64,000 nt of DNA from contig CM067374.1 in NCBI GenBank assembly GCA_034401795.1, positions 95,548,511 through 95,612,510 of the forward strand, written 5' to 3'. Shown piece after piece: positions 1 to 64,000 of this stretch. Position 1 is the stretch's first letter. Every line of letters begins with the position of its first letter. Made by a program: the position numbers and the translations under genes. The stretch comes from Chaetoderma sp. LZ-2023a (taxonomy: Eukaryota > Mollusca > Caudofoveata > Chaetodermatida > Chaetodermatidae). Below the pieces are notes generated by a model that saw only the letters and a program-made list of their open reading frames with translations, had not been told where the DNA came from and did not search any database.

Positions 1-57
1 TAATAATAATAATAATCAATAGAATAACTAAGCTATTCCAAGTGACACATGGAAGCC

Positions 58-105
<48 letters not shown>
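1..105. repeat. (TAA)n microsatellite tracts
   Basis: Two TAA runs (1-16 and about 59-105) flank a short unique stretch. TAA runs are the usual 3' tails of several LINE groups, so these could be remnants of insertions, but no coding relic is attached here. Confidence 0.9.
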
Positions 106-108
<3 letters not shown>

Positions 109-235
109 TAGCTGCAAGCAGCAATGAAGGGGTCAGGAACTGTGGCACTGTAATTTACCATGTCCTATTGATCAAAAACCAACAAAAAATTCAAAACTTG
201 TCAAAAACTGGCAACGACTAGCGAAAGAAAATTAG

Positions 236-312
<77 letters not shown>

Positions 313-916
313 CAAATCCGACCAATTATGTTGAATAATGAGCATTTCAAATTCGTTCCAACCCATAGCTGTGTATCAAGGGCCATAACTATGTTTTTGT
401 ATAAAATTTAAGCGAGAATATCAAAATTTACCCATCAACCAAGTTTGGGGCAAATCCGAGCAAAATTACCGAAATTGTAATCATTTTAATTTCGCCATCG
501 CCCATAGCTCTGTGCCAACGGAAATAACTCTATAGAATCAAACTGTACCCATCGATTTTGAGTCAAATTCGAAAAACAATGAATTATAAAAATTTCAAAT
601 TTTTCCCAAGATTATCAAGAGCATTACTCTGATATTTGTGAAAGAATTATACAATAAAGAAAAAAGGTATCCACCCATTAAATGTCATGCAAATCCACCC
701 CAACGTCATTAAATTACAGCATTTTGCCAATTTCCAAATTTTTACAAGTGCCATAACTTATTACCTTAATCGACCAATCAAATTCAAAGATCCAGATTTG
801 GATTCGAATACCTATATATAGCAATTTTCGCAGTCAGAATCCAAAAATTACGACATGCTGAATTATGAATTGCCAATAAAATTCAAAATTCCTGCAAAAG
901 GGTTTATTATCCATAT

Positions 917-919
<3 letters not shown>
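106..919. repeat. Dispersed AT-rich tandem repeat, first copy
   Basis: No gene is seen. After a GCTGCAAGCAGC-type start (110-122), the stretch is built of diverged units of about 115-137 bp. These recur at motifs such as 'caaatccgacc', 'cccatagctctg' and 'ccataactctg' (near 314, 451, 564, 691, 778). The last unit (about 600-918) is matched by 3348-3700 on the other side of the LINE at 972-3290. A (CT)n tract occupies 241-309. The family is not identified; only its repetitive structure is seen. Confidence 0.6.
241..309. repeat. (CT)n microsatellite
   Basis: Nearly pure CT dinucleotide run with one A interruption. Confidence 0.95.

Positions 920-971
<52 letters not shown>
920..971 (-). repeat. 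(TAA)n tail of the CR1-like LINE
   Basis: The TAA run directly abuts the 3' UTR of the minus-strand LINE at 972-3290. Read on the minus strand it follows 'GCGGTATAAATGTACTT', so it is an (ATT)n 3' tail of the kind used by CR1/L2-type elements instead of poly(A). Confidence 0.75.
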
Positions 972-3290
972 GTACATTTATACCGCACGAAACTCCATGC
1001 AGTAGCATGCTCTAGGCGCATACAATATGAAAAAACCATTAAATTTAATTTAGTGAATAAGATTGAGTGAATAGGAATGTTTTTAGACTAGATTTGAAAG
1101 TGGGCAAGGCTTGTAGGGAGATTGTTCCATTCAGTAGCAGCGGTAAAAGAAAAAGATCTTTGCCCATACGTTGACATTTTTGCACTAGGAATTTTGAGCA
1201 GATGCTTATTTTCAGATCGTGGCGAACGGCCGGGAGAATATGGCTACAGAAGGTCAGACAGATAGGTCGGTGCCATATTATTTATACGCTGATAGGTCAG
1301 GCAAATGATCTCATACCGAATTATTTTAGTTATTGGTAGCCAATGTAAGTCGTATAGCACGGGGGAGATGTGCTTATATTTGCCACGGAGGGATACTATC
1401 CTAGCTGCGGCGTTTTGGACTGATTGAAGCTTCTGAATGAGTTTATTTGGCGCACCTGATAGCAGGCTGTTGCAATAATCTAGCCTAGATAAGACCAATG
1501 AAGCTACAAGTTTAGTGGTAGCCTATTTAGTCAGGTACTTTCTGATGTTACTGATGTTTCTCAGTTGAAGAAAGCACACCTTGCAAAGATTATTGACTTG
1601 CTTATCCATACTAAGCTCGCAGTCCAAAACAAACCCTAGGTCTTTTACCTTACCAGACAAACTAACAGGGCTAGTACCAATAGTGATGGCATCGAGCTCA
1701 ATTTTTGCACGCCTAATAGATGGACCCACCAGCAGTATTTCTGTCTTATCATCGTTAAGCTTTAGCATATTAGTGTTCATCCACGTTTTTATATCTTGAC
1801 AGCAGTCTGTTATCTGTTTGACGGCTTCGGCCGCAGCAGGTGCTGATGGCTGGAAACTGTTTATAAGCTGAGTATCATCAGAGTAGAAATGGTGCGACAG
1901 GCGTGATTGTCTATGACTGATCCCAGCTGCTTCGTGTAAAGGGTAAATAATACAGGTCCCAGTATGGATCCCTGTTGCACACCACACGTAAGTTCAACTG
2001 GAGTAGACTGGATACCGTTAACATAGACTGATTGATACCTGTCAGTTAGATAAGAATGGAACCAGTCTAAAGCAAGCCCTGTGACTCCAAATTCATCTGT
2101 CAGACGTGCGAGGAGATTCTTGTGGTCGATTGTGTCGAACGCGGCGCTGAGGTCCAGCAATAGTAAGAGGGCTACATTGCCTTTATCTACGTCCCAACGA
2201 ATGTCATTCAGGACTCTGAGCAGTGCTGTCTCAGTACTATGTCTGTGACGATAGGCAGACTGGAATGGTTCCAGTAGGTTATGAGTAGATACATGGTCGG
2301 ACAGTCGCTGAAACACTGCACGTTCTATGATCTTGGATAGGAACGGCAGATTTGACACTGGCCTATAGTTTTTTAGATTGTCCTCGTCAAGACCTAATTT
2401 CTTCAAGAGAGGGTTAATGAGCGCATACTTGAAGACTTTCGGCATAGTACCACTTGCCACCCTCGAATTTACAAGTGCAGTGATGACGGGCAGTAGAATG
2501 TCAATTTGCTCGTATATCATCTTTGTAGGAATCGGGTCGAGTGGGAAGAAAGTTGGTTTAGAGTGTTTCAAGTGCACCATCACATCGTTTTCAGAGAAAG
2601 GTTCGAGGCTTGCGATACATTCGTTGCTGAAACCATGGTGTTCAAATGGCAACTCCTCTGACTGCATTGAACACGACAGCTGTTTACGAATTACATCGAT
2701 TTTGTCGTGAAAGAACTCTGAGAACAATTGGGCGATTTGCATTGAATCATCTATATTGGGAAGTGAATTCACCTTAGTCTTGCCCATTAATGAGAACATT
2801 AGTTTAAATAATGCCTTAGAGTCAGATGCACATTCTAATATTTTGGAATTAAGAGATGCGCGTTTTGCATTGGAGATTATTTTGGACACATTGTTCCTTG
2901 CACTGGCATATATTTGACGATCAACTTCCAGCCCAGTTTGTCTCCATTTTCGCTCCGCCATCCGTCATACTGATTTCGCTTCCAAAACTTCGGGGCTGAA
3001 TAGCCACGTTGACACTGGACGGCAAACCATTTTCTTTGCCTTCTCCGGCACGTGTTTGTCAAGGAGATCAGACAGCACCGTGTTGTACAGAATAGCTAAA
3101 TCATCACAGTTATAAGGAGGGCATTGAATTAGGGTAGAATGCTGGAGGTCACGGCGGAAAGCAACTTTGTCAATTTTTGCGAGATTTCTGCAGAGCACTG
3201 TTTCTACTGGTCGATCTGTATCGAGAGACAATATCACCAAAAAGTGATCTGACATTTGGAGATCACTCACTTGCTCATTCTTAACATGTG
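972..3290 (-). mobile_element. 5'-truncated CR1-like non-LTR retrotransposon
   Basis: A LINE relic on the minus strand. In order: the end of an APE endonuclease (2965-3270, SDHF motif), reverse transcriptase (1861-2961, with NYRPVSNLPFLSK, LDLSAAFDTIDH and GVQQGSILGPVLFTLY), the RT catalytic box and thumb (1523-1987), and the C-terminal region (1244-1498, [11 protein letters not shown] ... LHWLPI ... YLSDLL). The catalytic box reads FYSDDTQL where the family usually has YADD, so the two aspartates remain. Frame changes near 2960 and 1900-1990 and a stop near 1500 break the ORF. The 3' UTR leads into a TAA tail. The N-terminal half of the endonuclease and ORF1 are missing, the usual 5' truncation. 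The clade call (CR1/Jockey superfamily) rests on motif resemblance. Confidence 0.85.
1244..3270 (-). pseudogene. CR1-like ORF2 (endonuclease-reverse transcriptase), broken
   Basis: Coding remains of the LINE at 972-3290 in at least three frames: 3270-2965, 2961-1861, 1987-1523 and 1498-1244. The product would copy its own RNA at a nicked chromosomal target. The RT palm motifs are readable and the two catalytic aspartates survive in FYSDD, but the endonuclease lacks its first catalytic motifs and the frame is broken at least twice. It can only be a dead copy. The adjoining (TAA)n tail and a typical 3' UTR make the 3' end complete. Confidence 0.8.
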
Positions 3291-3344
3291 TTCAGCTGTT
3301 TACCAACAGATCTTTTGCTTTCCGAATTTGAGACAACGCTGACG

Positions 3345-3574
3345 AAAGATTTTTCCCAAGGACCATAACCCCTATCAAGAGCATAACTCTGAAATTTGTG
3401 AATAATTTATACTATAAAGTCAAAATGTATCCACCCACCAAATTGCATGAAAAGCCACCAAAAAGTAATTAAATTATCAGCATTTTGCCAATTCTCAAAT
3501 TATTCCAAATACCAAAACTCTCTAACTAATGGACCAAGCAAAGTCAAAGTTCAAGATTCAGAATCAGGATCCAG

Positions 3575-3651
<77 letters not shown>

Positions 3652-4135
3652 TTTTGATTGGCCGATGAAACACAAAATTCCCACCGAAAAGGTTTATTAG
3701 CCACATCTCGGCCATGTACGAAAGGATCTCGTTTTTGTTTTCAAACTTGATGCCGTTGATGACCCCACTGATATGTAGACTCAATATCTGCGCAAAATAT
3801 CAATCAAATAAATATGGCCGCTGGAATGCTTGAATTTGAGTGGCGGTCATGTGAATTTTACTATCAACTTCGCTTGATCAGACTTTAATGGCCTATAGTC
3901 TTTAATCATATATTCCAAATTTCAGCCCGGTCCTATCAGCGGCTTTGGAGAAGAAGACATTTTTGCAAAAACATGATCATCCAAGTTGGCCGCCAGATAT
4001 TCTGTCCAATTGGATTGTTTCAATCAGACTTGGTTCAGCACTGCACATGGACAAGATTTCTCAAATTTCAGCTCAATCGGTTCAATCGTCTTATAGAGGA
4101 TATGCTCTGAAAATCTCAAAAATGCATGTGGGCTG
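3345..4135. repeat. Dispersed AT-rich repeat, second copy
   Basis: From 3348 the sequence realigns by eye with 600-918 ('ttttcccaagg', 'tatccaccca', 'cattttgccaatt', 'ggtttatta'). It then runs on beyond the point where the first copy stops, to about 4135, with recurring motifs such as 'atttcagctcaatcggttcaatcg'. A 70-bp (AT)n expansion interrupts it at 3579-3648. No coding potential is evident. Confidence 0.55.
3579..3648. repeat. (AT)n microsatellite
   Basis: About 35 uninterrupted AT/TA steps inside the dispersed repeat. It produces a false poly-(YI) open frame on both strands. Confidence 0.95.
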
Positions 4136-4189
4136 TTGACCTAATTTACCAATCGGGTTCAGTCATGGTCAGCAACTAGCCCTTATGTC

Positions 4190-5780
4190 ATGTTTCCTCT
4201 TTATGGAGGACGGGGTTTTGCCGGTTTTCAGTTTTGAATGATTTGCTGGAATGATTGCAAAGAATAATCTTGCAGCAATGTCAGCAGTACTGCAAAGCAG
4301 TCAGCCCAGGATTTTACTTCTCCTCCATGGTTCACCGCTACAAAGTGGATCGTCATTTTCTTTAGTTTTATGCTTTGTAGATAGGTATATGTGGGTAAAC
4401 TCTGTTTCGTAGGATTCATTCATAAAGAGATTATCAATTTTTAGTTTACTTGCAACTATAGGGAGAAGTTCGACAAGGAGTTGCTTTTCGGCGTCTATGA
4501 AGTCCACATCGTCGGCATATTCCATCTCTAGCGGCATACCCAGTATTAACAGTGGGGGGGGGGGGGGGGAGGGGGTTTGGTCTTGTGGAATTTTCCTGCA
4601 CGGATTTAATGCTACAGCAAGGTAACAGGTGAAAAGCACTGGGGATAGACCATCTCCGTGTGGGAAGTCGATTGATGTCTCAAATGTTATAGACTTCACT
4701 GACTTGACTCGTACTCTCAGCTTGCTGTCTGCAAGCAGTAGTCTCACTAGTTGTAGCTCATCCTCATTGCAACTGATCTGCCGTAGTACATCTAGGATCT
4801 TTGAGCGTTTAATTGTGTCGAAGGCTCGTGGCATGTTAATGCCCATTTTGTGGAAATCCCAGTGTTTGGACATGACTAGTGACACAAGCATGCGTTGATC
4901 CCATACAATGTCTGCGCAGCTACGTCCAGGTGTGAAGCCACTTTGACATGATCCGGTGAGGTCATCGATCTTGTCTCGGAGACGGCATAGAGTAACATTG
5001 GATAGGATTTTCCGTCTGCTGGTGTTGAGGTGCACAATCGGCTGCGGATTGGCGGGGGCCACGTGGTTTCTTGGGTTTGGGTAGCGCGATAAGGGTGCCT
5101 TGGCATATAGCGTACATGGGGAGGTGCTGCATAAAAGCTGAATTGATTAGATCCGCGATCATTTTGAGATAATGTCAGATGCATATTTGAATAGTTCATT
5201 GCTCATGCCATCAGGTCCAGATGCACGGCCAATTTTCAGGGCTTTAAGTACCTTCTCAACTTCTGCTGTTTTAATTGGTGTTAGTAATGGCCTGTCGTCC
5301 CCTGAGACCTGGTGTCAGTACTCATCATCGTGGTCAGTGAACTGTTCCTTGAACCCTTCTCCAATCGCCTCGGCTTTACCCTGGTCAATCCCGATAAGGT
5401 GTCCTTTTTACTTTTGTACCGTGAGTGGTAGTGTGTAGTCAGTAACTCTCAGTGCTCGGAATGCCCAGAACATTTTGTGACAGTCAACCGTGGCAGCGAT
5501 TTCATCTGCTCGGTAGTCTGCTTGTTGAATAGCAATATCTTTTAAGCATTCGCTAATGTGGCGCAGAATGTGATTGCGTTCCTGGCTTAGTTTGGTGCAG
5601 TCTTCACTTTGGCCACTTTGATAGATGCGCAGCCGTAATGATTTCGGCTCTGCTGACAGTTTTACTGCCAGAGGGTCGTCAGTATACCTCCTTCGGTTGT
5701 TTTTAGAACACCTATGGTGCTGGTTTGGATCGGAGCCGGCGTCGATGCCTCCACCAATTCTAACAAAGCTCAACCCACGC
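4190..5780 (-). pseudogene. Non-LTR reverse transcriptase relic
   Basis: A second, different LINE relic on the minus strand. Upstream pieces (5773-5408 and 5199-4960) lead into reverse transcriptase at 5062-4301. Visible RT landmarks: ALPKPKKPRG, then QSGFTPGRSCADIVWDQR, a degraded AFDTI box, GDGLSPVLF in place of QGDxLSPVLF, and an intact EYADDVDF catalytic box. A G-run at 4553-4569 has added prolines inside the RT, a clear insertion. Several frame changes separate the pieces. Both ends are ragged and no tail was found. The RT type (RTE-like or related) cannot be settled by eye, but it is not the CR1 type next door. Confidence 0.7.
4553..4569. repeat. Poly-G run inside the RT relic
   Basis: A 17-base G tract with a second short G run just after. 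It expands a coding stretch into prolines on the minus strand and is a possible quadruplex or assembly-slippage site. Confidence 0.8.
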
Positions 5781-5794
5781 TTCGAGTGTGTGGG

Positions 5795-6060
5795 AATAAT
5801 TTTATATACTTTGAACCCTGAATTCTCTGAATCCCAATTTCAAGGCAACTATACAGGTAAGCTGGTGACTATTTTGAATTAATTTCGAATTAATTTCAAA
5901 ATATTACACACAATGTTTATTAAATAGTAAATCCATCAAAGAAATACAATTCGTACACTTCATGATGGCCGTTACAATTTTGATGACAGAGTTTTGAATG
6001 TGACGTCAGCCTACCTGTGATGTAATTGTTTATGACGTCAGATACCTGAGTGATAAATCG
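5795..6060 (+). repeat. Foldback-family copy 1 (core collapsed)
   Basis: First of seven related copies in the window. It carries the family landmarks in order: 'ccctgaattc', a core hairpin, 'tttattaaatagtaaa', 'acaattcgtacac', then 'tatgacgtcagatac' and 'tgagtga'. Its core (5868-5905) is a loopless minimal hairpin in which the family's central 'gactgggcgctgttgctg' arm has been lost. Confidence 0.65.
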
Positions 6061-6061
6061 G

Positions 6062-7240
6062 CTCCTTCTTAGGCACTATCATTTTAATAGAGGAATACGA
6101 TCTATTAGTCAAGTAGATGACGTCATAATGAATTACGTCACGTGTAGGATGGCATCACAATCAATTACGTAATGAATGATGAGGATAAGGGAACTTTTAA
6201 AAGTCCTTCAGTTGAACGAATTGTGTGTCTTTACTGTTTAATAACCATTCTGTTGAATATTTTGAAGTTAATTTGACTGGGAGCTGTTGCTACCATAGGA
6301 TGGTGCTGTCATGGGCAGCAACAGCACCCAATCATATTAGTTTCAAAATATTCGACAGCTTACATGTATAGTTTTCTGGAAATTGAGATTTAGGGAGTTC
6401 ATGGTTCGATCGATCCAAACACGGGAAAAGCCTGGGCTGAGCCTAGCTAGAGATGGGCGGGGCATAAAAGGTGGATTCATCCATTGGTGTTCGGTTAAAG
6501 GAGTTAGCATTTTCACTTGTATTAATCATTCATAGATTTTGTTTTAATCAAAATGTGATAAAAATAACAAATTTTATTGAAATTCCTTTCTAACATTTTT
6601 TACCCAAAAACCTTTAATTCGACCCAAATGCTTCTCAGTTCGAAAAGATTTCTATAACTATCAATATCAGTTTCTTTCATTATAATGTGAAGATTAACAT
6701 CTTGATATAGTGACAAATGTTGGATTGTAACCTGGGGTTGGTCATCCAAATCAGATTTTCAGCTTCTCTAGTAATAGCATTTAGTTACATTTGCACCCTC
6801 TCAGCTAACAAATGAATACAGGCACACATTTCTAGCTATTACCCGCTCATTTCTAACTATAACCGGCCCATTTCCAGCTATGCCCCCGACTTTATAGCTA
6901 AGCTACCACCACGATTTGCCCATGTTGGGATCAATCTAACCCTGAATTCCCAGAATCCCAATAACAGCGTAGCAATACAGTTAAGCTGTCAAATAATTTG
7001 TAACTAATTTGACTGTATGCAGTTGCTGGCTATGGCAGAAACAGCGCCCAGTCAAATTAATTTCAAAATATTCAGCAGAATGTGTATTAAATCGCAAAGA
7101 CATACAATTCGTACACTTGGCGAACAATTCAATGTTCATGACGGAGCTATAGATACGTCAATCATTACGCGTTTTGATTGGCATGGCAGCCTAAATGTAA
7201 CGTGATTGATTATGACATCATATACTTGAGTGACATTGTA
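6062..7240. mobile_element. Large foldback element, pair 1 (nested hairpins)
   Basis: Two inverted arms (about 6100-6480 and 6830-7240) around a spacer of about 350 bp. Each arm holds its own hairpin core: 6250-6358 and 6984-7078 ('tttgactggg...gctgttgct' facing 'agcaacagc...cccagtcaaa'). Each arm also has 'acaattcgt' and TGACGTCA-like sites near the outer end, and 'ctagctatgccccgcccat'-type sequence near the inner end. No coding sequence is seen, so it is non-autonomous. The right end stops about 30 bp from the splice donor of the FReD exon at 7268-7435. Confidence 0.7.
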
Positions 7241-7267
7241 GTTCACCCCGTACACCGCGTATCTTAC

Positions 7268-7435
7268 CCGCCACAGAGTGACCTGTGAACCCCGAGACAT
7301 GTAAGATATACCCTGGCTCCGGATCCACAGCAAACTGACTATATTTCGCGTATGTCGAAGTGCTTTGAAAATCGCTCATGTCTACCCGGAGTTCTTGAGG
7401 AGAGAGACTGGTCAGGTTATGTATGTTGTTCAGTC
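7268..7435 (-). CDS. Fibrinogen-related protein, FReD exon 3
   Basis: A 168-bp exon of a host gene, too short to appear as a long open frame. On the minus strand it follows a clean acceptor (TTTTGCAG, 7443-7436) and ends at a strong donor (GTAAGAT, 7267-7261). It encodes a canonical middle part of a fibrinogen C-terminal domain: GLNNIHNLTS, then ELRVDMSDF, YAKYSQFAVD, YILHVSGFTGHSVAG. It starts by completing a Gly codon left open by the exon at 30646-30550 and leaves one base over at its end. The Ca2+-site and polymerisation-pocket part of the domain would be in the next exon, which I do not see; it probably lies left of base 1. The intron upstream holds the Tx1 cluster. Confidence 0.88.
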
Positions 7436-7544
7436 CTGCAAAATATTATTGACAGCTAAGTTATTGAAGATAGAGAATTTATGAACATACTGTCCCAGCC
7501 ATTTAGATTCCGAGTCTCGCCCACACGCCCCTTTCGGTGTGTCG

Positions 7545-7599
<55 letters not shown>

Positions 7600-7602
7600 C
7601 AC
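7545..7602. repeat. (CTA)n microsatellite, left border of the Tx1 cluster
   Basis: About 19 CTA units, ending in TACCAC just before the T-run that is the poly(A) tail of Tx1 copy A. It is the leftmost of four ACT-type tracts that separate and bound the three Tx1 elements. Confidence 0.95.
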
Positions 7603-7611
7603 TTTTTTTTT

Positions 7612-8579
7612 GTTGAAAATCCGACGCTGACGCAGTCGGACAAACTTCACGGAGGAACTCCTTTAAAAAGGCTTGCAAACCCCCAGAAAAAAACTGGTGA
7701 ACTAGTAAGCCTGATTAATATTACACCAAAACAAAAGATAAATAATGAGCATTAATACAATCTATAAATACATATGGCTTAAATAGTATAGATACAAAAC
7801 AATAAGCTGATATAGATCCGATAGCAAAACAAAACTTAACAAAGGCATTACTATTCAACCCGGGTGTAGTAGTAGACCCGTGTGGCGAGTGCAACTATCC
7901 AACAAATGAAAAGTGCCTCGTCAATCAATGACAAATAAGTCAATCATTGACACCAGTGGGCTGATTCTTTAAAGGTTAGCGGGCGTAGTAGCCTTTGGGT
8001 AGTATAATACATATAGTCGGCAGAAAAATTACAGAAAAATAGATGGCGCTCTTGTTTACATTTTCGATTTACTTTATTGTAAGGTTTTGTAAATTACCAT
8101 TCAATCCATGTGTGGTAGTAGGCGCGTGTAGCTAGTGCAACTATTCAACAAATGAAAAGTGACTCGTCAATCAATGACAAATAAGTCAATCATTGACGCC
8201 AGTGGGCTGATTCTTTAAAGATCAGCGGGCGTAGTAGCATTTGGGTAGCATAACATATATAGTCAGCAGGAAAATTACAGAAAAATAGATGGAAATAGAT
8301 GGTGCTCTTGTTTACATTTTTGATTTACTTTGTTGTAAGTTTTTGTAAATTACCCGGGAACAAATAACCCTAGAAACCTGTGCAAGTTTCTAAAATTACC
8401 CGGGATGATTTTATAATTCAATGGCAACTTACTTTATCGATTGATTATTAAATTACCCCGGTCTGTTTATTTGTTAACATGAATTATTAAACATAACAAT
8501 ATCAAAGTGCAGACTAAAGTGAATTACAGGATACAGATTAATTAAGACACAGATAAATCAGCGGTAGTAATTAAATGAT
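7612..8579 (-). other. 3' UTR of Tx1 copy A with internal duplication and terminal hairpins
   Basis: Two diverged tandem units of about 246 bp (from about 7862 and 8108) share 'gtagtag', 'gtgcaact', 'gactcgtcaatcaatgac', 'gggctgattctttaaag', 'atagatgg' and 'cgctcttgttta'. At the very end, TCCGAC/GTCGGA (7620-7625 with 7635-7640) forms a 6-bp stem with a 9-nt loop. A second small stem GGAG/CTCC lies at 7651-7661. Copy C keeps the same terminal hairpin and the same two-unit layout. Confidence 0.75.
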
Positions 8580-11500
8580 TTAAGCTAGTGCAGGCTCATT
8601 TATTTTTACAGTTCCCAACTCTATTGAAACTATGTTTATTTTGCACCATATGTCCTTGAATACTTTTTCTTTACCATGCTGCTTTAATCTAAAATATTCG
8701 CAAGGATTATGATTCAGCAGCAATGAACGAAATATTGCCTTTATTGCTCTATTGTGATTGCCCATAGATGGATTTTTCGTCTGTGCACACCGATGTTTCC
8801 AAATGGCCCAAACACCTATGGTTAGCATTGTTATTAAACTAGTCCTTTCAGACTTCATGATATTTACACCGCTTGATCCAAATTCTCTAAATAAGACTAC
8901 ATGCGTTTCTAGAACAATGGGCTTCGCTCCAAATTGTGCCAAGATTTGGCTGATATAGTCCCAAAATTGTGACGATATTGGACATTCCGCAAATAAATGC
9001 TCGATTGTTTCCTCGTAACACCTATCAGAAGTCGTAATATTGCACTTGTATGTCAAGTGTCCCACCCATAGCCGTCGATGTAGTAATCGCCACAATAAAT
9101 CACGAGCCATATTTGGTATGTATGGAGTATGTAAGATTTTTCAAACTTTTTTCCAGCTGGATGGTTTATAGCTTGAGTCATCCCAGCTCCTAATTGCTAT
9201 GGGAGGTATTACTTGTTTTCGTCTCATAATGTGGTACCATTCCTTGGATCTCATCTTGTATTTTAACATCTCATTATCAAGAACTAATGCAGGTTGTGGA
9301 GTCAAACTATTATTATTTACATTTGGCAGACGAAACCATTCAATTGGTGCAGCATGTTTTATTTTATTTAGCAACCGCTGGACATCTACATGCCTCATAT
9401 GTGTTTTTCTAGCTACTTCTTGCATTGAAATCCATCCACGTGTTTGAGGGTGTATCATATCAGATAAATGTTGAATGCCATATTTTGCAAAAGATGGTAG
9501 ATAAAGTACTGCATTGTTATAACATATATTACTATTGACCCACAATTGCTGTTCTAGCACGTAGGTGGAGACATGTATCTGTCAAATATTTTCTAACTCC
9601 TTAACTTGATTTTTAAACACATCTGGTATCATTTGGCTATTCGGAGGTGGCTTCTTTGAGGTAAAAACATGCTCAGCCAGAAATGGTTCTACAATTCTCT
9701 CCATGGGAGCTCGTGAAACACATGCCCACGTCTCATCTGATGTAATAAGATCATTAAAAAGTTTTAACCTTAAAGAAACACATTTCACTTTAATATCATT
9801 TAAATCAAGTCCTCCTTCTAACTTAGCATTATTGAGAACACGATGGGAAACTAAATGATTCTTTTCTTCCTATATGAATGGCAATAGCAACTCATTAACC
9901 TCCTTTTCTACATGTGTTGGCATGTGTACAACAGATGCTGTATACCATAGCCCAGATAATACTGAGTTGTTGACAACAAACACTCCACCAAAAATTGAAA
10001 GACGACGACGCTTCCAATTTGCTAATATTCTCTTAAGCTTAGATACTCGTTCATTCCAATTTTGTGTTGTATTCGGTTTCCTGCTAAAATAGATGCCTAA
10101 AATCTTAATGGTATCATTAGACCAATTGATTTCAAGTGGCTGGTCATTCCGCTCTTTCCATGGCCCTAAAAATTATCCTTTGGATTTTCCTTTATTGATT
10201 TTCAAACCAGATGCATTTTGGAACTTTTCTAGTACGTGGTTTAAAATTGCAAAATCATTGTTTGACCTAGTAAACACGGTTGTGTCATCAGCATATTGTG
10301 ACAGCTTAAGTTGTCTTTCTATGCCACGAATACATGTGCCTTGAAAGTTATTATTTTGCCTCAATGCTATGCCAAGGGATTCCATCACAATAACAAATAA
10401 CAATGGCGATAGGGAACACCCCTATCTAACACCACGTTCTAAGACAATTTCTCTGGATAATTGATTGTTCACTAAATAGCTACTCTTGATATCCGTATAT
10501 ATAAATCTTAACCCATTTAATAAAGTTTGAGCCCAACCCAAATGATTGCAAAGAATTAAAAAGAAAATCCCATTCCACACGGTCAAATGCCTTTTCCTTG
10601 TCCAAGGCAATCACAGCTGAAGGGATGCTATCCTTCTCAACCAATTGTATAAGGTCTCTTATTAACATGGTATTGGTTAAAATTGTCCTCCTAGGTACAG
10701 CACATGTCTGCTCTGTTCCAATGATTTCTCCTAAAACACTACCTAGTTTCAATGTTAGTGCTCTGGATATTATTTTGTAGTCTACACATAGTAGAGAAAT
10801 TGGTCTGTAATTCTGAATTAGACGTCTGTCATTTCGTTTATATATTAGCCTTACGTATGCCCTAGCCATAGTTGGTGGTAAATGGCCCTTCTCAAAAATG
10901 TCAGTGGCTAATTCTTCCATTATTGGACCTACAAGGTGCCAAAACGTAATTGCATACAATAGTACTCATTTCATTGTTGGTAAAGACGGTTGAACCATCC
11001 GACATGTTTAATGAGCACATCACCTTATCTATTGCCCGTGCTTTTTCTAATTTGCAAAAATATCGGGTTGGCTTTTCCCCTTCTGCGTGCATCTGGGCTC
11101 TTGCTCTAATTTTTGCACCCTCAAACTCATATTGTTCTATATCTCTTATTTTACTTTTAATTTTAACCAGTAATTCATAATAATTATCTTCATCATTATT
11201 TACTTTAGCATTAATTTTCATTAGTGACCGGTGAAGTGTTTTCTTGCGTTTGCATATTTCCCGTGCTTTTCTAATAGCATACTTTCGGGAAACATACTTT
11301 AAATCCAGTTTTACATCCTCCCACCATTGCAATGTGCTCTTATATGATGCTTTCCTATTAATCCGATGTTGCCAACAACTCTCTATATTATTCTTATAAA
11401 ATTCTTCTCCCAACAGTGTTGTGTTTAATTTCCAAAACCCAACCCTTTTTGTTAGCCAATCAGCATTAGCAAAGGTTACACAAACCACGTTATGATCTGC

Positions 11501-12283
11501 GAATGCAACTGGCTTAATATTAACATCTCTCCCTGTCAACAAACTATTCACATAAATTATGTCGATCCTTGAACCATCTTTACCATCTGCCGAAAAACAT
11601 GTAAGATCTTTACCATGAGGTTTTGATATTTTATAGGTGTCAACTAAATTTTCATTATCACATATTCCTTTTAAGAGTCTATGTGATGTATCAGTATAAG
11701 ATGAAGTTGCATTCCTGTCATTTTCTTTGTCTATGGCACAATTAAAGTCACCACCCATTACTAAGTTTTCAGTGATGTTATCTAGTGCTGTTGTAGACAT
11801 CCCATTAAAAAAATTACGACGTATTTGATGAGATGCAGGTGCATATATACACAGCAATGTGAAACGTGTTTGTTGTATATCTAGCGTGACTCTCACCCAG
11901 CGACCATTGGCACCTGATACTGAAGAGATTATATTTACATAGGCTGAACAACGAGTGAGTATAACAATTGCTACACCTGCACTATTATCTTGAGATAACA
12001 AATAGAATATTCTGGATCCAGAAATCTTTTCTAGATTATCGTATGATTCTGACTTCTGAATTTTTGTTTCCTGTATCAAAGCAATGTCAATCTGCTCATT
12101 TTTCAGAGTCTCTAGTAAGTGACGTTGCTTTATGTCACTATTTAAGCCTCTACAATTGAGTGTGCAAATTAGCATAAAAAGTAATAAAATGATGTGTATA
12201 ACCTCAATTATTAAGCTAAGTAGATATTGGTTTTTTCGACTCTCTCTTAGACCATTTACATATTTTACTCGCAAACGCTGCAC
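8580..12283 (-). pseudogene. Tx1 ORF2 of copy A: APE endonuclease + reverse transcriptase
   Basis: ORF2 polyprotein in several frames. The endonuclease (12283-10901, 460 residues open) shows LNCRGLN, QETK, SAGVAI, IYAP, GDFN, SRIDIIYV and the final ADH, so the catalytic set looks complete. The RT (10959 to about 10173) shows NYRPISLL, ALDKEKAFDRVEW and an intact QYADDTTVF. A zf-RVT-like end (9110-8580: ARDLLWRLLHRRLWVG, then HLFAEC) has lost the first CxxC. Frame breaks fall near 10950, 10480, 10170, 9580 and 9120. It is probably inactive, yet it is the copy with the best preserved catalytic motifs. Confidence 0.85.
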
Positions 12284-12289
12284 TACTTA

Positions 12290-13609
12290 GCTCAACTTTT
12301 TCCAAATGCTTATATTTTAATATATCTGAATCATGACGCAGATGCCTATATTTAACCCCTTTTTCCATCACATATGGAACTCACACCTCTCCTGCCTCTG
12401 ACCTGTACATGACCATTTCATCGGGTGATTTAGAACTCTGTGTTTGAATGGATATATCGGATTCAGCGACTGACATATTATCATCTTCTATATCACTTTC
12501 CTCTATTTCTGATTCAGAACTCTCCCCATCTTTCTGTCGCTTTGTTCCACTCAATCGATCCGAGACACCAATTACTTTCTCTATATTATTTAAATTGTCT
12601 AGATTGAGTGTACTCAGTGGAAAATCAAAGTTAGTTTCAGTATCTTGCGACCTGAATTTTACTTGTCCTAAATTAAAACTCTCTTCCAGAGGGTAATGAT
12701 CATCATCTTCAACGTGTGTGGAATTAGCCTGTCTGACATCAGACTTGGATTTACTGGAGTAAGACTTAGTCCCTCATCTAGAACCTCTATTTCATCACCT
12801 GCAACTACAGCGATTGGATTCTTAGTTTTTTCACCACGCTTCTCATTAACATGGACTTCAGCTACAATCTCAGCACTTACTGGTTCGATGACATTTTCTT
12901 TAGCAACGTTCTTCCCATTAACATGGATTTCAACTACAATCTCAGCAGCTACCGGTTCTATGACATTCTCTTTAGAGACAACTTGTTCTGCACTTTTATC
13001 AGCACCCTTTTTGATATATTTGTTCTGCGGGCATCGCCACTTAAAATGATCTGATGATCCACAAACTAGACATTTGTTTTTGTTAGGGCAATCTGTTGCA
13101 AGATGGTCTGTGCTTAAGCAGATTCTACACTCTTTGATTTGCCCCCTGTACCATAACGGCAAAATAAATCGACCATCTATCGTGACCTTACTTGGGAGAG
13201 GTTGTTCTACCTCTTCGAACCAAATTCTTCTGATGCCATTTTCTAAGGTTCGATCAAATGGATAGGTCTCGTGTTCTACTTTGTCCACTTTGCCATACAT
13301 GATCAATTCATTGATAACCCGTTCATCTGGGATCTCTAATGGACCCTTCATCTTGACTAAGAGACGATCAGAATCTATTTCCTCCACATTACACACCTCA
13401 CCCTTCACGACAAGGACCTCGTCGAGCAACTTTTCCTTCACACTTTCATTAACAACGGTGACATATTTGGAAACGTTAATGAGACCTTGAACGACCCGTG
13501 GCCCTGCCCCAACTACATCCTTCAACCCAAGATACACCTCAATTGCCGAAACACCCCAAGCCTTTGTCATGATTTTAAGACTCAGGTTACGGTTATAGGA
13601 GGTTGCCAT
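12290..13609 (-). pseudogene. Tx1 ORF1 of copy A (CCHC nucleic-acid-binding protein)
   Basis: Opens with MATSYNRNLSLKI at 13609. After an RRM-like N-terminal region it has two CX2CX4HX4C knuckles (CRICLSTDHLATDC and CLVCGSSDHFKWRC), as in Tx1-group ORF1 proteins, which bind the element RNA. The frame runs to 12668 (313 residues). The C-terminal part continues in another frame over about 12690-12290 (DEMVMYRSE recognisable near 12400), so one frameshift broke it. The position just upstream of ORF2 fits the usual bicistronic LINE arrangement. Confidence 0.82.
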
Positions 13610-14298
13610 GGTGTTTTAATAAAAGAGGAAACCCATACTACTACAATATATAAGGGGTAATACAAATATATAATACCAAGACGTCAGGGAAAGAGCTAAA
13701 CACCAAATAAATAGTGTCCCCTTTTGTAACCCTGACGTCTACCAACAAATATATGAATAGAGAGTACAGTCGTATATTTGTTAGTTTGAACCACTTTCTA
13801 AGTGGTTCACTAACACCTAACCGATTAAAGTATACCAACAAATATATGAATAGATAGTACAGTCATATATTTGTTAGTCTATTCGAGTTGACCGGGGACA
13901 GCCAACTGACTACAAGGATTTATATAATTAAAGAACTAGGCTTGCGCTTACAAATGACAAAGGAATTAAATCCACTCACTCAAGCAATCTTGCCATATAT
14001 AATGCGCTAGCCAACGAACCATAGAAATAGCATACTGGCGCGGGGAGAAATGTATTGCATTGACCACAGTAAGAGGAGGCCTATTAAATGGTGGAAACTG
14101 CCAGCTAAGAGGAGTGCCTTTAGAAAATGACACAAAATGCGCTCCAACCAAGACAAGAATTTACAAATTAAACATAAATTTTGAAAGGAAATACTAATAC
14201 TAAATATATGTATAAAATTTATCTACAAAATCGCGCTAGAAACTAGCAAATTCGGGCAGCAATTGCCGAGCTAAATAAATGCGTGCGTTCACTTCGAT
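13610..14298 (-). promoter_or_regulatory. Tx1 copy A 5' UTR with structured elements
   Basis: About 690 bp upstream of ORF1, presumably holding the internal promoter as in other LINEs (family knowledge, not shown here). Visible structure: an 11-bp inverted repeat AGACGTCAGGG/CCCTGACGTCT (13679-13689 and 13730-13740), and a 9-bp stem GAACCACTT/AAGTGGTTC with a 3-nt loop (13788-13808). That stem is extended by GTTAG/CTAAC (13780-13784 with 13810-13814). There is also a duplicated 'accaacaaatatatgaatag' (13741, 13833). By eye it is above 90% identical to the copy C 5' UTR. Confidence 0.7.
13966..14151 (-). CDS. Small upstream ORF in Tx1 copy A 5' UTR
   Basis: 61 codons, starting MVGAHFVSFSKGTPLSW and ending WLAHYIWQDCLSEWI. 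A homologous 62-codon frame occurs at the same place in copy C (28124-27936). The two differ by substitutions and by one codon-sized indel (FVSFSK versus SVSPFSK), so the frame is kept. It is in sense with ORF1 and about 360 bp upstream of it. No family is recognised. It could be a translated upstream ORF of the element or just an open stretch in a highly similar region. Confidence 0.4.
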   Translation of the reverse strand: MVGAHFVSFSKGTPLSWQFPPFNRPPLTVVNAIHFSPRQYAISMVRWLAHYIWQDCLSEWI

Positions 14299-14366
<68 letters not shown>

Positions 14367-14386
14367 TTACTACTACTACTACTACT
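14299..14386. repeat. (TAC)n microsatellite between Tx1 copies A and B
   Basis: About 29 TAC units with one TAT. On its left is the 5' end of copy A, on its right the T-run that is the poly(A) of copy B. Confidence 0.95.
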
Positions 14387-14406
14387 TTTTTTCTTTCTTT
14401 TTTTTT

Positions 14407-15435
14407 GGTAACACGATCAATGGATCGTGTGGAAATCAATAATACCCAAAAATAAACTGACTGAAAGAACATTAAACATAGAACAAATCAAAGAGAACAA
14501 ACGATTATATCAGTCATGTGTATAAATAAACAATAAATATATGGTGGTCAAACGATTAATTTTAAAATTCAAAACAGCTAAATATGTCCCTTTAAAAATT
14601 CCAAGTAACTAGCCCAACAACATTCCATTAAAATTATAAAAGCTCACGCGAGCATAGGCTGTGAAGCAAACACAGCGATCAGACGTATTTAACACACACA
14701 GTCAATCCGGAACAAATTAATCAATAATCAACGCCCCGCAGGATAATCTATAAAAAGTAAATACTAAGATATTACACCGAGTTCAGTGAAGCGACAATGT
14801 AACCTACATAGTTGAAGAGGGTTGAAACTTAACAAACGATTTCAAACAATACAATTTACTTTGAAAAAGAGATTCCATAATTATCCCGGGACAAACACAA
14901 TTATATGTATACATGCTAAGTATTTCCAATCTATTATTAGGAAGCAGTACATTGAATGTTAAATTTATTTTAGTCGAAAGCAATTTACTTTTGTATTCAG
15001 ATTCTAAAATTACCCCGGAACAAACATTATTAATAAAAAAAATGTGGATTGTTTATTAACATTGCTAAAAACAAAATGGGTTAACCTATTCAAACGACCA
15101 CCTAAATTTAAGGACACGGTTTAACCCTTTCAGAGCAAACACTCACAATTTTCATCTCAATCTGATTAGCAGATTTTTAGAGTGCATGCGCGTGTGGAGC
15201 TGTTGCTGCGTGAAGTAAATGCTGCTGTTTCACATAGTAACTGTCAGCGCACATGCATGCACACGCACGCGCACTCTAAAACCACCAATGTTGCATGTGC
15301 TTTAAAAATAATAATTAAAAATATATAGTTAGCTTTTAAATATAGAAAACATCAAGCAAAGTAGTTTGAAACAAAAACACAGCTCCAAGCGCACAAATAC
15401 ATGTATATTATTTAATAAATCACTCCAGAGGCCAA
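14407..15435 (-). other. 3' UTR of Tx1 copy B with terminal 8-bp hairpin
   Basis: About 1 kb without coding sequence. It ends (minus strand) in a perfect 8-bp stem with a 4-nt loop: ACACGATC-AATG-GATCGTGT on the plus strand, 14411-14430, only 4 nt from the poly(A). An unrelated inverted repeat of about 22 bp (15175-15196 and 15260-15281, around 'gcatgcgcgtgtg') may be a small inserted element. Confidence 0.75.
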
Positions 15436-18400
15436 TTACGGTGGATAATAAATAATCAAATTTGTCGAAACACTGGAAATCAAATCACCAGAGCACCAAA
15501 TAACTTCAAAAGAGTGAAGTCTATTTTCACTCACTGCATCATGAAATTCACATTTAAGGCAATACGAGAACAGGGCACGAAAAGCGCACTTCAATTTTTC
15601 AAACCTGCTGGAGTTAAACCCTGTATATGAGTCACTAACTATCGTACAACGATGCTTCCAAATTGCCCAGACCACCACACTCAAACAAAATAACAAGATC
15701 TTCTTTGCATTATTAGTCAGATTATAAGCATCTAATTCATGAAATAGAATTGCATCTTGGATTATGTTGATATCAACTGTAACAATTTTCCTAAATATCT
15801 GTTCAATGTACATCCAAAATTGGGAGACGGGCAAACACTCTGTAAACAAATGGATAATGGTTTCCTCAGTGTCTGTACAAAATATACAGTGGTCATTATT
15901 TGCTATGCCAACTTTCTTGAGGAGGGGGCCCACCCATAGTTTTCTATGAAGCAATCGCCAGACAACATCCCTTGCTCGATTAGGCATGTGTGGTGAATGG
16001 ATATTTTTCCAAACCACATCCCAACTCAGGGGAGAATGTTCACTCCTTTCCCATGCTGCGACAGCCTTTGGAATAGTAATATTCTGCAGCATTAAAATAG
16101 TATACCATCCCTTATTCCTTAACGTACATGAAAAACGTCCATCAGTACTTTCCAGGATTAACTTGGAGCAAGCATCATTCACAGACCCATTAGGGAGAAG
16201 AACCCATTCCATTGGAATTGCTTCCTGTAACCGTTTTAGAAGGCGCTGCACGTCAATTGGGCGTAAAGATGCTACTCGTGATATGTCATATAGTGATTTT
16301 CATTTTCGAGTTTTCACATCCACAATATCACACAAATTTTGAATACCATGCTTAGTAAAAGAAGTGTAATATAAAACTCTGCCTTCATATAGAATATGAT
16401 CATAGGTACTGGCTGGAGGCATGCTCCCAGCAAAGAGGTGAATCTTTTTTGCGAACAAACTTAGCTAAAGCAGCTTTGATGTCCAAAAATACCGATGGAA
16501 TCCGTGTGTAATTCGGTGGAGGTTTAGAAGACTAGAAAAAGGATTTAGCTGAAAATGGCTCAATACACCTTTCTATAAGGCATCTAGACACATTTGCCCA
16601 CTGAGTATCTGAATGAAGTAAATCATCTAATAATTTCAGCCTTAACGAGACGCATTTAATTCTTAGGTCTGGAATGGAAAGCACACCATCAAGCTTATTA
16701 TTAGTACAGACACGTTGTGAGACAAGGTGTGTTTTACCCTTCCACAAATAATCAAATATCATCTTGGTAATTTCCTTTTCAACATGTTTGGGCATATTAA
16801 CAACTGCAGCAATATACCAAAGTTGTGACAATATCAAATTATTGATCACTACTGCCCGGCCAAAAATAGTCAGACGTCGATGTTTCGTTGAATAATTTTC
16901 TTGCTCATTTTAGAAAGCAAGTTTGTCCAATTAATGGAATCATGGTTTGTTCGACTGAAATGAATGCCTAAGATCTGTACTATGTCAGTGGACCAATTGA
17001 TGCCTAATGGCTGATCATTTCGATCTTTCCATGAACCCAAAAACAAACCTACTGATTTTTCTTTATTAATTTTGAGCCCTGACGCATTTTGGAAATTCTA
17101 CAAAGTAAGATGTAAACGATTAAAATCACTATTTTGGCCAACAAAAATAGTCGTATCATCGGACTATTGTGATAATTTCACTGGTGTCATAAGACCAGGA
17201 ATACACAGTCCATGATAATGTATATCTTCTCTTATTGTCGCTCCCAAGGTTTCCATACAAATTACAAATAAAAGTGCTGACAGTGAGAAACCTTGTCGAA
17301 TCCTCGTTCTAAGACAACTGGCTGGCTTATAAAATTGTTCACAAGGTATCTACTAGTAATGCCATTGTACAATATTCGGATCCATTTAATAAAATTGGGC
17401 CCAAAGCCGAATCGATTTAATGACATCAACAAAAACTTCCACTCCAAACGATCGAAAGCCTTTTCATTATCTAATGCCACAATGCCACCTGGAATGTTAT
17501 CCTTTTCAACTAACTGAATCAGATCTCTAATAAGCACAGTGTTGGTTAATATTGATCTAGCAGGTATTGAACATGTCTGAGCAGGATTAATAACGTCGCC
17601 CAGCACCTGACCTAGTTTTAGTGGAAGAGCTCTAGAAATAATCTTGTAATCAACTCCAAGGAGAGAAATTGGCCTATAATTCCGTATGTCACTCCGGTCA
17701 CCCTTTTTAAATAGCATACGTACATGTGCTTGAGACATTGTCAAAGGAAGTTTTCCCTGATGGAAAATCCCTTTAACAATCTCACAGAATTTCGGACCAA
17801 TGAGATGCCAGAAAGTAACGTAAAACTCAACAGGCAGACCATCTCCCCTGGTGATTTTCCATTCTCCATTGTTTTAAGCGATTTAGTCAGGTCTTCTAAG
17901 GTTAAATATTCATCACAAATATCAGCCGACGGAGGAGTCAATGTTTCCTTAATATTAGCAAGTAATTCAGCTGCCAACTCTTCATCAATTTCTTCAGACT
18001 TATATAAATTTTCATAAAATGTCTGAACAGTTTCTAGTAGATCTTTATTTGAATTAACAATTTGCCCATTTATTTCAAGGCCCCTAATTATCTTTTCCAC
18101 ATCTCTAGACTTTTCTAGGCCACAAAAATATTTTGTCGACTTTTCACCTTCAGAATAAAATTGGGCTCTTGAGCTTACTTTTGCGCCTTCTGCTCTGTAC
18201 ATTTCTATTTGTGATAATTTTAACCTGGTCTCCTCCAAAACCTCAGTCAAGTGAATATCGCCGCTTGAAACTTTGCGAAAAATTAAGGTTTGTAGACGAA
18301 TCAACCTTTTCTCCTCTTTACGCATTTTCCTTGCCTTTTGAATAGAATATTACCTTGATATATTAGCAAACTCTGGTTTAACATCTTCCCACCAAAATCT

Positions 18401-19186
18401 CGCTTTCATATTCTGTTTTATTGCGGAGCTTATTACGACAGAAACTATCAATACATCGATGGTACTCAAAATCATTCAGCAAGGAAATATTAAGTTTCCA
18501 AAAACCTGGACCACGTGTAACCCATTCTGCATTATCTAACACAGTGGAAACTACGCGATGATCAGAAAAAGGTACGGGATATATGCCAGTATCCGAAATT
18601 AACCCTTTTAGCTCTCTCTGTACATAAATCCTGTCTAACCGAGAGGCTGTCTGACCATTTACTGTTACCCTTGTATATTCACAACATTCAGGGTATAAAA
18701 CTCTATAGCTATCCAAAAGGTGCTCACTGTCACATATTTCCTGTAAACGCCGATGAGACGTATCAGAGTATATCGATAACGAATGCCTATCCTTCTCTGG
18801 ATTTAAAACACAATTAAAATCTCCATAAAAGACATCAAATTTAGTGTTGAACCAAACATTTCAACAGTCACCACGACCCATCTGCCATTACCATCAGCTT
18901 CCGATGAAATGATATTTAATAAAGTCAAACACCTGGGTAAAAATAAAATCGCCACTCCTGTATTTAAATCAGTGGCATTGGAATAGAATATTTCACCTGT
19001 AGAAAGTTGTTTGAAATTTTCTAAAACTTCAACATTATGGAACTTAGTTTCCTGAAGCATGACGATATCAGCTTTCAAATCAGATAATTTCTCTAGCAAC
19101 ATGCATTGCTTCAATCCATCATTCAAACCACAGCAATTAAGTGAGCAAATTATCATTATGATTAAGAATCTATGCATAGTACCCAT
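15436..19186 (-). pseudogene. Tx1 ORF2 of copy B: endonuclease + RT, disabled
   Basis: Begins 5 nt after the ORF1 stop (ATG at 19186). Endonuclease motifs LNCCGLN and QETKF are followed by an internal deletion near 18840. This removes about 40 residues, including the tyrosine motif (IYAP in copy A), before GDFN. SRLDRIYV and FSDH remain (18716-18378). The RT (18325-17262) keeps NYRPISLLGVDYK and ALDNEKAFDRLEW. The catalytic YADD has become stop-SDD: TAG at 17166-17164. The C-terminal zf-RVT domain (16251-15436) is intact, with CIFCTDTEETIIHLFTEC. At least four frame breaks occur. It is a dead copy. Confidence 0.85.
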
Positions 19187-19191
19187 AATGT

Positions 19192-20598
19192 CTAGTTTGG
19201 TTTTGTCGTCTTACTGTCTTTATCCCGCTTAGCCCATTTGCCAATCTTCATAGTAAACTCTGAATTTGTAAGATCAGTAATGGTCAGATGGTGATACCAT
19301 GAAATGTCTGAATTACTCCACAAATGCCTATAGTGAACACCTAAGCGTGTAATGCATGGAATTAAAATCTCGCCCTTCTCTGAGCGATACAGTACCATTT
19401 CATCGGGCTGCTGAGATTCCTGCGTTTGGATCGAGGTGTCAGACTCTGCAATAGAGATAGAGTCGTCTATATTGTCATCCTCCCTGTCCTCCGCCCCAGA
19501 GCTCAAGTCTTCTATCACTCTTTTAACCCCACCAGTAATAGTATCCTGTACAATTGCCTGTCTAGAATGTATTAATAACACACCAGACTCTGTTAGTGGT
19601 GACAAATCAAATGGTACATCAACATCCATTGACTGAGATCCAAATTGTGTTTGTCCCAGTACTAAACTCTGTGTATCATCAACAGCGTCGGAGTCATCAT
19701 TTTCCTGGGCTATTTCAGCTGTTGCTGGAGCGGTAGCAGATATACCTATCTCCAGAACATCAATCTCATCAACGTGTTTTGCCAGTACTGGATCACCAGC
19801 CTTACTAACAACTGGACCCCCTGTCTTACTAATATTGGGGTCCACAGTCTTACTATCAATGGTATATCCAGCCTTGCTAACAACATGTGCATAGGTGTGT
19901 GGCACATTGCTACTACCGTGTACTTCACTGAAATTGAGAGAAGCAGGATCCATATAGCTAGCACCAGCCTCTTCCACATTACTTGCAGCATTCATCGATG
20001 ATCTTTTATAACATCGAGATTTAAAATGATCAGATGACCCACACAAAAGACACTTATTCTTGTAAGGGCAGGTACTAGCTAGGTGTTCAGTACTTGTGCA
20101 GATACGGCACTCTTTAACCTGGCCCCTATACCACACCGGGAGGAAGAAGCTCCCATCATTAGACAATCTACCTAGAATTGGTGTGTCAATTTTTTCCAGG
20201 CACACCCGTCTTATCCCATTTTCAAGTGTTCTATCGAAGGCATACGTCTCCCTTTCAATTTTTATCACTTGCCCATATTTTCCCAGCTCGGCTGTAATAC
20301 GTTCATTCGGAATTTCAAGAGGGGCCTTCACTTTTACAATCAATTTATCTGAATCAACCTCTTCGATCTTACATATTTGTCCATTGACAATCAGGCCCTC
20401 TTCCAAAAACCTTTCTTTCACTCCTTGTGAACTGACCGTAAGATTCCAGACATTTTTGCTAATATTAATTAGCCCCTTTAAGACATTTGGCCCAACCCCG
20501 ACAGTGTCTTTTATTCCATGATAGACGTCAATAGCGCCAACATTCAACCCAGCAGTGGTGAGCCTAAGGCTAAAAGTCTGTTTATAGCGACTTGACAT
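19192..20598 (-). CDS. Tx1 ORF1 of copy B, intact (CCHC protein)
   Basis: Open frame of 468 residues from MSSRYKQTFSLRL. An in-frame ATG five codons upstream (20613) is possible, but the start chosen matches the starts of copies A and C. An RRM-like N-terminal half is followed by two CX2CX4HX4C knuckles (CRICTSTEHLASTC, CLLCGSSDHFKSRC), then an acidic, low-complexity linker. The end is a conserved DEMVLYRSEKGE segment and a basic GKWAKRDKDSKTTKPN tail. Such proteins coat the element RNA and help target-primed reverse transcription. It is the only unbroken ORF1 of the three. Confidence 0.85.
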   Translation of the reverse strand: MSSRYKQTFSLRLTTAGLNVGAIDVYHGIKDTVGVGPNVLKGLINISKNVWNLTVSSQGVKERFLEEGLIVNGQICKIEEVDSDKLIVKVKAPLEIPNERITAELGKYGQVIKIERETYAFDRTLENGIRRVCLEKIDTPILGRLSNDGSFFLPVWYRGQVKECRICTSTEHLASTCPYKNKCLLCGSSDHFKSRCYKRSSMNAASNVEEAGASYMDPASLNFSEVHGSSNVPHTYAHVVSKAGYTIDSKTVDPNISKTGGPVVSKAGDPVLAKHVDEIDVLEIGISATAPATAEIAQENDDSDAVDDTQSLVLGQTQFGSQSMDVDVPFDLSPLTESGVLLIHSRQAIVQDTITGGVKRVIEDLSSGAEDREDDNIDDSISIAESDTSIQTQESQQPDEMVLYRSEKGEILIPCITRLGVHYRHLWSNSDISWYHHLTITDLTNSEFTMKIGKWAKRDKDSKTTKPN

Positions 20599-21014
20599 GT
20601 TACTAGCGAGCATTCACATTGACCTAGATTACTCCTGTCTACTGCAGTGAATATAAATGCACGTCAAAGCGCTATATCTCGACAGGTCAGCGAGATCGGC
20701 CTAAGCAGAAAGCTCAGCCCGCCAAATACAAATGCGCTTATCAATAACGGAGATAAAGCCACCTAAACTTATATACAAAATGTAACAAGACGGTTGCCAA
20801 ATACAATGGCAGTTTACTTGGCGACTCTAGTTCTCGAAACCAGAAAACCAGAGTCACAAAATACGACAACAACGACGAATAAAACACAAACAGAAAACAT
20901 CAAACTCAACCAAAACCGCTTATGCAGCGAACAAAACAAAAATTAAGTGAATACGAGCAGTAGTGACGAAAACATTCGTCAGAATTAGCAGAGCCAATTT
21001 CAGCACAGCTTTCA
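20599..21014 (-). promoter_or_regulatory. 5' UTR of Tx1 copy B
   Basis: About 415 bp between the ACT tract and ORF1. It shows no visible similarity to the A/C 5' UTR, no upstream ORF of note and no strong hairpin. The junction with the microsatellite is 'tttcaatg|actactact' on the plus strand. Confidence 0.5.
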
Positions 21015-21078
21015 ATGACTACTACTACTACTACCACTACTACTATTACCGCTGCTGCTGCTGCTACCACTACTACTG

Positions 21079-21128
<50 letters not shown>

Positions 21129-21156
21129 GCTGCTGCTGCTTCTGCTGCTGCTGCAG

Positions 21157-21244
<88 letters not shown>

Positions 21245-21258
21245 TACTACTACTACTG

Positions 21259-21298
<40 letters not shown>

Positions 21299-21304
21299 CC
21301 ACTA

Positions 21305-21349
<45 letters not shown>

Positions 21350-21404
21350 ATGCTGATGTTGCTGCTGCTGCTGCTGCTGCTACTATTACTACTACTACTA
21401 CTAC
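21015..21404. repeat. Compound (ACT/GCT/GAC)n tract between Tx1 copies B and C
   Basis: About 390 bp of trinucleotide repeats, mainly ACT, with GCT and GAC sub-blocks. It gives false poly-T/S/Y frames on both strands. It joins the 5' end of B to the poly(A) of C. Confidence 0.95.
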
Positions 21405-21413
21405 TTTTTTTTT

Positions 21414-22348
21414 CGAAAATCCGACGCTGACGCAGTCGGACACACCTCACGGAGGAACTCCTTTAAAAAAAGGCTTGCAAACCCCCATAAAAAATCGGGT
21501 GAAATAGCAGGCTTTATTAATAGTATATGAATAACAATACAAACTTAACATATCAAAACCGTGCAAGCTAAAATACTCTATTACCATATACCACACCCAT
21601 GGCATAACTACATAGAGAAAAAAGTTAATAAAGAGCTGATAACATAATATAATTCAACAAAGCCATTACTATTTGCACACCGTGTAGTAGTAGGCCCAAA
21701 TGGCGAGCATAGTTACCCAATAAGTGGTAAAGCGACTCATCAATAATTAGCAGTAAGTTACTGATACTCATTGACGCCATTGAACCGATTCATGACCGGC
21801 AGGCTAAGTAGATCATATGTAGTTTAACGTAGCAGACCATATAGTATTGGGCCCAAATGGAGAGTGCAGCTCGTCAATTAGTGGCGAGGTGACTCGTCAA
21901 TAAGTAACCAAAGGTCACTCATTGACGCCGGTTGGCCGGTTCTTAAATACTGAGCAGGCGTAGTAGCCTTTATGTCGTAAAATGCACAAAGCAAAAGTAT
22001 ACAAGCTATGACTACATAGATGGCGCTCTGGGTTCACATTTTAAATTTACTTCATTGTAAGTTTTTGTAAGTTACCCTGGAACATATACACCTACAGTAA
22101 ACATTTACAGCAGAATGTGAATTGTATATATGAAAGATGTCATACTCTGTTAACCTAATGAACTCGAAAGTCGGATCACCTCCAGAATATTGACGTGATG
22201 CTCAATTGATATTTAAATATACCGATTCCCAAGGTTAGGTTATTCATCAAAATTATCATCTCCTAAGAAATTAAAATTTTAAAATTAGCTCAATTAAATA
22301 AAATAAAATACCATATATCAATATACAACAAGCAGCGAGTGTGCTAGC
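21414..22348 (-). other. 3' UTR of Tx1 copy C with duplicated unit and terminal hairpin
   Basis: Two tandem units (about 21690-21840 and 21853-22077) correspond to the duplicated unit in the copy A 3' UTR ('gactcgtcaata', 'cattgacgcc', 'tagatggcgctc'). The last 30 nt hold the same TCCGAC/GTCGGA stem (21420-21425 with 21435-21440) and the GGAG/CTCC stem. Confidence 0.75.
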
Positions 22349-25300
22349 TTATACAAGTTCTGCTTCTCCTATTTTTAGATATCCATGTTCAATTGATACT
22401 AGGCCAGTTTTGCCCCATATATCTTTAAATCTACTTTCTTTTCCATGTTCCACTAGCCTGTAAAATTCACAATGAATGCAGTTTATCAACAATGATCGAA
22501 ATATAGCTTGTATGGCTCTTTGGTGGTTGTTTCCTCTTTTATCTCTGACCTCTAAACATCGATGTTTCGAAATGGCCCACACTCCTACAGATATCAGGCC
22601 CACACTCCTACATATATCAGGGTTACTAACAATTATTCTCCTTGCTATTAATGATTCGTCCGATAGTTGAGCAATCTTTGAACATAATTGTTTCAGCCAT
22701 TAATTTCACATATTTGATTCCAAATTTAGCAAGGAGCATATTGATAAATACCCAAAAGCCTGTAGCTATACAACACTGTGTAAACAGATGGTCTATTGTT
22801 TTCTCCTCGGTGTTACATAATAAACACCGGTCAGTACTTGTTATTTTGCACATATAAGTCAGATGGCCGACCCATAGCCTTCGATGGAGTAATCGCCATG
22901 TCAGGTCCCGTGCGGTTGCTGTTAGACAAGGTAGATGTATTGTTTTCCACGCATTTTTCCAGTTCTTTTGCGTGCATCCTAATGTGTTCCAATACCTAAC
23001 TGCAACAGGGGTCTGTCTCCGACTTTGCATTAGCATTCCATACCAGGCTCTAGATGCCATGTTGTATTTTATATGCTCTGACTTAAATACTAATGTTTGT
23101 TGCAACATATCTCTGTTGGCACGTGCATCCGGCAATTTGAACCATTCACCAGGTATTGCATTCTTTATTCTAAGAAACAAGCATTGGGCATCAATATGCC
23201 TCATTGATGTTGCTCTTGCTACATCCTGCATCGCGATCCATTTGCAAATTTTGGATTAACTAAATCACGTAAATATTGAATGCCATTTTTGGCCATAGAG
23301 GGAAAATATAATACAGCATCATTATCACGAATCAACTCGTTGCCCCAAAGACGTTGCTCTAAGGCATCTTCCCAACAACTGGGTTGTGGCATTGATCGTG
23401 TAAATATCTTTAAAGCTTCGAGCTGTTCTTTATATACGTTTGGTATCTTCTAATGGTTAGGTGGCAGTTTATTGCACAAAAATAAACATTCTACTGGAAA
23501 TGGATCTATGTACCCTTGTAGAAGTGTCCTTGCAGCACTTGACCAAGATGAGTTTGAAGTGAGTAACTTATTCAAGAATTTCAGTTTTAGCGAAGCACAC
23601 TTTGCTAAAACATTAACCAAATCCAGGCCTCCATCATGCTTTTCATTGATGAGGATTGAATGCGATACTAAATGGGCTTTGTCCTTCCATAAGAAGGACA
23701 AAAGTAACGTGTTGATCTTTGACTCTACTGATTTGGGCATATGAACTACAGAAGCGGTATACCACAGTCCAGATAAAATTAAATTATTAAGAACAAATGT
23801 CCTGCCAAATACAGTTAGGCGACGTCGTTTCCAATTTACTAATGCACACTTTAGCTTGGATAGCCTTTCTTCCCAGTTTATTATTACATCCTGTTCTCTA
23901 CTAAAGTAAATACCCAAAATCTTTATGACATCATCTGACCAGTTAATATCCATAACATTGTCAGTTCTGTCCTTCCAAGCGCCCAAAAATAATCCCTTAG
24001 ATTTGTCTCTATTGACTTTAAGCTCTGATGCCTTTTGAAAATCTGATAACACTCCATTTAAAATTCTAAAATCTGAATTTTTACCTGCAAACACAGTCGT
24101 ATCATTTGCACATTGAGACACCTTTAGTGGCCTTTCTGCGCCACGTATACATATTCCTTGAAAATCATTACGTTACCTCAATGTGGCCCCCAACGATTCC
24201 ATAGCTATGAGGAATAGAAGCGGAGACAATGAGCAACCCTGTCTGACATCTCCTTCCAACACTACAGGTTCAGATAGATGATTATTTACTAAATAGCAAC
24301 TTGTTATAACAGTATATAACATATTGACCCATTTAACAAATCTGGAACCAAAGCCAAAATGGTCTAAAGACTTAAACAAGAAGTCCCATTCAAGTCTGTC
24401 AAACGCCTTCTCGTTATCAAGTGCTATTATTGCTGCTGGGATGCAATCCTTTTCAACTAATTGAATACGGTCTCGTATAAGCAATGTTTTGTTTAATATC
24501 GTTCTTCCTGGTACAGAGCACATTTGATCATCATCAATTACTTCGCCTAGGACTGCGCCAAGTTTTAATGTTAGTGCCCGAGTAATAATCTTATAGTCTA
24601 CACAGAGTAGAGAGATTGGTCTATAATTCTGTATTTTATTGCTGTCACCCCTCTTGTATATAAGCCGAACATATGCTTGGGCCATCGATGGAGGGAGATG
24701 CCCTTGCTTAAAAATGCTAGCTGCTATTTCTTCTAATACTTGACCAAATATGTGCCAGAATGTTTGATAAAATTCGACTGGAAGCCCGTTGCAGCCAGGA
24801 GACTTTTCTAACTTCATACCTTTGAGGGATTTTGTCAAATCATCAATTGTTAGTGATTGGTCACAACTTTCGCGACATTCATCTGGAAGTCTTTAGCGTT
24901 ATATTAGCTAAAATATCTCTAGTTGCAGTTTCATCACTTCCCTCAGATTTATACAATGATTTGTAAAATTTGGATACTGTTTCCATCATCTCTGCATTTG
25001 AGGACACTGATACACCATCATTAGTCTTCAGTGAGTGCATTGATTTCTCTATACCTCTTGCTTTTTCCAAGTTACAAAAGTAACGTGCAGGCTTTTCACC
25101 CTCGGTGTGCATTTGTGCTCTTGCCCTTATTTTGGCACCATCAAACTGATATTGCTCTATTTCATTTAGTCTACCTTTTAATTTAACTAATAGTTCGTAA
25201 TAATTATATTCTCCATCATTAATTTTCTTATTAATTTTACACACCAACCGCTGAAGCGCCTTTGTACGCTTTCGCATTTCTCGTGGTTTCCTGATGGAAT

Positions 25301-26226
25301 ACTGCCTTGAAATATGATTCAGGTCGGATTTAACATCCTCCCACCAGTCTGTTATGCATTCATACACACTTCTCTTTTCATCTCAATGCCTCCAACAACT
25401 TGCTACACATTTGCGATAGCAACTATTTCGTAACAACGCTACATTAAGTTCCCAAAATCCATCTCCTCGTTTGATCCAGTCAGCATTGTCAAATGTGATG
25501 GAAAACATATTGTGATCAGAGAAAGTTACTGGTTTTCTGTTAGATTTACACATGTAACCTTTCAATGATCGTTCTACATAGATCCTGTCCAATCTGGATG
25601 CTTTCTTTCCATCGGTTGAAAACCAAGTAAAGTCCCTGCCCTTTGAATCCGATAAGTGTCTAACAAGGTTTTATATTCACAGATGTGTTTCAAAATATTA
25701 TGAGATGTGTCATTAAAAGTATACCTAGCGTTTCTGTCTTTAACATCATCTAATATGGAATTAAAGTCACCGACCATAATTAGGTTTTCAGGCATTCTGT
25801 CTTCAATTATTGTGGAAACATCATTTAGAAATTCACGACACAATTGATGAGAGGTTGGCGCATAAAGGCACATTAAATTTAACCTTGTGTTTAGTACATC
25901 AATTGATACACAAATTCATCGTCCATTTGTATCTGATGACGAGGATATAGCATCAACATAGTTGAGACCGCGGGGCAGGATAAGAATGGCTACTCCCGCG
26001 CTATTATCTTGTGATAAAGAATAAAAAATCTGCCCTTTTGAAATATTTTGAGAGATTCATATACTTCAATTTTTGGAATTTTGGTCTCTTGTAGAAAAGC
26101 AATATCAACTCTCTCATTTGCTAATTCTTCAAGCAAGTGGCGCTGCTTGAATTCGGTATTTAATCCTCTGCAATTGATGGTGCCGATAATCATAATTTGT
26201 AAAATGATGTTTACAACCGCCATCAT
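22349..26226 (-). pseudogene. Tx1 ORF2 of copy C, RT active site mutated
   Basis: Pieces in at least seven frames. Endonuclease fragments 26226-25990 (INCRGLN, QETK), 25873-25574 (GDFN) and 25592-25383 (MDRIYV, FSDH). Linker 25367-24879. RT 24838-24173 (NYRPISLLCVDYK, ALDNEKAFDRLEW, VRQGCSLSPLLF). The catalytic box is CANDTTV instead of YADDTTV (24112-24101), so the first catalytic Asp is now Asn. The zf-RVT-like C-terminus (23231-22349) keeps CLLCNTEEKTIDHLFTQC but is split by a frameshift near 22620. It is not functional. Confidence 0.85.
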
Positions 26227-26239
26227 CAGATTAACTTGA

Positions 26240-27586
26240 TTTGGGGGTTTTAGCTCGTTTCTTAGACCATTTACCTAATTTGCCTGCGAATTCAATGTTT
26301 CCTCGTTCTACCACAGACAAATATTCCTATTTGGAAATATCAGAATCATGGCGCAGTAGACGATATTTCACGCCTCTCGCCGTTACATATGGCACTAACA
26401 CTTCACCCCCTTCTGATCGGTACATTACCATTTCATCTTTCATTTGTGAACTCTGTGTTTGAATGGACACATCCGATTCTGCAACTGACATTGTATCATC
26501 ATTCATATCATTTACTTCAATCTCAGATTCTGAGCTATTGTATTCTTTATAACGCTTATTGCTACTTAAGATACATTTGGCAGGAGCGTCATTTACCATA
26601 TCTTCAAGCTGGCTTAAATCAAGAGGGCTTAGCGGAAAATCGACTGAACTTTCCGTCTTCTGAGTCCTAAACTCATCCTGTCCTAATTTTAATTCATCTT
26701 CTAAGGAATTGTAAACTGGCTCTTCTGTAAGATCATCATTTTCCTGCGTGTCTTTTACAGCCACGTTTGGCTCCACTGCATTTTGATTATTTTCTTGACT
26801 TAAGGTTATACCCTCCTCTAATACTTGAATTTCATCAACTGTAGTTACTTTAACAGGACTTGATGATTTGTTTGTGTCATTTTCAGTGGCATGAACCACA
26901 ACAACAGCTTCCGTAGTGGTTGCTCCAGAAGCATTTGACTCAGTTGCATCCTTTAATGGGCGATTATCTCCTGATACTGAGGGCTTGTTTTGATTTTTTG
27001 GACAGCGCCATTTAAAGTGGTCTACTGAACCACAGAGCAAACATTTGTTTCGATTGGGACAATCTGGTGCTAAATGGTCAGTACTTAGGCAGATCCGGCA
27101 CTCTTTAATTTGCCCTCTATACCATAAAGGCAGGACAAAGCTGAAATCAAGCGTCAATCTGCTTGGTAACGGGCTATCCACTTTATCAAACCAGATGCGT
27201 CTTACACCGTTTTCTAGCGTTCTGTCAAAGGGATACGTTTCCCGTTCAATCTTTTGCGCTTTGCCATACTTCTTGAGTTCATTCATGATTCTGTCACCTG
27301 GAATTTCTAGTGGAACTTTCATCTTCACTAGCAACCTATCTGACTCGATTTCCTCTACGTTACAAACTTCGCCTTTTACAATAAGAACATCTTCTAGAAG
27401 CTTTTCCTTGACCCCCTCATTTGACACTGTTACATTCCATACAGTTTTAGAAACATTGATAAGCCCCTGCAAAGCAGCAGGTCCCGCGCCAACGACGTCC
27501 TTTAACCCACGATACACGTCGATAGCCATGACACCCCACCCCTTAGTTGTTATCTCAAGGCTTATGGTACGCTTATAGGTTGCCAT
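26240..27586 (-). pseudogene. Tx1 ORF1 of copy C (CCHC protein, one premature stop)
   Basis: Starts MATYKRTISLEITTKGWG and is open for 419 residues. Two CCHC knuckles lie at about residues 163-176 (CRICLSTDHLAPDC) and 182-195 (CLLCGSVDHFKWRC), followed by an acidic linker and DEMVMYRSEGGEV. A TAG at 26329-26327 stops the frame. The same frame then continues to a basic GKWSKKRAKTPKSS ending at about 26240, homologous to the end of the intact copy B ORF1. So a single nonsense change separates this from an intact gene. Confidence 0.83.
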
Positions 27587-28262
27587 GGTGTTTTATAAAA
27601 AGAGCAAACCCATACTACCACAATATATAATACAAAAATATAACACCAAGACGTCGGGGGAAAGAGCTAAACACTAAATAAATAGTGTCCCATTTTGAAA
27701 CCCTGACGTCTACCAACAAATATACGAATAGAGAGTACAGTCGTATATTTGTTAGTTTGAACCACTTTCTAAGTGGTTCACTAACACCTAACCGATTAAA
27801 GTGGTTCCCTAATGCATACTAACATATTACAGATATATATTTGTTAGTCTGTTCGGGTTGACCGGGGACAGCCAACTGACCATAAAGATTTATATAATCA
27901 AAGTACTAGGCTTGCGCTTACAAATGACAAATGAATTAAATCCACTCACTCAAGCGATCTTGCCAAATATAATGCGCTAGCCAACGATCTATAGAAATAG
28001 CATACTGGCGCTGGCAGAAAAGTATTGCATTGACCACAGTAAGAGGCGACCTATTAAATGGCTGAAACCGCCAGCTAAGAGGAGTGCCTTTAGAAAATGG
28101 AGACACAGAATGCGCTCCAACCAAGACAAGAATTTACAAATTAAACATAAAGTTTGAAAGGAAATACTAATACGAAATATATGTATAAAATGTATCTACA
28201 AAATCGCGCTAGAAACTAGCAAATTCAGGTAGCAATTGCAGAGCTAAATAAACGCGTGCGTT
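27587..28262 (-). promoter_or_regulatory. Tx1 copy C 5' UTR with the same structured elements as copy A
   Basis: Nearly identical to 13610-14298. It keeps the GAACCACTT/AAGTGGTTC hairpin, the AGACGTC.../...GACGTCT inverted repeat (one mismatch here) and the upstream ORF. It lacks the second 'accaacaaatatatgaatag' copy seen in A, carrying different sequence there (about 27805-27835). The similarity to A drops sharply at the ORF1 start codon. Confidence 0.7.
27936..28124 (-). CDS. Small upstream ORF in Tx1 copy C 5' UTR
   Basis: 62 codons, MVGAHSVSPFSKGTPLSW to WLAHYIWQDRLSEWI, the counterpart of 13966-14151 in copy A. One three-base indel and scattered substitutions separate them, without a stop. 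Function unknown; it is in sense with ORF1 and ORF2. Confidence 0.4.
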   Translation of the reverse strand: MVGAHSVSPFSKGTPLSWRFQPFNRSPLTVVNAILFCQRQYAISIDRWLAHYIWQDRLSEWI

Positions 28263-28330
<68 letters not shown>

Positions 28331-28331
28331 A
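28263..28331. repeat. (ACT)n microsatellite, right border of the Tx1 cluster
   Basis: About 23 ACT units between the 5' end of copy C and the flanking dispersed repeat. With 7545-7602 it marks the outer limits of the original microsatellite that received the insertions. Confidence 0.95.
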
Positions 28332-29580
28332 TTTAAGAAATTTTCAAAGTTTGTGAGGAGGCCTTGAATTCTATCTAACGCTCTCAATCAGTTTGTATGG
28401 GTCAAGGGAGGTAGTCAAAAATGAATTGTGTCCGGCATGCATGATATATAGTTAGTAATGTTTTCATGAAAATCAAGGAAAAACCATGAAGTGTTTGATA
28501 ACCAAGAAATCTGCAACGTTTGTGTGGGGTGCCTTGGATTCAGAATTTAACATTTCATTCAATCTAAGACTTCCTAATAATCTTGTATGGGTAAAGCGCA
28601 TTAATGTATGCCAAAAACGAAAACTGGTATCTGGCGACTCTACTGGCTGACCTTGACCTTGAGGTCTGATCAATCCGATATCACCACCATTGGATTTGGA
28701 ATACGTGATATACCTCTGATAAAGTGTTCATGAAAATCAAGGAAAAGGTCCACAAGTGTCAAATAACCGAGAAATTTGCAAAGTGAGGTGGGGGTTAAAA
28801 AATCCAACATTTCACTCAATGTAACAATCTCAATCACCTTGTATCGGTAAAGGGGGGTAATCTATGTCAAAAACGAAAACTGTAATTTTGAGGTCCAAGC
28901 GGTGCCCTTCAGCCTGGGCATGTGACCCAGGTGTGGTGGAAACATGAAAGCACGTGGCAAGGCATTGACTATTGTGTCCATTGACCTTCTCTGTTGGAAG
29001 TGTAGTTCTTATCTGACCAAAAGGAAAACTAGTAATTTTGATGCCCAATGGGTACCCTTCCACTTAGGCATATGCCTGTCAGATCAATCACCATCTTCAG
29101 GACTCAAATGGTAACATACTGGCCAAGTATGGTTGTGAGCTGATAAAAACTCTAGGTGTAGTCACAGTTCAAATATCCATCCTGACAATTCGCATTCATT
29201 TCCTATGGGGGCATGTTCCATGCATTGGTATTCAAAATTCAAAGGTCAATGTCACCTGTTAGGTATGTAGATATCTTCAGGATCCCATAAGTAACATCCT
29301 ACCTAAGTATGGTATTTAGCTGATCAAAACTCTAGGTCACTTCAATGATCCATATTGAAAATCCCTATAGATTTCCTATGGGACTTTTTTGCCCAGGAGA
29401 AGGTGGGTAGTAGAAAATCTATTGGACGGATCCAAATTCTTTCGAATATCACACGATTGCAGATTAGGTAGCAGAAGTTGACCACATTTGGAGTTGATCG
29501 GATGAAAACTGTATGAGAATAAGAAGAAAGAAAGACAGAAAGAAAAAAAGAAAGAAAGAAAGAAATAAAGTAAAAAGATT
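28332..29580. repeat. Dispersed noncoding repeat with internal tandem units
   Basis: Three diverged units (about 28332-28465, 28466-28735, 28736-28890) share 'ttcatgaaaatcaaggaaaa', 'cttgtatgggtaaag' and 'caaaaacgaaaact'. The sequence continues with two more related segments around 29100-29200 and 29270-29390 ('aagtatggt', 'gctgatcaaaactctagg', 'atttcctatggg'). It ends in a GAAA-rich tail at 29517-29575. No ORF of interest. The family is not named. Confidence 0.55.
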
Positions 29581-29935
29581 TTTAGTGCTTTTAATAATCC
29601 TAAATTAGATTGCATAGCAGATTAATGATCTACCACCTACAATTGTATAAATAACCTTTCCCTCATATGCTATGTATGTATATTGTGTATCTATATGGAA
29701 ACTATGCTTCTTAAACAGCCTGAGCGAATAAGGAAAACTGAAAAAGTGCTAGAGAGGTCTATTTCTAGCTATGTCTCCACCACCTCCACCCCCCCCCCCT
29801 ACACACCTCACTCCCACCGCACCCAGAGACGTCAGATACCTTACTGACAGTTCAGATACCTCCATTACATTTCCCTCTGGCCTTTACATCCCACAATCAG
29901 GAGGGTTCTTCGAGAGATCAAGACAACCCTCACCA
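29581..29935. other. Intronic sequence without recognised features
   Basis: Unique-looking sequence with a short C-run (29788-29799). No exon of the FReD gene or coding relic was recognised. Confidence 0.4.
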
Positions 29936-30330
29936 CCATCGATTCATCCATCCATCCACCCATCCATCCATCCACCCACCCACCCACCCACCCACCCAAC
30001 CACACATCCATCCATCCATCCACCCACCCACCCACACATCCAGCCAGCTAGCGAGCCAGCCAGAAAGCCATCCAGCCAGCCATAAAGCCATCCAGCCACC
30101 CAGCAATCGATCAATCGGCTAATCTGTCCGTCTGTCCGTCCGCCTATCCACCAATCAATCAATCAATCAATTGATTTGAATAAAGAGATGGGTGGCCGGA
30201 TGAAAGGATGGACGGAGGGGCGGAAGAGCGGGTATTTGGGTGTTTGAGTGGGTGGGTGGGTGGGTGGGTAGGTGGGTGGGTGGGTGCGTGGGTGGCTGAA
30301 TGGATGGATGGATGGATTGATGTGAGTATA
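29936..30330. repeat. (CATC/CACC)n and (GGGT/GGAT)n simple repeats
   Basis: CATC/CACC tetranucleotides (about 29936-30060), CAGC and CAAT-rich steps to 30175, then the complementary GGGT/GGAT type (about 30245-30320). The two blocks are in inverted orientation and could fold on each other. They create many spurious long frames. Confidence 0.9.
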
Positions 30331-30530
30331 TTAGTGCGTGCGTATGTGCGCGCATGTGTGCATGCGTGCGCGCTTCCGCACGTCTCGGCCAAGATGCGTG
30401 AGTGCATGTGCACGTGCGCGCATGTGTGCGCGCGCGTGTGTGTGTGTGTGTGTGTGTGCCTGCACGACTGCGTGTCGTCATATCCGCATACCTGCGTGCG
30501 TGCACGTGTGGTGATTGCGTGCGTAAGATG
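30331..30530. repeat. GT/GC-rich purine-pyrimidine alternating tract
   Basis: (GT)n with CG steps, e.g. (TG)10 near 30438-30460. Alternating GTGCGC-type sequence of this kind can adopt Z-DNA. Confidence 0.8.
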
Positions 30531-30549
30531 CAAAGAATTGGTAATCTAC

Positions 30550-30646
30550 CTAGCCAATACTCTCCATAAGGATTACCGAAGCCGCGTACATACGATACCC
30601 AGTTCTGATAAAAATCTACCGAGCCGTCAAGGCGTCTCTGGAAAAC
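30550..30646 (-). CDS. Fibrinogen-related protein, FReD exon 2
   Basis: A 97-bp exon on the minus strand between acceptor TTCTGTTTTAG and donor GTAGATT (30549-30543). It encodes [16 protein letters not shown], then [12 protein letters not shown], the hallmark second block of fibrinogen C-terminal domains. It follows the exon at 33470-33328 in phase 0, and its one leftover G completes Gly with the exon at 7435-7268. No stop or frameshift is present. The intron that follows is about 23 kb and contains all three Tx1 elements. Confidence 0.92.
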
Positions 30647-30659
30647 CTAAAACAGAAAA

Positions 30660-31149
30660 CCATTCATACCTGCATGATTTTGTTCGTGACAAACTGATTT
30701 AGAAATTCAAGAAAAATCATTCTGTGTGTGGTTTCAGAACCAGATTTTATCCTTTGAACCCTGGAGTGTCAGAATATCGATTTTATGACAATCACCACTG
30801 TGGCCATTCGTGTCTCGCAAGACCTTCTTCGACACTTGATCGAGAAAACAGGCTCGTGTGTAATGAGTGATCATTGGTGCAGTAATTACACGCACGCACA
30901 ACACACACACCCTCCGCATCTCCACCCCCACCCTGAATTGAGTGTTGGTGGAGGGGGCGGAATACAGCGAATTAAATTGCGAAAGGACACGGGAATTACT
31001 CTGTTCATATTAGACAATATTATTTCACATAAAACGAGATGATATAAAGTCATCTGTATGAAGAATAGTTAACAGAAAAATAGTGACTCTTAATTCGTAG
31101 TAAACTCCAAATTGGTCGCACACAAAATAACGAAACGAATTTGCTAGTA
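30660..31149. other. Intronic sequence, no gene
   Basis: Contains a short (CA)n (about 30893-30912) and C-rich stretches (30915-30935). I see no exon or element. Confidence 0.4.
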
Positions 31150-31970
31150 TGACTTTCGATTCAGTGACCTGTTGGGTTTTGATAGGGCACCCCGCGCTTA
31201 AATGCCAATATCCCAATATCTGTTATTAATGAACGGATCCCGATAAAACTTAAGAAGGATATTCTATGGGTATCTCTGGACATCATTACGGTTCCGGATT
31301 TTCAATTCTTTAGCCTGCTAGGTTTTATTAGGGCGCCCCACCCTTAAATTTTATAATCACTACTGCTCCTTTATTAATGACAGGATCTCGATAAATCTGG
31401 AAAGGGGCATTCTATGTGTAACTCTTCACATCATTGCGGAGCAAGATTTTCGATTCACTGCACTATTGGGTTCTAGTATGGCGCCCCAGGAATTCTTGGT
31501 TGCTTCCCGGCGAGACGTCACACATCCAGTTTGATAGCTGAAAACGTGTGGTTGTCAAGGTGGTTGTTATGTGCTTATCTCAGCTTTGGCTGGGCTGATT
31601 TAAAAATGTTTAATAACATTTTGTTCTTCGAGTAAAGGAGAATATATAAATATTATTGTCAAGTTAATCAGAGCAATAGGCTAGCTAGTCCTCACAACAG
31701 CTTTAAATTTTTAAATCCCTATTGACCATTATTGATGAACGGATATTGATCAAACCCGAGAATGGTATTCTTTAGGCCCATCTCGACATTAATGGGGAAC
31801 CCAATATTTGATTCAGTTCCCTGCTAGGTTATCGATGGTGGTCCATCGTTAAATTTTGAAATCGATACTCCTCCGTTATTGACGAACTGATCTTGATATA
31901 ACTTGAGGGCGTATTCTAGCTGCAATTATTTACCTCATAACAGAGCCGATTTTCAATTCACCTTTCCAGA
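31150..31970. repeat. Diverged ~150-bp tandem repeats
   Basis: At least four related units (about 31150-31300, 31300-31460, 31700-31830, 31830-31960). Each carries 'gattca...cctgctaggttttgatagggcgcccca', 'ttattaatgaacggatctcgataaaactt' and 'attctatgggt' versions. A 31490-31690 segment interrupts the array. It lies in the FReD intron between exons 2 and 1; no ORF. Confidence 0.65.
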
Positions 31971-31984
31971 GTATCCATCCATTA

Positions 31985-32805
31985 GCTGACCTCGTAGGAC
32001 GTCATAATCAGCTCAGCGCGTGTATGATGACGTCACAATCATTACGTCACAAAGGGTTCCATATAGACCGTCATCAAATCTCAAATTGTCCGACACGTTG
32101 TATGAATTATATGTCTTTGTAATTCTTTGCTATTTAATAAACATCAACAGCACCCAGTCAATTTAGTTTCAAAATAATCAACAGCTTACCTGTGCGTTTT
32201 TTTAAATTGATAGTCAGGGTGTTCAGAGATCGATTGATTACAACACGAGCGAGATGTGGGTGGCCCATAGCTAGAGATGGGCGGGGCATAGCTAAAACCG
32301 GAAATGTCCATTCACCTCAAAGTAGGATTTAGAAAGGCGTCAACTATTAAATTTAAAAAACTATAGAAGATGTGAAACGTTCCGAATCTTAGCTCGTAGA
32401 AGCTTTTTCTTGTTTTTATTCAAACTTCCTGCCAAGGCGATGTAATACAATGAATGACTCCATGTTTAGCTATGTCCCGCCCATCTCTAGCTATGCTCCG
32501 CCCATTCTTTGCGTGTGTTGAGATCGATTTATATACGTTTAATCCTGAATTCCCAGAATCGTAATTTCATGGTAACCATACAGCTAACCTGCTGAATAGT
32601 TTGAAACTAATTTGACCGGGTGCTAGGCAGCAACAGCGCCCAGTCAAATTAGCTTGAAAATATTCAGCAGAATATTTATTAAATAGTAAAGATTTACAAT
32701 TCGTAAAACTGGCGGATTTTTAAAAGTTCACGGCGGCATTCTGATTGAGACGTCAGCATGGCGTAATTCATTATGACGTCATATATTTGAGTGACTGATT
32801 GGATT
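31985..32805. mobile_element. Large foldback element, pair 2 (nested hairpins)
   Basis: Same family and layout as 6062-7240: an inverted arm (31985-32310; only half of its hairpin core survives, 32145-32190) facing a direct arm (32450-32805; full core 32590-32670, with 'gcagcaacagcgcccagtcaaatta'). Outer ends carry TGACGTCA sites (about 32025, 32775). Inner ends carry 'gagatgggcggggcatagcta' and its inverse. Confidence 0.7.
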
Positions 32806-32887
32806 CATCCATTAAAGAATTTACAATTTGCATTTGCAATTTATTATCTAAAACAGCTAGTGTGCAATTGGCTATGGCGCGCAGTAA

Positions 32888-33284
32888 CCCCGTATGCGTC
32901 AACAGGGCCTCAAAGCGCTCAAAATACTACATGATATATCAATCAAACATTTTGATGGTCAATATTTTTCAAGATATTTTAATTTTAGAAAACTATTTTT
33001 GTAAATTTACCGCTGAATCCTTTTTCGCCGACTTGACCATTAAAGGGGTAATGGTAAAGAAAATTAAAGTTTTTCCTTAGCCAGTGTCTATCTGCAAGCC
33101 GAGAGAAGAGTATTTTTGAAAATTTACCACGAGAATGACTGACTCGGTTACCGAGCCTGTCATTCGAATGGTAAACATTCAAAAATACTCTTCTCTAGGC
33201 CTTTCAAATAGCCATGTATCTTCACCACTGCAAAGTTGTTTGGGTCCGTTTGACATTTAAATAGTTAAGTTGACACAAGAGAGT
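32888..33284 (-). mobile_element. piggyBac-type MITE, degraded copy
   Basis: Inverted copy of the element at 35861-36262. Ends read CCCCGTATGCGTCAAC and GTTGACACAAGAGAGT; the TTAA duplications are mutated (GTAA at both ends). The centre holds a palindrome of about 95 bp (33104-33198; 'agaagagtatttttga...' facing its complement). It sits about 40 bp from the splice donor of the FReD exon at 33470-33328. Confidence 0.75.
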
Positions 33285-33327
33285 GTAATAACTGAATGGG
33301 AGAGCTTGCCTCCTAAGTGGTACTGAC

Positions 33328-33470
33328 CGTCCAGCCACCCCCGTCGGTGGTCATGTCGCAATACACCATAACTCCTGGGTTCTGGTGAGGGTACAGATAT
33401 ATTGTGTATACACCGCTTTTGGTGTAGCCATTATCCAGCCATTCTTTGCAGTTACGCAGATTGCAAAAAC
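33328..33470 (-). CDS. Fibrinogen-related protein, FReD exon 1
   Basis: A 143-bp exon on the minus strand, acceptor TATTTTAACAG (33481-33471) and donor GTCAGTA (33327-33321). It encodes the start of a fibrinogen C-terminal domain: [20 protein letters not shown], then [15 protein letters not shown]. Three cysteines are visible at codons 2, 7 and 37. The exon ends exactly after GGGWT, a common intron position in this family. It opens with two bases (GT) that complete Gly with the single G left by the signal-peptide exon at 51215-51119. The phase therefore allows direct splicing, though further exons in the 17.6-kb intron cannot be excluded. Confidence 0.92.
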
Positions 33471-33485
33471 CTGTTAAAATAAATG

Positions 33486-33666
33486 TTAGATAGACAGATA
33501 GATATTTATTACACCCAGATCATACAAATAATATATGGGGAATATGATTAAACAAGTTTGGCACTGGTGAAGTATTTACAGTACATTAAAATTTGTGTAT
33601 CTTACCCATATTATCTTATTATAATTATTATTAACATTATTGGCATTGCCATTGTCATCGTCACAG

Positions 33667-33742
<76 letters not shown>

Positions 33743-34440
33743 TATTATCTATACAGCATGGTGAGTTTGTGCAGGGGTCTACCTTGCGGAGAATTGGCCT
33801 GTAATAATGCAGATGAATGAGCATAGTTTTATTAAGAGCTTTTTTCTGTGGAAAAAAGCTTAAAGAACTTCGAGTAATAATAAAATTTTGGCAAATACTT
33901 TAGCCTGTCAGGTTTGAAATAGTCGCAAATAAATAAAATATGGTATTCATCACCAATATATTCATCACCAATATCGTTTTTGTCACGTAATAGCCATGTT
34001 CGCTGTTCTCGTGGGACTTCCTCCCAACGACCCTTCTTAATAGGTAAATGGTGATTACCGGTTATAAATTTTGTGAATGTTATTCTATTCCTATCTCCAA
34101 GCTTGAGTAGATATGGCTCCATTTCAAAGATTGTTTTAAACGCTTTGTATGTTTTTCCCTTCCACGATTCTCCCATTTGCCCTTCTCACTTCTGTTTAAA
34201 TTGATCCACGAGGTTTTGCTTTACGTTACATTTTATTTCATTCACACTGATTACTGACTGTGCTTCCTAAATATAAGCCATTCCAGTTTCCTCTAATATG
34301 TTTGTAATGCAGTTTAACCATTTGTACTGCGTGTTTTTCTGGTGGTAATCATTCAATGCGTATTTGTATATTTGGTCCGGTAGTTTGGTCTGTTTTCCAG
34401 TGATTAGCTTTAATGCTTAATGATTAGTGTTTGGTTTAAA
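33486..34440 (-). pseudogene. LINE 3' end (C-terminal domain relic)
   Basis: Minus-strand relic. 34440-34180 is degraded; 34176-33832 encodes SWKGKTYKAFKTIFEMEPYL, ITFTKFITGNHHLPI and DEYHILFICDYFKPDR, the C-terminal zinc-finger-like segment of a LINE ORF2. The CxxC half of the finger has been lost (TWLLRDKND). The 3' UTR contains a (CGA)n expansion (33740-33665), and the element ends in a TATC/TGTC tetranucleotide tail (about 33500-33486). No RT domain remains. Confidence 0.65.
33665..33742. repeat. (GTC)n microsatellite
   Basis: About 25 GTC/TCG units inside the LINE 3' UTR; false poly-V and poly-D frames arise here. Confidence 0.95.
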
Positions 34441-34699
34441 GAGAATTTTATTTTGTTCAATGGGAACCCAGTAAGACATACGTCTTATACACGTGTCTCC
34501 CATACATACAAATACAATACATTAAGAAATACATCAAGATGGGTATAATAAAACATAATTAAATAGTAACGTATGTATAACTAGTTAAATGATAATTTAT
34601 ATCAACGACTGGTTACAATTGTCTAGGTAGTTCGCACGCTTACGTATGTGTACGTGAAAATGTGCGTGTGTGCGTACGTATTGGCGTGCGTGTGTGCAT

Positions 34700-34759
<60 letters not shown>

Positions 34760-35034
34760 GGGGGGAGGGGGAGGGGGGGAGGGAGGGGGAGAGGGAGTGG
34801 GAGAGAGAGAGAGTGGGAGAGAGAGAGTGGGAGAGAGAGAGAGTGGGAGAGAGAGTGTGGGAGAGAGAGAGTGGGATAGAGAGAGTGGGAGGGGGGGGGG
34901 GGTAGAGGGGGTGGAGAGAGAGGGGAGAGAGAGAGGGGGGAAAGAGAGAGGGGGGAGAGAGAGGGAGAGAGAGAGAAGGAGAGAGCGGGGTGGGGGTGGG
35001 GGAGAGGGGGAGGGAGAGAGAAGGAGAGAGCGGG

Positions 35035-35086
<52 letters not shown>

Positions 35087-35600
35087 GAGAGAGAGGTTGG
35101 GATGGAGTGTGTATGTGTGTGGGGTGGGGGAGAGTTAGGGAAAGAGAGACAAAAAGAGAGGAGAGGGGAATATGAGAAACAGGATATAAACTAAGAATCT
35201 GACAAGAGTGAGAAAGGTAAGGTGAGGAGCTCTTAATGCTGCGTTCACCATGCTTGTATATGTTGGGCTGTTTGCATTTCGCTCTTATAGTTGCGAATTT
35301 AACAAATAGGAAGTTACTTAAAGCGGTTGGTATTGACTATGTATTGGCATACGGCGTTACATATTGTAATATTCTTTTCCAAGTCAACATTGTTAATGCC
35401 GTATAGAAGTTGATTAGCTGTCAGTGTGGCAAGAGAGATATTCTTTAGGACGAGCTGATTTTGGAGAGAGACTCTTTGGTCGTTAAAAAGAGGGCAGTGG
35501 AGGAGATAGTGATTTGTGGATTCATCAGTGTATCCACATGGGCAGCTAGCTGAGTCTGACAGAAAATTTTCAAATAGATGCCGATTTAAATTACTGATTA
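34440..35600 (-). pseudogene. Second LINE 3' end with expanded GA/G tract
   Basis: Minus strand 35590-35250 encodes NRHLFENFL, CPCGYTDESTNHYLLHCPLF, NDQRVSL, a C-x-CG...H..C finger typical of LINE ORF2 ends. The probable 3' UTR end lies near 34440-34510 (GGGTTCCCATTGAACAAAATAAAAT, minus strand). Between them 34705-35160 is GA- and G-rich simple sequence. RT and endonuclease are absent. Confidence 0.6.
34705..35160. repeat. (GA)n, GGGAGA-rich tract and 46-base poly-G
   Basis: (GA)n from 34705, irregular G/A sequence to 35040, then an almost unbroken poly-G (35041-35086). It is strongly quadruplex-prone, and its length may be unreliable in the assembly. Confidence 0.9.
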
Positions 35601-35639
35601 GTGTTTATGTTATCGACATACAGTCAAACCTGTATATAA

Positions 35640-35856
35640 ACAACACGTCCATTTGGCGGTGGGGTTGGATGGAGGGTGGGTTGTAGTTGCAAACGATTGT
35701 GGTTATTTAATACGAGTCATCGCAATGTGCTACGGAACCACTATCGCTTGATCACTCCTACCACCCCCCACCCCACCCCCAGCCCAAAGCTCCCACCCCC
35801 ACCCTTCCACCTCGCAAGATACTATTTTATCACAGCGAGTGCGTTGCATTAGCCAT
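35640..35856. other. C-rich intergenic/intronic stretch
   Basis: Includes 'ccaccccccaccccaccccc' (35761-35780). No gene or known element seen. Confidence 0.4.
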
Positions 35857-35860
35857 TTAA

Positions 35861-36262
35861 CCCCTCTTGTGTCAACTTAACCCTTTAATGGTCAACCTGA
35901 CCAAAAACAACATTTCAGTCGTCTTCAGACATGGCTATTCTAAACGCCCAGAGACGAGTATTTTTTTAATATTTACCACTAGAATGATTAGCTCGGTAAC
36001 CGAGGTAGTCATTCTAGTGGTAAAGTTTCAAAAATCCTCTTCTCTCGGCCTGCAGCTAGACACTGGCTAAGGAGACTTTAATTTACTTTGTCATTACCCC
36101 TTTAATGGTAAAGTCGGCAAAAAAATCAGAAATTCAGTGGTAAATTTACAAAAATAGTCTACTAAAATTTAAACATCTTGAAAAATCTTGACCATCAAAA
36201 TGTTTAATTGATTTATCAGGTAGTATTTTGAGCGCTTTGACGCGCTGTTGACACGAGCGGGG
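35861..36262 (+). mobile_element. piggyBac-type MITE, 402 bp, intact ends
   Basis: Exactly bounded: TTAA (35857-35860), then CCCCTCTTGTGTCAAC; at the other end GTTGACACGAGCGGGG, then TTAA (36263-36266). The terminal inverted repeats match at 14 of 16 positions. TTAA duplication with CCC-starting ends is the signature of the piggyBac superfamily. No transposase frame is present. The middle (35951-36045) is a palindrome of about 95 bp centred in 'gctcggtaaccgagg'. A decayed inverted copy is at 32888-33284. Confidence 0.85.
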
Positions 36263-36394
36263 TTAAAGACTAAATAAAAGCAGTTATTCTGCGTGACGAA
36301 CGCACTGTTAGAATCTAAATTGAAGAGTATCAGGGCATGTGAGATGATAAGATTTGGCGGTAATCTTATTCAACTAGAAATTTAAATTTCAAAC

Positions 36395-36540
36395 ACACAT
36401 ACATGCACGCATATGCGCGCACGTATGCACACACGCACGCACATACGCACGCACGCACGCGTGCACGCACACATTCAGGCAGACAGGCAGGCATACACGC
36501 ACAAACGCACGTACGCACGCACGTGCACACGCACATAATG
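36395..36540. repeat. (CA)/(GCAC)-rich tract
   Basis: CACG/CACA-type alternating purine-pyrimidine simple sequence. Confidence 0.85.
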
Positions 36541-36941
36541 ATCATGGACTATCGCCTTCGTATAAACATTTACCGGCATATAACCAAGAACATTCAGAGA
36601 TCGCAGACTCTCACAATTGCATGTGATTTTTGTAGATGGTTCGGGACGAGGCTGGGCGGGGGTGGGTGTGATGGAGGTCCTGTGAGAGCGAGGCCAATGT
36701 AGCGTCATCGCATCTAAATTGTTCCTCGTAGAGATGAGTTGGTCCGTACGCGGAGTACGGCTCGTCCCGATGGATGTACTGGTTAGTTCTCAGGGTTTAA
36801 CGTTCAAAAACCGATCTCGTTGATCCGCGGAGCTATAACGTTCCAGTGAGGCCGTGCCAGCATTCAGGCGTGGATCTTGTGTCCATACTACTGCCTCGCC
36901 CGTTCTATTCGTAATCCCCGTGTGCCGAGTATACATGAGAC
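36541..36941. other. Unassigned sequence
   Basis: Moderately GC-rich, with no recognisable protein or repeat. A short inverted repeat GTACGCGGAGTAC sits at 36747-36759. Confidence 0.35.
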
Positions 36942-37015
36942 TCTACCATTCCACATACCGTATCCCAAAATCATAACACAAATAAGAACTTTGGTTATGT
37001 CGTCAGCCGCCTTAG
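36942..37015 (+). repeat. Split direct repeat segment B, outer copy
   Basis: Matches 37983-38060 in direct orientation ('acataccgta', 'aaaatcataaca', 'aataagaa', 'ttggtta', 'cgccttaga'). Confidence 0.65.
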
Positions 37016-37445
37016 ACACTACCTTTTCATTTTGCAGAATGAAATACTATATACATGTCATGAATCTTAACCATCACCGATATACTAGATGCCCAGGAAA
37101 AACTGGATGGCTGTTTCCGGAAACCTGTGTCGGTAGCCTTCAAAGTAAACCTCAAGGGGGGTGACCAGACCGCATCCTGTGAACAGAAAAATACTTATTA
37201 GTACTAGATAAACAACATAGCTCTACAAAATACAATAAGATGCTGATACAATACGCACAATTCATTGAACACAAACGTGGGCCTTCACTTTGCCAATAAA
37301 GGACATATTTTAACCAAAGCATACGGTTACGAAGAAACATACGCGATATGTCGCGCAAAAAAACCCCAAGAAAAAGAACAGCGAATGATCTGAACAGTAA
37401 GGCGACTGACGATAGAATGACCCTAGCACCAAACTTTCCCTCCGA

Positions 37446-37869
37446 TTTCAGGTCCCATTCACGCCATTCTAGGCTGGTTTTATTTCAGTCTATTATTGGT
37501 AACTTCCCCAGTTTTAACACCTTTACCCATTTATACTCCTGGGTGGAGAGAGGCGATAAGGAGTGAAGGCGATTGCCTATGTTTTCACCGATCGTCAGTT
37601 GGTTGAACGAAGACGCGATCCAGGGGTCCCCGGTTTCACAGCTCTGTTGGTTATCGCCTGATATCCACACTAAGTTAACAAGACGTCTTAAGTATAAATT
37701 AACTGTGAGTCTCAGCCAATGAAATTGCTCGATAAGGAATACATGATGACCTGATTGGTTACCCTCAATCCCATAAGCGTAATGTTATTTCACATAGCAA
37801 GAGATCAAAGGTGTGCAAGTACGGCCACATACAGCAGAGCGATGTGAGTGGGCGTATGTTAGTACAATG
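37446..37869. other. 424-bp insertion within a terminal repeat, TCCGA repeated at both ends
   Basis: The other terminal copy (41481-41670) runs straight from A' into A. Here the two parts are separated by 424 bp, with TCCGA at 37441-37445 and again at 37870-37874. That looks like an insertion with a 5-bp target duplication. Its own identity is unknown and it has no obvious terminal inverted repeats. Confidence 0.45.
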
Positions 37870-38210
37870 TCCGAGGACAGGCGAGAACCAATTCTATTGG
37901 TCAACGACTCACAATCCTGTGAGAGCTAAAATGAAAAGACATTAATTCTTAACTATTCTCTCGAAATGTTAAGAATTGTATGTCTCTACCAATCTACATA
38001 CCGTACCTCAAAATCATAACATAAATAAGAATTTTGGTTACGTCGTCAACCGCCTTAGAAAATGCAAAGAAAGGAATAAATACGATACCACTAAATCATA
38101 ATTAATTTGAAAAATTCCACCAAAGGAAAATATGATACCCTAATACTGAAAAAATCAATTAATGAAACATTGAAAAATAATGCATGATTTACTTAAGAGA
38201 AAAAAGTCCA

Positions 38211-38468
38211 TCATTGCGATAAATAAGAAAATAACTCATTTTCTAAAAAATACATAATTAAATCAATCATAAGCAAAATTAGGCTTTTAGATACTGCTAA
38301 ACGACTCTCCACTGAGTCGGCGATATATCCATCTTTCGCTGTCTCACTCCGCCACCTATCGTGCCTTTTCCAGCAACGATTGTGCACGGCTGAATTAGCC
38401 GCGGCTGTCGCGCCTCCAGCGCGCAATGAGTGGAGGCCAAAATTAGAGTAGGAATCGACCGCTTGCAA
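38211..38468 (-). pseudogene. Tyrosine recombinase C-terminus
   Basis: Contains FGLHSLRAGGATAAANS, then WKRHDRWRSETAKDGYIADS. These are the conserved C-terminal boxes of DIRS-type tyrosine recombinases, including the HxxR and the nucleophilic Tyr in DGYI. Such enzymes integrate a circular cDNA instead of using a DDE integrase. Only the C-terminal part is open; the frame upstream has stops. Confidence 0.8.
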
Positions 38469-38700
38469 GCAGGCTAAAACAACGTCGGGCGCCAGAGTAA
38501 CTCAAGTCCTTGTTTTTACTAGACGGAAAACAACGGTGCTTTGACGTCCAAATCTAATCCTGCAGAAAAAATAATGCCATATTTGCATTACCAAGAACAC
38601 TGTTGTTTCCACGGCCTTTCATTACGGATGTATTAGCGTCCAGGACAATGGATCCTTTCACAAAATGCCGGAAAGTATTCTGTTGAATACATAAAAGAGG

Positions 38701-39400
38701 TCAATAGGCAGATGGTCGCCATTCAGAGACTACCAAGGTATTGCAAGCTGACTCGGCTTCAAACGTTCGTAATGTGGAACCAACCAAATGTGGAGGAGGA
38801 ACCAACCAATTGTTTTCGCATTTCCACGACTGTGCAAAAGCATCTACAGCCTCAGCTTTCAGATAAGGCCATCTGCACATAAAACGGGCTAATTTGCAAT
38901 AATACTCACTTGCGAATCTGTCCACTGTGTGTGGTCTAAACACAGAGTGAACAAAAGACTTTCTCAGTTATTGCGCAGTCATCACAACCATCACCCTTAT
39001 TTAAAGCATCCGCACGTGCATTCAACACTCTAGGTATCCACACAGATTGTATTTTCGTACCAAACAACTGTCATAGATTTACAATGCAACTTTTTGCAAA
39101 TGTGGCGCTGAACTTCCTACAATCAAAATCCTGGCCACATTTTGATTATCTGTATACCAATTGACCACCTGCTCTGCTATACCACTTTTATTCGCATTCA
39201 ACACTCGAGCAACGGCCTCGAGCTCTCTCCACGTGGAGCTTCTGGTTTGCCCGTCAACGGATCACAAACCTGACACATCAGACTTACCGTCTTCCACAAC
39301 ATATCCGCCATAACCAATGGCTGATACATCACTGTATGCATCCATGGCAGGTACGACTGCCGGGCACATAGCTTTACCATTTAGGTGCTTGGCCTTTTCT
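38701..39400 (-). pseudogene. RNase H domain relic of the DIRS-type element
   Basis: 38943-38701 reads FRPHTVDRFASEYYCKLARF, then AVDAFAQSW, ENNWLVPP, LVVSEWRPSAY; 39380-39160 holds a shifted upstream part with YGGYVVEDG-like and ARVLNANK-like motifs. These are typical of the RT/RNase H polyprotein of DIRS-like elements. Several stops and frame changes. Confidence 0.7.
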
Positions 39401-40200
39401 TGCCAAAATCAAAGCTCACTCAGTGCCTTACTATTCACGTTCACACGCCCTTTCCAACTAGAGTGAGATTCAATACAATTGTATAAAAATGTAGTCTTAA
39501 ACTGAACAATCGGACCCATTGGTGAGTGAATAGAAATTTATTTTTCTGACAAGACTTGCCACCTTTCGGATGTTAATGCACACATCTCTTGATACAGCCA
39601 GTTCAATAATATCGGGAACACTGTTAAGCAAACTGTTTATTCGATCGTCGGTAACTGAAATAATTCACTCTCATACCCAACACAGCCATGTACCGGTATT
39701 ACTAGAAATCCAATGGCATTTATCGACTGCATTCAGAAACCCAAACTCTGAGATACTTTTTCGGATAATATTGCTCAAATTTAGCCCATCCGCCATATTG
39801 CTGGACCGCCACAACCATCATCCATATACATGGTAACTCTAAGTGAAGAGTTACGCCAGTAGCCCACCATCACGCGTATTGGCTTAGTGAAAATATAAGC
39901 TGCGGTAGAAATGGCAAATGGCAACACGTTATAAACGTAAAACTGAAACTCATTTCCCTGATATCATGCAAAGCATGGGAAAGTTCTATGGTCAGGTTAA
40001 ATCTCTACATGGTGGTATGTGGATTTCAAGTCAAATGGGAACAAATAAGCACCCTGTTTGAACAGCTGTTTCGTTATTTCTATGTCATCACGTTTGAAAC
40101 CAAACTTGAATTAAAAAAAATGTATCACTCGGCAAACCAAATCATGCCTAATCTTTCCAACCCTGTTGCGAGTGGCAGTAAAATGGTTAACTGATGTTGG

Positions 40201-41516
40201 TTATCGTACACGCGAGAAGTACAGCCCAGAGACAATAATTGTTTCAATTTCTTTTGAAACGAACTCAGTGTTATCCAACGAGGATTTATTATATGTGCGA
40301 AACGACACCAGAGGAGTTTCAAACAAAGTCAATTTATAACCATTTTTAATTATGTAAAGATTATGCGCGCAAGCATCTGCCGCCCCTAACCCCACCCACC
40401 ACCCCCACCCCACCCACCCCCATTTTAAGTAAGCATTGCGCAATTTGCTAATTGGACTTTCCGTTACAATCCCATAAAAAGCCCTAATTTGCAAGACGTT
40501 GTTACTCAAATATACTGCTTTTGAGACGTAACTAGATTCTGTTAAGCAGCTATTATGAAAACTATTTGTATTAAGTAGGCTAGGCTTATATTGCCCCATT
40601 AGGATCGGGCCACCTGTAAATAAGATATTTGTACTTATCTTGTTCTGAGCCGCTAATACTGTGCCACACTCAAATCGATAGTGCCCAGCTTTGCCACAGG
40701 AACACATCAACCGCGCCTCATAGCCGAAGCTGTGCTCTGAGAAGTCATGTGCTGCTGCGAACGATGAAACCCGCTAGAACCTGGTAATGGATAGGCTGTC
40801 CTGGCATCCGTGTTAGTCCGTGCATAGCGCCTTGACTTCTTGAGATGTGACTCCTTCAATTTCTTCAATGTACGTGCGCGGGCTCGTAAAATCCGCTTCT
40901 CGTCGTCTGAATTATCTGCAAGCTCGTTTCATTTATACTCGTCTGCCATGGCCCAACCTGTCGCTTTGGTCAGCTAATCTTATGAGCTTTTGACGGGATT
41001 TCAACAGTTCTCTACATTTGATTAGTGAATCATTCGCACACAGGATAGACTGCTCAGTCAATGGGGACTCACGGTCTGCGTTCACACTTTCTATAACGTC
41101 TTCAACCTTGGAATTAAAACTGAGCTGAATGCGATTCCTTTTGTTCTTGAACGTATGCTGTTGACTAACTATAATATTGTGAATCGCTGCCATCTGAGAA
41201 TTTGAAATAGCCGAGACTGAGTGATTTCCGCTTGCATATGAGAAATACTTATTGAGATTAAAGCATCTAAGTCGGTTAAAAGCTTTTCAGGCGAGGCTTC
41301 CACTGCCTCTTCGACACGTTCTTGAACCAAATTAGCCAGATCAGTCTCATCCATTGTTATTAATAGCACTAGATAATTTTCGTTTAAGACTGTGATAGCA
41401 CAAAAACTCGCGAAGCTAATAACGATTGTAATAATGAATGTAATAACGAATGTAATAGCTAAAAACTTTGAGCAATTTGAATAGTAAGATGGCTGACGAT
41501 AGAATGACCCTAGCAA
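40201..41516 (-). pseudogene. gag/RT-start relic of the DIRS-type element
   Basis: 41516-41169 and 41193-40933 are gag-like, including a TFKNKRNRIQLSFNSKVEDV segment. 40710-40201 begins with a CCHC-like knuckle (CSCGKAGHYRFEC). It ends with IIKNGYKLTLFETPLVSFRT and LDNTEFVSKEIETIIVSGL, the conserved entry to the DIRS reverse transcriptase. Frame changes between the pieces. Confidence 0.65.
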
Positions 41517-41670
41517 CTAACTTTACCGCCGAGAGAATGACCCTAGCAACTAACTTTACCGCCGAGGACAGGCGGGAACCAATTCTATTGGTCAAACACT
41601 CACAATCCGGTGAGAGCTGAAATGTAAGCACATTAATCTTAACTACACTGTCGAAATGTTAAGAATTGTA

Positions 41671-42890
41671 TTTATTCACTGGTTTATGTCGAGTGAGATT
41701 TTGACGTGGTTTTGGCGTAGCTATTAGAGCTCGCCGAAGGCTGGGTTGTGTAGATTTAAGATGACGATAGACTGGCTGGTTTAGTGAGATTTATAAGTCC
41801 TAGCCAAGTATATGGTTCTCTTGCCTACGATCACTTATCTTAAGTTACCTAACGGGAAAATAGAGACGGTGGGTCACCAAGGATTCCTAACTTAATATAA
41901 GTTATACATACATATGTTTTGAAAACAATAACCTCCCTATACTAAGATAGATTTTGCTGAAGCGAGAGGATATGCCTCGTGCGGGCCTCCATCTATATAT
42001 GTCATCCCAAACAAAGTTGGGTAAAACAAAAAGTCTATTGGAAAGTGCTTCTATGGCTTTTATATGTGCAGTGTACACTGTTTTATGAGAGATGGCTGGT
42101 TATTCTCCGCAGATAATGGTCAGGCAGAATCTTTAATTCTAGCCAATCACCACACAGTCAGCCGGAGGTCCACGAGAGACGTATCATCACTTTCTGAGAT
42201 CATTGTGCTTATGGCTTTTAGCCAGATCAGTTATTTGTTAACAAAATGCCTATTAATCTAGAAAATGTGTATTTGCTGTTATTAATTTGTGTTGTATAAT
42301 AAGACAGTGATAACAAGTTGTGAAAGCTGTTAATTAAAGTAAATTTATTCTCAGTAACCCTATTTAAAGGCATTAATTAAAAGGCAAAGGGTTCAGATTT
42401 CTTTAGCTGATGCTATAGCTGTGGTGGTAACCTCCTTAAGGAGAACACCACAATATAAAGGAGATTCTATCAATAAATAATATGTCAAAAATATCAGCGA
42501 TGATTACTGCATTTGTTGTGAGTTTTGTTTAGTAAAAACTGAAATTCAGGAGTTTACTATCAGGAGACTGGTCCTAATCTAGTTTACAAACACTTAGGTG
42601 TATAGCTTGCGGTGATAGTCGCAACAATTGTATATGTTGATGACCTGAGTAACAGAGCGAAATAAATAAATAAGAGCAATAAATCGCCAGTGACCTATAG
42701 GCAGATCCAAACCTAGGTGTGCAGACAATTGGTTTTCATGCTCCTGACAATTACTATTTCTAACCATTTCAACCTCAAGGCCGGTGGAATGACTAACTGA
42801 GTCAAATATGTCTTTTAGAACAAAGCACCTCTTTCAGCTGAATAGGGAATCCATTTGAACTCAGAGCAAAGCGGCCTAATATCAGGTTTT
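41671..42890. other. Intronic sequence with a small foldback fragment
   Basis: Mostly unassigned. 42122-42175 ('aattctagccaatcaccac...gccgg') is related to the arms of the foldback element at 43829-44123. A perfect palindrome CTCCTTAAGGAG sits near 42430-42442 within GTGGT...ACCAC. No exon recognised. Confidence 0.4.
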
Positions 42891-42896
42891 GTAACA

Positions 42897-43080
42897 GTGA
42901 TGCCTACAATCCAGGTATCAAAACAGATTCTTTTCTTGATAAGGCCTTACCACAGCGATGCCTATGACTGCAAACAGTACAGGTATCAAGAATGGATCGC
43001 ATTCTTTTCTCAAATCAAGGGCCTTTGCATAATGATGCCTATGACTGCCAACAGAACAGGTATCAAATATATCTCAATAT
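42897..43080. repeat. Short tandem repeat, three ~60-77-bp units
   Basis: Units starting at about 42899, 42957 and 43034 share 'gatgcctatgactgc', 'acaggtatcaa' and 'ttcttttct...aagggcctt'. Confidence 0.7.
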
Positions 43081-43656
43081 TATCACTACGATCAACGATT
43101 TAAAACTGAGCACTGGTATCAAGGACCAAAAAGGATGCCAGATAGTTTTATCTTGCATTTAGTATCAGGTTGTGTTTCCTTTAGCAAGCAAATATAAATA
43201 CACTGAAAATTCAGATGTAGATGATTGTTTATCTATTGTATGACAAAGACAAAGAGCAGCGTTGTATCAAGCCTTATTTAAATTTTGCCCTTCCCACAAG
43301 AATGTGGAATATAATCATTTCAAAATAGATACAATTGCATTAATTACTTTTCTAATTAGGCGTAATTGTTTGCTTCCCCATTGAGCCTTTCACATGCATA
43401 TTTCTTAGTACTTGTTTCAGTAAGATATCGAAAATTGTTTGGTGATTGGAATAATGCATTTTTCCATTTGTAGTTTTGCCAGATGGCTTATCATCAGCAG
43501 AATATAAGGATTTTATTAAATTACTAACACCAGTTCTATGCTGCTAGGATAAATAGAGCATTTTGCACATTGATATATTGATGACTCATTTCTCAATGCA
43601 CATTCATATGATTCATGTTGTGTCACTATGTATGACAATTAAAAGACGATGGTTAT
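43081..43656. other. Unassigned AT-rich sequence
   Basis: No gene, element or repeat recognised. Confidence 0.4.
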
Positions 43657-43828
43657 GTGACTTATGTCATTGAATGTTTTATGGGTAATATACCCGTTCT
43701 TGTCCCAACCTATGAGTTGGAACATTCAGTGTCCATGTCAGGAGAGCTGGCATCTAAAAGGCGAGAATATTTTCACAGTGCTACGAAAGTATTAAATTTG
43801 GAAACCCAAAAATATGAAAAGGGTGCTG

Positions 43829-44123
43829 AACGAGAGCTTACCTGAAAGTGGAAGCTAGATGTTTGACTGTAATTCTAACCAATCACCACTGGAAGCCGGG
43901 GTTACATGCCCACCTCTAGAAAAGAGGTCCTAGCTTGAGGTTTCATTTGGGAACTTTTCTTGTCCCACCATAATGTGGAATTACTGTGCTGTGTACTCAA
44001 TTTATCTCTGAAGACTGATCTGAGCAAGTCATGACACTTCTGTCATGTAACTCCGGCTTCTAGTGGTGATTGGTTAGAATTACAGTCAAACATCTAACTA
44101 CTACTTTCAGATAAGTTCTCGTT
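43829..44123. mobile_element. Foldback/MITE with ~80-bp inverted arms
   Basis: Arms 43829-43908 and 44044-44123 are inverted copies, matching at most positions ('gatgtttgactgtaattcta', 'accaatcaccact', 'gaagccgg'). They enclose a 135-bp spacer. No coding sequence and no clear target duplication. A related fragment is at 42122-42175. This family is distinct from the TGACGTCA foldbacks. Confidence 0.7.
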
Positions 44124-44129
44124 TAACTA

Positions 44130-45745
44130 ATAAATTAATTAAGCTTAGTGGGTGCCGCTGTAGTTTAGCGATCCTTCGGGGATTCTATTTGGCGTTTAGA
44201 ACAGAGATATTTACTGCTACTGAGGCCTATCACCCTAGCCTGGTGTTTATAACGAGTTTCGTCTGCTTGCCCAGGAATTTCTCTGGCCTCCCGTAGGACG
44301 CGACCGATAAGCAGATCCAACAAAAAAAACTGGCCATACAAGGTTACCAAGGTGACCGGCACTGGAGCCGAAAAGCAGCTCCTACCTGAGTGCCTGACGT
44401 AACCACACCGAAGACAAGACAAGTACAAGACAATACAAAAGTGTTATAAGCACAGTAAGCTATTTATGGCTTAGCCGAAGAAACTCTGGACAGATCGGTG
44501 GAGACTTTGTTTAGAAAGCGTTGAAGGGCCCACTCGGCCCATCTAGTCACCACAGAATTTATCTTCGGAGTGTGTCTTTTGCAGCGAGCCGATCTGTCGG
44601 AATCAAGCCGTATAGACCTGATTCTTAGGAGCTAACGGTTAGACCGGAAGTTAGGTTTAAATACAAGTTGCCCTCGTTTCAATGCTGAGGCCGATAATTA
44701 ATTAAACATTTTTTCGCAGTGAGTTGCTTTATTAGCAGAAAGTTATTATCCTAATAGGTATCGTGAGATACAAAGCGAAGTGTGATGCGCCTTCGTTTCC
44801 ATTAAATCCGCCGAGAAACCTTTGCGATTTGAGCGACGGCGCAACCGAACCGAAGCAGGGACTTAAATAAGTATAAGAAGTAATAAGTTAGGCTGAAGAA
44901 GGCTGGAGTTGCCACAAATTGAGACGATTGCTGGTGGCTCCTTGGCTCTTTTACTATGTGGCCCTTTTTCTTTGGACTCTTTTACAGGTATTCAGCCACT
45001 AGAAGTTTGTGGCACCCAAAGCAGGCTTTACAATAAACAGTCGCTTATCAAATACAGCAATCGGCTCGGCTTCTTAACATATTTCTATCACAAGTAGCTG
45101 GGCTACTACCTATGCTAGACAAATGTACCGTACTTATATCTTACTGCTGCGCAAGAATGGTTCCCTAAGTATTGTTATCTAAAGAATATATTTAATGTTA
45201 ATGTGCTATTGATGGTGTGTTATTTAAAACGTATGCGAGTACAATATATAACATACAATGATTGGTGGCAAAGTTTGCATTTTATATGAGTTCTAAAAAG
45301 AACGGCACAAGCCGTGGAAAATATTACAAACAGAACGATAGCAAATGGCCCGAAACTGGCCATAAATTACGCCTAATGGTCGTAGGCGTAATTTTAAGAG
45401 CAATACGTGTGACGAATTGTAAGGTGGCCTACTAGTCGTCGGTGAGAGAATATATGAAAATGAAGACAACAAACTATCAAGTTGCCCTATTAGTCATCGG
45501 CGCTTGAAAGAGAAAATAGGTGCCAGGATACAATCGGAACAAAAATGTTTATAAAGTATTATCGTTTATTTCGTTTGTGCGAGTTTAGCAGAGTTTAATA
45601 GCAATCGTGATAATGCAGGTTCTGGATCGCTTAGTAAAGGCACATAACCTGCGTTATTATCGCACCATAATTGAATCTATGTGACGTCACAACAAGATTG
45701 TTGGAGAACTCATGCAAACGAATACGTTTTAGCAATCGATCTATC
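44130..45745. other. Unassigned sequence, possible solo LTR and leader
   Basis: No coding domain recognised. Near 45262 'attggtggcaaag' resembles a primer-binding site, with a 49-codon frame from 45286 (MSSKKNGTSRGKYY). This could be an LTR with the start of a gag gene, but no second LTR is visible in the window. Short repeats 'cctactagtcgtcgg' and 'cctattagtcatcgg' occur near 45430 and 45486. Confidence 0.25.
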
Positions 45746-45749
45746 AATC

Positions 45750-47560
45750 AATCCTTTTATTGGCATATCAAACACAATGACATACGCCATGGTACAAAAA
45801 TTTAACAACATATTACAATGATGAAAATATAGGTTCTAAGATAATAAATATAAAAGAAATATACAGGTTTAATCTGTAGGGTTATGATCTAAGTTTGCTG
45901 CCACTAGGCATAAATATCGGATTGTTTGGGATATCTAATTAAACAATATATAAAATACAGGGAGGCATGGTGAATTTACCAGGACTCATGAAGTTGGCTA
46001 GTTTCCCAAAGAGATTGATATGGACGTTGATTAAAATATGGGACACAGTTATGAAATCATTATATGAACCTGCCTCATGTACAGGATGACGATCTGATGA
46101 ATTTTGTCATTGCATATGATTTAAAGTACAAGCCGGGCAGGTAGGCAAACGTTGATGTAATCAATAACAATTTTTATTAGATCACTACCTCCACTATTAT
46201 ATGACATTAAAGTTTTTAATTGTCTACACCTATCAAGCGAGACAAAATTAGTAAACTCATTAAGCTTTTTAAAGATCGATTGTCTCTTCTCATCGTAATG
46301 TGGGCATTCCGTTATAAAGTGTTTTTCATCCTCGATTAGGTTCTGGTTGCAAAGCTTACAGAATCATAGATGAGCAAGTTTTGGTGGTGTTTTGTGCCTA
46401 TCTACCTCAATTTGTAAGGTGTGTGCACTTATCCAGAGTTTGTAAATTTTCTGCGTTTTGTGAAATTCTTTTCAAAATGAAGATAATTTTCAATGGCAAA
46501 GTTTTGTTTGAATATTTTATAGCATCTCAGTTTAGACCCAGAGTTAGAGGCCAATGTTCTGTCCTTGTTAATGTAGTGTCGCCAATTATCAGCATACTTT
46601 TCACGTACAGATTTGCTTAAAATAGAAATTATTTTATGTTTATATTTATGACCCCGCATACAGAAGCATTAAAAGTTTAATGTAAATTAGCAGATTATAG
46701 GTGATCTCAATTCCATTGTATAGCTGCCCCTCTAAATAAGCAGACATATCGTTTAAGTATAAACTAAAAAGGATTGGTGACACAGTTTCACCTTGGCGGA
46801 CACCCCTGTTGCATATGAGTGGAAGAGAAAGATCACCAAATGATCACCAGTGCTATTCTAGATTTTTTATTATTATATATGTTTTGTATAACATATTGTA
46901 CTTTGTTATTGATGTGGCTTTTGTATAATTTAGCCCACAAGGCTTCCCTCCAGATAGTATCAAATGCTTTCTCGAGATCAATGAATCCACAAAATAACGT
47001 TTTTTAATTTCATAGATGTCTGGATTAACGCATGTAAAGTGAAAATATCGTCACCTGTTGAATAGCCATGGTGGAAACCGGACTGTGCCTCGTCTAGTAC
47101 TGCTGGATTTCCAAATAGCTAGTTATTCTTGTACTCAAAATAGACGTGAGCAGCTTGCCTAGACAGCTTACTAACGGAATCGGTCTACAGTTTTTTGGAT
47201 CGTTTATGTCACACACCACCCAACCCTCACCCCACCACCCCCACCCCCGCTCTCCACACACACACACACCTCCTTTTATAGATAGGTGTGAGTAATCCGA
47301 TTGTCTAGGCCTCCGGCACATTTCCTCTGTGAATGACTTTATTAAATAAAGTGCAGTATATTGATACCATAGCACTTTGTGTGGACTTAATGAATTCATT
47401 TAACACTTGGTCCACCCCAGCCGCCTTACAGTTTTTTAATTTTGTGATCGTCTTGCTAATTTCTAATTCTGTAATTAAGGAATTTAGTTCTATATTTACA
47501 TGTGATGCATCTACTTCAAGTGAAAAATTCCAGGGGATGGCCTCCAGCACGGCTAAGGTG
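45750..47560 (-). pseudogene. LINE relic (3' half) with internal deletion
   Basis: Minus strand. 47550-47305 encodes an RT approach segment (KTITKLKNCKAAGVDQVLNE). Near 47200 is NDPKNCRPIPLVSCLGKLLT. Near 46810-46740 is RGVRQGETVSPILFSLYLND. The catalytic YADD region is missing: LLYA near 46670 is followed at once by C-terminal sequence (46659-46429; WRHYINKD, KLRCYKIFKQNF). The C-terminal finger CKLCNQNLIEDEKHFITECP lies near 46370-46300. Simple repeats invade near 47215-47275. The 3' UTR runs to about 45750. Dead, 5'-truncated copy. Confidence 0.7.
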
Positions 47561-47859
47561 GTTGAGCTTGTGTTACATCTTTGTTTTGTATATCATTATT
47601 GCCTTATTCATTGCCTTTATGTAATCGCGACTGGCGTTGGTCATATCCGTTTTCGCCTTGTCTGTTCAGTAAAATGCATTTGCGCATGTTCGAATGGCTG
47701 ACGCAGACGATCTGGTGCATTTATCTATATATCCTCCAAAACTGAGTAAATTATCTTTTGGTGATTGGAAGAGAAATGGAACAGATGAGAATTTATATAT
47801 TTTTATCAGAACTAAAATTGTATTGGCTCTATTAATCTGTCACTATATTCGACTATCAA

Positions 47860-48125
47860 TCTCCAGAAAATTATGTAGGTAAGCTATTGAATATTTCGAA
47901 ACTAACTTGACTGGGCGCTGTTGCTGCATATGGCAGCAACAGCGCCTAGTCAAATTAGTTTCAAAATATCCAACTGAATGTTTATTAAATGGTAAAGACA
48001 TACAATTCGTACAACGTGTCGGACTATTAAGCGTTAACGACGGACTATATCGAGTCAAACATGACGCCATGATTATGACGTCAACATACACGTCACATAG
48101 TTCATTATAACGTCATATGCCAGAT
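47860..48125 (+). repeat. Foldback-family single arm with near-perfect 87-nt hairpin
   Basis: Core 47887-47973 folds around CATATG (47927-47932): 'ttgactgggcgctgttgctg' faces 'cagcaacagcgcctagtcaa'. Downstream it has the family order 'tttattaaatggtaaa', 'acaattcgtacaac', and GACGTCA/ACGTCA sites to 48118. Here the arm occurs alone, without an inverted partner nearby. Confidence 0.75.
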
Positions 48126-48281
48126 GGATAAACTTGGAAATGTCCATTGTGTACCACGTGCCTCGAAAAGCGCCTGTCCGCCAGCATGTAGATCTGTAAT
48201 GATGACACTGTAACCAAAGTGGTCCATGAAATTTTAACCGCGTTGCTAGACGCCAGGGTTACCGCGAGCATGGAGTGCTGG

Positions 48282-48282
48282 T

Positions 48283-48323
<41 letters not shown>

Positions 48324-48420
48324 GCTGTCGTCGTCGTCGTCGTCTTCTTCATCATCGTCGTCGTCGTTGTCGTTGTCGTTGCCGTCGTCGTCGTAGTCGT
48401 CCTCGTCGTTGTCGTCGTCG

Positions 48421-48484
<64 letters not shown>

Positions 48485-48560
48485 GTTTGTTCTTGTTGTG
48501 CTTCTTCTTCCTCTTCTTCTTCTTCTTCCTCTTCCTCTTCTTCTTCCTCGCCCCCGCTTC
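48282..48560. repeat. (GTT)n, (GTC)n and (CTT)n trinucleotide repeats
   Basis: GTT (48282-48322), GTC/GTT (48323-48420), GTT (48421-48490) and CTT/CCT (48500-48545) blocks. All frames here are spurious. Confidence 0.95.
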
Positions 48561-49689
48561 CTCTTCCCCTTATTCTATTTTGAACTTGATACAAGTTCAC
48601 TTAAAAATGCACCATCTTTTTTATAAATCATCGTTAATCTCTTGGTTTTCCTTTAATGTTTATAGAGAGTCCTTACCTTCACGTACAGCGGATATTCTCT
48701 GAGAGCCACTGTTTCTTAATACCCTGATTAAAAGCCAAATTGAATCCCACAAAATCGGCGGTTTATCTTCCGATATATCGCTATTGATTCCCCCTGTGAA
48801 CGCAGTCTATTTCGTCAAAATCTGCCAGGTAGCGTTAACGTCAGCATTTTCTCGCTCTGTGTGCCAGGTAGCGCTACAGTCATCATGTTATCTCGCTGTC
48901 CACCAGGTAGCACCACCGTCCAGTCCGGGACTATCTCCGAGCAGTGTGAATGCAAACCGATACATCGGCTATATATTAAGCTACATAGTACACGAAATAT
49001 CTAAACAGGATTAGGCAATGAGAAAGAGGCCTTATATTCAACGGAATTTTATAACCTTTTATGTTTTATTATTTTTATACGTTACTTAGTATAGGTAATA
49101 TTTGCTAAAAGCGAATTCTGTGATACTATATAAATTTCTGATATGCTAATGTTTTTTGTGAATGCATATTGTTTGGCGATTCTGTGAGACTATGTAAATG
49201 TATGGTATTTTAAAAGGTTTTTGTCGAGGGGTATAAGTGCAATAAAGTATCATAAAAAGTCTTCTTCTCCTTCATCTACTTCTTAAGCCATTTTTAATAA
49301 CTCTGCTTCTACTGGTGGGATCTTCTCCAGATTTGGAGGGAAGCATAATCTATATACCCGTGGGGTCCCGAGCAGAGATGCCAATTTCTAGGTCTAAAAC
49401 GCAACAGCAACAGTTTTCAGTAACAGTTTTCAAAATAGATATTTTTATGCATTCTTCAATAACGCTGATTCTACTCGGGCAATCTTCTAAAAAAATGGGT
49501 GGAAAATTTCGCGTGTCGTCTCGAACATGTATGCCAATTTTGTGGTGAACACTTTCAAAATAGACACGTTTAACCTTACGGTCACCAGACTGAAAAAAAT
49601 ATATCAACGACGCGGGTATTGGACAAATTTGACCTTATTTCTGAACACGTACTTGTCAAATTAGGAAGATACGCCTCAAGCTTCCTTTT
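48561..49689. other. Unassigned sequence with two short tandem repeats
   Basis: About 45-bp units near 48828-48925 share 'gccaggtagcg' and 'tctcgctctg'. Around 49360-49580, 'caaaatagata...' and 'atgccaatt...' elements recur about 150 bp apart. No gene recognised. Confidence 0.4.
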
Positions 49690-49800
49690 TAGTTGTGAAA
49701 TTGAATTATAGACACTTAGACCCTATCCCCAATTCAACTCCGTAACTAAAATATTATATTAATTTATACGGAATCATCACATGTTAAGATTTATTTCAAG
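49690..49800 (+). repeat. Single direct copy of the palindrome arm
   Basis: Diverged match to the right arm of the palindrome at 50049-50242 ('attatattaatttata', 'ggaatcatcacatgttaagatttattt'). Confidence 0.6.
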
Positions 49801-50048
49801 TCATTATATTGAAGTATACAAAGTCTACAATTTTAACAATTTTGTTGTGAACGCGGGGCTTTAATTCGTCTATAATAGTATCTTACAATGTAAGGAGAGG
49901 GTCGTAGCTAGCCTAAATACAACGCGTTACTTGATCCACATTGCCGCTTACAAACAATACAAATATGTTTAAAGGTGCATATTCACAGTAAAATTTCAGA
50001 AAATAAAATTGTTTAAATTATACACGTTTAGAGGCTTATACTGTGAGC

Positions 50049-50242
50049 CTATATGTAATGAAACGAGATAAATCTTAACATATGATGATTCCATGCCATA
50101 TAAATTAATATAATTTTTTCAGTTGCGAAATTGAAATAGAGGCACGTGTCTCTATTTCAATTTCGCAACTTAAAAAATTATATTGATTTATATGGAATGG
50201 AATCACCATATGTTAGGATTTATTTCGTTTCATTACACATAG
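50049..50242. repeat. 194-bp near-perfect palindrome centred on CACGTG
   Basis: Two ~97-bp arms meet without a spacer at 50145/50146. The centre is CACGTG (50143-50148) and the outermost pairing is 'ctatatgtaatg' (50049) with 'cattacacatag' (50242). Only a few mismatches and a short indel are visible. It is in the FReD intron close to the signal-peptide exon. Confidence 0.85.
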
Positions 50243-50259
50243 GCACATAATTTAAGCTT

Positions 50260-50490
50260 GCCCTGTAGGTGGGGCTTAGAATACACCTTCCGTATCCTCT
50301 GCGCGTCGTAAGAGGCGACTAAAGGAGGTAAGGGTGAGGTAACCCTGACAGAAACCTCGAGTGCTGAAGACGGAGGTTCCAGGCCGCACGGCGCACTCTA
50401 ATAAACCATGGGTCCACGCACTTAACGCGTATGATCATGTCGATAGTCACTTACAGGACTGGCGGTATGATTAGCGAACGAAAAGAAGAA
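50260..50490 (+). repeat. GC-rich SINE-like dispersed repeat
   Basis: A GC-rich island with 'gtcgtaagaggcgactaaa' (50308-50326) and a GAA-rich tail (50480-50500) in AT-rich surroundings. The 'cgtaagaggcgacta' motif is one I associate with short interspersed repeats of invertebrates, but I cannot confirm it here. No clear A/B promoter boxes. Confidence 0.35.
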
Positions 50491-50789
50491 GAAGAAAGAA
50501 AGTATGCAATTTTAACCATTTTATTTTCAATCATTATGGTGTGATTATGTACCTTTAAAGAGATGCTAATCTCATCTCAAATGTTGTATTGTAATGATAG
50601 ATTATGGTTTATAGATATCATATCTTTAATATCATGTCACATTCACTTAGCTGTATCATAAGTATCTATATTGTAATATCGCGTAAATGTTGAGCAGTGA
50701 TCGCCACCATTTTGTCTCCTCAAGCAATAGTCCGTGATGTCATGTAAGTGCCAATACATTACATTTTTTAGTATGTAATATTCATCTCA

Positions 50790-50826
50790 TTGAATATTTT
50801 GAAACTAATTTGACTGGAAGTTGTAT
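50790..50826 (+). repeat. Foldback-family half core
   Basis: 'tgaatattttgaaactaatt' followed by 'tgactgg' matches the left half of the foldback hairpin core; the rest is missing. Confidence 0.6.
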
Positions 50827-51118
50827 GATTGCTTTTATACCGCATTGCCAAACTATAGCTGGCAATCTATGACTGAGAGTATATCCCTAGGTAAACACGC
50901 TGGGTTTTTTCTGGTTGGTTGAAAAGTAAATCATGACAGCCATTATAGGCTGTAGAAATGTAGCAACATTTAGCTAGTAAAGCCTGAATATCTTTCGTTG
51001 TCGGCTTGATAAGAAGATAAAATATCAGGAATGGAATACGGGTGGCAAATTATATCACCGGAATGGTTAGTATAAGAAAAGGTGGGATTTCATTTAACGA
51101 TGTAAAACCTCTACTTAC

Positions 51119-51215
51119 CAGCATTAGCCAAAGGCGAAAGGTAAAGCAACAAAAACGTGAATGTGGCGAAGTTCAGATGAGGAGAGCGTGACGTCATGCT
51201 GGATGTGAATATCAT
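51119..51215 (-). CDS. Signal-peptide exon, probable start of the FReD gene
   Basis: On the minus strand, ATG at 51215 opens 32 codons plus one base to a strong donor GTAAGTAG (51118-51111). The peptide MIFTSSMTSRSPHLNFATF is followed by TFLLLYLSPLANA: a polar start, a hydrophobic core and a small-residue A-x-A-like end, as in a secretory signal. A second in-frame ATG (codon 7) could be the real start. TTCTGTTTCAG directly precedes the ATG, so this may be an internal exon behind a 5' UTR exon. Its phase-1 end fits the FReD exon at 33470-33328. Assignment to that gene is inferred from strand, order, phase and the secreted nature of FReD proteins. Confidence 0.7.
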
Positions 51216-51397
51216 CTGAAACAGAACTATTCACTATAAGCCTATATCCGGGAGTTAAACTGCTCTAAGTGATAAAGAAAATTAGGTGGACCATATCTGT
51301 GTTGCAGCTTGTGCTTTGAGCTAATTTTCAAATAACGATTTACCACAACAAACGGTGTAGAAAAGGACTGCGAACATATCCATGTTGGACAAAATGC

Positions 51398-51425
51398 ACG
51401 ACGACGACGACGACACCGACGACAA
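51398..51425. repeat. Short (ACG)n tract
   Basis: 'acgacgacgacgacgacacc' upstream of the signal-peptide exon. Confidence 0.8.
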
Positions 51426-51544
51426 GTGACTGTTTTCTGCAGCTGCAGAAATTAAAACTTTTTTCAGTTGCAATCAGTCTCTCTTCAACCTTCTCTATTG
51501 TGTCTTGTCCCCTGCGAGCTTCCTGAGCTTCATTAACGTCGATT

Positions 51545-51840
51545 TACATATATACACACACTTATGGTACTTTGTGGGACATTGTGTGTTTTGGTACTTT
51601 GTGGGATCTTTGCTTTCTCATAGGAATTTTGGCTTAAAATTCAGATTTAAGGTAGTTCTGATATCCGTAATAATAAATATAAAAAGAAGTATTGATTATA
51701 CTTACGTTTGTATAAAACCTTGTGGGTCACCGATTTTATGACTTTGTGGGATACTGACGCAAATGACCCACAAGGCACCCAAAGTAATATACAGTATATG
51801 ACTTTGTGGGACACTACATAAAATGACCCATAAAGCACCG
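51545..51840. repeat. ACTTTGTGGG-motif repeats
   Basis: 'ggtactttgtgggac/t' occurs at about 51566 and 51593. 'tatgactttgtgggatac' with 'aatgacccacaaggcacc' (about 51737-51780) is repeated at 51797-51840. Direct and inverted forms alternate, as in small foldback elements. Confidence 0.6.
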
Positions 51841-51995
51841 GGATGATCTGTTAATATAATACATGTAATATATGTTAGCAGCAGCAGTAGCTGCCACTGC
51901 TGCTGCTGCTGTCACGGTTGATGATGACTGCCACTGTTGGCGCTGCCGACACCGACCTTGCCAACAAGACACCCCACTGACATTGCCAAGCCTGA

Positions 51996-52570
51996 TGCAG
52001 CCATTGATAACAATCTCAATTAAGCTAGCAAATAAAAAAAGTAATTGAAAGGTAAAAAAAAAAAATTATCTAATGCCTATAATGACGAATGTCATAAGTT
52101 AACTCGGGGTGTTGGAATTTGCAGACAGCTCGAAAACGCGTGAATTATGTTATTGCGGTAACATAATGAATACAATAGCAGAGAAAGACAAATCAACATC
52201 ATTACATTTCACTGTTCGCATTCAAATATTGTATACCTTACCCATGGCAGAGTCCATTCAGTTGTTACAAAATTTTACCTTAAGATAGAATCATAGAAAA
52301 GATAGCTATAAAACGTAATTAATATTCAAAAGGATACTGACAGCAATAAACTTATCTGAAACCATTCCAAGTAAAAGATGTGTTTAAGAAAGAAAAATTA
52401 TAAAATGCATAAAAGAAAGTGTGACTATATTTCTGTGTAATGCTTTATGAAGAATAATCATGGAAAAGAAAATAGATAGTCATATTATGTATTACTAGTC
52501 AATACGTTGTCATAACATATATGTGAACAAACCATAAACAATCGTGGACACTATCGTGGCTATAACATCG
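51996..52570 (+). repeat. ~450-600-bp repeat unit, copy 1
   Basis: Shares with copies 2 and 3: 'tcaattaagctagcaaat', 'gaatgtcataagttaa', 'agagtccattcagttgtta', 'attcaaaaggatactg', 'taatgctttatgaagaataa', 'tcatggaaaagaaaatagat'. It is preceded by CAG/CTG trinucleotides (51880-51911). Noncoding. Confidence 0.8.
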
Positions 52571-52679
52571 AGCGACCAATTAACCAACTTATACTAGTTG
52601 CAAGTTGCAACTAAAATGTAAATGAAATAAGCCATACTAAAAATAAAAATAGGTTAATCGCCTAGTGTACTAGAATATC

Positions 52680-52740
52680 AGCATCATCATCATTATCATC
52701 ATCATCATCATCATCATCGGCAGTAGCAGCAGAAGCAGTA
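52680..52740. repeat. (CAT)n followed by GCAGCA steps
   Basis: (CAT/TCA)n at 52682-52718 leads into 'gcagtagcagcagaagcagt' just before unit copy 2. Confidence 0.85.
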
Positions 52741-53145
52741 ATTGATAGGAAGCTCAATTAAGATAGCAAATGAAAAATAATTTGAAAGATAAAAATAAAT
52801 ACATTACCTAATATCTATTGTGAAGAATGTTTTACAAGTTAACTCAGGATGTTGACACTTGTTGAAAGCACAGAAAACATTAACATTCAGATCTTTTGTA
52901 CCTCAGACGCTGTCAGAGTCCACCCAGCTGTCATTAAATGCATGCCTTGAGATAGGAAAGATAACTATGGATCGAAATTAATATTCAAAAGAATACTGGC
53001 AGCAACAAACACAAGCAGGACCCATTCCGTTATTAAAATATGTATATAAATAATGCATAAAGGAAACAGCAATATGAATATGTCATTGTAATGCTTTATG
53101 AAGAATGATCATGGAAAAGAAAACAGATAGCCATATTATATACAT
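52741..53145 (+). repeat. ~450-600-bp repeat unit, copy 2
   Basis: Aligns with copies 1 and 3 over nearly its whole length ('gctcaattaagatagcaaat', 'aagttaactcaggatgtt', 'gcctt gagatagg', 'tgaagaatgatcatgg'). Confidence 0.8.
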
Positions 53146-53159
53146 GTAGTTGGTAGCGT

Positions 53160-53579
53160 TAAAACAGGTGGGGCTTCTGTAGTGCAGATTACATGCATTG
53201 ACATATATAACAACACGCGCAATCAAATAAAGAGGTAAATATGATTAGAAACATAATATGAAAAATTTTTTAATGATTTCAAAATCATAAAAAATAATAT
53301 TTAATGTTTAAAAGCAATTTATTTTTATAATAACACTAGTTCTCTATTGATCGAATACTATCTGTTGTGATGAGTTGAAAACCTTGTATGCTAGATCAAA
53401 ATCTACTCGGTATCCTTGATCTGTAATCGTTTGATGGGCTTATATCTTCCAGCCATGTATGAAGCACTACTCCTAGCTAAATAAATAGAAGAACTCGCTG
53501 ATTTTTAAAGTCAAGCTACTGAATAGTAAATAATGTTCTATTCTCTAGGCATTGATACTGTTTGTTGTCGGAAACAGTT
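53160..53579. other. Unassigned AT-rich sequence
   Basis: No gene seen between unit copy 2 and the first minisatellite block. Confidence 0.4.
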
Positions 53580-54330
53580 GGATAGTAGGCTAGTCCAGTA
53601 GGCAGGCTAGTAGGGCGTGCCGGTTACTAGGATATTAGGCTAGGCCAGTAGGCGGGCTAGTAGGCTAGACAAGTCGGCATGCTACTAGGTTAGGTCAGTA
53701 GGCAGGCTAGTAGAATAAACTAGCAGTCTGGACTAGAAGTCTAGGCTAGTAGATTAGGGTATAAGTTTAGGCTAGTGCACTAGGCTAGAAGACTATGCTA
53801 GTAGCCTAGATAGATTATGTTAGTAGGCTAGTAGACTTGGCAAGACATCTAGACAGGAAATATAGGCTAGTTGGCTAGTATACGAGGGTAGAAGTGCGTG
53901 GTAGAAGGCTAGGCTATGAGGCTAGTAGACTAGGTAGACGTTGCTAGAAATTTAGGCTAGAAGTCTCGGGTAGTAGACTATGGTGGAAGTCTAGTCCAGC
54001 AATCTAGGCTAAAAGTCTAGATTACTAGGCTTGGAGACTAGGCTAGGAAACTAGGCTAAACGTCTAGGCTATTAGGCTAGTAGACTATCTTAGAAGTCTA
54101 GGCTAGATGTTTCAGCTAGGAAGCTAGTAGACTTGGTAACAATTCTAGTCTAGAAGTCTAGGCTAGTAGGCTGATAGACCAGGCAGTAAGCATAGGCTAA
54201 TGGGCTTGTAAAAGAGGCTAGAAAACCAGGCTAGAAGTCTTGGCAAGTACATTAGGTTGCTCGAAGTCTAGACTAAAAGTCTAGGCCATTAGGCCAGTAG
54301 ACTATTCTAGAAATCTACACTCTGATAGAC
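53580..54330. repeat. CTAG-rich minisatellite, block 1
   Basis: Degenerate array of units close to AGGCTAGTAGACT and AGGCTAGAAGTCT (13 bp), with 8-bp AGGCTAGT insertions. Every unit carries CTAG. No open frame. Confidence 0.9.
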
Positions 54331-54344
54331 AGCAGCAGACATCT

Positions 54345-54840
54345 CCCAGCAATTTATAGCAAGGTCAATTAAGATAGCAAATACGAAGGAATCTGAAAGA
54401 TTAAAAAAATAGGTACATTACTTAATATCTATGATGAAGAATGTCATAAGCTAATTCAGAATGTTTACACTAACTAAGTCTTGTTGACAAGACAGAACAT
54501 ATAAATGAGTTTGAACCTTAACACCTGCTAGAGTCCATCCAGTTGTTATGAAAGTTATACCTTGAGATAGGGAAGATAGCTATAAAAGGAAACTAATATT
54601 CAAAAGGATACTGGCAGCAATAAACATATCTGAAACCATTCCAAGTACTTGAAAAAGATGTGTTTATGAGAGAAATGTTATATAATGCATACAAGAAACA
54701 ATGTGAATATATTTCAGTCTAATGCTTTATGAAAAATAATCATGGAAAAGAAAATAGATTGTTATATTATGTATTACTATTCAATACGATGTCATATATT
54801 ATATGTAATAAAAACATAAGCAAGTGTGACACGCTATGGT
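54345..54840 (+). repeat. ~450-600-bp repeat unit, copy 3
   Basis: Preceded by 'agcagcagac' and embedded between minisatellite blocks 1 and 2. Very similar to copy 1 in its right half ('aaacatatctgaaaccattc', 'gtattactattcaatacg'). Confidence 0.8.
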
Positions 54841-54849
54841 TTTGACTGT

Positions 54850-55720
54850 TCAATCAACTGAGTTATAGTCTAGAACCATAAGTTAGTAGGCTAGAAGACT
54901 TGGCTAGAAATGTAAAATAGAAGTCTAGTTAGGTAGGCTACTAGACAATGCTAGAAGTGTAAGATGGTAGGCGGGAAGACTAGGCTAGAAGTCTATTCCA
55001 GAAATCGGCTAGTAGGATAGTAGAGTAGGATAGTCGACTAGGCTAGAAGTCTAGACCACAGGTTTTAGCCTAGTCAGCTAGCAGACTACACAAGAAGTCT
55101 AGGCGCGTAGATTGGGCTAGAAGTGTGGACTAGTAATCTAGGAGACTAGCAGTGGCAGCACGCCAGCTGGTGGGATTAATATGATAGTAGGCTTGGCTAG
55201 AAATCCAGCATAGAACTCTAGTTAGGTAGGCTACCAGACAATGCTAGAAGTGTAAGATGGTAGGCTGGCAGAGTAGGCCAGAAGTTTATCCTAGAAATCA
55301 GCTAGTAGGATAGCAGAGTAGGATAGCAGAGTAGGATAGTAGACTAGGCTAGAAGTATAAACTATAGGTGTTAGCCTAGTGAGCTAGTAGACTATGCTAT
55401 ACGTCTAGTGGGTGGGGTGGTGGGGGTGGGGGGGGGAGTCAAATACACATGCTCACATACACCCTGTGTAGTCTAGGCTAGACATGCGGGTTGGTAGGCT
55501 AATAGACTAGGTTAGAAAAGAAGCTACTAAACTAGGCTAGATGTTTAGACAAGTAGGCTAGTAGACTAAGCAAGAATTCCAGGTTAGTAGCATAGGCTAG
55601 TAGAATAGGCTAGAAGTCTAGGCTAGTATGACTAGATGACTAGACTCTATGATTAAGCTAATATACTATGAAGCCTAGGGTGTAAACAAGGATAGAAGTC
55701 TAAATCAGTAGACAAGGCTA
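54850..55720. repeat. CTAG-rich minisatellite, block 2, with higher-order repeat
   Basis: Same units as block 1. Here about 210 bp (54898-55108) recur at 55188-55405 ('ctagttaggtaggctac', 'gacaatgctagaagtgtaag', 'ggttttagcctagt'/'ggtgttagcctagt'), a higher-order period of about 290 bp. A G-rich run (55408-55436) could form a quadruplex. Confidence 0.85.
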
Positions 55721-55727
55721 GGACAAA

Positions 55728-56425
55728 AGCAATAGATGGTGGACACTCAGTCAATGGCATACACCTCAACTTCAAGAAAGCTTTCGACACAGTTCTATAT
55801 AGGAGGCGCATGGGCAAGACGCAGTCCTATTATATATGCAATCCGATTCATGGATGTGTCAGAGCATGTCTTGCCAAGCGAAAGCAGTAGGTGCCCATTG
55901 GTGGAAAAGAATCAAGTTGGATGGTAGTAACGAGTGGGATTCCTCAGGGAAGTGTATTGGGACCTCCACTTTTTGTGATCTATATAAATGACTTGTCAAG
56001 CCGTGTAAGTTTAGACATTTATCTTTTTTCAGATGACACACACTTTTTTTTTATAACAATCCTTGAAGAGGAAGACCATGCATCCTTACAGGCGGATTTG
56101 AATGAACTAGTCGAATGGTCAAATACACGGCTACTTCGCTTTCATCCTGACAAGTACGCCAATATGAGTATTGTGCGGATAAGATTATAATTATTATATT
56201 ATTGCTGATGATAAAACCCATGGAATTAAGAGGTCTCAGCAGAAGAAGGGCATAGGGGTGAAAACAGATGGGCTAAAGGTCAATAACGCAACTAGTATGT
56301 TCGCAATTATGTGATTATGTGAACGTAAACCAGTTTACATTTAGCCCACTGCATAAAGCAATGGTAAGCTTAGCCACCTTGATTATGGAGTCCATAAGCC
56401 AACAAACAGCTGGCAGATACTAAAT
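55728..56425 (+). pseudogene. LINE reverse-transcriptase relic
   Basis: Plus strand. 55735-55820 gives VNGIHLNFKKAFDTV (RT box with FKKAFDT). 55891-56190 gives SGIPQGSVLGPPLFVIYIND, LFSDDTHFF and NTRLLRFHPDKYANM, a CR1/Jockey-superfamily-type RT with SDD in the catalytic box. A degraded continuation (56220-56400, LSHLDYG-like) follows. Frameshifts at about 55810 and 55890. Both ends are cut, and it abuts the Penelope-like relic. Confidence 0.7.
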
Positions 56426-56434
56426 TCTATACTA

Positions 56435-57955
56435 AACTAGAAACCAATCCAACCATAACGTTTACTGAACTTGTCCTCAGAAGACTGAACCAACTGGTCA
56501 GGGATGAGGAGATTGACTCCTCCACCGCCTACAGACTGATCCCAGACCCCCCCCCCCCGCCAGTTTCTATTTACTACAAAAAATTCACAAGGCCAAAAAA
56601 GATGGCCTAACCCCAGATAGACCAATTATCAGCGGCATCGGCTGCCCTACAGAACTCATCAGTAGTTTCGTGGATGAACACATTAAGGTTCACGTTGGAC
56701 ACCACAGACTTCATCAACAAAGTAGAGTCCTTTGGCCAACTTTAGGCTAATTCGCTACTAGTCACCATGGATGTCACATCCTTATACACAAACATCCTAA
56801 ACAGAGAAGGCATCAGAGTGGTAGCCATGTTCGCTAAAACATGGTATGTCAGGCACACTCTCAATCAGGAGCCTCTGTAACCTCCTGAAACTCGTTTTGG
56901 AATGCAACAGTTTTGAAATCAACGGAGAACATTATCTCCAAGTGGGCGGTACCGCAATGGGAAGCAAAGCAGCATGCACATCTGCATGCATCTTCATGAG
57001 CATTCTAGAGGATAAGCTGCTACAGAATGCACCATACTACCCAGAACTGTACGTCAGATACATAGACGACATCTTTATGATCTGGGAGCACAGGCACGAA
57101 GCTCAACAAGAGTTTGTCACTCACATGAATGCACCCCAACACAGCATTAAATTCACCATGGAATAAGCATCATATGCCAAGTCTCCTTTTTGGACACCAT
57201 GATCCAAAACTCGCAAACGAATTCCATCATATTCGACCTCTATATACCAAGCCCACGGACACACATGAGTAGCTACACTACGAGTCTGCCCACCCGGCCT
57301 CTTGTAAGGAGCCAGCCCATATGGCCAATTCCTTAGGCTTAGAAGGATCTGCTCCACCCTTCAAGATTTTGATAGAAACAGCCTAACCATACACTCACAC
57401 TACAGAGTCCGGGGCTATCCTGCCAAGATACTACAAAAGGTCAGATAGACAGCCAGGTCCAAGGACCGCCAGTCACTCCTCAAACCCACCCCAATGGACC
57501 CATCCACCAAAAAGCCCTACAGACAAATCTTTGTCTGTGAATTCAACCGCACAGATATGATGCTGAAGGACACAATCACCAAATTCTGGCCCATCCTACA
57601 GGGAAAATAACATTGCAGGCTAGGTTTCCCAGAAAAAACCCTATCGCTTTCAAAAACAAAACAATAAAAGATATGATCGTCAGGGACAAACTCCCTCCCC
57701 TGGACCAACCGGCCCAAGAATACCACAACCCGTTAATCCCTTGGCCAACCTAGAACTGTAATATCTGCAATAATATGGACAAATCCAGATTCTTTAAAAC
57801 CAACACACTGGCCTCTCCTACAGAGCCTAAATTATAGGCAACTGTCAATCACGCAATATAGTCTATCCCCTAAACTGCAGAGTCTGTGGCAAACAATGCG
57901 TAGGAGAAACCCTCTGCCCCTTTAAAATCAGGATCCAAGAACACAAGCGCTCTAG
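56435..57955 (+). pseudogene. Penelope-like element relic (RT + GIY-YIG)
   Basis: Plus strand, several frames. In order: [12 protein letters not shown] and [19 protein letters not shown] (56578-56685), DVTSLYTNI (56770-56800), then an open RT core 56846-57166. That core carries LLKLVLECNSFEINGEHYLQ, GTAMGSKAACTSA and the catalytic RYIDDIFMIW. Near the end, RNIVYPLNCRVCGKQCVGET (57852-57915) matches the start of the GIY-YIG endonuclease that Penelope-like elements carry. The domain order RT then GIY-YIG is diagnostic. The sequence breaks off inside GIY-YIG at 57955, where minisatellite resumes. A C-run (56549-56558) and stops show decay. Confidence 0.85.
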
Positions 57956-60900
57956 GTTAGCATTCTAAACTAGTAGACTAGGATATATCATAGGCTAGTA
58001 TGCTAAGTCTCGGTTAGAAATCTATGTTAGTGGGCTAGTAGATTTGGCTCGAATTCCAGACTAACTAGAGCTCTAGGCTCGTAGGCTGGTATAAGTCTAG
58101 GTCAGTAGACTAATAGACAAGGTTAGATGTCTAGCCTAGTAGACTCGGTCATAAGACTAGCATAGTACACTAGGCTCTAGGAGTCTAGTTTAGTAGGTTA
58201 GTAGAATTGATCTAGGCTAGATGCTTAGGCTAGTAGACTATGGGAGAAGTCCAGATTTCGTGACTACAGGATTAGGATAATAGGCTAGTAGACTAGGCTA
58301 GAAGTATATGCTAGAACTCAAGGTTTGTGGGCTAGTAGACTCCGTTAGAATTCTAGACTAGTAGACTGGTAGAAGTCAAGTGTAATAGGCTAGACGTCTA
58401 GGCCAGGAGACTATGGTAGAAGTATGGGCGAGAAGTAAAGGATAACAGACTGGCTAGAGGTCTACACTAGTAGATGAAGCCAGAAGTCAAGGCTAGTAGT
58501 ATAGGTTTAAAGTCCAGGCTAGAAGGCTAGTAACCCAGGCTAGTAGACTACCTGGGTAGAAGTCTATGTTGTAGACTACAAGTCTAGGTTAGAAGCATAG
58601 GAAAGCAGACTAGGCTAGATGTCTAGGCTAGAAGTCTAGGCGAGTGGGCTGGTAGACTAGGTTAGAAGTCTAAACTAGAGGTCGAGGGTGTAAATCTAGT
58701 CCAGTAGGCAAAGACTATCTTATAAGGCTAGGCTAGTAGTCTAAGTATGTAGGATAGTAGAATAGGCTAAGCCTAGGCTAGTAGATTGCTTGGATAAGAC
58801 ACTGCTGTAGACTAGTCTAAACGTCTAGGCTAGAAGTCTAAACTAGTCTAGAAGTCCAGACTACAATGTTAGTAGGCTAGGCTTAAGGTCTTAGGTAGAA
58901 GCATATGCTAGTCGGTTTGGTTAGAGGTCTCAGCTAGAAGTCTAGGTTAGTAGGCTAGAAGTAGACTCGGCTAGAATTATAGGCTACCTAGAACTATAGG
59001 CTAGTAGACTGGTAGAAGTCTGGAGGTGTAGGCTCGAAGTCTTCTAGACTAGTGGGCTAGTAGACGATGCTAGAAATTTATGCTAGCAGGCTATCAAGTA
59101 GACTATGCTAGAGGTCTAGGCGAGTAAAATAGGCAAAAGGCAATGCCAGTAGACTAGGCTAGAAGGATAGTCTAGTAGGTTAGCATAATAAGATAGAAGT
59201 CTAGGCTAGTAGGCTAATAGACTAATCAAGAAGTCGATGTTATATTTATAGGCTAGAATTCTAGGTTAGCATGGCTAGTAAATTTTGCAATAAGTCTAGG
59301 CTGTAGACTAGGCTATAAGTATGTGATAGTAGACTCGGCTATACGACTGGGGTAGAAGCATAGGCTACTAGAATAGGCTAGAAGTATAAGCTAGTAGACA
59401 ACATGTGTAGAAGGCAAGGTTGTAGCCTATACTAAAAGTGCACGCTAGAAGTCTAAACTAATATACTAGGCTAGCACTCTAAACCACTAGACTAGTAAAC
59501 TAAACTAAATGCTAAGTTAAAAGCATAGGCTAGCAGACTAGGTTACTATGCTAGAAATCTAGGCTACAAGGCGAGGTTAGTTGGCTGTTAGATCTGGTCC
59601 AGAATTCTAGGCTAACTAGCACTTTAAATTAGACGGCGAATGTAGTGGGAGAAGACTGTGGAGCAGGTTAGAAATCTAGGCTAGTAGGCTCGTAGACTAA
59701 GTTAGAATTCAAAGCTAGTAGACTAGGATCTCAGACTAGGCTATAGGTCTAGGCTAGGAGACTATGTGGACATCTAGGCTAATACACAACGCTAATAGAC
59801 TAGGCTAGTGACCTAGCATATTAATCTAGGTGTCTAGGCTAGCACTCTGAGTATGGTAGAAGACTAGACACGAAGTCTAGGTTAGGTGGCTAGTATTCTA
59901 TGCTAGAACTCTAAGGTTACCGTCCAGAGCAGTGGGCTAGTAGATTCAGCTAGATATCTACACTAGGAGCCTACCTGTGTAGAGGTCTATGTTCTAAACG
60001 AGTCCTTAAGTCTAGGCTAGTATTCTAAACTAGTAGACTAGGCTAGAAGTCTAGGCTAGTAGAGTAAGGTAAACATCAAGGACAAAAGGATATGCTAGTA
60101 GGCTATGTGATTAGACTATGATCTACGCTAGTAGTAAAATTTATTAGACTAGTAGACTTGGCTAGAGTTTCAAATGTCTAGGCTAGTAGACTATGGTAGA
60201 CGTCTATGCTATAGTCATAGGGTTGTAGGCTAGTAAAGTAGACTAGGTTATAATTCTAGGCTATAACCCTAGATTAGTGGGCTAGTAAATTCAGTTAGAA
60301 TTCTGGACGAACTAGAACTCTAGGCTTCTTGGCTAGAAGACTGGCAAAGCTTTTAATAGAGATGGCTAGTAGAATGATGGGCTAGTTGGCTAGTAGAGTA
60401 GACCAGAAATTTTGGCTAGTAGGCCAGTAGCCTAGGTTATAAATCTGAGCAAGCAAAGTAGGCAAGAGGACTAGTCTAGTCTAATAGGCTAGTAGAATAT
60501 GCTAGAAGCCTAGGCTGATAGGTTATAAATATAGGCTAGCGGACTAGGCTAGAAGTCTATGCTAGCATGGGTAGTAGATTATGCTATAAGTCTAGTATGT
60601 AGATTAAGCTAGAAGTCTATGCTAGTTGGCTAGTAGACTGGGCTGTAAGACAAAGCTAGAAGTATAGGCTAATGGACTAGGCTCGGAGTCTAGGTTATAA
60701 GTCTAGGTTAGTAGGCTAGTAGACATGGCTAGAATTCGAAGCTAGGCTAGAAGGATAATGGACTGGTTATTAGACGATGTTAGATATCTAGGCTAGTAGG
60801 CAAGACTAGTGGCTTAGTAGATTCAGCCAGATGTCTAGGATAGAAATCTAACTAGTAGATTAGGGTAGAAGTCTAGACTGGAAGTATATGTTAGTGGGCT

Positions 60901-63900
60901 ACTAGGTTAGAACCCCAGGGTAGCAGTCCAGACTAGTGTGCTACTAGACTCAGCTAAATGTCTAGGATTAAAATTTAGGCAAGTAGGCTAGTATAGAACA
61001 CTAGAACTCTAGGCTTGTAGACTAGGCTAGACGTCGTGGATAGATGGCTAAGCTGGAAGTCTAGAATGGCGTGGCTAGTCGACTTGGATAGCTGTTTGGG
61101 CTAGTAGACTACCTGTGCAGAAAGCTATGTTGCGAACTAGACTATGTCTAGGCTAGAATTCTAAACTAGCTGACTAGGCTAGTAGAATAGGTTAAACATC
61201 TAAGATAGAAGCATATGCTATCAGGCTAGTATTCAAATTTATTGGGCTGGTATATTTGTCTACACTTCTAGAACTCTAGGGTCGTGGGATAATAGGCTGG
61301 TAGAAGTCTAGGAGCACAGATTAGATGTCTAGGTTAGTATACTAGGTTAAAGGCTTAAAGGTTTAGGCAAATAGAGTAGTTTAGTCTAGTAGAGAAGGCT
61401 AGCACTCTAGGCTAGTGGGCTAGTAGAGTAGGCCAGAAATCTTGGTTAGTAGGCCAGTAGCCTAAGTTAAAAATATTAAACTAGGCTAGCAGGCTACAAG
61501 ACTAGGCTAGTATGCTAGTATACTAGGATAGAATAGAAGTTTGTAAGCTATGCTAGAAGTCTTGGATAGAAGGATAGAAGAATAGGCGAGAAGCATATGA
61601 TAATCGCTTATAATGCTAGAAATCTAAGCCAGTATGGCCATGGGACTAGGCTAAAAGTCTAGGCTTGTAGACTATCTGGGCAGAGGACAATGCTGTAAGC
61701 TAAACATTCTAGGGTAGATGTCTAAACTAGTAGACTAGTCTAGAAGTGTAGGCTACTAGGCTAGTAAACTATGTAAATGCCTCGGCTTGAAACATATACT
61801 AGTAGGCCTGGCTAAGTCTGAACTAGAACTTCGTAGAGAAGTCTAGATTAGTAGGCTAGTAGACTAGGATAGAAGACTATGCTAATATACTAGGCTAGAA
61901 GTCTAGGATAGCAGGCTAGTAGACTAGGCTAGAAGTCAAGGCTAGATGCCTAGGCTAAAAAACTATTCTATACATCTAGGATAGTAGTCTATGTAGTAGA
62001 CAAGATAGGTCTAGGCTAGCAAGGCCAGTATATTCAGCTAGAATTCTAGGCTATAAACTACACTATTTGTCTAGGCTTGTATTCTAATAGTGTGATATAT
62101 GTAATTATGTATAGGGTAGAAGCATAGGCTGGCAGACTAGGCTAGAAGTATATGCTAGTGGAAAACCTGGGTAGAAGTCAAGGCTGTAGCATATGCTAAA
62201 AGTCAAAGCTAGAGGTCTAAACTAGTAAACTATGCTAGAAGCCTAGGCTACTAGGCTAGTAGCCTAGGCCAATACACAAGACTATTGTTAGATGACTAGG
62301 ATAAAGATCTAAGCTAGTAGAGTAGGGTAGAAATATAGACTGGCGGTCTGGGTTAGTAGGCTAGTATACTAGGCTAGAACTCTAGGGTAGAAGTCAAAAG
62401 TACAGTGCTAGTAGTGTCAGTTAAAAGTTTAGGCTAGAAGGCTAGGCTAGTAGATTAGTTTAGAAGGCTAGGCTAGAAGTCTAGCCTGGTAAGAGTAGAC
62501 TAGTTTAGAGGTCTAGGCCAGAGGGTTAGGCTAGGTTGGAAGTCTATGCTAATGTGGCTAGTAGATTATAATAGTTGTCTAGGCTAGTAGACAACCTGTA
62601 TACAAGTCTACTGTGTAGACTCGTCTAGACGTCTAGGCGAGAATTAGAAAATTAGTAGACTAGGAAGCCTACTAGGATATAAGCATATACTAGTAGGCTA
62701 CCCAACAAGGCGAAAAGTCAAGGCTAGATGCCAACGCTCGACTAGTCTAACCATCTAGACCAGAAATTTAGCCTAGTAGACATGCCTAGAACTCTAGCCT
62801 AGTAGACTAGGCTAGAAGTCTATGCTATCAAGGCTAGTCGATTAGGCTAGAATACCAGGCTGTAGACTAGGCCATTATGTTGCTAATGTTAATAGACCTG
62901 GCTATATGTCTAGGCTAGAAGTATAGTCTGGTAGACTAGGCTAGAAGTATAGGCTAGTAGACAATCTGAGTAGAAGTAAAGGTGGTAGCTTATGCTATAT
63001 GTTAAGTCAAAAGTAGTAACTATGCTAGAAGTATAGGCTACTAGGATAGGAGCCTAGAGAAACGGCTAGAAGCATAGGCTAGTAGGATAGGAGACTATGC
63101 TAGAACTATAGATTTGATGTCTAGATTAGTAGGCTAGCAGACTTGGCTAGCATTCTAGGCTAACTAGAACTCCATGCTAGTGGGCTAATTGATTGGTAGA
63201 AGCCTAGTAGAGCATGCCATATCTCTAAGCTAAAAGGCTAGTAGACTATGTTAGAAATCCAGTCTAGTAGACTAGGCTATCAGACTAGACTAGAGGTCTC
63301 AGTTAGGAGACTATATTTGAAATGTAGGCTAGACGACTAGGCTAATAAACTAGCCAAGACGGCTAGTAGAATATGCTAGAACTCTAGGCTAGTAGGCTAG
63401 CATACTAGGATAGAAATCTAAGCTAGTAGCGTAGGCTAGAAGTATAGACTAGAAGCATAAGCTAGAACTTTTAGAGTAGGAGATATGCCTAGTCTAATAG
63501 ACTCCCTGGGTAGTAGTATATGCTGTAGACTATTCTAGAAACCTAGGCTCGAACTCTAAACCAGTAGTCCATGTTAGACATATATGGGAGTAGGCTACAG
63601 TAAATGCTTTAGAAGTGTAGACTAGAAGGCGGTGTTAGTGGTCTAGTAGATTTGGCTAACCAGAACTCTAGGCTCGTCAGGGTAAAAGACATGTAGAAAT
63701 CTCGTAGAGAAGGCTAGCAGTCTGTGTTAGTAGGTTAGTCGACTAGGTTAGAAGTCTAGGCTAGTAGAATAGGTTAGAAGAATAGGCTAGTAGACTAGGC
63801 TAGAAGTTTAGGCTAGTAGTCTGCGAGTCTAGTACGCCAGCAGACTAGGCCAGACGTATATGCTAGAGGTTCAGGCTAGTAGACGATGGGAAAAGTCTAG

Positions 63901-64000
63901 ACTATGTGGGTAGGCTAGTATATTAATCTAGAAGTGTAGGTGAAAACTCTTGGCTAGTGGGCTAGTAGACTCATCCAGGCAAACTAGATCTCTATGCTAC
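57956..64000. repeat. CTAG-rich minisatellite, block 3 (runs off window)
   Basis: About 6 kb of degenerate ~13-bp units (AGGCTAGTAGACT / AGGCTAGAAGTCT), with TAGGCTAGTAGACTAGGCTAG-type strings throughout. No element or frame of note interrupts it, and it continues past the right edge. Confidence 0.92.

Follow-up and report, generated by a model that had tools for sequence, protein, structure and literature searches.

A clade of L1-group LINEs that very probably inserts specifically into (ACT)n microsatellites of the mollusc Chaetoderma sp. LZ-2023a

The window, that is the whole 64-kb stretch of Chaetoderma sp. LZ-2023a DNA analysed here, holds three LINE copies, A, B and C, all of them, with their ORFs, on the minus strand and stacked between four (ACT)n tracts. 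Copy A (7604..14296, ends approximate) is near full length and has a long open relative, the protein P0002. A first tract (7545..7603) lies at its 3' end, which is formed by a hairpin (7621-7639) followed by the A-tail, and its 5' end is CGAAGTGAACGCACGC. Its ORF1 piece of 313 aa (12668..13609) gives a weak CCHC match, and its ORF2 is divided into an APE endonuclease part (10901..12283, PF03372) and an RT and C-terminal part (8583..10965) broken by frameshifts and stops. The tract at 14299..14386 separates the 5' end of A from the 3' end of copy B (14387..21017; long open relative P0003), a separate family with a 3' hairpin at 14411-14430, an ORF1 of 473 aa (19192..20613) and an ORF2 lying in several frames (15436..19210, EN and RT, with zf-RVT in 15436-16251). 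A long tract of degenerate (ACT)n that contains runs of GCT and GAC (21018..21405) joins B, at its 5' end, to the 3' end of copy C (21406..28263; open relative P0001). Copy C is again near full length and carries a 3' hairpin (21421-21439), an ORF1 of 419 aa (26327..27586) and the RT core of ORF2 (24173..24838; RVT_1, E 5e-22), with the fourth tract (28264..28330) at its 5' end. Stops or frameshifts disrupt ORF2 in all three copies, and the ORF1 of B remains open.

A sequence-only reading of this DNA had described three near-full-length minus-strand copies with ACT-type repeat at both ends. The coordinates bear this out, as does a scan of the whole 64 kb, in which six or more perfect ACT/AGT units occur only in these four tracts at the ends of A, B and C. 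It had also noted poly(A) running into GTA/TAG repeats and AGT at the 5' ends. Indeed, on the minus strand, each 3' end follows the order hairpin, A-rich tail and GTAGTAG (GTGGTAG in A), and all three 5' ends adjoin AGT, with a short ATT intervening in A. The term nested, which it applied to the array, does not fit the window, where the copies are stacked, and holds once elsewhere in the genome, where a B copy sits inside an A/C 5' UTR (L102). Compared with shuffled sequences, only the 3' end of A folds clearly better (z -3.1), the values for C and B being -1.6 and -0.4.

Copies A and C had been taken for one family, and they do agree over a 5' stretch of 1,276 nt (80.5%) and over their last 121 nt (88%). 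A single family is ruled out by the divergence of their coding parts, with 67-69% nucleotide identity in two long coding blocks and, by tblastn of P0001, P0002 and P0003, an ORF2 identity by piece of 48-75% between A and C (37-70% between B and C); A and C represent two families instead. The three copies stand for three families within a single clade. Relatives with long ORFs are present in a public protein set, where P0001 resembles C (82-90% by piece), P0002 resembles A (89-97% by piece) and P0003 resembles B (88-97% by piece), while P0004 stands for a fourth family, closest to B. A quick 37-row tree unites P0001-P0004 as a monophyletic group (SH-aLRT 100) whose sister is P0005. For the ORF1 of B, three relatives only were found.

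The open pieces match the APE endonuclease (PF03372), the RT (RVT_1) and zf-RVT in Pfam. Residues 13-874 of P0001 align to human L1 ORF2p with E 6e-84, the best R2 reaching only 9e-13. Among solved structures, human L1 ORF2p ranks first by sequence and also, as 9hdr, in a fold search with the model of the B-family protein P0003 (mean pLDDT 86.1). P0001 and P0003 both carry the catalytic motifs QET, GDFN, SRLD and SDH. With an APE endonuclease N-terminal to a non-LTR RT, the predicted proteins have the domain arrangement of the L1 group, to which these elements are assigned on that ground. The R4/Dong, HERO and NeSL groups, which have a restriction-like endonuclease and no APE, are ruled out by the APE domain, and a SaTar-type MULE, a DNA transposon with terminal inverted repeats, is ruled out since the elements encode an RT and have an A-tail. 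CCHC zinc knuckles in ORF1 are typical of the Tx1 clade; in all three copies, the match of ORF1 to CCHC lies under the Pfam cut-off, and the sole "TX1" label among the 120 matches listed is an annotation, that of the coral protein P0010.

Across the genome (2,438,752,110 bases in 2,753 contigs, 2.44 Gb), a 23-nt core from the A/C 3' end has 1,500+1,460 = 2,960 occurrences at up to two mismatches, and its reversed control has none. We read about 260 bases of 3' flank at each of the 2nd to 41st exact places listed, all on contig C1. An A-rich tail led into AGT repeat, in one orientation, at 40 of these 40 A/C 3' ends. A strict rule, requiring (AGT)3 in any phase to start within 45 nt, was passed by 39 of the 40; the exception (L064) has an imperfect 14-nt tract, beyond which the next element begins with its 5' end. 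On both strands of 19 random regions (190 kb), the rule was satisfied at 379 of 380,000 positions, a background of 0.1% that stems entirely from one tract in the 190 kb and by which a chance association with AGT is ruled out. In these regions there was no copy of the A, B or C families, only protein matches of 22-40% to other LINEs (L011, L013). For the B 3' core there are 419+400 occurrences (control 0); we read the first 20 exact ones, all on C1, and 19 of them lead into AGT. The exception is the copy in L102, which lies outside a tract, at TTAGTATTAGTATT of an A/C 5' UTR. A gapped 3'-end pattern with a short tail gave 74+81 overlapping matches (control 0), numbers that yield no rate, and a scan of viral contigs for the A/C hairpin gave two matches, in one of which (L001) neither A-tail nor AGT follows the hairpin.

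The 80 sampled ends all come from C1, and the cores were matched exactly in the flank samples, so that old copies are under-sampled. The flanks of L052 and L053 match, so one of the 40 A/C ends is probably a duplicate, as are probably L099 and L100, whose flanks also match; L085/L097 and L031/L092 are pairs that each represent a single tract read from opposite sides, and are not independent. The tabulation of flanks that the sequence-only reading had proposed thus gave, in the C1 samples, AGT tracts in a single orientation nearly throughout, and its main claim, ACT-targeted insertion, held at 40/40 A/C 3' ends, 20/20 A/C 5' ends and 19/20 B 3' ends. Nearly all sampled C1 copies lie in one repeat in a fixed orientation, as is expected of target-specific elements. 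Seven A-type copies differ by 1-8% over 330 nt of 3' UTR (mean identity 96.6%), and this low divergence suggests that A-type copies were active fairly recently.

Junctions can also be collected blind to homology. The pattern A7(GTA)4G, which is biased towards tails that are short and pure and from which no rate follows, occurs 898+827 = 1,725 times (reversed control 3+2), and the tail meeting the opposite strand of the repeat, A7(CTA)4C, 13+11 = 24 times. Among 100 listed A7(GTA)4G junctions, 51 could be paired with A/C or B ends on the lists, 20 through a 3' core and 31 through a 5' end lying 6-8.5 kb upstream. From the 49 unmatched junctions we read 16, the first in order with three skipped, and all 16 belong to 3' ends of the lineage, eight of them of A, three of C and five of B type. 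Two of the loci, L119 and L131, resemble B only over about 70 nt and, together with L120, may represent further families. The tails moreover meet the repeat in a preferred phase, with A..GTAG against A..TAG standing at 37:3 for A/C copies (regular expression; p=1.3e-4 against 2/3) and at 18:1 for B copies in tracts.

Junction position, orientation and phase in the samples, and the APE endonuclease and RT of the proteins, lead us to a reading in which we have high confidence, namely that the A/B/C clade of L1-group LINEs inserts specifically in (ACT)n/(AGT)n microsatellites. The endonuclease would nick the ACT strand near 5'-CTACT/ACTA (ACT/A and AC/T being indistinguishable), and the freed 3' end would pair with the A-tail of the element, where reverse transcription would start (TPRT). 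The bias towards A..GTAG is in keeping with cleavage of the ACT strand at ACT/A or AC/T and subsequent priming on the A-tail. The sequence-only reading had attributed recognition of (ACT/AGT)n to an L1-type APE endonuclease; the APE domain is indeed present, and that it is this domain which chooses the target is the step we infer. As the repeat is asymmetric and only one of its strands would be nicked, elements inserted into the same tract should share their orientation, and as insertion leaves repeat on both sides, the site would stay usable, so that later insertions, of the same or another family, could extend a head-to-tail array.

How the 5' end is joined is a less certain part of the mechanism, in which repeat homology may also help. 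The A/C 5' core occurs 1,344+1,346 = 2,690 times at up to two mismatches (control 0), and AGT precedes the A/C 5' end at all of the first 20 exact places. In 18 of them the 12 nt leading up to GAACGCACGC read AGTAGTCGAAGT, in one AGAAGTCGAAGT and in one AGTAGTAGTAGT; in the window, copy C has the AGTAGTAGTAGT form and copy A has AGTAATCGAAGT. If the RNA started in the upstream AGT tract, the ACT end of the cDNA could anneal to the target repeat and give full-length insertions, which would explain both the uniform in-phase 5' junctions and the many full-length copies. In line with this, A/C 5' cores are nearly as numerous as the 3' cores counted at the same two mismatches (2,690 vs 2,960), a ratio that nevertheless depends on how conserved the two cores are, and none of the seven other copies that were followed for 2 kb upstream is truncated there. 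An exact A/C 5' end lies 6.6-8.3 kb upstream on the same strand at 36 of the 100 listed tail junctions (opposite strand 0), and 22 of these 36 distances cluster at 6,904-6,943 bp, although no more than these 36 junctions were paired with a listed 5' end, exact cores only being counted. The junctions of copy C in the window and of L084 skip CGAAGT to the next AGT, as microhomology would. However, a phase-specific nick of the second strand with plain joining gives identical junctions, and we regard homology-aided joining as a real contender that falls somewhat short of an even chance. It implies AGU repeats on the 5' end of the RNA, and not starts at CGAAGTGAAC or CGAAGUGAAC without AGU. A broader proposal, which we advance tentatively and think rather doubtful, is that one microsatellite serves at both insertion ends, its ACT strand as nick and primer and the RNA-borne 5' repeat as the guide that brings the cDNA back. 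If this is true, insertions would be mostly full length, arrays of several families would extend themselves, and element and microsatellite would expand together.

Arrays are not peculiar to the window. Among at least 144 distinct 3' ends, on C1 up to 102.4 Mb, all 34 pairs within 15 kb are same-strand neighbours and none is on opposite strands; 48 of the 144 listed ends have a neighbour within 15 kb, while even placement predicts about 0.04 neighbours per end. A second array (C1:994500-1004499) consists of a full-length C copy, an AGT tract and a 5'-truncated copy abutting (ACT)21, and in L101 a B 3' end is followed by AGT and an apparent B-type 5' end. Unequal crossing over between AGT tracts might have produced such arrays instead of repeated insertion. 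Duplication does happen, as indicated by the matching flanks of L052/L053 and L099/L100 at places 12-14 kb apart, and some arrays outside the window involve segmental duplication. As the main source of arrays, it is nonetheless improbable. Three families make up the array of the window, and D1 and D2, copies of one array, are unlike, with 89.6% and 84.8% identity to C. Of 14 B 3' ends (exact B ends on C1 below 102 Mb), moreover, 4 have an exact A/C 5' end up to 2 kb downstream on the same strand, with no case of the other three arrangements within 2 kb. The corresponding count for exact A/C 3' ends is 5 of 50.

A more radical doubt is that the AGT tracts are encoded by the elements, at the 5' end and in the tail, and that insertion is untargeted. 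The uniform phase of the 5' junction, identical over 12 nt in 18 of 20, is what this would give, and repeated AGTCGAAGT units in L080 point the same way. Against it stand 5'-truncated copies that have AGT where the truncation falls, from which the tracts are taken to be targets and not element tails. The D2 copy in L027 is truncated inside ORF2 and adjoins (AGT)n within a few bases, and in L068 a pure AGT tract lies about 20 nt past the truncation point. L041 holds a possible mini-copy (the last few bases and the A-tail) between AGT repeats, so with AGT on its 5' side, local duplication being an alternative there; L132, a 34-nt mini-copy with a duplicated flank, has AGT on the 3' side only and speaks for the opposite view. 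These four truncated copies, two clear, one possible and one counter-example, are not a random sample. Many flanking tracts mix GCA, GGT, GTC and CCT-type triplets, as host arrays do, and ACT tracts exist without elements, three of the four ACT-chosen loci outside the window (L004, L005, L006) having no A/B/C homology within 6-9 kb. The sequence-only reading would have given way had the tracts proved to be element-encoded tails only; truncated copies and element-free loci oppose this, with L132 on the other side. The tracts are likely to be targets, element tails being unlikely, and as a full account of the data untargeted insertion of tract-bearing elements is very unlikely, even if part of the 5' tract of full-length copies could be element-encoded. 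That ACT tracts are simply permissive or break-prone, or that insertions elsewhere were purged by selection, with no endonuclease specificity, would suit their abundance (1,117,397 overlapping (ACT)7 positions vs 99,284 for the reversed repeat, 11x), yet it has next to no chance given a fixed orientation (1,725 vs 24) and a phase bias unexpected from breaks or selection, and tail junctions that belong to this lineage in 51 of 100 listed cases and in 16 of 16 others read.

Among known systems, the Tx1 clade includes families with microsatellite targets. Its target-specific LINEs, reported to fall in the L1 clade (PMC3747384), include Keno (U2 snRNA), Mutsu (5S rRNA) and Dewa (tRNA-Leu spacer) (PMC3706591); an APE-type endonuclease is described for them (PMC4640811), multicopy targets, microsatellites included, for non-LTR elements (PMC4640811; PMC8869645), and L1-Tx1 elements for molluscs (PMC10294476). 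As described in these sources, the Tx1 elements share with A, B and C the APE-type endonuclease and a multicopy target; A, B and C differ by their (ACT)n target and their multi-family head-to-tail arrays. Human L1, the best solved match by sequence and fold, likewise has an A-tail. Unlike A, B and C, it is not known to be confined to one microsatellite. The R4-clade element Dong is also a microsatellite-targeting LINE, but with a restriction-like endonuclease where A, B and C have the APE type. In the Zepp arrays of Chlorella, LINEs are stacked on one another in subtelomeric position; unlike A, B and C, Zepp inserts into Zepp and is not known to insert into a trinucleotide repeat. Togen, specific for (TG)n, and some HERO families are described as microsatellite-specific LINEs with, in contrast to A, B and C, a restriction-like endonuclease (PMC4640811). 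The SaTar/MULE arrays of guayule and rice are described as modular and non-nested, different families being joined by microsatellite (PMC5907723); the modular design is the same, but these are non-autonomous DNA transposons with several repeat types, whereas A, B and C are LINEs with one repeat and one orientation.

Among the open-access matches listed, by title and start of abstract, we found no description of an ACT-targeting LINE. The A/B/C clade adds a three-nucleotide repeat to the range of targets, one at which strand and phase can be read clearly from thousands of element ends, and provides a LINE counterpart to the modular microsatellite arrays of plant DNA transposons. Because the target is common to no fewer than three families of the clade, these can be compared for the endonuclease features behind it. 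Finally, with a 5' junction as uniform as this one, the way in which LINEs attach their 5' end becomes testable on many natural copies.

A (7604-14296) and C (21406-28263), two of the minus-strand LINE copies in the window, share 80.5% identity in a 5' terminal stretch of 1,276 nt and 88% identity in the last 121 nt, but only 67-69% identity in two long coding blocks. Judging from these sequences, it is possible that end modules have been exchanged. Regarding the 3' ends in the window, the A-tail is preceded by a hairpin in A/C (the families sharing a 3' end) as well as in B, the hairpin sequences being unlike between A/C and B.

Across the whole genome, (ACT)7 is, when overlapping positions are counted, about 11 times more common than the reversed repeat. 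Within the window itself, minisatellites whose 13-bp units are of the TAGGCTAG type occupy a long region (53583-63819), and RT fragments of other LINEs lie on the minus strand (1861-2961 and 4301-5062).

Elsewhere in the genome, the positions of the matches listed place an A/C 5' end just 4.16 kb from a tail junction on one strand (C1:67465748-67469907), perhaps representing an internally deleted copy. At L132 (C7:81673300-81674400), a mini-copy of 34 nt is accompanied by duplication of the flank over a long stretch, an arrangement that looks like unequal exchange or a target duplication of very large size. In the 5' flank of L080, the AGT tract contains repeated AGTCGAAGT units, as though the 5' end had undergone a second round of copying. 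Finally, at L102 (C1:22671230-22671512), an A/C 5' UTR carries a B copy inserted at TTAGTATTAGTATT, which is perhaps a minimal target.
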